From Gemmatimonadota bacterium (GTDB lineage: Bacteria; Gemmatimonadota; Gemmatimonadetes; Longimicrobiales; Gaopeijiaceae): DNA of 38,558 nt. Shown one piece after another: positions 1 to 38,558 of the stretch. Position numbers and translations under genes: made by a program. The notes under the pieces were generated by a model. The model was not told the origin of the DNA and searched no databases. It saw only the letters and a program-made list of their open reading frames with translations. Numbering within the stretch: the first letter of the stretch is position 1; every line of letters begins with the position of its first letter. Location of the stretch: positions 1-38,558 of the forward strand of contig JAQBXY010000029.1 in NCBI GenBank assembly GCA_027623325.1, in the 5' to 3' direction.

Positions 1-116
1 TTGCCTCGCCTTCGTTCAGTGCCCCGGTGACACCGGGTGTCGCACTTACTATATGAATCCAAGCTCACTTACAATCCGATGCAGGCGACGCCGGTTTCGT
101 TGCCTGAGCGATCAGG

Positions 117-1217
117 TCAGCGAAACCCGTGGTACGTGGATGGTGGAAGAGGAGAGACGACGGGCACGGACCAGCGACCTGATTCGACGTCGAGCCATCG
201 ATCGAAGAGTGCGTCGGAATAGGTCGGCATGAACGCAGGGCCGACCATGTCGCGCGCGACCTCACTCATCACGCCGAAATATCCGCCGCGCGCCGCGGTG
301 ACCAACCCGACCAGGCCGTCGTACGCTTCACGGAAGTTGTCGGCCTGGAAGGTGACTCGCTGATCTGCGTAGGCGATACCGGGAACGCGGGCCAGGGAGG
401 ACAGATCCGCCGGCGGTACGGCGTGCAGCGTCGCCTCAACCGGTTCCGTCAGTCTCATGGCCCGGGCCCCCCTATGATTCCTCATTGCGCGCTCTGCTGT
501 GGAGGTGAGCTCGGCACGGGCTTCCTCGACCGGTCGGGGATTTGCGCTCGAGGCGGACGTCGCCCGCTTCACGGTCACGTACTCGACCCAAGGCATGGGA
601 CCCGCCAGATCGGCCGCGAGTCGATCGTCGCCGGAAGCGAAGATCACGGGCACGCCCACGCGACCCCACGAATAGGCGACGACTTCGGTCTCGGTCAGCG
701 GCATCCCGTTCAGGATGAAATCGATGCCCAGCGTGAAGGTGTGGGAGGCGAAGCCGCCACTCCCCGTCTTGGCATGCATGCCCACTACGGCGATCGCGTC
801 GTACGTGCCCGCCACTGTGAGGTCTACATAAGCATCGAAGGACTCGGGACGCCTCACGAGCTCGACACGCTCATCCAGGCGGTCGAGCAGGAGATCAGGT
901 TCGGGGTTCCCGCTTCCGTGCCCGTCCACCACATGAACTTCGTCGGCTCCGCCCGCAAACAGGCCTGCCACGACCGCATTGACGTCGCCGGTGAGGTACG
1001 TGCGCCCGACCGCGTATCGATCGGGATGTGCGAATCGAAAGGTGTTCGGGTCACTCTGTCCCGTAAGGCCTTCCATGTCGTGATAGATCAGAACGCGGAG
1101 CGTACCATCCGTATCGGCCGCCGGAGCCTCGAGGACCCTCGGCGCGCCTTGGTCGGCACCGCACGCGGACAGGACAATCAGGGCGAATGGGGCCAGAGGA
1201 CCGAAGTGCCGGATCAT
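117..1217 (-). CDS. M55-family D-aminopeptidase (DppA-like), lipoprotein
   Basis: Predicted zinc D-aminopeptidase that trims D-amino acids from short peptides, probably outside the cytoplasm. The 366-residue product starts with a lipoprotein signal (Cys19 in LSAC). The M55 core follows: HDMEG at 46-50 (Asp47, Glu49 as metal ligands), VDGHGSG with His100, and GMHAKTG with His148, in the order of the Bacillus DppA zinc site. It is longer than DppA (about 270 residues) because of the export signal and a C-terminal extension. I chose the ATG at 1217 because it overlaps the stop of the upstream D-aminoacylase as ATGA; the TTG 18 bases earlier has little support. Translational coupling suggests the two enzymes act on the same D-amino-acid compounds. 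Family assignment is strong; substrate is inferred. Confidence 0.85.
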   Translation of the reverse strand: MIRHFGPLAPFALIVLSACGADQGAPRVLEAPAADTDGTLRVLIYHDMEGLTGQSDPNTFRFAHPDRYAVGRTYLTGDVNAVVAGLFAGGADEVHVVDGHGSGNPEPDLLLDRLDERVELVRRPESFDAYVDLTVAGTYDAIAVVGMHAKTGSGGFASHTFTLGIDFILNGMPLTETEVVAYSWGRVGVPVIFASGDDRLAADLAGPMPWVEYVTVKRATSASSANPRPVEEARAELTSTAERAMRNHRGARAMRLTEPVEATLHAVPPADLSSLARVPGIAYADQRVTFQADNFREAYDGLVGLVTAARGGYFGVMSEVARDMVGPAFMPTYSDALFDRWLDVESGRWSVPVVSPLPPSTYHGFR

Positions 1218-2935
1218 CGGGTCGGTCCCTTCCAACCGGGACCGCGGACAGCCCGGCCCGGCAGGGCGTCGGTGTGGATTCCTTCGCTGACGACCGCGAC
1301 TCCATTCACGAACACGTGCTCCACACCGGTAGAGAGCTGGTGCGGCTCATCGTACGTCGCGTGGTCGGCCACGGTCTCAGGGTCGAAGATGACGACGTCG
1401 GCGTAGTAGCCCTCACGGAGAAACCCGCGGCCCTGGATATGAAGACGGGTGGCGACCGCCGAGGACATCTTCCGTACCGCATCCTCGAGGGTGGTTACGC
1501 CCTCCTCGCGGACATACTTGCCGAGGACCCGCGTGAACGTCCCGTAGGCCCTGGGGTGGGCGAGGCCCCCAGCTCTGACCGGATCGATGCCACCCGCGTC
1601 GGTCCCGAACTTCATCCACGGCTGGCGAATCTGCATGGCGACGTTCTCCTCGCTCATGAGGAAGTACATCGTCGACACCCGTTGGCGTTCGTTCAAGACG
1701 AGGTCGAAGGCCGTGTCGATCCAGTCCTTCCCGATGTCGGCTGCGATGTCGGCCAACCACCAGCCACGGTACTTCCGGTGCTGAGGCAGATCGAGCCCCA
1801 ACGGCATCGTCCCTTCCGGCGTGGCCAGTGTACAGAAGCTCTCCCACGGTTCGGTCTGGACTTCGATCTCCTGGCGGATCCGATTCCTCATGCCCGGATC
1901 GGCCAGGTTGCGGAAGAGGGCTCCGTCGGCCGATGCCCACGGGGGGAAGCAAGCGTCGAGACCGGTCCCTCCGGCCGTGTACGGATACATATTCGCCTGG
2001 ATGTCGACTCCCGCCGCGCGAGCGGAATCGATCATGGCGACGGCGAGGTCGGCCTTATACCAATTTCTCTGCCCGGCGGCCTTGAGGTGATAGATCTCGA
2101 TCGGTACACCGGCGGTCGTGCCGATCTCGATCGCTTCGGCGATCGCCTCGAGATAGTTATCGGCTTCCGAGCGCATATGCGTGATGTAGACGCCACCGTA
2201 GGGAGCCGCCGCGGCATTGATGGAAATCAGTTCGCTGGTAGAGGCGAAGTTACCCGGCGGGTACACGAGTGCGGATGCGATGCCGAAGGCCCCGTCTTCC
2301 ATGGACTGGCGGACCGCTTGCTGCATGAGCCGGCGCTGAGGGCTGCCCGCTTCACCCATGGCCAGACCCATGCCCAACACGCGGAGGGTGGACGCACCTA
2401 CGAACGACCCGAAGTTGACACTGGCGCCGTGAGCCTCCATCGCGGCCATCCACTGGCCGAACGTCTCGAACTGACTGCGCCCGACGGCGGCACCCGCGTC
2501 GCGAAGCATCTCTGGGCTCGACGGCCCATTCGTCGTCGACTCCCCCATGATTTCCGTCGTAACGCCCATGGTCACCTTCGACACCACCCGACCGTCACCC
2601 CCCGCAAGAAAACTGCCCCGCGAGTGGCTCTGGATGTCGATGAACCCCGGGGACACGACCTTTCCTATCGCGTTCACACGACGAGCGGCAGGGGCATCGT
2701 GTAATACACCGGGCAGCGTGATGGCCGCGATTCGGTCGCCCCGGATCGCTACATCTCCGGGGTACCAGGCATTCCCGGTTCCGTCGACGATGCGCCCACC
2801 CTCGATGATGACGTCATAGGCTCCCGGGTCCACGGTACCGGGCGAGGCATCGGGCGCGGGGGGCGGCGCCAAAGTGGTCGCAGAGCACGCCGACATCATG
2901 AGCGCCAGCGAGCATAGAAGGAAGAAACGCGACAT
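1214..2935 (-). CDS. N-acyl-D-amino-acid deacylase-like amidohydrolase, lipoprotein
   Basis: Amidohydrolase-superfamily member related to D-aminoacylases, which hydrolyse N-acyl-D-amino acids. The 573-residue product has a lipobox (MSAC, Cys17), then the beta-sandwich and TIM barrel. THMRSE and IYHLKAAG carry the two barrel histidines and FGTDAGG carries the catalytic aspartate. Odd features: the usual HxH after GFID reads IQSH (Gln102 replaces the first His), and the Cys expected in a GNCG-type motif is Ser133 in GEST. It may therefore use a changed metal centre or different substrate. The start at ATG 2935 is supported by GGAGG six bases upstream and by the signal peptide; the longer reading frame to 2998 lacks both. 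It lies 91 bp downstream of a MarR gene and overlaps the M55 peptidase. Confidence 0.85.
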   Translation of the reverse strand: MSRFFLLCSLALMMSACSATTLAPPPAPDASPGTVDPGAYDVIIEGGRIVDGTGNAWYPGDVAIRGDRIAAITLPGVLHDAPAARRVNAIGKVVSPGFIDIQSHSRGSFLAGGDGRVVSKVTMGVTTEIMGESTTNGPSSPEMLRDAGAAVGRSQFETFGQWMAAMEAHGASVNFGSFVGASTLRVLGMGLAMGEAGSPQRRLMQQAVRQSMEDGAFGIASALVYPPGNFASTSELISINAAAAPYGGVYITHMRSEADNYLEAIAEAIEIGTTAGVPIEIYHLKAAGQRNWYKADLAVAMIDSARAAGVDIQANMYPYTAGGTGLDACFPPWASADGALFRNLADPGMRNRIRQEIEVQTEPWESFCTLATPEGTMPLGLDLPQHRKYRGWWLADIAADIGKDWIDTAFDLVLNERQRVSTMYFLMSEENVAMQIRQPWMKFGTDAGGIDPVRAGGLAHPRAYGTFTRVLGKYVREEGVTTLEDAVRKMSSAVATRLHIQGRGFLREGYYADVVIFDPETVADHATYDEPHQLSTGVEHVFVNGVAVVSEGIHTDALPGRAVRGPGWKGPTR

Positions 2936-3026
2936 TACGAGCCTCCGGAGCGGTGATCGGGTGAGCGACCAATACCCGCGAAGACCCGGGTGCGTCAATG
3001 TGGAAGGGCGGCGGCGCGGGTGGGAG

Positions 3027-3530
3027 TTAGTCGCGCGGGTCGTTCATGTGGGCCCTGATGCGATCGAGGTATTCGACGAGACGTTCGATTTCTGAAGCGT
3101 CGAGGGCACCGCTCAAGACATCGTCGACCTCCCCCACCGGCTCGTCGAGCTTCGCGAGCATCGCCAGCCCGACTGGACTGATCCGGCACCAGACTCTACG
3201 CCGATCCTCAGTGCATCGCTCCCTCTCCACCCACCCCTTACGCTCCATCCGGTCAATAAGTCTAGTCACCCCCGGCGTCCGCTCGATCATTCGTTCACCC
3301 ACGGTGAGCGTCGGCAAGCCGTCGGCGCCGGCGCCGCGGAGGATCCGGAGCACGTTGTACTGCTGAAGGGTGACGTCGGCCCGCTCGAGGATGTGTCCGA
3401 TGTAGCGCTTCGAGTCATCCGCGGTGCGGAGGAGCGCGAGATACGCCTCCTGACTCTTGGATCGAAACGGCTTCGACTGCTTGATTTCGTCCAAGACCGA
3501 TCGAGTCGCTTTCGCTGCCACAGCAGCCAT
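3027..3530 (-). CDS. MarR-family transcriptional regulator
   Basis: A 167-residue winged-helix DNA-binding protein of MarR size. The helix-turn-helix/wing region is visible as LQQYNVLRILRGAG, then TVGERMIERTPGVTRLIDRMERKGWVERE and the wing with EDRRRVWCRIS. The ATG at 3530 is preceded by GAGG with a five-base spacer; a GTG two codons upstream is less likely. It is the first gene of a minus-strand set with the D-aminoacylase and M55 peptidase, so it is the natural candidate regulator for them. A perfect palindrome lies 28 bp upstream of its ATG and suggests autorepression. The ligand is unknown. Confidence 0.88.
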   Translation of the reverse strand: MAAVAAKATRSVLDEIKQSKPFRSKSQEAYLALLRTADDSKRYIGHILERADVTLQQYNVLRILRGAGADGLPTLTVGERMIERTPGVTRLIDRMERKGWVERERCTEDRRRVWCRISPVGLAMLAKLDEPVGEVDDVLSGALDASEIERLVEYLDRIRAHMNDPRD

Positions 3531-3558
3531 TCGCACCTCTGCATCATTATTTAACGAG

Positions 3559-3573
3559 AACTTGATTCAAGTT
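3559..3573. promoter_or_regulatory. Perfect 15-bp palindrome, probable MarR operator
   Basis: AACTTGATTCAAGTT has seven-base arms around a single central base. It lies between DinB and the MarR start, in an A+T-rich pocket unlike the surrounding sequence. MarR proteins bind dyads of this size over their own promoters, so this is probably the operator. Binding is inferred. Confidence 0.6.
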
Positions 3574-3634
3574 AAAACTTGCCATCGATACCGCCACCGT
3601 CAGCCGAGTCCGGCCGCCGGGGTCCCCTGGGTCC

Positions 3635-4132
3635 TCAGATGCTGCGCTCCCTGACCTCGGCTTCCGTCAGGCCGTACAGCGAGGGCGTAGACACCCCCAA
3701 ACGAGCCATGAGTTCGTACAGCTGACCCCGATGGTGAATCTCGTGCTCCGCCATCAGCCGTAGCCATTTCCAGACGCTCATGTCGATCCCCCCTACGGTG
3801 GCGCAGCGCAGTTGGAGACGATCGGGTGTGAGAGCCCGGAAGATCTCGACGGCCTCCTGGTGCATCGCCTCGAAGTGCGCGAGGACCGCGTCTTTGCCAC
3901 GCGCGAGCTCTGGCCCGTGGCCCGGATACCGCGAGGGCAGCTGCTGCACATTCTCGGCCCACATCCAGCGTTCGGTCGAAGCGATGTGCCGAACGAGATC
4001 GCCGGGCGTGAAACGCCCCTCCCCCGGAGACCATTCGAGTGACTCCTCAGGAATACAAAGCGCCACGCCGCGCGTGCGCTGGTGCACGCCTTCGAAGTAC
4101 GAAAGGAAGTCCTCGATCCTGTCGATCCGCAT
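3635..4132 (-). CDS. DinB/YfiT-family putative metal-dependent protein
   Basis: A 165-residue four-helix-bundle protein of the DinB superfamily, which includes thiol-dependent transferases and many uncharacterised members. The metal-binding histidines fit: DLVRHIASTERWMW in the second helix and AEHEIHHRGQL near the C terminus. GAGG sits five bases before the ATG at 4132. It is divergent from the creatininase-family gene across 88 bp. It points the same way as the MarR gene but is separated from it by 104 bp containing the palindrome, so it is probably a separate unit. Substrate cannot be told from sequence. Confidence 0.8.
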   Translation of the reverse strand: MRIDRIEDFLSYFEGVHQRTRGVALCIPEESLEWSPGEGRFTPGDLVRHIASTERWMWAENVQQLPSRYPGHGPELARGKDAVLAHFEAMHQEAVEIFRALTPDRLQLRCATVGGIDMSVWKWLRLMAEHEIHHRGQLYELMARLGVSTPSLYGLTEAEVRERSI

Positions 4133-4220
4133 GACGACCTCGCTCGCCTGGTGTTCCGAATGTGGAGATCGTAAATCCTACGATGCCGAAGGCGAAGCCG
4201 CTTCCCACTTGGAGTCACGC

Positions 4221-5174
4221 ATGGAACGGAGATCCAGGTCCGTTATGGCCCTTCTTGTACTCGCAGCAGGGGCCCCGTTCGCATCGACCCCTGTCGGTGC
4301 ACAGCAGTCAGCGCTGCCGCCGACCGAGAAGATTTCGAACTACCTGCCCCACATGACCGTTCCTGAAGTCCAGGATCTTCGCAGCCGATCGGACATGGTG
4401 ATCATTCCGGTCGCGTCGCTGGAGCAGCATGGCCTCCACCTCCCCATCGGAACGGACTACCTGAACGGCGTCGCACGGGCACAGCTGATCGCCCAACGCG
4501 CCGACGTCCTGGTTGCGCCCATTCTGCTCCCCGGTCAATCCCCGTACCACATGGGCTTCGAGGGCACGATCACGCTGCCGTCGACTCTGATTCAGGAAGT
4601 GTATTTCGAAGCGGCGAAGAGCCTGATGCGCCATGGATTCAAGCGGTTTCTCATTCTGAACTCACACGGAGGCAACCAGGCGATCACGACCTTCATCGTA
4701 GATCGCATCAATCAGGAGACTCAGGGAATCGCGGTGGATCTCGGCGCGGTCCTCGGGCCCTTTCGTGACCGCACCGCGAGCCGGGAAGAAGCTACGGAAG
4801 CCGTCTTCGATCGGCACGGGGGAACGGGAGAGACATCGGCGTCCCTCTATCTGATTCCTGAGCTCGTCGACCTGGCAGCCGCGGTGAACGCCGAGCTTAC
4901 GTTGCCGGAGCACATGGAAGCGATGCTCCCCGCCGTCGTCGCGGGCGATCCCACCGCGACGACCGTTTTCCTCGCCGAGGGACTCAAAGACGAGGCCACG
5001 GGCAAAGGGACGTCTGCCGCCGAGATGTCCACGACGGGCGTATGGGGCGTTCGCGACCCGCGCGAGTCGACGGTGGAGGCCGGACGTGTTGCGACAGAGG
5101 CTATGGTCGATGCGGCGGTCGCCTTCATTGCGCGGTGGAACGAACTCCGCCCACCGGAAGTCCGGCGCCGCTAG
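4221..5174 (+). CDS. Creatininase-family amidohydrolase with signal peptide
   Basis: A creatininase/MftE-type metal hydrolase acting on a small cyclic amide or lactam. The 317-residue product shows the metal site: SLEQHG with Glu68 and His70, GTDY with Asp79, NSHGGN with His149, and GGTGETSASLY with Glu204. An N-terminal signal peptide (RRSRS, hydrophobic stretch, cleavage after VGA near residue 27) predicts export, which is unusual because the best-studied members are cytoplasmic. The ATG at 4221 has GGAG about eight bases upstream and starts the signal peptide. The open frame extends far upstream to 3780, but that part is antisense to the DinB gene. It converges with the DUF456 gene. The true substrate is unknown. 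Confidence 0.83.
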   Translation: MERRSRSVMALLVLAAGAPFASTPVGAQQSALPPTEKISNYLPHMTVPEVQDLRSRSDMVIIPVASLEQHGLHLPIGTDYLNGVARAQLIAQRADVLVAPILLPGQSPYHMGFEGTITLPSTLIQEVYFEAAKSLMRHGFKRFLILNSHGGNQAITTFIVDRINQETQGIAVDLGAVLGPFRDRTASREEATEAVFDRHGGTGETSASLYLIPELVDLAAAVNAELTLPEHMEAMLPAVVAGDPTATTVFLAEGLKDEATGKGTSAAEMSTTGVWGVRDPRESTVEAGRVATEAMVDAAVAFIARWNELRPPEVRRR

Positions 5175-5202
5175 TGAGAACTCTGCTCACGCCCGAGCGC
5201 AG

Positions 5203-5694
5203 CTAGAGAACGAGGGCCGCTCCGACCGCCGCCGTCATGGCAACGCCGGTCGCAACCTTGAGCGCCACTGCGGCGGTTCGCGCAAGCACCAGACCCCATC
5301 CGACGCGGGCCGAGCGTTCAACCGAACGTGTCTCGATGAGCGTCACGAGGCCCGCTCCGACGAACGTACCCACGAAGGCCGTGACGAGGGGACCGATCAC
5401 GGGAATCGGTACACCGATGAACAATCCGACCATCCCGCCGATCACTGCGCCCCAGAACGCCCGACGCGAGCCTCCGAAGTGTTCGCCGAAGCGACGCAAT
5501 ACGACGAACTCGGCGAGCTCGGCCGTCCCAGCCGCGGCCGCTGCCACTGTTCCGAACGTCCAGGAGAGCGACCCCTGGAGCACGAGCCCCAGGACGATCA
5601 CCAACATCAGCCAAAGGCCGGGCAGCCCCAACGGAATAATCAGGAGGCAACCCAGAAGGGCTACCACGACCGCGATGCCGAACAGGACGCTCAC
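5203..5694 (-). CDS. DUF456-family membrane protein
   Basis: A 163-residue, glycine-rich, very hydrophobic protein with GLPGLWLMLV in the first hairpin, typical of DUF456. Membrane segments lie at roughly 2-38, 80-112 and 140-162, with a short polar stretch (VVLRRFGEHFGGSRRAF) between. The GTG start at 5694 has a G-rich Shine-Dalgarno stretch. It lies 89 bp downstream of a lipoprotein gene on the same strand. No molecular function is established for the family. Confidence 0.75.
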   Translation of the reverse strand: MSVLFGIAVVVALLGCLLIIPLGLPGLWLMLVIVLGLVLQGSLSWTFGTVAAAAAGTAELAEFVVLRRFGEHFGGSRRAFWGAVIGGMVGLFIGVPIPVIGPLVTAFVGTFVGAGLVTLIETRSVERSARVGWGLVLARTAAVALKVATGVAMTAAVGAALVL

Positions 5695-5783
5695 GCCACC
5701 CCCTCGAATGGATGCCCCCGAGAGGCCTGCGAGCGGGGGTGTTCCCCTTACGATCGCAGGCCCCCGAGGGATCCACCAGCAAG

Positions 5784-6413
5784 CTACCCGATACTAAGGC
5801 TCTGGCTGATCTGCGTACCGCAGGCGGTCCCAGACACCGTTGCCGAACCCGCCTCGCTCTGCAGTTGGATCGCGCCTGAGAAGGTTACGTTGAGCACGCA
5901 CGTGCCCTCGCGTCCACCGGTCTCCCAGTCGACAGCACCTTCGATGTCTCCGCCCCACTCGACGCCGCCGGCTTCACTGACGTCGACGAAGAACTCCAGA
6001 CCGAGATCTGGGTTGCCCCAGAAGGTGAACTGCCGGTCGGTCTCGGACGCGACCACACAGCCGTCGTGGACGTGGGTCACTTCGTACGCCAACCGTCCGC
6101 CCTCGGCCTCCGTGTCACCGGTCACAGTCAAGGAACCGGCGACGCCGACGTTCCCACCGAGGGGACACGGCACGGTCGCCGCGACCGTTCGATTAAAGGA
6201 GATCGGTGTAGCCTGCGGGCCCCCTGCAGCAGCCGCTGGCTGGAAAGCAGACAAATCCAGGCCGCTCGAGAGCGCCGCCCACATCACCGCGCCGGTCAGC
6301 TCGGCAACCTCGGCCTCCGAGAGTTCACCGACGTTGACCAAGTCATCGCCCCCGCACGCGGACACGGCGATCAGGCCCAACACCGTCACGAATCGAACAC
6401 TCTTCACCGTCAT
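5784..6413 (-). CDS. Hypothetical lipoprotein
   Basis: I do not recognise this 209-residue protein. It begins with a clear lipoprotein signal (LIAVSAC, Cys20) followed by Gly-Gly-Asp-Asp, a tether often seen in surface lipoproteins. The rest is beta-rich, with alternating polar and hydrophobic residues and four cysteines in the mature part, which may form disulphides. AGGAG lies about ten bases before the ATG. It is probably co-transcribed with the DUF456 gene. No function is suggested. Confidence 0.7.
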   Translation of the reverse strand: MTVKSVRFVTVLGLIAVSACGGDDLVNVGELSEAEVAELTGAVMWAALSSGLDLSAFQPAAAAGGPQATPISFNRTVAATVPCPLGGNVGVAGSLTVTGDTEAEGGRLAYEVTHVHDGCVVASETDRQFTFWGNPDLGLEFFVDVSEAGGVEWGGDIEGAVDWETGGREGTCVLNVTFSGAIQLQSEAGSATVSGTACGTQISQSLSIG

Positions 6414-6704
6414 CGTATCTTGTCTCCTGATAGGATTCGTCTCCGCAGAGCATCGGTAGCTTCAAAGGCAAGTGATGTGCCAGACGGCCTTCCTTCTCGG
6501 AAACGCCTGTTTACTGGGTGTGCGTCCTGGCGAAACTCGGCCAATTCAAGCCTAAAGAACCGGCGTCGTGCCCGCATTCGTGCATAACGCCCGAGCCTGC
6601 GCTCCTCCCCGATCGGGGCCTCAGGCAGTACCTTCCGGCCCAATCTCGACCCTCCCTGGAGGCTCAATGACGATCAGGCCGGCGTACGCCTGGAGGGTCG
6701 CACC
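6414..6704. other. Divergent intergenic region upstream of the 13-gene operon
   Basis: This 291-bp gap separates the minus-strand lipoprotein from the plus-strand operon and must hold the promoters of both. I see a perfect palindrome GGCGTACGCC at 6681-6690, just before the GGAGGG ribosome-binding site (6692-6697) of the first operon gene, and a CCCCGATCGGGG dyad at 6607-6618. No convincing sigma-70 hexamer pair was found. Confidence 0.4.
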
Positions 6705-7220
6705 GTGAAGGCACCGGCGAAGCGCCGAGCGCGCCGACCACCGACGAACACACTCGGGTGGAGGGAGTGGGCGGTACTGCCCGAGCTAGGTGTTCGTGCG
6801 ATCAAAGTAAAACTCGATACCGGGGCACGGACATCGTCGCTGCAAGCCTCTGGGCTGAAGCGTTTCTTCCGCGACGGCACCCCGATGGTCCGCTTCGTGG
6901 TCCATCCGGTGCAGCGGTCATCCGTTGCGAAAGTAGAGATCGAGGCGGAAGTGGTCGACGAGCGCGTCGTACGCAGTTCGGGCGGCCACGAGGAGTTGCG
7001 ACCGGTCATTCAGACGGTCGTGCATATCGGCGATCACACCTGGCCGCTCGAGTTGACGCTCGCGCGACGTGACCAGATGGGATTCCGCATGCTCCTCGGA
7101 CGACAGGCATTGAAGAACCGAGTGGTGGTCGATGCCGGGAGCTCTTTCCGGGCCGGTCGCTCGCTCGCTCCCGTGAATCAGGCACGTCGCACGCGGCGAG
7201 CCTCAGAGGACGAAGAATGA
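6705..7220 (+). CDS. Retropepsin-like aspartic protease of the RimB/ATP-dependent zinc protease family
   Basis: A 171-residue cytoplasmic protein of the family once called ATP-dependent zinc proteases and now recognised as retropepsin-like. The active-site motif [11 protein letters not shown] (Asp38-Thr39-Gly40) follows [13 protein letters not shown], and the fold ends with [17 protein letters not shown], the usual Leu-Gly-Arg pair. In Pseudomonas the homologue RimB acts with RimK to remove glutamate tails. The GTG at 6705 has GGAGGG seven bases upstream. Its stop overlaps the rimK-like ATG as ATGA, so the two are translationally coupled. It is the first gene of the long operon. Family call is firm; role in glutamate-tail removal is inferred. 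Confidence 0.85.
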
Positions 7221-8110
7221 AACTCGGTATCCTGTCCCGGAAGGCCAGCCTCTACTCGACGTCCCGGCTACGCGAGGCAGCGGAGAAACGAGGGCATGAG
7301 GTGGAGGTCATCAACTTCCTTCGCTGTTCCATGGGACTCGAAGGGAAGAAAGGCTCCATTCAGTATCGAGGAGCCAGCCTGGAACTGGACGCGATCATTC
7401 CCCGCATCGGAGCGTCGGTCACCTTCTACGGCACCGCAGTCGTACGGCAATTCGAGACCATGGGTGTGTACACGCTCGCCAGCGCCGTCGGTATCGGCCG
7501 CTCTCGAGACAAGCTCTGGTCACACCAGATCCTCGCGCGCGAAGGCCTCGGGCTTCCGGTCACGGCCTTCGCCCGATCGGTCAAGGACACGAACAGCGTA
7601 ATCGCTATGGTGGGCGGTCCTCCACTCATCATCAAGCTCCTAGAAGGAACGCAGGGCTCGGGCGTCGTGCTGGCGGAGACGAAGAAGGCGGCGGAGTCCG
7701 TGATCGACGCCTTCCGCCAACTGGACGCCAACATCCTCGTTCAAGAGTTCGTAAAGGAAGCCGGCGGAAGTGACGTCCGCTGCATCGTCGTGGGCGGTCG
7801 CGTCGTCGCCGCCATGATCCGTCACGCCGCTCCAGGAGACTTTCGGTCAAATCTCCATCGGGGGGGGACCGCCGAAGCAACGAAGCTCACAACGCATGAG
7901 CGCAGAACGGCCGTGCGCGCTGCCAAGGCGCTGGGGCTCAATGTCGCAGGCGTCGATCTCCTCCGCTCCGACCGTGGGCCCCTCGTCCTCGAAGTAAACT
8001 CGTCTCCCGGGCTCGAGGGGATCGAGGGCGCGACGGGTGTCGACGTGGCCGACGAAATCATCGAGTTCGTGGAAAACCACGCGGACGACCAGGAGGTCGC
8101 TGGTGGCTGA
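7217..8110 (+). CDS. rimK: RimK-family ATP-grasp glutamate ligase
   Basis: An ATP-grasp amidoligase of the RimK type. E. coli RimK adds glutamate residues to the C terminus of ribosomal protein S6. The 297-residue length matches (E. coli 300). Visible motifs: [12 protein letters not shown] in the N-terminal domain, [19 protein letters not shown] for the nucleotide loop, [17 protein letters not shown], and the metal/ATP site [14 protein letters not shown]. It overlaps the retropepsin gene by 4 bp and the AstE-like gene by 8 bp. RimK, retropepsin and AstE/AspA-type deacylase genes are known neighbours, interpreted as ligation and removal of amino-acid tags. The substrate could be S6, another protein or a small molecule. 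Confidence 0.9.
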
Positions 8111-9059
8111 TTTCACGTTCGCCGGAAAACGGATCAAGTCGGCCACACGGCAGCAAGTAGAACTCCCGGCTGGCCGACTGCCATCCGGCACACAACTCTC
8201 GCTAGCCGTCGAAGTTCTACACGGTGCAGAAAAGGGTCCGGTGCTGTGGCTGAGCGGTGCGATTCACGGGGATGAGATCGTCGGAGTCGAGATCATTCGG
8301 CGGGTATTGGAACGACTCGACGCACGTCGCTTGTCGGGAACCATCATCGCCGTCCCGGTCGTCAACGTTTTCGGCTTCGTTACAGGATCTAGGTATCTAC
8401 CCGGCCGCCGCGACCTCAACCGGTCGTTTCCTGGATCCGTTCGGGGTCCACTCGCGAGTCGCCTGGCCCGACTCTTCATCGACGAGGTCGTCGATGTGAG
8501 CGACATCGGCATCGACTTTCACGCCGGCTCCGATGATCGCACCAACCTTCCCCAGGTTCGGGGCAACATGGACCACGCGGAAACGCACCGGCTGGGTCTC
8601 GCGTTCGGGGCCCCCCTGGTCCTCCACTCGAAGACGATCAAGGGGACGCTCCGCGACGTCGCGCTGAAGCGGGGCAAGACGATCATTCTTTTCGAAGGCG
8701 GTGAGCCGAGGAGGTTCAGCGAACAAGCTGTGGCGGTGGGAGTCATGGGTACATTGCGCTCGCTCGAAGCGCTCGGAATGGGCGGCATTGTCGGCGTGGT
8801 CCCCGATCCACCGGCCAAGGCTCCGACGCTCTCGCGCTCCACTGCATGGGTGCGAGCTTCCCGCGGGGGAATCTTCCGTCTTGAAACCGAGCTCGGATCC
8901 TACGTCACCAAGGGCGGAAGAGTCGGTATGATCGCCGACCCGTCGGGTCGGGGAGGAAGCGAAGTCCGTGCCCGTTCGACAGGCGTCGTCATGGGACACT
9001 CCGTGAATCCCCTCGTTCACCAGGGTGACGCACTCGTGCATATTGCTGAGTTCGCGTGA
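8103..9059 (+). CDS. Succinylglutamate desuccinylase/aspartoacylase-family zinc deacylase
   Basis: Zinc-dependent M14-like hydrolase of the AstE/AspA family, cleaving acyl groups or terminal amide-linked residues from amino acids. The 318-residue protein has [11 protein letters not shown] (His55, Glu58), the substrate-binding DLNRSFPGS (107-113 region) and [13 protein letters not shown] with His141 as third zinc ligand. The C-terminal part is a beta barrel-like domain ([18 protein letters not shown]). I place the start at GTG 8103 because AGGAGG is six bases upstream (8091-8096); the frame open from 8037 lies inside rimK. The stop overlaps the next start as GTGA. It could recycle products made or released by the RimK/retropepsin pair. 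Confidence 0.85.
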
Positions 9060-10057
9060 AGACTCGAGCGCCACGGCCCAAGTTCCGACGCGCCTCGCAG
9101 TGGTTTCTGTGCGGATTCCTCGGCTGGTCTATGGGCTGTTCCGCCCCCACCGACGGACGGGGGTGGGAGTGCCTTGCTCCGGCGAACGCCGGGGGCGGCT
9201 GGGACCTTACCTGCCGATCGGTCGGACAGGTCGTGTCCGATCTCGGGCTCTCGCCGGGGTTGGTGCGGACCACGAACCTACCCGGCGCCGGGGGCGGAGT
9301 CGCCTACGCTCGCACGGTCGCTCAGCGCGGCGGCGACACCAACGTGATCATCGCGGCGAGCCCGTCGACGGTACTCCGCCTCGCCCAAGGGCAGTACGGC
9401 AGCCTCGATGAAGACGACGTCCGCTGGATTGGCGCTCTGGGAGCCGAGTACGGAATTCTGGCCGTCGCAGCGGATTCACCGTGGAACACGCTCGACGACC
9501 TACTCGCCGCCTGGCGAAGCGACCCGGCCTCACTCGTCGTCAGCGGCGGGTCCGCCGTGGCCGGTCAGGACCACATGAAGGTCCTCCTCCTTGCGCACCG
9601 GGCGGGTATCGACCCGCGGCTGATTCGGTACGTCCCGTTCGACGGTGGTGGGGAGGCGATGACCGCCTTGTTGGGCGGATTCGTTCATGTCTTTTCGGGC
9701 GAGGCGTCGGAGGTCGAAGGCCAAGTCGCCGCGGGCCGTCTACGCGTCCTCGTCGCCCTGTCACCCGAGCGCATGGAGGGCACTCTCGCCTCGGTCCCGA
9801 CGGCCATCGAATCAGGGGTGGATGTGACCTGGGTGACCTGGCGAGGCTTCTACGTACCCGGCGAGATCGGTGACGAGGCGTACGACCGGTGGGTCGACAT
9901 CCTTCGGCAAGTCGGCGCCTCGCCGGCCTGGGATGAGGCGCGTCGGACGAATCGACTCCAGCCTTTCTTCATGACGGGCGAAGAGTTCTCCACTTTCGTG
10001 AAGAACCAGGTCACCGACTTCCGAGAGATGTCGCGCGAGATCGGTCTCATCCGATGA
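9056..10057 (+). CDS. Tripartite tricarboxylate transporter substrate-binding protein (TctC/Bug family), lipoprotein
   Basis: Extracytoplasmic solute receptor that captures a small carboxylated compound for the TctAB membrane permease. The 333-residue protein has a membrane signal ending in a lipobox-like MGC (Cys28), then ECLAPANAGGGWD, the typical first strand-loop of the family, LPGAGGGVAY and VPFDGGGEAMTALLGG. The GTG start overlaps the previous stop. Full tctC-tctB-tctA order follows. Bug proteins bind diverse carboxylates (citrate, glutamate, pyroglutamate, aromatic acids), so the ligand is not fixed; neighbours favour an acylated or glutamyl amino acid. Confidence 0.88.
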   Translation: MKTRAPRPKFRRASQWFLCGFLGWSMGCSAPTDGRGWECLAPANAGGGWDLTCRSVGQVVSDLGLSPGLVRTTNLPGAGGGVAYARTVAQRGGDTNVIIAASPSTVLRLAQGQYGSLDEDDVRWIGALGAEYGILAVAADSPWNTLDDLLAAWRSDPASLVVSGGSAVAGQDHMKVLLLAHRAGIDPRLIRYVPFDGGGEAMTALLGGFVHVFSGEASEVEGQVAAGRLRVLVALSPERMEGTLASVPTAIESGVDVTWVTWRGFYVPGEIGDEAYDRWVDILRQVGASPAWDEARRTNRLQPFFMTGEEFSTFVKNQVTDFREMSREIGLIR

Positions 10058-10497
10058 TCTCACGCGAGCAGCGGATCGTGGCGGCGGCGCTGATCGCCGC
10101 GGGTGTCGCGATCGGCGTCGAGGCGATGACGTTCGAGGTGGGCTTCCTCACGGATCCGGTGGGCCCCAAGGCGCTTCCTTTGGTCGTGGCTGCACTCCTC
10201 GTCTTCGCCGGGTCCTACTCACTGGTTCGGCCAGGAAAAGCCGCCCGCTGGCCGGTCCGTGAGGCGGGCTTCCGGATCGTCGCCGCGGCGGGAGCGTTCG
10301 TGGCATACGCGGTGGCACTTCCGACCATCGGCTTCTTCCTTTCGACGACGCTCGTCGTGATGGCGCTGTCCGCGCTTTATGGCGCGCCACGGGCTCACGG
10401 CCTCGCCGCCGCGACTGCGCTCTCGGGCGTGCTCTGGCTCTTGTTCGTCCGCCTGCTTGCGCTTCCGCTACCGGTGGGGGACCTGTGGATTCGCTGA
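10054..10497 (+). CDS. TctB small membrane subunit of tripartite tricarboxylate transporter
   Basis: A 147-residue protein with four predicted membrane segments (about 8-25, 38-55, 72-100, 110-140), the size and topology of TctB. EVGFLTDPVGPKALPLVVA after the first helix fits the family. It overlaps tctC by 4 bp (ATGA) and tctA by 13 bp, so stoichiometric translation of the transporter is likely. Sequence conservation in TctB is low; the call rests on topology and location between TctC and TctA. Confidence 0.85.
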   Translation: MISREQRIVAAALIAAGVAIGVEAMTFEVGFLTDPVGPKALPLVVAALLVFAGSYSLVRPGKAARWPVREAGFRIVAAAGAFVAYAVALPTIGFFLSTTLVVMALSALYGAPRAHGLAAATALSGVLWLLFVRLLALPLPVGDLWIR

Positions 10498-12023
10498 GCC
10501 ATCTGATGGGCGGTTTCGCGATCGCGCTCCAGCCGCTGAATCTCGGCTTGGCGTTGGGAGGGGTCCTTGTGGGGACCTTCGTCGGCATGCTGCCGGGCAT
10601 AGGCCCCATCAACGCGATCGCCATTCTCATTCCGGTGACCTTCGCGACCGGCATCCCACCGGAATCGGCGCTCATCCTCCTGGTCGGCATCTACTACGGA
10701 TCCCAGTACGGCAATTCCATCAGTACGATCCTGCTGAACGTGCCGGGGACCGCGTCCGCGGTCGTCACCGCGCTCGATGGCTACGAGATGACCAAGCAGG
10801 GTCGCGGCGGCCCCGCACTGGCCATGTCGGCGATCTCGTCCTTTGTCGGCGGAACGCTCTCGATTTTCGCGCTGGTTCTCTTCGCGCCGGTTCTCGCAGA
10901 GTGGGCGATCCGCTTCGGGCCGGCAGAGTATTTCGCGTTGATGATCTTCGCCTTTTCGGCCCTATCGAGCTTCTCCGGGGGAAGCCTCGTACGGGGGCTC
11001 GTGTCGACCGCGCTGGGGCTCGGCCTCGCCACGGTCGGGCTCGACCCCAACAGCGCGGTGCCCCGGTACACCTTCGGGCAAATCGAACTTCTCGACGGCA
11101 TGGACTTCGTCGTCGTGACCATCGGGCTCTTCGCAGTGAGCGAGGTGCTCCAGCTTCTGGAGGATACCAAGGGCGGTCAGCAGACCGCCGCCGCGTACGG
11201 GCGAGTGATGATCTCGGCCAAGGAACTGGCCGGGACGACCTGGACGATGCTCCGTAGCAGCGGTCTCGGCTTCCTGGTCGGCGTCCTTCCGGGCGCCGGA
11301 AGTACGATCGCTTCGTTCCTCGCCTACAGCACCGAGGAGCGGATCGCGGGGACGAGCGGTCGCTTCGGCCAGGGAGATATTCGCGGCGTGGCTGCTCCTG
11401 AGGCCGCGAACAACGCGGCCGCGAACGGCGCCATGATCCCTCTTCTCACGCTCGGAGTGCCGGGCAGCGGAACCACCGCGGTCCTGTTGGGCGCCCTCCT
11501 GGGATTCGGCGTGACACCAGGCCCCCTCCTCATCCAGGAGCAGCCCGACCTGTTCTGGGGCCTGGCAGCTTCGATGTACGTGGGGAACGTGTTCCTTCTG
11601 CTCTTGAACCTGCCCCTCGTGGGCGTGTTCGTGAAGGCGCTCACCCTGCCCCGTTGGTTCCTGATCCCCGGTGTGGCCGCGCTCGCGTTCGTTGCAGTCT
11701 ACGCCGTGAACGGGAGTTCCTTCGATCTCATGCTGATGACGATGTTCGGCGTCGTCGGCTACCTCATGAGGAAGATGGACTTCCCCCTGGCACCAGTGGT
11801 GCTGGGTCTGGTGCTCGGGCCACTCATGGAGAAGAATCTTCGGCGTGCGATGTCTCTTTCCGGGGGGGAAGTGAACGTGCTTTTCGAATCACCCATCGCG
11901 ATCACATTATGGGCCCTCGCCCTCGCAAGCCTCGCGGCACCCACTCTGCTGCGCATGTGGACTCGTGACGTCGTGGCGGAGGTCGACGCAGCGGTTCCGA
12001 CAGGAGTCCCCGATGAACTTTGA
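10485..12023 (+). CDS. TctA large membrane subunit of tripartite tricarboxylate transporter
   Basis: The ion-coupled permease subunit. The 512-residue, highly hydrophobic protein shows two family-specific Gly/Pro-rich repeats: GMLPGIGPINAIAI near residue 26 and GVLPGAGSTIASFLAY near 265, plus YYGSQYGNSISTILLNVPG and PEAANNAAANGAMIPLLTLG. About ten to twelve membrane spans. The GTG start at 10485 has GGTGGGGG about five bases upstream. It overlaps tctB and also the next gene (11 bp). It works with the TctC-type receptor to bring a carboxylate into the cytoplasm. Confidence 0.92.
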   Translation: MDSLSHLMGGFAIALQPLNLGLALGGVLVGTFVGMLPGIGPINAIAILIPVTFATGIPPESALILLVGIYYGSQYGNSISTILLNVPGTASAVVTALDGYEMTKQGRGGPALAMSAISSFVGGTLSIFALVLFAPVLAEWAIRFGPAEYFALMIFAFSALSSFSGGSLVRGLVSTALGLGLATVGLDPNSAVPRYTFGQIELLDGMDFVVVTIGLFAVSEVLQLLEDTKGGQQTAAAYGRVMISAKELAGTTWTMLRSSGLGFLVGVLPGAGSTIASFLAYSTEERIAGTSGRFGQGDIRGVAAPEAANNAAANGAMIPLLTLGVPGSGTTAVLLGALLGFGVTPGPLLIQEQPDLFWGLAASMYVGNVFLLLLNLPLVGVFVKALTLPRWFLIPGVAALAFVAVYAVNGSSFDLMLMTMFGVVGYLMRKMDFPLAPVVLGLVLGPLMEKNLRRAMSLSGGEVNVLFESPIAITLWALALASLAAPTLLRMWTRDVVAEVDAAVPTGVPDEL

Positions 12024-14013
12024 CGGATGGTTTGGACCGTCGGTGACCCGACGCGACTTCGCGCGCATCGTGAGCCTCGCGGCTGCGAGCACCCTCCCAG
12101 GTTGCCGAAGCTCCGCCGCCGACTTCAGCGAAGACGGCATGCCCGTCGATGGCCCATACGACGTCGCGCTGCTGGACGGGATCATGGTCCCGATGCGAGA
12201 CGGCGTGCGCCTCGCCACGGACGTGCACGTGCCCGCCCGAGACGGGTCGACCCTCGACGGTCCGTGGCCGGTCATCTTGGAGCGGACGCCCTACGGTAAG
12301 CAGCGCCCGAGCCGCTCCGAACGATCCGTGGCCGAGCCCGCCCGGGCCAAGACCCGAGACGAGGTGGCACGCATCTTCGTGGAGCGCGGCTACGTCGTGG
12401 TCTACCAAGACGTGCGTGGGCGCTACGACTCCGAGGGGATCTATCAGAAGTATCTCGACGACGCCCCCGACGGGTACGACACCTGTGCGTGGATTCTGGA
12501 ACAGCCCTGGTGCAACGGGAAGATCGGGACGAAGGGGCTCTCGTACGCCGCACATACACAGGGCGCCCTCGCCTCGGCGGGAGCTCCGGGCGTCGCAGCG
12601 ATGTTTCTCGACTCCGGCGGCTTCTCCAATTCGTACCAGGGCGGGATCCGCCAGGGTGGAGCCTTCGAACTGAAGCAGGCCACATGGGCCTATTCCAACG
12701 GAATCCTGAGTCCGGAGGTCACGGGTGACACGGAGTTGTCGGCGGCCATGCAAGCCGTCGACATTCGGCAGTGGTTTCATGAAATGCCATGGAGGCCGGG
12801 GCACTCTCCGGTGAGCCTCGCTCCAGACTACGAAGCCTACCTCTTCGAGCAGTGGACGAAGGGGGAGTTCGACGAATACTGGAAACAGGCAGGCATCTAC
12901 GCGGAGGGCTTCTACGACGTGTGGCCTGATGCCCCCATGGTGCACATGTCGTCGTGGTTCGACCCCTATCCGCGGACCGCGACGGACAACTACCTGGGCC
13001 TCTCGGATGCCAAGCGTGGACCCGTCCGCCTGATTCTCGGGCCATGGACCCACGGTGACCGGTCGCTCACCTGGGCCGGAGACGTCGACTTCGGGCCTGA
13101 TGCGACGCTGGACGGTCAGCTCGCGAAGGACTATTGGGAGCTGCGGGTCCGATGGTTCGATCACTGGCTGCGGGGTGTCGACAACGGCGTCGATCGTGAG
13201 CCGACGGTGCGGTATTTCCTCATGGGCGGCGGAAGTGGCTTGAGGAACGCCGCCGGCCGAATGGATCATGGAGGAAGCTGGAGGACTGCCGAGGATTGGC
13301 CGATCCATGGCACCGTCGAGACACCACACTTCCTGTCGGCCGACGGAAGGCTCACGCTCGCGGAGCCGACCGGCGACGACGTCGGGCGAACCTATCAGTT
13401 CGACCCCGGACACCCAGTGCCCAGCATCGGCGGCACGATCACATCCGGAGCGCCCGTCATGGTCGGAGGAGCCTTCGATCAGCGGGAAGGACCGGACTTC
13501 TTCGGATCTCGTGAGCCATATCGTTCGCTCTCGGAGCGACCGGACGTCCTGGTATTCCAGACCGCACCGCTCACCTCCGACATAGAAGTGACGGGTCCGC
13601 TTCGGGTCAAACTCTGGATCACCTCGGACTGCCCCGATACCGACTTCACCGCCAAGCTCATCGACGTTTACCCGGCCAACGCGGACTATCCGGACGGGTT
13701 CGCCATGAACCTGACCGACGGAATCATTCGGTGCCGCTACCGCGATTCGTGGGAGTCGCCGACGCTCATGGAGCCAGGTCGTACCTATGAGGTCACCATC
13801 GATGCGTTTCCGACGAGTAATCTGTTCAAGGCAGGCCACAAGATTCGGCTCGACATTTCGAGCAGCAACTACCCCCATTTCGACCTGAACTTCAACACGG
13901 GCGAAGCGGAGGGACTCGCCACCCGTTCGAGAGTGGCCACGAACACGATATGGATGGATCGCTCGAGACCGTCACACGCGGTGCTACCCATCGTTCCCGG
14001 CGGGGGACGATGA
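12013..14013 (+). CDS. CocE/NonD-family hydrolase (S15-like), Tat-exported lipoprotein
   Basis: Alpha/beta-hydrolase of the CocE/X-Pro dipeptidyl-peptidase group, hydrolysing esters or amides. The 666-residue product begins with a twin-arginine signal (VTRRDFARIV) and a lipobox LPGC (Cys31). The catalytic triad is complete: Ser177 in GLSYAAHTQG, Asp317 in SSWFDPYPR, His347 in GPWTHGDR; RTPYGK supplies the oxyanion tyrosine (Tyr94 region). The C-terminal jelly-roll domain (about 480-650) is present. The ATG at 12013 has AGGAG six bases upstream; the frame opens earlier at 11965 but only inside tctA. It overlaps tctA by 11 bp. It probably liberates transporter substrates outside the cytoplasm; acyl esters, beta-lactams and peptides are all possible for the family. 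Confidence 0.88.
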   Translation: MNFDGWFGPSVTRRDFARIVSLAAASTLPGCRSSAADFSEDGMPVDGPYDVALLDGIMVPMRDGVRLATDVHVPARDGSTLDGPWPVILERTPYGKQRPSRSERSVAEPARAKTRDEVARIFVERGYVVVYQDVRGRYDSEGIYQKYLDDAPDGYDTCAWILEQPWCNGKIGTKGLSYAAHTQGALASAGAPGVAAMFLDSGGFSNSYQGGIRQGGAFELKQATWAYSNGILSPEVTGDTELSAAMQAVDIRQWFHEMPWRPGHSPVSLAPDYEAYLFEQWTKGEFDEYWKQAGIYAEGFYDVWPDAPMVHMSSWFDPYPRTATDNYLGLSDAKRGPVRLILGPWTHGDRSLTWAGDVDFGPDATLDGQLAKDYWELRVRWFDHWLRGVDNGVDREPTVRYFLMGGGSGLRNAAGRMDHGGSWRTAEDWPIHGTVETPHFLSADGRLTLAEPTGDDVGRTYQFDPGHPVPSIGGTITSGAPVMVGGAFDQREGPDFFGSREPYRSLSERPDVLVFQTAPLTSDIEVTGPLRVKLWITSDCPDTDFTAKLIDVYPANADYPDGFAMNLTDGIIRCRYRDSWESPTLMEPGRTYEVTIDAFPTSNLFKAGHKIRLDISSSNYPHFDLNFNTGEAEGLATRSRVATNTIWMDRSRPSHAVLPIVPGGGR

Positions 14014-15635
14014 CGAAGCAGGCACGGGCGCGCCTATCGTCGAAGCGGCCTTCGGCGATCGTGTTCCTCGCGGTCGCCCTCACGTTCGCTTGTTGGGCAC
14101 CGCGAGCCGAGTACGACATCGTCTTCCTCGGCGGATCGGTCTTCGACGGCTCGGGCGCGGCCGCCGTGCTCGCCGACGTCGGGGTCAGAGACGGCCTCAT
14201 CGCAGCGGTCGGCGACCTGGGGGAGGCTTCGGCCCTCGAGTCGATCGACGCGACCGGTCTCACCATCGCCCCCGGTTTCATCGACGCACACTCCCACGCG
14301 GAGCTCGACGAGGACTACGGACGCGACGCTCGGGCATTCCTTGCGCAGGGAATCACGACGGTCGCGCTCGGGCTCGACGGCGACGGAAGGTGGGACGTCG
14401 CTCGCCAACTGGACGCATGGGCGAGCGACGGCATTGGAGTGAACGGACTTCTGTTCGTGGGCCACAACGCCATCCGCCGCGAAGTCATGAACATGGATGA
14501 CCGCGCGCCCACCTCCGAGGAACTCGCTCGTATGAAGGCGATGGTTCGATCGGCGATGGAGGAGGGTGCCTTCGGGCTCTCCACCGGGCTCTTCTACACG
14601 CCAGGCAACTACGCGACTACCGAAGAGGTCATCGAACTGGCCAAGGTGGCTGCAGAGTGGGAGCGCGCGATCTACGATACCCACGACCGCGACCTCGGAG
14701 CGACCTACCAGGGCATCGGCTACGATGCTTCGATCGCCGAAGGAATCCGAATCGGCGAAGAGAGTGGGCTTCGCGTAACCTTCTCCCACTTCAATCCACA
14801 GGGTGCCACGAACTACGGTCGCGCCGAGGTCGGCGCCCGGATGATCGAAGATGCGCGCGCGCGTGGAGTAGAAGTGTGGGCCGCCCAGCACCCGTACACG
14901 GCGACACAGTCGAATCTGCGAGCCTACGCGCTGCCTCGATGGGCGACCGCTGGGGGCCAAGACGCGATCATGCGACGGTTCGCACACCCCGACACGCTCG
15001 CGATCCTCCGGGTCCAGATGTTGGAGAGCCTCGCCATGCGCGGGGGGCCCGAGAAGATCATGATCGTCGACGAGGATCCCCGCTTGAACGGGCGGACCGT
15101 AGCCGCGCTCGCGGCCGAGTGGGGGATGACCGTGCCTGATGCGCTGCAGACGGTCTTCACGGACAGCGGCAACGCCACCGTAATGAACCTCGACCTGTAC
15201 GACATCGAGAACACTCGGTACCTGGCGGGAATGCCGTGGATGATGACGTGCACCGACGGGCGGACTCCGGCCGAAGGACAGGTCACGGTGCATCCTCGCG
15301 TCTACGGCGCTTTCGCCCGGAAAATGCGCCTCTTCGCACTGGACGAGAATGTCATCAGCGTCCCTTTCGCGATTCGCAGCTTCACCGGACTGGCCGCTGA
15401 CTTCTTTGGGCTTTCCGACCGTGGCTACATACGACCTGGAATGCGCGCCGACCTGGCGATCCTCGATCTCGATACCTACCGCGACATGGCCACGATGGAA
15501 GCCCCGCATCAGTACGCAGAGGGAGCCGTCCATGTCCTCGTGAACGGGGCGTTCGCGATCCGGGACCGGGCGTTCCTTGGCACGATGGCGGGCGAACCGA
15601 TCCGTGCCAGCTGGGAGTACTCCGGTGACCGCTGA
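14010..15635 (+). CDS. N-acyl-D-amino-acid deacylase-like amidohydrolase, second copy
   Basis: A 541-residue amidohydrolase related to D-aminoacylases, with a probable lipoprotein signal (LTFAC, Cys28). The HxH motif is intact (GFIDAHSHAE, His94 and His96). YDTHDRD and FSHFNPQG carry the barrel histidines and TCTDGR the catalytic Asp. The cysteine expected in GNCG is replaced by Asp123 (GLDGDG). The ATG at 14010 overlaps the preceding stop as ATGA; the frame open from 13950 is inside the CocE-like gene. It is clearly paralogous to the 1214-2935 enzyme but differs in the metal-site replacements. Here it lies between an extracellular hydrolase and acyl-CoA enzymes, suggesting that it releases an acyl group that is then activated. 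Confidence 0.85.
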   Translation: MTKQARARLSSKRPSAIVFLAVALTFACWAPRAEYDIVFLGGSVFDGSGAAAVLADVGVRDGLIAAVGDLGEASALESIDATGLTIAPGFIDAHSHAELDEDYGRDARAFLAQGITTVALGLDGDGRWDVARQLDAWASDGIGVNGLLFVGHNAIRREVMNMDDRAPTSEELARMKAMVRSAMEEGAFGLSTGLFYTPGNYATTEEVIELAKVAAEWERAIYDTHDRDLGATYQGIGYDASIAEGIRIGEESGLRVTFSHFNPQGATNYGRAEVGARMIEDARARGVEVWAAQHPYTATQSNLRAYALPRWATAGGQDAIMRRFAHPDTLAILRVQMLESLAMRGGPEKIMIVDEDPRLNGRTVAALAAEWGMTVPDALQTVFTDSGNATVMNLDLYDIENTRYLAGMPWMMTCTDGRTPAEGQVTVHPRVYGAFARKMRLFALDENVISVPFAIRSFTGLAADFFGLSDRGYIRPGMRADLAILDLDTYRDMATMEAPHQYAEGAVHVLVNGAFAIRDRAFLGTMAGEPIRASWEYSGDR

Positions 15636-16416
15636 AACCGACACGATCCTCGTGCGACGGGAAGGCGCCGTCACCGTCCTCACGCTCAACCGCCCGGAAC
15701 GACTCAACGCGGTTAGTCTGCGCCTCTACGAGCGACTTATCGAGGAATTGGCGCGGGCGGACGCCGATCGGGAGACGCGGTGCGTCATCCTCACCGGATC
15801 GGGTCGCGCGTTCTGTGTCGGCGCCGACCTCAAGGCACACGGCGAAACGCCCCTCTCGGACGCAGATCGCGATCGGTACACGCGGAGTGCGCAGGAAGCG
15901 AACTACCGAATTCAGTCGATGGGCACGCCGGTCGTCGCCGCGGTGAACGGCCACGCCATCGGGGCGGGACTCGAACTCGCCCTCTCGGCGGACTTCATGA
16001 TCGTTTCCGAATTGGCCAAGCTGCGTCTGCCGGAGATCTCTCTGGGCACGTTCATCGGCGGAGGCGTCGTGTACACGCTCGCGGAGAGAGTCGGCGTCCT
16101 GAAGGCGCGCGAGATCGTCTACATGGGTGACTTCTTCCTGGGTTCCGAAGCCGCTGAGATGGGGCTGGCCAACGCGGCGGTTTCCACCGACGATGTGATG
16201 CCCGTCGCACAGAAGTGGGCCGATCGGCTCGCTGAGAAGGCCCCGCTATCGCTGGCTGCCGCGAAGCGGCTCATCGGTCCCGCCGGCACGATGTCCCGCG
16301 ACGAGGCGCTCGAGCTGGAACGAACGGAACTCGTGAAGATCTTCGGGAGTGCAGATTGGAAGGAAGGTGTCGACGCGTTCCACGAGAAGCGGCCTCCCCG
16401 GTACGTGGGTGAGTAA
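15625..16416 (+). CDS. Enoyl-CoA hydratase/isomerase (crotonase) family protein
   Basis: Crotonase-fold enzyme acting on acyl-CoA thioesters. The 263-residue product has RAFCVGADLK for the first oxyanion-hole loop, GHAIGAGLELAL for the second, and both catalytic glutamates (Glu117 and Glu137, 20 residues apart like Glu144/Glu164 of rat hydratase), so hydratase activity is plausible. The GTG at 15625 has GGGAG seven bases upstream and overlaps the deacylase stop by 11 bp; the open frame further upstream lies within that gene. With the acyl-CoA ligase behind it, it could take a released unsaturated acid into beta-oxidation. Confidence 0.88.
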   Translation: MTAETDTILVRREGAVTVLTLNRPERLNAVSLRLYERLIEELARADADRETRCVILTGSGRAFCVGADLKAHGETPLSDADRDRYTRSAQEANYRIQSMGTPVVAAVNGHAIGAGLELALSADFMIVSELAKLRLPEISLGTFIGGGVVYTLAERVGVLKAREIVYMGDFFLGSEAAEMGLANAAVSTDDVMPVAQKWADRLAEKAPLSLAAAKRLIGPAGTMSRDEALELERTELVKIFGSADWKEGVDAFHEKRPPRYVGE

Positions 16417-16417
16417 G

Positions 16418-18577
16418 GTGGCTGGCTCGGAGCGCCACTCTCTCGATCCGATCCTCGACCCGGCCTCGGTGGTCGTTGTGGGCGCAAGCGCCGACCCCGC
16501 GAAGCGCGGATACCAGATCCTCCGCGCGCTCGGGGAGTCCGGCTACCGAGGGAAGGTGTTCGCAGTGAACCCGCGCGGCGGGGAGATTCTCGGGAGGGAG
16601 GTGTTCCCCTCGATCGAGGCCCTTCCCGAACCGGTGGATCTCGCCGTCCTGTGCACGCCCGCAGGTGCGGCCCCTGACTTGGTTCGCGCATGCGGTGCGC
16701 GGGGGATCGCGGGTGCGGTCGTCCTCGCGGTAGGCTTTGGAGAATCAGGGACGGCAGGCCGCGCGCTCGAGGCCGAACTGGTCGCCGCAGGCCAGGCATC
16801 CGGCGTCCGCATTATCGGGCCCAACACGTCGGGGCTTCTCAATCTACCCAAGGGCCTCAATCTCATCGGCGCGCGGGGCATCCGACCGGGAGGTATCGCG
16901 CTCCTGGTTCAGTCCGGGAACATGGCCCTCGCGCTCATGAACGAGGTGACCGAACGCTCCTGGGCCGGAATCTCCGTCTGTCTCGGCGTCGGCAACGCGG
17001 CCGACGTCGGCTTCGGTGAGGCGCTCGAGTGGTTGGGCGAGCACGACGATACGCGAGCCGTGATTGTCTATGTGGAAGGCTTCAAGGACGCCCGGGGATT
17101 CCTGGAGGTGGCCTCTCGGGTCAGTCGGACGAAGCCGGTCATCGTCATCAAGTCGGCCAGAACCTCCGACGGTGCCGCTGCGGCTCAGTCGCACACAGGC
17201 TCGGTCGCCGGTCCCTACGATCGACTGCGCGCGGGGTTTCGCCAGGCGGGCGTCGTCGAGGTGACGAGAACGGACGAACTGCTCCACGTCGCCGAGTCTC
17301 TGGCACACCAGCCTTCCTGCTCCCCCGAAGCCGGCATCGCGATCTTGTCGGACGGGGGCGGTCAGGGCACTCTCGTGGTCGACGCGCTTTCCGAGTCCGG
17401 AGCTCGACTTTCCGCGCTGTCGGCTGCCACTCAATCACAGCTCCGAAACCTCCTCGGGCCGGCCGCGGGCGTGTCGAACCCCGTCGACCTGGCCGGGGCC
17501 GCCGACGCCGATCCCCTGGTATTCGCCGCCGCGCTCGACGTCCTGTCCGCCGACCCGGATGTCGGAACGGTCCTGCTGGTAGGTCTGTTCGGCGGATACG
17601 GAATTCGTTTCGCAGAACGTCTCGGGGAAGGAGAGGCACAGGCGGCGGAAGCGATGGCCGCGCGGATGCGCCAGCGGGGGAAGGGCCTCGTCGTCCACTC
17701 CATGTACGCGGGGCATCGCAGTGCCCCACTCGCGATCCTGGGCGAGCAGGGTGTTCCTGTCGTCGGCTCGCTCGATGTGGCGTGTCGCTGCGTGACGGAG
17801 TTGCAGGCGCGCGGTCGCGATGTCGCTCGCCTGGCATGGCCCGCGGCGGGGGCGCTTCCTGACGAGTCCACACGTCCTCCAGTCCCCGCGATCGTAGCAG
17901 CCCGCGAGGAGAATCGGACGACGCTGAGCGAGCCCGAGGCGCGCGCCCTGCTCAGCGACTTCGGCGTGGTCTTTCCCGAGGCCTACTTGGTCTCCTCAGC
18001 CGACGAGGCGGCCGCGGTCGTCGAACGGCTTGGCCGCTCCGTCGCAGTGAAGGCCGTGTCGAAACGGATCATCCACAAGTCGGACGTCGGAGGGGTGGCC
18101 CTGAACGTGGAGGACAGGAACGAAGCGCGCGCCGCGTTCGAATTGAACTGCGGTCGGGTGGCCGCACGCGCCGAAGAGTTAGGCCTCCCACGCGAGGCCC
18201 CAAGCGCGTTGGTGACGCCCATGCTCGATCGTCCGCTGATGGAGATGCTGGTGGGTGCCCAACGTGACCCCGTGCTCGGCCCTGTCCTGACGATCGGCGC
18301 GGGCGGGATTTGGGTCGAACTCCTGGCGGACGTGGCCCATCGTGTGCTGCCCGTCACCGACGACGACATCCGGGGCATGGTCGATGAACTCGTGATTGGG
18401 GCGATGTTGCGCGGCGCGCGCGGCCAGCAGGCCGGACATATCGACGGTGTGGTTCAGGTCGCAACCGCGATCGCCCAGTTCCTTCTCGCCGTGCCCGAGG
18501 TTCAGGAAGTAGAGATCAACCCGCTCTTCGTGTATTCCGACAGAGTGGCTGCGGTCGACGCCCGGGTGACGTTGTAA
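16418..18577 (+). CDS. ADP-forming acetate/acyl-CoA ligase, fused alpha-beta type
   Basis: NDP-forming acyl-CoA synthetase that interconverts acid + CoA + ATP with acyl-CoA + ADP + Pi. The 719-residue chain has the CoA-binding domain (VVVGASADPAKRGYQ, about 18-145), the succinyl-CoA-ligase-like domain with the phosphorylated histidine (QSHTGSVAG, His259), and a C-terminal ATP-grasp domain from about 500 (SVAVKAVSKRIIHKSDVGG). I prefer GTG 16418 because GGTGA lies five bases before it; GTG 16409 is an alternative. It starts one base after the enoyl-CoA hydratase stop. It either activates a released acid or makes ATP from acyl-CoA. Confidence 0.9.
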   Translation: MAGSERHSLDPILDPASVVVVGASADPAKRGYQILRALGESGYRGKVFAVNPRGGEILGREVFPSIEALPEPVDLAVLCTPAGAAPDLVRACGARGIAGAVVLAVGFGESGTAGRALEAELVAAGQASGVRIIGPNTSGLLNLPKGLNLIGARGIRPGGIALLVQSGNMALALMNEVTERSWAGISVCLGVGNAADVGFGEALEWLGEHDDTRAVIVYVEGFKDARGFLEVASRVSRTKPVIVIKSARTSDGAAAAQSHTGSVAGPYDRLRAGFRQAGVVEVTRTDELLHVAESLAHQPSCSPEAGIAILSDGGGQGTLVVDALSESGARLSALSAATQSQLRNLLGPAAGVSNPVDLAGAADADPLVFAAALDVLSADPDVGTVLLVGLFGGYGIRFAERLGEGEAQAAEAMAARMRQRGKGLVVHSMYAGHRSAPLAILGEQGVPVVGSLDVACRCVTELQARGRDVARLAWPAAGALPDESTRPPVPAIVAAREENRTTLSEPEARALLSDFGVVFPEAYLVSSADEAAAVVERLGRSVAVKAVSKRIIHKSDVGGVALNVEDRNEARAAFELNCGRVAARAEELGLPREAPSALVTPMLDRPLMEMLVGAQRDPVLGPVLTIGAGGIWVELLADVAHRVLPVTDDDIRGMVDELVIGAMLRGARGQQAGHIDGVVQVATAIAQFLLAVPEVQEVEINPLFVYSDRVAAVDARVTL

Positions 18578-18581
18578 CTCC

Positions 18582-19352
18582 GTGGGAGGAAGCAACCATC
18601 CGGAGGCTACCCCCACGCCGGAAGCCGACGACTGGGGATCGCGGCTTTTCCGCTGGCGCAGTTATCCGCCCGTGTTCGTTGTTGCGCTCATCGTACTGAT
18701 TACACTGGGGAGCCCTCGCGCCATCTCCGACGAGACCTCGGCCGTGATCTGGAGTGGTGTCGGAATCGCCCTCGGCATCATCGGGTTGGCCATTCGGGCT
18801 GCTGCGATCGCTGCGGCCCAGCCGGGAACCTCCGGACGTTCTACGCGTGCCATGACGGCGGACGCCCTAAACTCGGACGGCATGTACTCCGTGGTCCGGC
18901 ACCCGCTCTACCTGGGCAACCTGTTCCTCTGGCTCGGCGTTGCAGCGATTTCGGGCCACCCGCTTGCGATCGCCAGCACCGTGGCTCTGTTTGGCGTGCT
19001 CTATCGGCCGATCATTCGCGCCGAGGACAGATTTCTACGTCGACGTTTCGGATCGGAGTTCGAGCGATGGGCGAAGCGAACACCCTCGTTCCTGCCATCG
19101 CGTCGCTCAGTGTTCCCTTCGCGGTTTCCGTTCAACGCCCGTCGTTGGCTGGATCGCGACTACCACGCAGTGTACGCCTTCGTGGTCGCCTCGTCCGTCG
19201 TGGGCCTCGCCGGCATCGCAGCGCAGAGCGCGCTCCGCACCCCGGCAAGCCGAGTCTGGCTTTCATACCTCATCGCAGGCACTGTGATCTTCACCGCCTT
19301 ACACGTGTTGCGGCGAACGGGACATACGGGGCGAGGGTCGGAAAAGGGATGA
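18582..19352 (+). CDS. ICMT/PEMT-like membrane methyltransferase family protein
   Basis: A 256-residue integral membrane protein with the isoprenylcysteine carboxyl methyltransferase-like core: hydrophobic helices at about 30-50 and 56-76, GMYSVVRHPLYLGNLFLW (SAM-binding RHPxYxG signature) and EDRFLRRRFGSEFERW after the last core helix. Two more membrane helices at about 195-245 extend beyond the usual bacterial length. The GTG at 18582 is only 4 bp after the acyl-CoA ligase, with a weak ribosome site. Bacterial homologues methylate lipids, isoprenoids or carboxylates; no substrate can be assigned. Confidence 0.78.
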   Translation: MGGSNHPEATPTPEADDWGSRLFRWRSYPPVFVVALIVLITLGSPRAISDETSAVIWSGVGIALGIIGLAIRAAAIAAAQPGTSGRSTRAMTADALNSDGMYSVVRHPLYLGNLFLWLGVAAISGHPLAIASTVALFGVLYRPIIRAEDRFLRRRFGSEFERWAKRTPSFLPSRRSVFPSRFPFNARRWLDRDYHAVYAFVVASSVVGLAGIAAQSALRTPASRVWLSYLIAGTVIFTALHVLRRTGHTGRGSEKG

Positions 19353-19359
19353 GGTATTC

Positions 19360-19758
19360 TTGCTATTGAGCGGAAGGGTCGAATCGGGCCATGGTGATGC
19401 GTCTCGGTGGCTGTCCCGCTTCAACGCCGAATACGCAACGAAGGCCGGGATGCCCATCTTTCCGGGTTCCCTCAACCTGCGTCTCAACCATCTGTTCGAC
19501 TGGTCCGACGAAGCCATCGGACCGTTGCTCGTCGAGTTTGCCAGAAGCGAGTACGGTGGTGAGCGCGACATCCTCTTGCTTCCCTGCCTACTCCGAAGCC
19601 TAGGTGACATGCGGGCCTATCTCTGGACGACGACGAACGGAGCGAGTTCTTCACACGACGTCGTCGAAATCATCACCTCCCTCGGTCTGCGCGACCACTT
19701 CGGCCTGTCGGACGGCGACATGGTCGAGTTAGAAGTCGGCTGGGGACCCGTCGGTTGA
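19360..19758 (+). CDS. DUF120 protein, archaeal CTP-dependent riboflavin kinase-like
   Basis: A 132-residue protein resembling the archaeal riboflavin kinase family (RibK, DUF120), which phosphorylates riboflavin to FMN with CTP. The pattern GRVESGHGDASRWL, then a variable segment, then FPGSLNLRL matches the family's G-x-V-x-S-G-x-G and PG-[ST]-LN signatures. The C terminus (LSDGDMVELEV) fits the barrel's last strand. Start is a TTG at 19360 with GATGAGG upstream; no ATG is available. It follows the methyltransferase by 7 bp and overlaps the next gene as TTGA. Bacteria normally use RibF, so either this is an additional kinase or the fold has another job. Confidence 0.7.
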   Translation: MLLSGRVESGHGDASRWLSRFNAEYATKAGMPIFPGSLNLRLNHLFDWSDEAIGPLLVEFARSEYGGERDILLLPCLLRSLGDMRAYLWTTTNGASSSHDVVEIITSLGLRDHFGLSDGDMVELEVGWGPVG

Positions 19759-20375
19759 CCCCCCGCGAGGAGTTGGCGAACAGCCTCAGCCACGGCGTCG
19801 GACTCGCCGGCGCCATCGCGGCGACGCCCATCCTGATCGTGGGTGCCGTCGCGCGCGGCGGCGCAGCGGACATCGTGGGTAGTAGCGTCTTCGGCTTTAC
19901 CATGATCGTGATGTACTTCGCGTCGACGTGGTATCACGCGACACTCCCCGGGACGCGCAAGGACCGACTCCGCAGATTCGACCACGCAGCGATCTACCTT
20001 CTCATCGCCGGCTCCTACACACCCTTCACACTTGGTGTCCTCGGCGGTGCCTGGGGGTGGACGCTTTTTGGTGTCGTGTGGGGCGCCGCGGCCATCGGAG
20101 TCGGCGTGAAGACCCTCTCGGGTGTTAGCCATCCCCGCGTATCGACAGCCATGTACCTGATCATGGGATGGTCGATTCTCATCGCGATCCGGCCGCTGAC
20201 TTCGAACATGCCGCCTGAAGGGCTACGGTGGCTCGTCGCAGGTGGGCTGTGCTACTCGGGAGGCGTCGTATTCTTCGCGCTCCGTGGCCTGCCCTACAAC
20301 CACCTGGTGTGGCACTTGTTCGTGCTCGCGGGCTCCACGTGCCACTTCTTCGGAGTGCTGTGGTACGCGACGTAG
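19755..20375 (+). CDS. Hemolysin III/PAQR-family membrane protein
   Basis: A seven-helix membrane protein of 206 residues with the HlyIII/PAQR signatures: LANSLSHGVGLAG at the N terminus, STWYHATLPG, RRFDHAAIYLLIAGSYTPF and HLVWHLFVLAGSTCHFFGV, which give the putative zinc ligands (Ser, His and Asp in the first half, HxxxH at the end). It starts with TTG overlapping the previous stop. It is the last gene of the thirteen-gene run; the next 213 bp are non-coding and show no strong terminator. Biochemical role of bacterial members is unsettled. Confidence 0.87.
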   Translation: MTPREELANSLSHGVGLAGAIAATPILIVGAVARGGAADIVGSSVFGFTMIVMYFASTWYHATLPGTRKDRLRRFDHAAIYLLIAGSYTPFTLGVLGGAWGWTLFGVVWGAAAIGVGVKTLSGVSHPRVSTAMYLIMGWSILIAIRPLTSNMPPEGLRWLVAGGLCYSGGVVFFALRGLPYNHLVWHLFVLAGSTCHFFGVLWYAT

Positions 20376-20588
20376 GACCGTCGGTCAGTGCGTATAGGTG
20401 ACGGATTTCGTAGGGATCATGAACGGACGTGAAACTATGAGGACCGGGAGGGATAGGAGCTACCACAGGTCGCCGAGCGCGTGAGCGACTCATAGCGTGG
20501 GCCGTCTACGTCACAATGCGTATGGGCTGAAACGTTCTATGACCGCAGCTTGGCAGACCATCGCAGATCATCCCATGGGAGGGCATCC

Positions 20589-20945
20589 ATGAGCCTGAAT
20601 ACATATCGACGGCTGGCGGTCCTCGCGCTTGTACCGTTTTTACCTGGGGGGACGTCGATGTCCCCCATGCACCTCGACGCCGCCGAGACCGTATGGGCGG
20701 GGGTTCCCGTGCCGCTTCCGGTCACCACGAGCGACGAAGACAGGGCGGTTCTCCCCGATCCTCGCGTCGAAAACGACTCACTCGCTAATGAGGCTCCCGC
20801 GCCCCCTGCCGGTGCCGAGATGAACTCCGTCGGCGTGCCACGAGTCGACCGGCGATGGACGTTCACCTTGATTCTCTTTTCTGCTGTCACGCTCCTCGCG
20901 TTGGGGATCGGTCACGCGACGGCCAGCGATCCTTGGGGGGATTGA
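20589..20945 (+). CDS. Small exported/membrane protein of unknown function
   Basis: An unrecognised 118-residue protein. It has a hydrophobic N terminus (RRLAVLALVPFLPGG), a polar Pro/Asp-rich middle and a C-terminal membrane helix (WTFTLILFSAVTLLALGIG). GGGAGGG lies five bases before the ATG at 20589, and the frame could open at 20550 but without a ribosome site. The layout suggests a signal peptide and one anchor, with the middle outside the cytoplasm. It is 45 bp upstream of the monooxygenase gene. No function can be stated. Confidence 0.55.
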   Translation: MSLNTYRRLAVLALVPFLPGGTSMSPMHLDAAETVWAGVPVPLPVTTSDEDRAVLPDPRVENDSLANEAPAPPAGAEMNSVGVPRVDRRWTFTLILFSAVTLLALGIGHATASDPWGD

Positions 20946-20990
20946 CGAGCGACCCATAAGCGTCTGATCGCGATCGCAGCGCGAGGCTCC

Positions 20991-22286
20991 ATGAACTCTG
21001 ACACTGAACCCGTCTGCGTGATCGGCGCCGGTCCGGGAGGGCTGCTGGCGGCGGCTTCGTTGAAGCGTCGCGAGATTCCGTTTTTTGTCGTGGACGCCGG
21101 CCGTCAGGCAGGAGGCATCTGGGACATCGATCGAGACCAGACGCCGATGTACGAGTCGGCGCACTTTATCTCATCTCGCCGGCTCTCCAGCTTTCCGGGC
21201 TTCCCGATGCCGGATACGTACCCGGACTATCCCCGACACGACCGCATTCTGGAGTACATCGGGTCCTTCGCGCGGCACCACGATCTCGAGCGCCACATCA
21301 CCTTCGGCGTCCGGGTCCAGTCGGCCTCTCGGCGTCCGGGAGGCGGATGGCTTGTTGCGCTCGACTCGGGCGAAGAACGCCTCTGCCGTGCGCTGTGCGT
21401 GGCCACCGGGACGACGTGGCATCCGAGACTGCCGGACATCCCGGGGAAGTTCGAGGGCGAGGCCTATCACTCCTTCGACTACCGCTCGCCCGTGGAGTTC
21501 GAGGGAAAGCGGGTCCTGATCGTGGGTGCGGGTAACTCTGGAGCCGATATCGCCTGCGATGCTGCCCGGAGCGCCGAACGGGCCTTCATTAGTCTCAGAC
21601 GCGGCTACCACTTCATCCCGAAGTTCATCTTCGGTCAACCCGCAGACGTATTCTCGCACGCAGGACCGCAGCTGCCGCGATGGCTCGAGGAGCGTGTGTT
21701 CGGCTTCCTGTTGAACCGAATCCTCGTGGGTGATCTCACCGCCTATGGGCTGCCCCGGCCCGACCACCCCATCCTCCGGTCGCACCCGATCCTGAATACC
21801 CAGATCCTTCATCATCTTGGGCATGGCGATCTCGAGGTCCGAAAGGACGTGCAAGCGCTCGACGGCAAGACCGTCCACTTCGTCGACGGGAGCAGCGAGG
21901 AGATCGACCTGATCGTGTGGGCGACCGGCTACGAGAAGCGCTTCCCATTTCTAGCCGACGATGAGCTGGACCGTAGCGGAGACACCCTCGATCTCTATCT
22001 GAACGTATTTCATCGTCGACACGCCGACCTGACCTTCGTCGGTCTCTTCGAGACCGACGGTGCCGCCTACGGGCTATTCGGCCAGCAGGCCGAAGTCGTC
22101 GCATCGTATCTCGATGCGACGCTCGCGGAGGACCGACGCGCCCGATTCGACGAACTGCGTGCCCAGGATCGCCGCGGTCTCCGCGGAGGTCTGAGCTACG
22201 TGGAGAGCCCCAGGCACGAGTACTACGTGAAGGCGGACGTCTACCAGAAGGCGCTGGCGCGGGCATCTCGGGCCCTGGGGACGTAG
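20991..22286 (+). CDS. Flavin-containing monooxygenase (FMO-like, NAD(P)H-dependent)
   Basis: Class B flavoprotein monooxygenase that oxygenates soft nucleophiles such as amines or sulphides using NADPH and O2. The 431-residue protein has the FAD Rossmann motif IGAGPGGLLA (11-20), the FMO fingerprint FxGxxxHxxxY (Phe154 to Tyr164), the NADPH motif VGAGNSGADI (178-187) and the ATG-like WATGYE near 305. The ATG at 20991 has GCGAGG four bases upstream. Neighbours do not define the substrate: the small membrane protein precedes it and a gene remnant follows on the opposite strand. Confidence 0.9.
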   Translation: MNSDTEPVCVIGAGPGGLLAAASLKRREIPFFVVDAGRQAGGIWDIDRDQTPMYESAHFISSRRLSSFPGFPMPDTYPDYPRHDRILEYIGSFARHHDLERHITFGVRVQSASRRPGGGWLVALDSGEERLCRALCVATGTTWHPRLPDIPGKFEGEAYHSFDYRSPVEFEGKRVLIVGAGNSGADIACDAARSAERAFISLRRGYHFIPKFIFGQPADVFSHAGPQLPRWLEERVFGFLLNRILVGDLTAYGLPRPDHPILRSHPILNTQILHHLGHGDLEVRKDVQALDGKTVHFVDGSSEEIDLIVWATGYEKRFPFLADDELDRSGDTLDLYLNVFHRRHADLTFVGLFETDGAAYGLFGQQAEVVASYLDATLAEDRRARFDELRAQDRRGLRGGLSYVESPRHEYYVKADVYQKALARASRALGT

Positions 22287-22317
22287 GGCCGGGTCCCGCG
22301 GTCGGCGGTATCCGCGA

Positions 22318-22761
22318 CTACGGTGTGATTGTGACGACGACGGTTCCCTGCCCCGGCCGCGTCACGTATCCACCCGCCGCCACGGATACCGTGGTCTCGC
22401 CGACCAGGCGGATCCAGCGCGACGCCGCCCGTAGCGACCGTCGTCGGCGAGTGATACAACCCGATGGGGATCGTGACCGTTACGCTCCCACCCGTCTGCG
22501 CGTTCGTCCCGTCCCCCCGTTCGCCAGCTCGATGTCGACGAACGCCGTACCCGCGATCGTCCTCGGAGCGCTACTCGTGAACGTCACCGTGATCGGTGAG
22601 CCGCCGGCGCGAACTTCCTGCACCGAGATGCTGTTCCCCACGATGTATCCCACCTGCGCGTAGAACTGACTGTTCGGCGACAGAGTCGTCGTCGTCGGCA
22701 ACCCCGCGGGGGATCTCTCGGTGGACCGGCGACTCGTGGTCCGCGAGGGCGGAGCCGGCAT
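22318..22761 (-). pseudogene. Frameshifted, truncated remnant of a beta-rich (Ig-like) protein
   Basis: Reading leftwards from 22761, one frame codes a beta-rich stretch (SQFYAQVGYIVG, PITVTFTSSAP, GTAFVDIELANGG) to a G6 run at 22513-22518. There a one-base slip moves the coherent reading to a second frame (QTGGSVTVTIPIGLYHS), and near 22411 a second shift returns it to the first frame (LVGETTVSVAAGG, TVVVTITP) before TAG at 22318. The original frame meets TAA at about 22480. No signal peptide or ribosome site precedes it and an in-frame stop lies just upstream, so the 5' part is gone. A sequencing error in the homopolymer is the alternative. Confidence 0.5.
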
Positions 22762-22801
22762 CAGGTAGACGACGTCCGGTCGACTCTACGGTAGACGTAA
22801 G

Positions 22802-22833
22802 AAAGCCGGGACCCCTGATGGGGCCCCGGCTTT
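22802..22833 (-). terminator. Hairpin terminator downstream of tRNA-Arg
   Basis: A 14-bp stem (one A-C mismatch) with a TGAT loop, directly after the tRNA 3' end. On the minus strand the stem ends in CTTTCTT. It may also shield the tRNA from the neighbouring remnant gene. Confidence 0.7.
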
Positions 22834-22835
22834 CA

Positions 22836-22909
22836 TGCGCCCGACAGGATTCGAACCTGTGACCTCATGCTCCGGAGGCATGCGCTCTATCCATCTGAGC
22901 TACGGGCGC
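22836..22909 (-). tRNA. tRNA-Arg (anticodon CCG)
   Basis: The minus strand folds as a full cloverleaf: acceptor GCGCCCG pairing with CGGGCGC, D-stem GCTC/GAGC, anticodon stem CATGC/GCATG around loop CTCCGGA (anticodon CCG, reading CGG), and T-arm ACAGG-TTCGAAT-CCTGT, with discriminator A. The sequence closely resembles E. coli tRNA-Arg(CCG). CCA is not encoded; TGAAAG follows, so CCA must be added after transcription. It lies between the rnpB terminator and its own hairpin terminator. Confidence 0.97.
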
Positions 22910-22918
22910 AAGACGCTC

Positions 22919-22946
22919 AAGATCGCTAAAGGAACCACGGGGTCAA
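22919..22946 (-). promoter_or_regulatory. Possible tRNA-Arg promoter
   Basis: On the minus strand TTGACC (a good -35) is followed after 16 bases by GATCTT, a poor -10, ending ten bases before the tRNA 5' end. Its location between the rnpB terminator and the tRNA supports independent transcription, but the -10 match is weak. Confidence 0.35.
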
Positions 22947-22964
22947 CCTTGGGAGCCCGGCGCC

Positions 22965-23008
22965 TAAAACACGGTCGGCGCCCGCCGCGGGGTTCGCGAC
23001 GGGCGCCG
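22965..23008 (-). terminator. rnpB intrinsic terminator
   Basis: A 9-bp perfect stem (CGGCGCCCG with CGGGCGCCG), one mismatch, then four more CG pairs around a five-base loop, 8 bases after the RNase P RNA 3' end. On the minus strand it is followed by ACCGTGTTTTAG, giving a T4 tract. A strong rho-independent terminator. Confidence 0.85.
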
Positions 23009-23016
23009 ATTGAATG

Positions 23017-23462
<446 letters not shown>

Positions 23463-23492
23463 GAGCCCTCCCGTCGGATATCCTCGGGTCCG

Positions 23493-24644
23493 ATGACACA
23501 CGCTACCTACGACCTCGACGCGGTGCGGCGCCGAATTCCGATCCTCCGCACCCATATCCCCATGAACAACTGCTCTCAGGCGCCCCAGTCCGAGGCGACC
23601 CGAGCTGCGGCCGATGCTTACCTAGCCTCGTGGGACCAGGCCGGCATGGACTGGGACTCCTGGATCGGCGAGACCGAGGCCGCGAGGGCCGAGTTCGCGG
23701 CTTTCGTGGGTGCGGAAGCGGACGACGTCGCGGTGGCCACCTCCGTCTCGCAGGCGACGGCGAGCGTAGCGAGCGGAATGGACTGGACCGGTTCACGTCG
23801 CCGGGTGGTCGCGAGTGGAGGTGAGTTTCCAGCCGTGGGCCACGTCTGGCTCGCGCAGGAGCGCTTCGGCGCCGAGGTCGCGTGGGTGCCCGTGCGCGAC
23901 GGAGCGATTCTAGTCGAGGACTATGCCTCGCTCGTGGATGAGCAAACCGCCGTGGTATCGGCTTGCCGCGGGTACTACCAATCGGGGTTCAAGCAGGATA
24001 TCGCGGCGATCGCGCAGATCGCTCATGCCAAGGGGGCGCTCCTCTACGTCGATGCATATCAGACCCTCGGGAGCGAGCCGTTCGATGCCCCGTCGTCGGG
24101 CGCCGACTTTGTGGCATCCGGAAATCTGAAGTTCCTCATGGGCATTCCGGGTATCGCTTTCCTTTGGGTGCGACCCGGCCTCGCGAAACGGCTCCGGCCG
24201 GCCATCACGGGTTGGTTCGGGCGGGAAGACCCCTACGCGTTCGACGCGACCCGCCTCGATTGGGGCTCCGGAGCGAGGCGGCTGGACACTGGCACACCAC
24301 CCATTATGGAGGCCTATGTCGCCCGTGCGGGGATGGCCTGGCTTCGTGAGGTGGGACTCGATGCGATCGGTGCCTGGACCTCGACACTTGGGCAGCGTTG
24401 TGTCGAGGGTGCCATCGAGCGGGGGATGAGGGTACTGGGCCCGACGGATCCGGCACGACGCGCTCCAACGTGTGCGATCCTGTGTGACGACAGTCATGCG
24501 GTAGAAGCGACGCTTCGGCGAGAGAACATCATCGCATCGGCACGTGGGCCCGTGATCCGGCTCGCTCCCCACTTCTACAACACGCTCGACGACGTTGATC
24601 AGGCGTTGGATGCGTTAGCGGCGGCCATGAGGAAGACGACGTGA
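23493..24644 (+). CDS. Class V aminotransferase-fold PLP enzyme
   Basis: A PLP-dependent enzyme of the cysteine desulfurase/kynureninase/serine-pyruvate aminotransferase fold. The 383-residue protein has LLYVDAYQTLGS (Asp187 for the PLP pyridine, Gln190) and VASGNLKFLMG with Lys213 as the Schiff-base lysine; SVSQATASVASG near 84-95 binds the phosphate. No active-site cysteine loop typical of desulfurases is obvious, so an aminotransferase or kynureninase-like lyase is more likely. The ATG at 23493 is only about 31 bp from the rnpB 5' end and has no clear ribosome site, so translation may be weak or leaderless. The next gene follows after 28 bp. Confidence 0.82.
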   Translation: MTHATYDLDAVRRRIPILRTHIPMNNCSQAPQSEATRAAADAYLASWDQAGMDWDSWIGETEAARAEFAAFVGAEADDVAVATSVSQATASVASGMDWTGSRRRVVASGGEFPAVGHVWLAQERFGAEVAWVPVRDGAILVEDYASLVDEQTAVVSACRGYYQSGFKQDIAAIAQIAHAKGALLYVDAYQTLGSEPFDAPSSGADFVASGNLKFLMGIPGIAFLWVRPGLAKRLRPAITGWFGREDPYAFDATRLDWGSGARRLDTGTPPIMEAYVARAGMAWLREVGLDAIGAWTSTLGQRCVEGAIERGMRVLGPTDPARRAPTCAILCDDSHAVEATLRRENIIASARGPVIRLAPHFYNTLDDVDQALDALAAAMRKTT

Positions 24645-24672
24645 GCGAACCAGCCGACTGGGCTTCCTCGTC

Positions 24673-26004
24673 ATGAGTTCCCGCGAGACGTTCGGCTCCC
24701 GAGCGGGGCTGCTTGCGACGATGATCGGCCTCGCGGTCGGCCTCGGGAACGTTTGGCGGTTCCCCTACATGGTCGGGGAGTTCGGTGGCGCGGCGTTCAT
24801 CCTCCTCTATCTGGTCATCGCGGCCCTTATCGGCGTCCCCGCCTTGATGGGGGAGTGGTCGCTGGGGCGTCACACGCGACTCGGAACGCTCGGCGCCTAC
24901 GAACGGATCGGCGTGCCCGGAGGCCGTTGGCTCGGGTGGGTGTTATGCGGAATCGTGTGGGCAGCGGTCGCGTACTACACGAACGCGATCGGCTGGGTCG
25001 TCTACCACGCTCTGGCGCAGCTCGGAACGGGCGTCGGCTTGGACATCGACGCCTCCGCGATCCTGCCTCCCGAGACGGGATTTTCAGGCAAGTCGATGAC
25101 GCTACAGGTCTTCTTCACTGCGCTGGTCCTCAGCGCAGAGGCTGCGGTCATCCTCAAGGGCGTACGGGGAGGCATAGAGAAGATCTCGAAGATCGTGACC
25201 CCGGTGCTCTTCGCGTCGCTGCTCATCGTCATCGTCCGTAGTGTGACGCTGCCGGGCGCCGACGAGGGGATACGATGGCTGTTGGCATTCGACCCCGGGG
25301 GCATCACACCGACGGTTGCGATCGCGGCACTCGGTCAGGTCGTCTTCTCCGTCGGGCTGGGCGGTACGCTCATGCTCGTCTACGGTTCGTACCTCGGTGC
25401 CGAGGCGAACATCCGATCCGACGCGATGTGGACCGTAATCGGCGACACGGGTGCGGGTCTCCTGGCGGGGCTGGCGATCTTTCCCGCCGTGTTCGCATTC
25501 GGGCTAGAGCCAGGGTCGGGCCCTGGCCTTCTCTTCGCGACGCTGCCACAGGTGTTCGCCGAGCTCCCGCTCGGTTGGGTGTTTGGCTTCCTCTTCTTCG
25601 GCGGGCTGTCGGGAGCAGCCCTTCTATCGGGCATCGCGGCCTACGAGGTGTTGGTCGCCGGATTCACGGACACGTTGGGCTGGACTCGACGTCGGGCGAC
25701 GTGGACGGTTTATGGAGTGTCCATTCTCCTCGCCCTCCCGCCGATGATCAACCTCGAGATCTTCGTGCCCTGGGATCTCACCTTTGGATCGGGGGGACAA
25801 ACCTTCGGGACACTCGTCTCCGTGCTGACCGTGGGATGGGTCATGAAACGGGCGACGCTCTTGGAACAGATTGCAGGACCCAACCCTTCCCCGTCCGATC
25901 TCGCGTTGGTGCGCTGGCTCCGATGGGTGGTGCCCACCGCGGTGTTCGCCGCCGCCATCTGGTGGCTGCTCACCGACGTACTGGGAGCAACGCAGGTAGC
26001 GTAG
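24673..26004 (+). CDS. Neurotransmitter:sodium symporter (NSS/SNF) family transporter
   Basis: Sodium-coupled amino-acid importer of the LeuT fold. The 443-residue protein shows the TM1 signature MIGLAVGLGNVWRFPYM at about 15-31, GVPALMGEWSLGRH and a TM6-8 region with FSVGLGGTLMLVYGSYLG. About eleven to twelve membrane helices. Substrate is likely an amino acid, by family knowledge. It sits between the PLP enzyme (28 bp upstream) and an FAD oxidoreductase (4 bp downstream), a set that could import and then transform the amino acid. Confidence 0.92.
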   Translation: MSSRETFGSRAGLLATMIGLAVGLGNVWRFPYMVGEFGGAAFILLYLVIAALIGVPALMGEWSLGRHTRLGTLGAYERIGVPGGRWLGWVLCGIVWAAVAYYTNAIGWVVYHALAQLGTGVGLDIDASAILPPETGFSGKSMTLQVFFTALVLSAEAAVILKGVRGGIEKISKIVTPVLFASLLIVIVRSVTLPGADEGIRWLLAFDPGGITPTVAIAALGQVVFSVGLGGTLMLVYGSYLGAEANIRSDAMWTVIGDTGAGLLAGLAIFPAVFAFGLEPGSGPGLLFATLPQVFAELPLGWVFGFLFFGGLSGAALLSGIAAYEVLVAGFTDTLGWTRRRATWTVYGVSILLALPPMINLEIFVPWDLTFGSGGQTFGTLVSVLTVGWVMKRATLLEQIAGPNPSPSDLALVRWLRWVVPTAVFAAAIWWLLTDVLGATQVA

Positions 26005-26008
26005 AGCG

Positions 26009-27436
26009 GTGACTGAATTCGATGCTGTCGTCGTCGGGGCGGGCCCGAATGGGCTAGCAGCTGGCATCGAGCTCCAGCGGAACGGGCTGTCCGTGCTCAT
26101 CCTTGAAGCCAACGATACCGTGGGAGGTAGTGCGCGCACCGAGGAACTGACGCTTCCCGGTTTCCGACATGATGTCGGCTCCGCAGTGTACCCGCTTGGC
26201 ATAGGCTCACCGTACTTCTCCTCGCTCCCCCTCCGAGATCACGGTCTCGAGTGGGTGCATCCGCCGGTGCCGCTGGCCCACCCCCTCGACGGCGACCGAG
26301 CCGTACTCCTGAATCGTAGTCTCGATACCACGGCGCAGGCCCTGGGAGACGACGAAGACCGCTACCGACGACTCGTGAGCCCGTTTGTGGAGAGGTGGCC
26401 CGAGTTTGCGAAGCACGTCCTGGACACCCCGCTGCGACCGCCGCGATCTCCGCTGTTGATGGCGCTCTTCGGCCTGCGGGCGATGACGCCGACGACTCGC
26501 CTCGCGCGCCGCTTCAGCACGGAAGGCGCGCGCGCGCTGTTGGCCGGTAATGCGGCCCATGCAGGCGTCCCGCTGGAGCGGGCGTTGCCCAGCGCTGTCG
26601 GGGTGACCCTCATGGCGGCCGGACACGCCGTCGGATGGCCCGTGCCGCGCGGCGGTGCAGGCGAACTGACCAGGGCGCTGGCTTCGTTGTTCGCGTCCCT
26701 GGGCGGTACGCTCGAAACAGGGGTCCGGATCGGTTCGCTCGACGAGCTGCCCCGCAACCGTGCCGTCCTCCTCGCCCTCACCTACCGACAGGTAGCTGAG
26801 GTAGCCGGCCAACGCCTACCCGTGCGGTACACCTCGGCGCTGCGAGGGTGGAAGTACGGTCCCGGAGCGTTCAAGGTGGATTGGGCCCTCGACGGTCCCA
26901 TTCCGTGGGCCGCGGGCGGAGTGGACCAGGCCGCGACGGTCCACGTCGGCGGCACGATCGAGGAGATCGCGGAGGCCGAGAGGGCTCCTTGGCAGGGAGT
27001 CGTGGCCGAGCGGCCCTTCGTGTTGCTCGCCCAGCCGTCGTTATTCGACACGACGCGCGCTCCCCCGGGCCAACACACGGCGTGGGCGTACTGCCATGTG
27101 CCGAACGGATGGGATGGCGACGCGACCGACAGGATCGAAGCCCAAATCGAACGTTTCGCCCCCGGCTTCTCGCAGAGGATCCTAGCGCGCTCGACCCACG
27201 GGCCGCGTGAGCTTCAGGCCTGGAACGCGAATCTCATGGGTGGCGACGTCAACGGCGGAGCGCTCACGCTGGACCAGGCGCTCGGACCGGCACGGTGGAC
27301 CCGTCACCCGTGGAGCACACCGGTACAGGATCTCTACGTGTGCTCGGCGTCGGCCCCGCCCGGGGGGGGTGTCCACGGGATGAGCGGTTACCACGCTGCT
27401 CGCGAGGCTCTGCGGAGGACGTTCGGACGAACCTGA
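26009..27436 (+). CDS. Phytoene dehydrogenase-like FAD oxidoreductase
   Basis: FAD-dependent amine oxidase/carotenoid desaturase-like enzyme (COG1233 style), 475 residues. The dinucleotide motif VVVGAGPNGLAAGIEL starts at residue 6, followed by LILEANDTVGGSARTEEL and HDVGSAVYPLG; the C-terminal FAD motif is the GGGVHGMSGYHAA segment near 455. GTG start, 4 bp behind the NSS transporter. No carotenoid genes are nearby, so desaturation of a carotenoid is not implied. It converges on the YchF-like gene with an 11-bp gap. Confidence 0.87.
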   Translation: MTEFDAVVVGAGPNGLAAGIELQRNGLSVLILEANDTVGGSARTEELTLPGFRHDVGSAVYPLGIGSPYFSSLPLRDHGLEWVHPPVPLAHPLDGDRAVLLNRSLDTTAQALGDDEDRYRRLVSPFVERWPEFAKHVLDTPLRPPRSPLLMALFGLRAMTPTTRLARRFSTEGARALLAGNAAHAGVPLERALPSAVGVTLMAAGHAVGWPVPRGGAGELTRALASLFASLGGTLETGVRIGSLDELPRNRAVLLALTYRQVAEVAGQRLPVRYTSALRGWKYGPGAFKVDWALDGPIPWAAGGVDQAATVHVGGTIEEIAEAERAPWQGVVAERPFVLLAQPSLFDTTRAPPGQHTAWAYCHVPNGWDGDATDRIEAQIERFAPGFSQRILARSTHGPRELQAWNANLMGGDVNGGALTLDQALGPARWTRHPWSTPVQDLYVCSASAPPGGGVHGMSGYHAAREALRRTFGRT

Positions 27437-27447
27437 CGGGGTCGCGA

Positions 27448-28488
27448 CTAGACGTTGAACCTCACGTTCATGATGTCACCGTCCTGCACGATGTACTCCT
27501 TGCCTTCCACCTGGAGCTTCCCCGCGTCCTTCACTGCGACTTCCGAGCCGAACTCAATGAACACCTCGTAGGGCGTGACCTCGGCGCGAATGAATCCACG
27601 CTCCAGGTCCGAGTGGATGCGGCCGGCCGCCTTCCGAGCGTTGAAGCCTTTCCTGATCGTCCAGGCGCGCACTTCGTCCTTGCCCACCGTGAAGTACGAG
27701 ATGAGGTCCAAAAGCCCATACGCGGTGCGGATAAACCGCGCCAACGCGGACTCCGAGAGGCCGAGGTCGGCCAGGAAGTCCTTCTGATCCGCAGGGTCCA
27801 TGCCCGCGATTTCCGACTCGATACTCGCCGAGAGCGTCAGCCCCGCGGCGTCCAGCTCCGCGATCCGGGCCGACAGGTCGTCCGGCATCGGCTCAACGGC
27901 TCGGTCCTCTCCGCGATTCACCGCGACCAGGAGGGGCCTGTCTGAGAGGATGCCGAAGCCCTTCAGGTACTTCCGGTCCAGCTCGGCGTCCGAAAGCGTC
28001 CGGATCGCCCGTTCTTTCTCCAGCACCGACGTCATGAGCTCGAACGCCGCGATCTCACCAGCGTCGCCCCTCTCCTTCTTCGCGCGTGCGAGTCGTTTCT
28101 CGATGATCTCCATGTCCGCGAAGATGCATTCGGTGTGAAACGACTCCAGGTCGGCGAGAGGATTCGCTTCGCCCTCGACCGCCGGGTTGTCGAAGTCTCG
28201 AATGACCAGGCAAAGAGCCTCCTGGTCGCGGATCTGCTGCAGTCCGCGCGGAGACAACCCTCTCTTGTCCGAGCCGTGCTCACCCGGAACGTCGCAGAAG
28301 CTCATCTCTGCGTACGTCGTCTTCTTCGGCGAGAAGATGCGGGACAATGCGTCGATGCGCGCGTCGGGTACGCGGACCGACCCAAGCCGCACTTCGCCTC
28401 CGAACCCGACCGGGACGTCGAGGCCGGTCATCGCGTTGAAGACGGTAGTCTTCCCGGAACCGGCGAAACCCACGAGTCCGATCTTCAT
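27448..28488 (-). CDS. YchF-like P-loop NTPase with C-terminal TGS domain
   Basis: A 346-residue Obg/YchF-family protein. The P-loop reads GFAGSGKTTVFNAMTG (7-22) rather than the usual YchF GLPNVGKST, Walker B is FCDVPGEHG, and the NKxD-like motif is altered to VAVNRGED. The C-terminal TGS/DUF933 part ends GKLQVEGKEYIVQDGD and NVRFNV. These changes suggest a divergent YchF paralogue, not the housekeeping copy. AGGAG precedes the ATG. It lies 23 bp downstream of the symporter gene. YchF binds ribosomes and hydrolyses ATP; whether this copy does is unknown. Confidence 0.8.
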   Translation of the reverse strand: MKIGLVGFAGSGKTTVFNAMTGLDVPVGFGGEVRLGSVRVPDARIDALSRIFSPKKTTYAEMSFCDVPGEHGSDKRGLSPRGLQQIRDQEALCLVIRDFDNPAVEGEANPLADLESFHTECIFADMEIIEKRLARAKKERGDAGEIAAFELMTSVLEKERAIRTLSDAELDRKYLKGFGILSDRPLLVAVNRGEDRAVEPMPDDLSARIAELDAAGLTLSASIESEIAGMDPADQKDFLADLGLSESALARFIRTAYGLLDLISYFTVGKDEVRAWTIRKGFNARKAAGRIHSDLERGFIRAEVTPYEVFIEFGSEVAVKDAGKLQVEGKEYIVQDGDIMNVRFNV

Positions 28489-28511
28489 GTGGCTCCTGGT
28501 GCTCGCCTATG

Positions 28512-29804
28512 TCACCCTTGGGCGGCTCCGCCCAAAGCCAGTTCGGGAGCGAGCGTCTCGCCCTCGGTCTTGGCGATGAACGCCGCGCAAGTCAGGTCGC
28601 CTGTCACGTTCACCGATGTCCGGATCATGTCCAAGATTCGGTCCACGCCCAGGATCAACGCGATGCCTGCCTGCACGTGCTGGCCCATGCCCACGGAATT
28701 CAGAACGATGATCAAGGTGATGATGCCCGCCGACGGCACACCCGCTGCGCCCACGGACGCGAGCGTAGCGGTCAGCACGACGATCAGTTGATCCGCGAGG
28801 CTCAGGTCGATGCCGTAGATCTGCGCGATGAACATGACCGCGACGGCCTGATAGAGCGCCGTTCCGTCCATGTTGACCGTCGCGCCCAGCGGGAGCACAA
28901 AGCTCGCCACCTCGTTGGAGACACCGAGCTCATCCTCGGCGGTATCGATGGTAAGCGGGAGCGTGGCGTTCGACGAGGAGGTCGAAAACGCGAGGAGCGG
29001 GACGGCAGCGATTCGTTTGTAGAACGCCATCGGGTTCACCCGCGCGACGAAACGGAGGGCCAGGCTATACGTGCCGAAGGCATGTAGCATGAGCCCGAGG
29101 ACCACCACCAGGGTGTACATCAGGAGGCTCTGCAGGAGGTCGAAGCCGAAGTTCGACACCACCGCTGCGATCAAGACGAAGACGGCATACGGTGCGAGTT
29201 CCATGATCCAGTTGATGAGGACCATCGAGGCTTCGTTGATACCGTGGAAGAAATTGAGCACGGCGTCTCTTCGGTCAGGCTGGATAACCGTAAGTGCCGC
29301 GCCGAAACAGATCGTGAAGAAGATCAGAGAGAGCAGGTCCATCTCTGCGGCGGCCTGCACCGGGTTACGCGGGATGATGCTCATGAGCGTCTCCACCCAG
29401 CCCGGCGCCTGATCGGCAACGTCCATGCGCTCCAGCGCGGCGCCCCCGTAGCGAGTCGCCAGGTCGTCTCGCGTCGCCTCCGAGACCCCGGAGCCTGGCT
29501 TGAGTACGTTGGCGAGCCCGAGCCCGATCGTCACCGCGATCGCTGTCGTCGTCATGTAGAAGGCGAGGGTCTTGCCGCCAATGCGACCCAGCTTGCGCAG
29601 ATCGCCGAGCGACGCGGTACCCACGAGCAGACTCGCGACGACCAAGGGAATCACGATCATCGTGATGAGATTGATGAACGCGGTGCCCAGGGGCTCAAGC
29701 GAACTGAACAGATTCTGCAGCGGCTCGATTTCGAAATAGCCCGCCGCGCCGCCAAAGATGGCGCCCAGAACGAGTCCGATCAGGATCTTCGTGTAGAGCT
29801 GCAT
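28512..29804 (-). CDS. Dicarboxylate/amino acid:cation symporter (DAACS, GltP-like)
   Basis: Sodium- or proton-coupled transporter of glutamate, aspartate or C4-dicarboxylates. The 430-residue protein has the HP1 serine stretch STSSSNATLPLT, the NMDGTALY motif in TM7 and a Gly-rich TM2 region (GGAAGYFEI). Eight membrane helices plus two re-entrant hairpins are expected for the family. GAGGA lies six bases before the ATG at 29804. It is separated by 99 bp from the S9 peptidase upstream and by 23 bp from the YchF-like gene downstream. Confidence 0.93.
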   Translation of the reverse strand: MQLYTKILIGLVLGAIFGGAAGYFEIEPLQNLFSSLEPLGTAFINLITMIVIPLVVASLLVGTASLGDLRKLGRIGGKTLAFYMTTTAIAVTIGLGLANVLKPGSGVSEATRDDLATRYGGAALERMDVADQAPGWVETLMSIIPRNPVQAAAEMDLLSLIFFTICFGAALTVIQPDRRDAVLNFFHGINEASMVLINWIMELAPYAVFVLIAAVVSNFGFDLLQSLLMYTLVVVLGLMLHAFGTYSLALRFVARVNPMAFYKRIAAVPLLAFSTSSSNATLPLTIDTAEDELGVSNEVASFVLPLGATVNMDGTALYQAVAVMFIAQIYGIDLSLADQLIVVLTATLASVGAAGVPSAGIITLIIVLNSVGMGQHVQAGIALILGVDRILDMIRTSVNVTGDLTCAAFIAKTEGETLAPELALGGAAQG

Positions 29805-29903
29805 GCACTTCCTCGGTTGAATCTCTCCGGCTAGTCGCGCGACCAGAATAGTCCGCGGGTTATCCCAGCACCAGCACCTCGGCCCGCTCGATGACGTCGC
29901 CTT

Positions 29904-32111
29904 CTATGATACCGCAGCCGCACCATCACCCTTGAAGTGCTCTGCAAACCAGGAGACCATGCGCTGCCAGTGATCGTGGAAATCCGCCACTGAACTGGCT
30001 CGGCCCGCCCCGTGTCCTCCGGCAGTGTAGTGCACCCAGACGACCTCCTTCTCGAGTCGCCGGAGCGCGTAATACATCTCCCGCTGATTCGTGGCGGGGA
30101 CGTTCCAGTCGCCCTCTCCCGACAGCATGAGCAGTGGGGTGTCGATGCGGTCGGCGAACATGACAGCCGAGTGATCGATGTACTTCTGCGGCTGCTCCCA
30201 CAGTGTCGCGCCGATCCGATCCTGACCGTTCTCCGCCGCGGCATAATTGCGGGTGGTAATCTTCGGAGAGTCGCCGAGGAAGGAGATGATGTTCACCTTG
30301 CCAGACACGTTGGCAGCGGCGGCGAACCGATCGGTTTGCGTTATGAGCAAATTAGCCGCGTAACCACCGTAACTCTGTCCGTAGACACCGAGCTGATCTT
30401 CGTCCACGAGTCCGCGATCGATGAGCTTGTTGATCGCGCTCGGGACCGCCTTCAGCCACGCCTCGGCCGGGTACCCTTCCTCGAACTGCACGGACGGGCG
30501 GAATCCGAACCAGCCCTGCGCCGTGATGATGTTCATGTTCTCGTTGAACCCGTTGTCGAAGAACTGCTCGTAGATCTCGGCAACGAGCGGATACTTGCGA
30601 CTGGGGTCGTAATCGATCGGATAGTAGAGGATCCCGTAGAGCGTGTTTCCGTCTAGGTCGAGGTACTCCACCAGTTCGGTTCGTGAGACCGCCACGTCGT
30701 CGAGTTGCGGATTGAGTTCAGTGAGGCGGATGGGAGCGGCGGCACCCTCCAAGACGGCCCACACGTCTTCCGGCCGATCCCCATCCGACATCGAATACAC
30801 GATCGACGACGCGTCTGTGGAGAAGCTCCATCCGCGGTAGACGTTGGCGTCGAGGAGAACGTCCTCGACCTCGCCGGTGGCGACGTCGAGACGCTTCAGC
30901 CCGCGCTCCCAGCGATCCGCTGCGGAGTGCGAAAAGAAGACGTACCGTCCGTCCTCGCTCCAATGCTCCACGCTGCGCCGCGGCCGTTCGTCTTCTTCCT
31001 CCTCGAGAGCAAAGACTGTCTGCAGATCGCCAGCGGCGACATGCAGGACGTGCCAGCCCTTGGATGAGGTCAGGAAGAGATCTCGACCATCCGAGCTCCA
31101 GCGTTCCACGGAGTAGGCAACCTTCGCGGTGTCTCCCGGTAGGGTCCGGTGCCCCTCCGTCACATCGACCCCTTCTTCGTCGCCCAGGCGATGAACCCAC
31201 ACAGCCCCTTCTTTGGTGAAGGCGTAGGCGTCACGAGCGTCGTTCCATCGCGCGGTCACGCGCTCTTCGGATGGCGCGACGAGTTCGACCGGCTCCGAGC
31301 CGTCGAGAGTCAGGGCGTACAGGCCGTAGTCGGTTCCATCGCGTCCCGAGTACGAGGTCTTGGTGCGCACGCTCGTCGTGTAGGTCAGGCGGGCCCCATC
31401 AGGCGAGAAGCCGACACCTTGCGGCACAACGTCGGTGAGGAGTTCGCGCACGGCCCCATCCGAAACGGTCACGAGGGCGGTCGTCTGCTCGTTCGCGATA
31501 TTCCGGACACGATCCCACGCCAGAAAATCGTCTCGTGAGTCCTGAACGATGATCGGTGCGTCGGTCAGCGCGTGGAACGCCTCACTGGCTCGCTCGGCCC
31601 AGCCATCGGGCCGAAGCGTGAGGAGCAGGGTCCGTCCGTCCGGCGACCAGACGAGGGGTGACGAAGAGGCGATCGACTTATTGGTCCGGAGCCGGACCTC
31701 CCGTGTCGATCCCGGCCCAGCATCGAAGACATGAAGGGAGAAAGCCGCACCGTCGAAGGCGAGATAAGCCAGCTTCGTCCCGTCTTTCGACCACGTGAAA
31801 TCATCGACTTGGGCGGGCTGTTCATGCAGCCAGGTACGGAGGCCCGTGCGCGTGTCGATGACCATGGCCGTCGCGAGTGAGGGCCCCACATAGGTCGGAT
31901 CGCCGAAACGCATGTGATCGGTGTCGACTCTGCCCCGGCGCGTCCGGACGACGACGGCCACCCTGGCCCCATCTTCCGTCATGGCGGCGACCTGCGGCGA
32001 ACCCACATCGAGCGCAATCTCGGTGGTGAATCGAGCCTCCTGCGCTTCGAGGGGAATCACGAAGGCCATGACAAAGGCGAGGGCGGTCAACAAGGGTCGG
32101 CGATACAGCAT
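29904..32111 (-). CDS. S9-family (prolyl oligopeptidase-type) serine peptidase, secreted
   Basis: A 735-residue exported peptidase with a signal peptide (LLTALAFVMAFVIPLEAQ), an N-terminal WD40-like beta-propeller (about 30-470) and a C-terminal alpha/beta-hydrolase domain. The triad is Ser580 (YGQSYGGY), Asp668 (GEGDW) and His700 (GGHGAG). AGGAG sits five bases upstream of the ATG at 32111. It is 43 bp behind the kinase-like gene, on the same strand. It would cleave peptides outside the cytoplasm; together with the symporter next in line it could supply amino acids. The exact specificity is unknown. Confidence 0.9.
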   Translation of the reverse strand: MLYRRPLLTALAFVMAFVIPLEAQEARFTTEIALDVGSPQVAAMTEDGARVAVVVRTRRGRVDTDHMRFGDPTYVGPSLATAMVIDTRTGLRTWLHEQPAQVDDFTWSKDGTKLAYLAFDGAAFSLHVFDAGPGSTREVRLRTNKSIASSSPLVWSPDGRTLLLTLRPDGWAERASEAFHALTDAPIIVQDSRDDFLAWDRVRNIANEQTTALVTVSDGAVRELLTDVVPQGVGFSPDGARLTYTTSVRTKTSYSGRDGTDYGLYALTLDGSEPVELVAPSEERVTARWNDARDAYAFTKEGAVWVHRLGDEEGVDVTEGHRTLPGDTAKVAYSVERWSSDGRDLFLTSSKGWHVLHVAAGDLQTVFALEEEEDERPRRSVEHWSEDGRYVFFSHSAADRWERGLKRLDVATGEVEDVLLDANVYRGWSFSTDASSIVYSMSDGDRPEDVWAVLEGAAAPIRLTELNPQLDDVAVSRTELVEYLDLDGNTLYGILYYPIDYDPSRKYPLVAEIYEQFFDNGFNENMNIITAQGWFGFRPSVQFEEGYPAEAWLKAVPSAINKLIDRGLVDEDQLGVYGQSYGGYAANLLITQTDRFAAAANVSGKVNIISFLGDSPKITTRNYAAAENGQDRIGATLWEQPQKYIDHSAVMFADRIDTPLLMLSGEGDWNVPATNQREMYYALRRLEKEVVWVHYTAGGHGAGRASSVADFHDHWQRMVSWFAEHFKGDGAAAVS

Positions 32112-32154
32112 GGTGGCTCCTGGCGATCAGGATGGGGTGCAATCCGGGGGATCG

Positions 32155-33204
32155 TTATCCGGTAGGGCGGATTCTGCAGTCTCGGAGAAATCGACGATCC
32201 GCTCGCTCATCGGTCTCGATCGATTCGAAGAAGTCGGCAAGGTAGCTCACGGTTCGGCGCCGCGTCGCTTCCGTGAGTCCCGGAACATCGGTCCAGAGCT
32301 TCGTGATCTCGGTCGATGCCTCACGAAACCGTTCGAGAACAAGATGCGTGTTGAACGAATTTCCGCACCAACCCCGGTAAAGACGGTCCCGAACCGAAGC
32401 GAGGCCGTACACCGGATCTGGGGTCGCATACGGTGCATCGACGATACCGGCGATGTCGAAGTCGTAGGGCACGACGAGGGCGGCTCCTCCACGGTCGACG
32501 ATCTCGAAGTTGTGCCCGGCGACATCGGACCAATCCGTGTTGCCGATCATGTATTGGAAGATTCCGACCATCATCAACGACGTCGGGTCGAACGCGGCGG
32601 GCAGGAGGTTCTTACCCTCCTCGAGATCGAAGATGGTCGCCCCGAGTCGCGCAGCTAGTGCGTTGTCTTCCTCGATCAGGAATCCGATGCGGGTTTCGGG
32701 GGCGTTCTCCCGCCCCGTGTCGACGAAGGTGAGTCGGAGCAAGCGAGCGTGGAAGCTCTGGCTGCTCAGCAACTGATAGGTGCGATATGCGAGATACTCG
32801 GTCAGCACCAGGTCTTCGTAAGAGTCTCGACCCGGACGGCAGGAGGAAACGAGTTTCAGCTTGTCCTGCCCCTCGAAGACGGTCCCCTTCGCCGTCGAGG
32901 CGTCCACGTCGATGCGCAGGGGAGGGAACGAGCAGTTCGCGGGGTCGAGCCGGAACTCACCTCGGGTGCGGAGCTCGGCACCCACGTCGATGGTGCCTCC
33001 CCCAGCGTCGGGTGCCGTGATCAACGCGGCGCGATCCGGAGACGCTCGCCGATCGCCACGCAAAGCGGCGAAGTCCGCCGTGAGGGTGAGATCGAGGATC
33101 TCGTGCGAGGCGAATAGAGGTGCAGGACCCTCCTGGGCCTCCGCTCCCACGGGGATACCGACGGCCGCTCCCATCCCCAGCAGGGTCACCAGCACGGTCC
33201 TCAT
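32155..33204 (-). CDS. Secreted protein with a HipA/CotH-like kinase-fold signature
   Basis: A 349-residue protein with a signal peptide (VLVTLLGMGAAVGIPVGAEA). I do not recognise it as a named family, but three elements resemble atypical kinases: a lysine-rich strand (EGQDKLKLV, Lys115/117), a catalytic-loop-like FQYMIGNTDWSDVAGHN (Asp224, Asn232; compare GNTDRHxxN of HipA) and VPYDFDIAG (Asp248, Asp250). GAELRTRGEFR near residue 76 is also conserved-looking. Its start overlaps the ApbE stop as ATGA, so it is coupled to ApbE and NosR-like genes. Outside the cytoplasm it could be a pseudokinase or a phosphotransferase of the CotH type; this is inferred from motifs only. Confidence 0.6.
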   Translation of the reverse strand: MRTVLVTLLGMGAAVGIPVGAEAQEGPAPLFASHEILDLTLTADFAALRGDRRASPDRAALITAPDAGGGTIDVGAELRTRGEFRLDPANCSFPPLRIDVDASTAKGTVFEGQDKLKLVSSCRPGRDSYEDLVLTEYLAYRTYQLLSSQSFHARLLRLTFVDTGRENAPETRIGFLIEEDNALAARLGATIFDLEEGKNLLPAAFDPTSLMMVGIFQYMIGNTDWSDVAGHNFEIVDRGGAALVVPYDFDIAGIVDAPYATPDPVYGLASVRDRLYRGWCGNSFNTHLVLERFREASTEITKLWTDVPGLTEATRRRTVSYLADFFESIETDERADRRFLRDCRIRPTG

Positions 33205-34226
33205 GCCAGGTGTCGACCGAGACCCGAGCTCCGTACCCTGTCACCGCCTTTCGTGACGATGACACCTTCGGCCCCAGAAATGCGATCGATCAGCGCGACA
33301 CCGGCCTCCGGTCCGAGAACGAGTACGGCAGTGGACAGCGCATCGGCATCCATCGCGCTCCCCGTAACAATGCTGACGGAGCTCGTGTGAATCGGTGATC
33401 GCCCGGTCCGCGGGTCGATAATGTGATGGTGGCGCCGATCCTCGGTGAAGGACCGCATATAGTCTCCCGAGGTCGCGATGCACTCCCCGCCCAGCCGGGC
33501 GAGCCCGACATAGTCGTTGGCGACATGCGGGTCCTGGATCCCAATCGTCCAGGGGTCGGTCGCCGAGCCCGGCCCTCCTGTCGCCATATCCCCTCCCGCG
33601 TTCACCATGACCCGCTCCGAACCTCGCGCGACGAGCACATCGATCGTGCGGTCGACGATGTATCCCTTCGCGATGCCATCCAGCGTGACTGACATTCTCG
33701 CATCGTCGAACGAGATCACCTGATCGTCAACCTGTACCGCACGAAAATCGACGAGTTCGAGGGCGGCGTCCACTTCCGGGTCCGTCGGTGGCCCACCGCG
33801 GAGCCGGAACGAGCTCTCGTACAGATCGAGAAGGGGTGCGACGGTCACGTCGAAGGCTCCGTCCGACAAACGCGCGTACTCTGCTGAAGCAACGAGTAAC
33901 TCTACGAGTTCCGGCGGCGGTACCGCCAGTCGACCCGCGGCGTTGAGCCGACCCATCGGCGTGTCACTCCGGTGCCTACTGAGCACGTCCTCGAGGCGCT
34001 GCATCTCCTCCAGGGACGCCGCAACCATCTGGCGCGCTTCCTCCAACTCCGGGTGAACGACGGTGATCGTGACGACCGTACCCATGCGCGTCCGCGTCTC
34101 GCTGACACGGTGAAGCCCCGCCTGTCGGAGCACCCCCCAGACGAGGCTCCCGCCGAACGCCGCGGACACGCCCGCCACTGCCGTGATCCTCAGGGCATCT
34201 CGTCTGCCGATCGTCCGCTCAGACAC
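33201..34226 (-). CDS. apbE: FAD:protein FMN transferase (ApbE), Tat-like signal
   Basis: ApbE attaches FMN covalently to Thr/Ser in exported flavoproteins, using FAD. The 341-residue protein has RTRMGTVVTITV, LDGIAKGYIVD, VMVNAGGDMATGG and DPRTGRSPI, and the metal site DADALSTAVLVLG, all family hallmarks. The N terminus shows a twin-arginine motif (IGRRDALRITAVAG) with a membrane segment. GTG 34226 is chosen: it overlaps the NosR-like stop by 8 bp and has GGGAG upstream; a GTG at 34250 is possible. Its direct upstream partner, the NosR-like protein, has an FMN-binding domain and is the obvious target. Confidence 0.92.
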   Translation of the reverse strand: MSERTIGRRDALRITAVAGVSAAFGGSLVWGVLRQAGLHRVSETRTRMGTVVTITVVHPELEEARQMVAASLEEMQRLEDVLSRHRSDTPMGRLNAAGRLAVPPPELVELLVASAEYARLSDGAFDVTVAPLLDLYESSFRLRGGPPTDPEVDAALELVDFRAVQVDDQVISFDDARMSVTLDGIAKGYIVDRTIDVLVARGSERVMVNAGGDMATGGPGSATDPWTIGIQDPHVANDYVGLARLGGECIATSGDYMRSFTEDRRHHHIIDPRTGRSPIHTSSVSIVTGSAMDADALSTAVLVLGPEAGVALIDRISGAEGVIVTKGGDRVRSSGLGRHLA

Positions 34227-36345
34227 TGGATGCGGCTCCCGACGCCACACTCGTCTTCAGCTGCACGAGTCGGGGCCGAATGTCGGCCATCTTGTGACGG
34301 CACACACCGGTCTTCTCGATGAGCTGCACTTCGCAGACGTTGCAGCGGACACACTCGTGAAACGTGATCGCATTTCCACGGATCGCCCCCGTGGGGCACT
34401 TCTGTTCGCAGACCTTGCAGTGACTACACTGCTCGACGCGCCCGATCCGTTTCAACGACACGAGCGACACGACGCCCAACGCGGCTCCGAGCGGGCACGC
34501 GTATCGGCAGTAGAAACGAGGAACTATAGCGGACGCAACGAGAAAGAGGCCGGCGATGGCCCAAAGCAGGAGCGACGGACTCCGAAAGAAGACCGTTCCG
34601 AACGGTTCGAAGTACTGATAAAGGCTCACATGACTGCCAGCCAACGCAGGCACGACGATACTCGCCAACACTCCGTACTTCGCGTATAGCGCGATGTCGT
34701 GCGCTCGTTTGGGCAGGGGCCGCTGGTACCGGCGCGGCACGATCCGATCGATGACATCCTGCAGCGCACCGAAAGGACAGAGGAAGCCGCAGAACACGCG
34801 ACCCCAGACCAGCGTCGTGACAACCGTGAACGTGACCATCAAGAGCAGCGGGAGATCCCGGAGATAGACGCCGGTCCCGGCCCAGATTCCGCTGGTCACA
34901 TGAGATATCGAGAGGAAGCCGCCATCGATAAAGCCGAGGACGACAAGCGTGACCCCGAGCGATACCCAACGCAGAGACACTCCCTTGGTGAAGAACGCCG
35001 CCGTCCCCAACGAGAGTACGAGGAGCATGAGGGCGACCCGGCCCCACGAGGTATCCGAAAGGGTGCGCGCCAAGAGTGTCTCGTCCTCCGAGAACACGAA
35101 ATCGAACTCTTCCCCGGCTGATGGAGCAGCGGTGTCCGGAGCCTCCATAGCCACCTCGGCCTCGACCTCGGGCGTCGCAATAGAAGGAGGCGCATCGGCC
35201 ACCGATTCAGGCTCGGGAGCCTCCGCGATCTCGACGCTCGCCGGCGGTGAAGCGGATACCGCCGCTCGGGCCGCCTCGGCCTCAGCCTCGGCCAAGGCCA
35301 TCCGCGCCTCCCTCGTTACGTACTCGACGGAGTGCACACCGAACGCACCGACGTCGTATACGAAGCGGAACGGGCGGGTCACGTCGAGTTCGTCCCCTGC
35401 GAGCAAGAGCCCCACCATCGTGGCCTCTCCGGACACCACGCCTCCGGAAGGGAGTCCGAGCATGACCACGTCGGTGGACTCGATCGCGATGGTGTCACCG
35501 CCCTGTTCGATCGACCAACCCTCCTGGCGAAAGAGCCGGAGTCGAGAGCCATCGACCGCGTAAAGCATCAGGTGATCGGCGCCACCCCTTCGCTCCACCG
35601 CCCGCACCGCGCGCTCATAGAGCAGTGCCCCAAAGAAGTACTCCCCCACTCGATCGCCCTCGATGTACGCGAGCGAAATCCCGGCGGATCCTTCACCGGG
35701 CTCCGTGACCTCGAACCGCTGCACGATGCCCATTCTTCGGAGCTCGAACCACGACATCCCCACGAAGTCGACGACCGCGGAGGATGCCGCTGCACCGGTC
35801 GCCGAGTAGGCCGCAGCGACACGGCGTGCCGAATCTCGAACACCGCGCGACATCGCCCGCACGCTGATGGAGACCCGCGAGATGCCCTCGATGTCGTCCC
35901 ACAGCCGGAACGGGTCACCGATCGTCTTTCCGGCGAACTGTTCCTGAAAGCCGGGCGTACGCAAGAAGTCGCCCATGCTGCGCATGTACGACTCGTCGTA
36001 GTCGGTCACCCGGACCCCGGTGAGCGTACCATCGGGGAGCATGCCGACGAGCGCCTCGATAGGCCCGCTGTACCCATACTGTTCGGGAGGCAGGTCCGAG
36101 GTCAGGAAAACGTACCCGTGAAGCGTTTCCTGACCGTCGTCGCCCGTCCGGTACCCGGTGATGACCGGCGGTACTCCCGCGGCCTCGGTGAATCGATCCG
36201 CGAGAGGCATGACCTCGCGCACGAGCGACCACTCGATCCGGTTCACCCGTTGCCCGAGCGCCTCGCGCGCGCCGGACAGAACCAGCGTGAGGGTCAGAAC
36301 GACGACTGGCGCCAGCCGCAATGGAGCGGGGAGGGAACGCGACAT
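34219..36345 (-). CDS. NosR/NirI-like membrane flavo-iron-sulphur protein
   Basis: A 708-residue electron-transfer protein (Pseudomonas NosR is about 724). It has a signal peptide, an FMN-binding domain at about 60-180, a second extracytoplasmic domain, an Ala/Glu/Pro-rich linker (about 350-415), then about five membrane helices with CGFLCP (Cys519, Cys523) and CRYACP (Cys613, Cys617). The C terminus has two 4Fe-4S sites: Cys640, 643, 646, 650 and Cys665, 668, 671, 682. The FMN-acceptor region reads ISRVSISV at 155-162, where the usual is SGAT-like; Ser159 is the likely acceptor. No nosZ, nosD or nir gene is nearby, so it probably serves another redox system. ApbE overlaps its end by 8 bp. 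Confidence 0.88.
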   Translation of the reverse strand: MSRSLPAPLRLAPVVVLTLTLVLSGAREALGQRVNRIEWSLVREVMPLADRFTEAAGVPPVITGYRTGDDGQETLHGYVFLTSDLPPEQYGYSGPIEALVGMLPDGTLTGVRVTDYDESYMRSMGDFLRTPGFQEQFAGKTIGDPFRLWDDIEGISRVSISVRAMSRGVRDSARRVAAAYSATGAAASSAVVDFVGMSWFELRRMGIVQRFEVTEPGEGSAGISLAYIEGDRVGEYFFGALLYERAVRAVERRGGADHLMLYAVDGSRLRLFRQEGWSIEQGGDTIAIESTDVVMLGLPSGGVVSGEATMVGLLLAGDELDVTRPFRFVYDVGAFGVHSVEYVTREARMALAEAEAEAARAAVSASPPASVEIAEAPEPESVADAPPSIATPEVEAEVAMEAPDTAAPSAGEEFDFVFSEDETLLARTLSDTSWGRVALMLLVLSLGTAAFFTKGVSLRWVSLGVTLVVLGFIDGGFLSISHVTSGIWAGTGVYLRDLPLLLMVTFTVVTTLVWGRVFCGFLCPFGALQDVIDRIVPRRYQRPLPKRAHDIALYAKYGVLASIVVPALAGSHVSLYQYFEPFGTVFFRSPSLLLWAIAGLFLVASAIVPRFYCRYACPLGAALGVVSLVSLKRIGRVEQCSHCKVCEQKCPTGAIRGNAITFHECVRCNVCEVQLIEKTGVCRHKMADIRPRLVQLKTSVASGAASSV

Positions 36346-36410
36346 GGCGCGAGCATACGCCTGCCCCCCGAGCCCGGCAATCGACCCGGACTTCTCCGTA
36401 CGGCGAAGCC

Positions 36411-37238
36411 CTACCTAATGGAGCGTTGGCCTCGCACGATTCGAACCCCTCCGTTCGTGGTCACCGCACGGACGGTCCGACCTCCCTCGCCGAGGTTCAC
36501 GGACAGGCTACGTCCGATCCGCCCTTGTACCTGCACAGGAAAGTCCACGTCGATGCCACCGTTCACGGTGCCCGTCTCGAGTCGCGCCGAGTAATCGGAC
36601 GGTACACGTACGGTTACGCCCCCATTCGTCGTGGTTACGTCCAGCCCCTCGCCCCGCCACCGATCGCCGTCCAATTCGATTTGGACACCGCCATTCGTGG
36701 TGCGCCCCACGACGTCACCGCCGACACTCGTAAGATGAACACCCCCGTTCAGCGCCTCGAATTCGATTCGGCCCGTGACGCCGGTGATCCCAATGCCTCC
36801 GTTGAACGTCTCGAGATCGAGATCGGTCGACATGGGCACCATAATCTCCCAGCTGACGCCCCAATTCTCCCGCCGTTCGGTATCGGGTCCATCGGCGCTC
36901 AACCGCCCCCCGTCCATCGTCACGCGCACGCCGTCGGCGAGTTCCTGGGCACGCGTCTCGCTACGGGCGTTGGCCCACACCTTCGCTCGTACCGATACGA
37001 CGTCACGAGCCCATCCTTCGACGGTCACCCCACCGTTCATCCCACCATCGACGGCAATAAGACCGGGGTCAGCGAACTCAGACTCGAGCGCCAGACAGTA
37101 CCGATCGGAATCACGCCCGCCCCACTCCTCGTCGCACCACCCCACATCCGCCCGAGTCCACTGTGCGGCCGCCTCTCCGGCAACCCCAGCCCCCAATCCC
37201 ACCACCGCCAGCGCGCACCACACCCGGCTCCTCAACAT
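36411..37238 (-). CDS. Secreted NGG-repeat protein (DUF4097/adhesin-like beta-helix)
   Basis: A 275-residue protein with a signal peptide (ALAVVGLGAGVAGEAAAQ, cleavage near 26). The mature part has seven Asn-Gly-Gly turns (68, 146, 164, 182, 205, 226, 262), mostly followed by Val or Ile, at 18-36 residue spacing after 146, as in DUF4097-type beta-helical proteins. The ATG at 37238 has GAGGTGG upstream and begins the signal; the frame open to 37370 has neither. It is 65 bp upstream of the NosR-like gene on the same strand and divergent from the phosphatase-fold gene. Function unknown; these are often cell-surface or envelope-stress-linked. Confidence 0.72.
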   Translation of the reverse strand: MLRSRVWCALAVVGLGAGVAGEAAAQWTRADVGWCDEEWGGRDSDRYCLALESEFADPGLIAVDGGMNGGVTVEGWARDVVSVRAKVWANARSETRAQELADGVRVTMDGGRLSADGPDTERRENWGVSWEIMVPMSTDLDLETFNGGIGITGVTGRIEFEALNGGVHLTSVGGDVVGRTTNGGVQIELDGDRWRGEGLDVTTTNGGVTVRVPSDYSARLETGTVNGGIDVDFPVQVQGRIGRSLSVNLGEGGRTVRAVTTNGGVRIVRGQRSIR

Positions 37239-37325
37239 CGTCGCCACCTCATTCCACAGGGTCGTCCCTCTCCACACATCTGAGACAGAGGTTTGCGGCT
37301 GGGGGTTGCAGGGACCTGCACGGCC

Positions 37326-37363
37326 TACGTCGTCACGGACCGGAATTACGTAACGTGACGTAG
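37326..37363. promoter_or_regulatory. Nested inverted repeats in the divergent intergenic region
   Basis: The 195-bp gap (37239-37433) between the NGG-repeat gene and the phosphatase-fold gene holds GTCACG (37332-37337) facing CGTGAC (37354-37359), the perfect dyad TTACGTAA (37346-37353), and a flanking TACGT/ACGTA pair. A further TGCAGG-GA-CCTGCA dyad lies nearby, upstream of this cluster. These look like operator-type elements; no -35/-10 pair is certain. Confidence 0.35.
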
Positions 37364-37433
37364 CGACCAAGCCGCGCCCAAACTCCAGCTTCGGTGGACG
37401 AGAGCACCATTCGATTCACCACTGGAGGAAGTC

Positions 37434-38558
37434 ATGATCACGTCCCGTATTCTCTGGACTCGAGCGAGCCTCTGCCTCGTGGCATTGGGGAGTGCTGCGT
37501 GCCAGGATGTCGTCGAGTCACCCATCGCTCCCGAACTCAGTGTCGTGCACGGAAATCCCGGGCAGCCGGACGCGTTCGAGGTGTATTCCCAGAATCTCTA
37601 CCTCGGAGGCGACACTGGCCCCCTCTTCAGTCTCGACTTCACGAACATCGGAGCGATCCTGGCGGCGACCAACCAGTTCTGGAGCGACGTACAGGCAAGC
37701 AACATCCCGGAGCGCGCCGCCGAGATCGTAGACGAGATCGATGAGAGGCGGCCGCACGTAGTTTCGCTGCAGGAAGCCTTTCGCTTCGTCCTACTGAACG
37801 GGTCCTTTCAGCCCGTCGGCGGCCTAGACCTTCTCGCCGCAGTGGAATCGGAGATCGCGAACCGCGGGCTTCCCTACGAAGTGGCGGTAAGCCAGGAGGC
37901 GACGTCGTCGACTCTGCCGCTGGCCTTCTCGGGCGGCGCTCCGTCGCTCCTGCTCAACTTTACGGACCGTGTCGCCATTCTTCGGCGCACCGACGTAAAT
38001 GTGCTCGACATGGCCCAGGGACAGTACGCCGCTCGGTTCTCCCTCGGGCCGGTCACTTTGATTCGCGCGTGGGCCCGCCTGACCGTCGACCACCTCGGCA
38101 CACCTCATCACTTCGTCGCGACTCACCTGGAGACGCAGGCACTCGCCCCGGTCCAGGCTGGACAGGCCTACGAACTCGAGAACGTCGTCGTCGCCGGCCT
38201 GGACGGCGTCACGATCATCGCGGGCGACCTGAATTCGGACGCGGCGGCGGGGGCAGGATCCCCTTCCTGGACTCCGACGTATGACAGTTTCCTCGCGGCG
38301 GGCTTCACCGACGTATGGGCCACCGCCCCCGGTCCACGGCATGCGACGGGCGTCACCTGCTGCATGGCCGACGATCTGCTGGGCAACGCAACCCTGGACG
38401 AGCGAATCGACTTCGTGCTCGTTCGCTCCTCGGCCATCAGCAGCGATGAGCTACAGAGCAATCGCGGATGGTTCCGCGCCGAAGTCGTCGGCGACGAGCC
38501 TAACGACCGTACGCCAAGCGGCCTGTGGCCATCCGATCACGCGGGACTCGCGGCGCTG
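37434..38558 (+). CDS. Endonuclease/exonuclease/phosphatase-family lipoprotein, truncated by window end
   Basis: The frame is open from ATG 37434 to the last base (375 codons, no stop), so the gene is partial. GGAGGA lies four bases before the ATG. The N terminus is a lipoprotein signal (CLVALGSAAC, Cys23). The EEP fold motifs are in order: VSLQEAFRF (metal Glu), FVATHLETQ (His), IIAGDLNSDA (catalytic Asp/Asn), RIDFVLVR and PSDHAGLAA (general-base His). Family members cleave DNA, RNA, phospholipids or inositol phosphates; a surface nuclease or sphingomyelinase-like enzyme is possible. It is divergent from the NGG-repeat gene. Confidence 0.85.
   Translation, partial: MITSRILWTRASLCLVALGSAACQDVVESPIAPELSVVHGNPGQPDAFEVYSQNLYLGGDTGPLFSLDFTNIGAILAATNQFWSDVQASNIPERAAEIVDEIDERRPHVVSLQEAFRFVLLNGSFQPVGGLDLLAAVESEIANRGLPYEVAVSQEATSSTLPLAFSGGAPSLLLNFTDRVAILRRTDVNVLDMAQGQYAARFSLGPVTLIRAWARLTVDHLGTPHHFVATHLETQALAPVQAGQAYELENVVVAGLDGVTIIAGDLNSDAAAGAGSPSWTPTYDSFLAAGFTDVWATAPGPRHATGVTCCMADDLLGNATLDERIDFVLVRSSAISSDELQSNRGWFRAEVVGDEPNDRTPSGLWPSDHAGLAAL

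Follow-up and report, generated by a model that had tools for sequence, protein, structure and literature searches.

Does a run of thirteen almost gap-free genes in an uncultured Gemmatimonadota bacterium (genome G000) encode one pathway, or several functions lying together? The run occupies positions 6705-20375 of contig JAQBXY010000029.1 (assembly GCA_027623325.1), a stretch of 38,558 nt that is called the window here. The first-pass annotation had read the block as a single joined pathway. Comparison with relatives points with good probability to a composite of three modules (M1, M2 and M3), otherwise apart, that were joined in one Gemmatimonadota genus.

Gene content and packing of the block

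All 13 ORFs were confirmed on the + strand:

6705..7220, +, M1, RimB-like retropepsin (PF05618, E 5.4e-36; DTG motif D38-T39-G40)
7217..8110, +, M1, RimK alpha-L-glutamate ligase (NF007764, 420.9 bits, cut-off 331)
8103..9059, +, M1, AstE/AspA-type zinc hydrolase (PF24827, E 8.4e-33)
9056..10057, +, M2, TctC solute receptor (PF03401, E 4.3e-22; lipoprotein-like N-terminus, by eye)
10054..10497, +, M2, TctB (PF07331, E 4.8e-17)
10485..12023, +, M2, TctA permease (PF01970, E 2.5e-160)
12013..14013, +, M2 partner, CocE/S15 hydrolase (TIGR00976, 373.9 bits, cut-off 66.3)
14010..15635, +, M3, D-aminoacylase-like amidohydrolase (PF07969, E 1.3e-20; lipoprotein-like N-terminus, by eye)
15625..16416, +, M3, enoyl-CoA hydratase of the crotonase type (PF00378, E 4.7e-59)
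16409..18577, +, M3, NDP-forming acyl-CoA ligase (PF13549, PF13607, PF13380)
18582..19352, +, tail, ICMT/PEMT-type methyltransferase (PF06966, PF04191)
19360..19758, +, tail, DUF120 (CTP-dependent riboflavin kinase)-like protein (PF01982, 36.6 bits, cut-off 25)
19755..20375, +, tail, TrhA/HlyIII membrane protein (NF011669, 250 bits, cut-off 80)

The identities proposed earlier for the first ten genes agreed with the family searches, and the close packing of the thirteen was also borne out. With suitable starts the junctions ranged from -13 to +7 bp (in order -4, -8, -4, -4, -13, -11, -4, -11, -8 (or +1), +4, +7 and -4), values that depend on the choice among inferred start codons. For three genes, TctC, the methyltransferase and the riboflavin-kinase-like one, a simple caller preferred starts further downstream, which left gaps of 71, 94 and 97 bp. 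By the same caller, some tight junctions were found again in congeners: the RimB/RimK junction of -4 was present at loci L002, L003, L004 and L005, and the TctB/TctA junction of -13 at L002, L004, L005, L037 and L043, while the AstE/TctC junction was -4 in L004 and looser in L002 and L005.

A single transcript may carry all 13 genes. Consensus scanning, which carries little weight in the phylum Gemmatimonadota, found no promoter-like site in 5500-21500 (shuffle mean 1.7) and five terminator-like sites (shuffle mean 7.8), those on the + strand within the block lying at 9672 (in TctC) and 20036 (in HlyIII).

Distribution of the modules among relatives

Across 148 related Gemmatimonadota genomes (88 in the window's family, 60 outside), the block splits into RimB-RimK-AstE (M1), TctC-B-A with CocE (M2), amidohydrolase-crotonase-acyl-CoA ligase (M3) and the tail. 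RimK was present in 28 of the 88 family genomes and in 6 of the 60 others, and the M1 set was complete at 25 of the 34 RimK loci examined. The DTG of the retropepsin was conserved at the 97% level (28-sequence alignment); the RimB and RloA3 NCBIfam models matched this protein far under their cut-offs, the RimB equivalog model reaching 113.8 bits (cut-off 200). Solved RimKs 7qyr, 5zct and 4iwx matched the ligase. The nearest solved chains to AstE were the DoeB-type deacetylases 6twl and 6twm, and residues E58, N106, R107, H140 and E198 were invariant, H55 nearly so, in 11 sequences. M1 would form a cytosolic set that writes and trims polyglutamate, in which RimK may add glutamates onto a C-terminus or make free poly-glutamate, RimB may cleave glutamate runs, and AstE, in a putative role, may trim terminal acidic residues or deacylate a glutamate-like compound.

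RimK-AstE neighbourhoods are already known. In the literature searched, outside which most subscription journals fall, no paper was found on RimK and succinylglutamate desuccinylase jointly, nor on any three of RimK, retropepsin, aspartoacylase, M14 and gene neighborhood. As in rimABK of Pseudomonas (excerpts of PMC11957791), a RimB-like retropepsin lies directly 5' of RimK, whereas the third partner there, the phosphodiesterase RimA, is replaced in the block by the AstE-type hydrolase. The rlo operon of P. aeruginosa (excerpts of PMC12239564) has a retropepsin and an ATP-grasp protein in common with the block but an RloB-type transmembrane protein that the block lacks, and the window retropepsin scored higher with the RimB model than with the RloA models.

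The adjacent TctC, TctB and TctA genes all exceeded their Pfam cut-offs. With known TctCBA transporters (excerpts of PMC5812351) the block shares the full set of three components and their C-B-A order; it adds a CocE-type hydrolase after TctA. This hydrolase belongs to the cocaine esterase family, and its N-terminus carries a twin-arginine and lipobox-like signal (by eye). TctA lay within ~6 kb of CocE in 15 of the 23 genomes having a CocE match, and the proximity held also in family f4, where TctA was merely 34-44% identical. To judge from the sequences, M2 with CocE fits extracellular hydrolysis and carboxylate import: an exported CocE would free a carboxylate, to be bound by TctC and imported by TctAB, the substrate being a presumed one.

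In M3, crotonase adjoined ligase at 18 of the 19 ligase loci examined, the 19th (L073) starting within the ligase, and an amidohydrolase match accompanied the pair at 13 of the 19, in two gene orders. The best solved relatives of the amidohydrolase were amidohydrolases of the D-aminoacylase/N-acyl-D-glutamate deacylase type, 1rjp (a D-aminoacylase, E 3e-59) and 3gip; unlike them, the enzyme is accompanied by a crotonase and an NDP-forming ligase, and it fell below the cut-off of the D-aminoacylase/D-glutamate deacylase model PRK09061 (175.1 bits, cut-off 340). All NCBIfam models were far under cut-off for the ligase. M3 fits the hydrolysis of an N-acyl amide, conversion of the acid to its CoA thioester and hydration of an enoyl-CoA, with putative substrates.

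Adjacency of M1 and M2 was found in the window's genus only, in G000, G003, G005 and G007 among 14 members, and another member, G010, had AstE next to TctC. TctA adjoined the RimK set at 3 of the 34 RimK loci, all of this genus, besides the window itself; conversely, RimK was near TctA at 3 of 80 TctA loci (L079, L084 and L120, contigs of G005, G007 and G003). In the congener G008, TctC-B-A-CocE occupied the same site without M1, which lay on another contig (L043, L003). Outside the genus, none of the 34 RimK loci, the 80 TctA loci and the other loci examined showed M1 next to M2. The order of the ten-gene core was likewise absent outside the genus among the loci examined, several of them limited by contig ends. 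Since many examined contigs end near the anchor gene, some module links could be unseen. Within the genus, one G003 contig carries the genes from RimB to the amidohydrolase and breaks off in the crotonase, and a second starts within the ligase; the core is therefore probably kept in two species, recurring only in G003, over a contig break. In G003 the last three genes of the block do not accompany the rest. Links between M2 and M3 were loose: at L053 (G014) TctCBA and crotonase-ligase lie on the same strand, separated by ~6.5 kb that includes genes of the opposite strand, and at L125, from an actinomycete, the two modules are loosely near each other, with 31-32% matches.

Conservation was thus largely that of the sub-modules, except for M1 with M2 in 4-5 of the 14 congeners and the probable core of G003. 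From the earlier pathway, TctA with CocE and amidohydrolase-crotonase-ligase each look like a working unit, while the joining of M1, M2 and M3 into one chain was not supported and no evidence was found linking a glutamate ligation arm to acyl-amide breakdown.

Alternative explanations of the joined block

Packing could have arisen by chance, a GC-rich compact genome placing unrelated genes at short gaps without shared control. Twenty further stretches of this genome, together 346,681 bases with 307 called genes, contained runs of 9 and 10 genes, and the absence of the tail from G003 would also suit chance. Yet several junction overlaps are identical in congeners, and the block was the longest same-strand run seen at gaps <=100 bp (13 genes, against 10 in the control stretches, where runs can be cut short because each stretch is <=20 kb). 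At gaps <=30 bp and with the caller's starts, the block splits into runs of 3 and 7, and the control maximum was 7. Chance packing seems rather improbable. A tie through glutamate between M1 and M2, where TctCBA would import glutamate or acylated glutamate, AstE free it and RimK use it with M3 as a passenger, is somewhat less probable still. The Bordetella TTT receptor BugE binds glutamate (excerpts of PMC5812351) and RimK synthesizes poly-glutamate in vitro (excerpts of PMC11957791), but TctC had its nearest solved match in 4x9t (E 5e-22), ahead of BugD (E 8.9e-10) and BugE (2dvz, E 3.6e-8), the ligands of TctC are not readable from sequence, and M1 and M2 are joined in the window's genus alone. 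Both this tie and a single pathway are favoured by co-occurrence of RimK and TctA, which hints weakly that M1 and M2 are functionally linked. Tested with 14 other gene pairs over 88 genomes (p values uncorrected for multiple tests), the pair showed an association that extended past the genus (counting genera other than g1, 9/6/3/21, p=0.0035, and p=0.01 with size control, both ignoring kinship). RimK-CocE gave p=1.1e-4 with the genus included and 0.19 without it. Of the flank controls, neither FMO nor KynU was significantly and positively linked to RimK or to TctA. Between themselves, however, FMO and KynU gave p=0.014 over genera, and three pairs had nominally negative associations: RimK-KynU (p=0.028), ligase-FMO (p=0.014) and ligase-KynU (p=0.0065). 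Values of this order thus occur in the data set for no known reason.

In a single pathway, CocE and the amidohydrolase would act outside the cell, TctCBA import a carboxylated amide, AstE deacylate it, and ligase and hydratase process the acid, with RimK and RimB as a glutamate arm. The tight packing of 13 genes, the core probably kept in G003 and the N-acyl-amino-acid deacetylases nearest to AstE favour it. Against it, RimK-ligase and TctA-ligase co-occurrence was not significant once size-controlled (88 genomes), G008 carries M2 at the same site without M1, and the modules are separate outside the genus; the block is therefore probably not one pathway, which we regard as unlikely, slightly more so than the glutamate tie. 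Far less probable is a role of M3 in 3-hydroxypropionate or acrylate metabolism, fed by an N-acyl-beta-alanine-like amide, with ligase and hydratase resembling the archaeal 3-hydroxypropionate pair. The best solved matches were indeed a 3-hydroxypropionate--CoA ligase (9y43) and a 3-hydroxypropionyl-CoA dehydratase (5zai), but the corresponding ligase model scored 352 bits (cut-off 1300), below the 397 bits of an acetate--CoA ligase model (cut-off 1200). The hydratase has matches to 220 solved crotonases, and a DMSP lyase also turned up in the ligase structure search. For a composite of joined modules, we infer that shared expression, and not one metabolic chain, would be the reason for the joining; the probable G003 core, the RimK-TctA co-occurrence and the ~6.5 kb spacing of M2 and M3 in G014 count against a composite.

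RimK and the S6-S18 fusion

The textbook target of RimK is the free C-terminus of ribosomal protein S6. In the window's family, S6 and S18 formed one fused protein in 76 of the 82 genomes having both, G000 included, compared with 0 of 56 outside the family. All 24 family genomes that carry RimK and gave an S6 match lacked a free S6 C-terminus at the gene level, in contrast to the rimABK system (excerpts of PMC11957791); RimK's textbook target is therefore missing in these members. The fusion may be cut after translation, giving a free S6 end. Nothing on the fusion was found in the literature, with most subscription journals outside the scope, and a protein search of plasmid records yielded no record covering 80% of it in one place.

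Several candidate targets were set aside. RimB of P. fluorescens requires an uninterrupted run of six glutamates; five suffice when the encoded terminal residue is the first of them (excerpts of PMC11957791). In the S6-S18 linker, runs of at least five E occurred in 2 of 23 fused genes from genomes with RimK and in 5 of 30 from genomes without it (p=0.69), which lends no support to cutting of the linker by RimB. The E share of D+E in the linker was 0.47 with RimK and 0.59 without (p=0.0014, kinship ignored); a crude pattern extracted too long a linker from four RimK-less genomes, G010, G011, G034 and G061, and one of these, G010, was counted as RimK-less although AstE-TctC at its contig edge suggests a lost RimK. 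The acidic tail of RimB (EDEE in the window) is not a general target, because the congeners L002, L004 and L005 have no such tail. An EEE-stop pattern, which also admits TGG, matched at 12 sites in G000 and the control pattern at 16; the E-tailed products included a zinc-ribbon protein ending DEDEEEEE, RpoB, and MazE-like and DsbA-like proteins. The EEE end of the zinc-ribbon protein also occurs in the RimK-less congeners G009, G011 and G013, and no association of its tail with RimK presence appeared in 30 genomes, the tails of 9 being unresolved.

A tentative possibility is that the fusion uncoupled RimB-RimK-AstE from the ribosome, so that the set would now tag another protein or maintain a reserve of poly-glutamate, with a link to carboxylate import in one genus. 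In the boldest form, RimB would cut the acidic S6-S18 linker and free an S6 tail for RimK, cleavage acting as a ribosome-tagging switch; the linker data do not favour this form.

Module borders inside so long a gap-free block guard against a one-pathway reading. The protein-tagging set M1 is its interesting part, since the usual target of the tag lacks a free end in the window's family. With the S6 end inside a fusion, 'S6--L-glutamate ligase' names in the family would be wrong, or a processing step is hidden. The more important point is that a RimK-bearing family with fused S6-S18 offers a natural test of the purpose of RimK.

Gene content and packing of the block

The contig under study (C19 of the 60 contigs of a 3.35 Mb genome, G000; G+C of 64.6%) had been described in the first-pass annotation as carrying thirteen same-strand, almost gap-free genes, and this layout was confirmed. 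Family searches agreed with the names given to the first ten genes and identified the last three:

6705-20375, plus strand, genes 1-10 (ten-gene core): RimB-like retropepsin, RimK, AstE-type hydrolase, TctC, TctB, TctA, CocE-type hydrolase, D-aminoacylase-like amidohydrolase, crotonase, NDP-forming acyl-CoA ligase
Same block, plus strand, genes 11-13 (tail): ICMT/PEMT-type methyltransferase, DUF120 riboflavin-kinase-like protein, TrhA

With the listed starts, the 13 ORFs were joined by junctions of -4, -8, -4, -4, -13, -11, -4, -11, -8 (or +1), +4, +7 and -4 bp, in order. An opposite-strand gene ended 291 bp before the block, and an FMO-like gene followed 615 bp after it, with a small unlabelled called ORF (20589-20945) in that interval. 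Across 20 other stretches of the same genome (307 called genes in 346,681 bases), runs with gaps of at most 100 bp reached no more than 10 genes. At gaps of at most 30 bp, the block was broken by the caller's start choices into runs of 3 and 7 genes, not longer than control runs. The block is real and unusually long, and may be transcribed as a unit.

Lipoprotein-like signals were read by eye at the N-termini of TctC, CocE and the amidohydrolase, together with a twin-arginine motif in CocE. TctCBA and CocE would hydrolyze some compound outside the cell and import a carboxylate. The glutamate receptor BugE (E 3.6e-8) is a more remote relative of TctC than the nearest solved comparison, 4x9t (E 5e-22). 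Cysteines C39 and C53 of this TctC subfamily (9056-10057) were kept in 22 of 22 aligned sequences. The amidohydrolase, crotonase and ligase would hydrolyze an N-acyl amide and hand the acid as a CoA thioester to the hydratase, while RimB, RimK and AstE would write and trim glutamate chains. Deacylation and deglutamylation are equally plausible roles for AstE, given that its solved relatives are deacetylases.

Conservation of the modules among relatives

Among 148 related genomes, the studied one included, RimK was found in 34 (E<=1e-40), TctA in 44 (25 of them at >=65% identity), the acyl-CoA ligase in 72 and CocE in 23 (E<=1e-120). Neighborhoods were fetched for every RimK match except the block's own (34), for TctA orthologues not already covered (21), and for part of the ligases, picked from the closest matches (19); genes were marked by tblastn and by clustering of called genes, and several contigs stopped near the anchor gene. 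Of the 34 RimK loci, 25 held RimB, RimK and AstE together, and in three only (L002, L004, L005) TctA followed AstE; one further locus (L074) ran AstE-TctC-B-A to the contig end. Of the 19 ligase loci, 18 had a crotonase next to the ligase, the remaining one (L073) starting inside the ligase, and 13 had an amidohydrolase match, which preceded or followed the pair depending on the locus. In 15 of the 23 CocE-bearing genomes, CocE and a TctA were no more than about 6 kb apart, also in family f4, where TctA identity was 34-44%.

RimK was near TctA in three of the named TctA loci (best 80 of 96), all from the genus of the studied genome. Two loci ran counter to strict separation: G014 (L053) had crotonase-ligase on the strand of TctCBA, at a distance of about 6.5 kb that included opposite-strand genes, and an actinomycete locus (L125) held 31-32% matches to crotonase and ligase near TctC and TctA.

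Other arrangements were observed in these loci. A second RimK class (L023-L029) was 54-56% identical to the block's RimK, with a C-terminus about 90-110 residues longer, and where an AstE lay beside it (L023, L025, L028, L029), that AstE was only 34-36% identical to the block's. M20-type peptidase or amidohydrolase genes lay near TctCBA in other genera of the family (L036, L038, L039, L040, L042, L051, L052; Pfam on one representative per cluster). A deoxyhypusine-synthase-like gene was next to the amidohydrolase-ligase-crotonase set in two genomes (L062, 2345-3319, minus strand; L056), and an IclR-type regulator gene was next to crotonase or ligase in three (L053, L072, L075).

Within the genus, G008 shared the upstream genes and then passed to TctC-B-A-CocE (L043), its RimB-RimK-AstE lying on a separate contig (L003). 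In G005 and G006 CocE was followed by an opposite-strand gene. In G003, the amidohydrolase was followed by the crotonase N-terminus, where the contig stopped; another contig began within the ligase and continued with genes other than the methyltransferase. The ten-gene core therefore probably exists in G003, spanning an unseen contig break, and the tail is outside the core there. Upstream of the block, a creatininase-family gene (4245-5174, plus strand) lay between DinB-like and DUF456 genes and was missing from the corresponding stretch of G008 (L043), and a second amidohydrolase (1214-2935, minus strand), which shares its broad family with the block's amidohydrolase, had relatives in L004, L005 and L043.

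Among the 88 genomes of the family, RimK was present in 28, a close TctA in 24 and both in 17 (p=1.6e-4 after controlling for genome size and completeness; p=0.010 without the genus, and p=0.0035 at genus level without it; kinship ignored throughout). RimK-ligase and TctA-ligase co-occurrence showed no significance in these 88 genomes. The RimK-TctA association is a weak hint, because fifteen gene pairs were tested, kinship was ignored and some control pairs were nominally significant too.

The joined ten-gene set proposed earlier thus has a probable counterpart in one congener, but RimB-RimK-AstE beside TctCBA was confined to the genus among the fetched loci and the best 80 of 96 TctA loci. 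The block is a genus-level composite of known modules that are mostly apart elsewhere.

An S6-S18 fusion in the family keeping RimK

As described in PMC11957791, RimK extends the C-terminus of ribosomal protein S6 with glutamates, and RimB cuts those glutamates off. In the family studied here, S6 and S18 formed one in-frame fusion, joined by an acidic linker. In G000, the fusion was the sole match to PF01250 or PF01084:

L186 (contig C2), 423-1073, minus strand: 217-residue reading frame with PF01250 and PF01084 (relatives in L156-L225)

A zinc-ribbon protein of the same genome (L246, 682-1509) was observed to end in DEDEEEEE, and its EEE end also occurred in congeners with and without RimK.

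The S6 and S18 domains shared one open frame in 76 of the 82 family genomes having both matches; among the exceptions, they were split over contigs in G004, separate in G043, G048 and G050, and out of frame in G053 and G076. Six further family genomes lacked one or both matches. Outside the family, the fusion was found in 0 of 56 genomes, four others being without either match. An assembly error is argued against by fused genomes that consist of a single contig (G017, G034, G037, G052, G077). In others, H, V or I takes the place of the methionine preceding S18, which argues against a conserved second start.

RimK was commoner inside the family (28/88) than outside (6/60), and the fusion was carried by each of the 24 family genomes that had both RimK and an S6 match (23 by sequence, G029 by frames). 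The surprising result beside the block is this S6-S18 fusion protein in a family keeping RimK, where the usual RimK reaction would need an earlier cut or a different substrate, because the S6 C-terminus lies inside the fusion in all 24.
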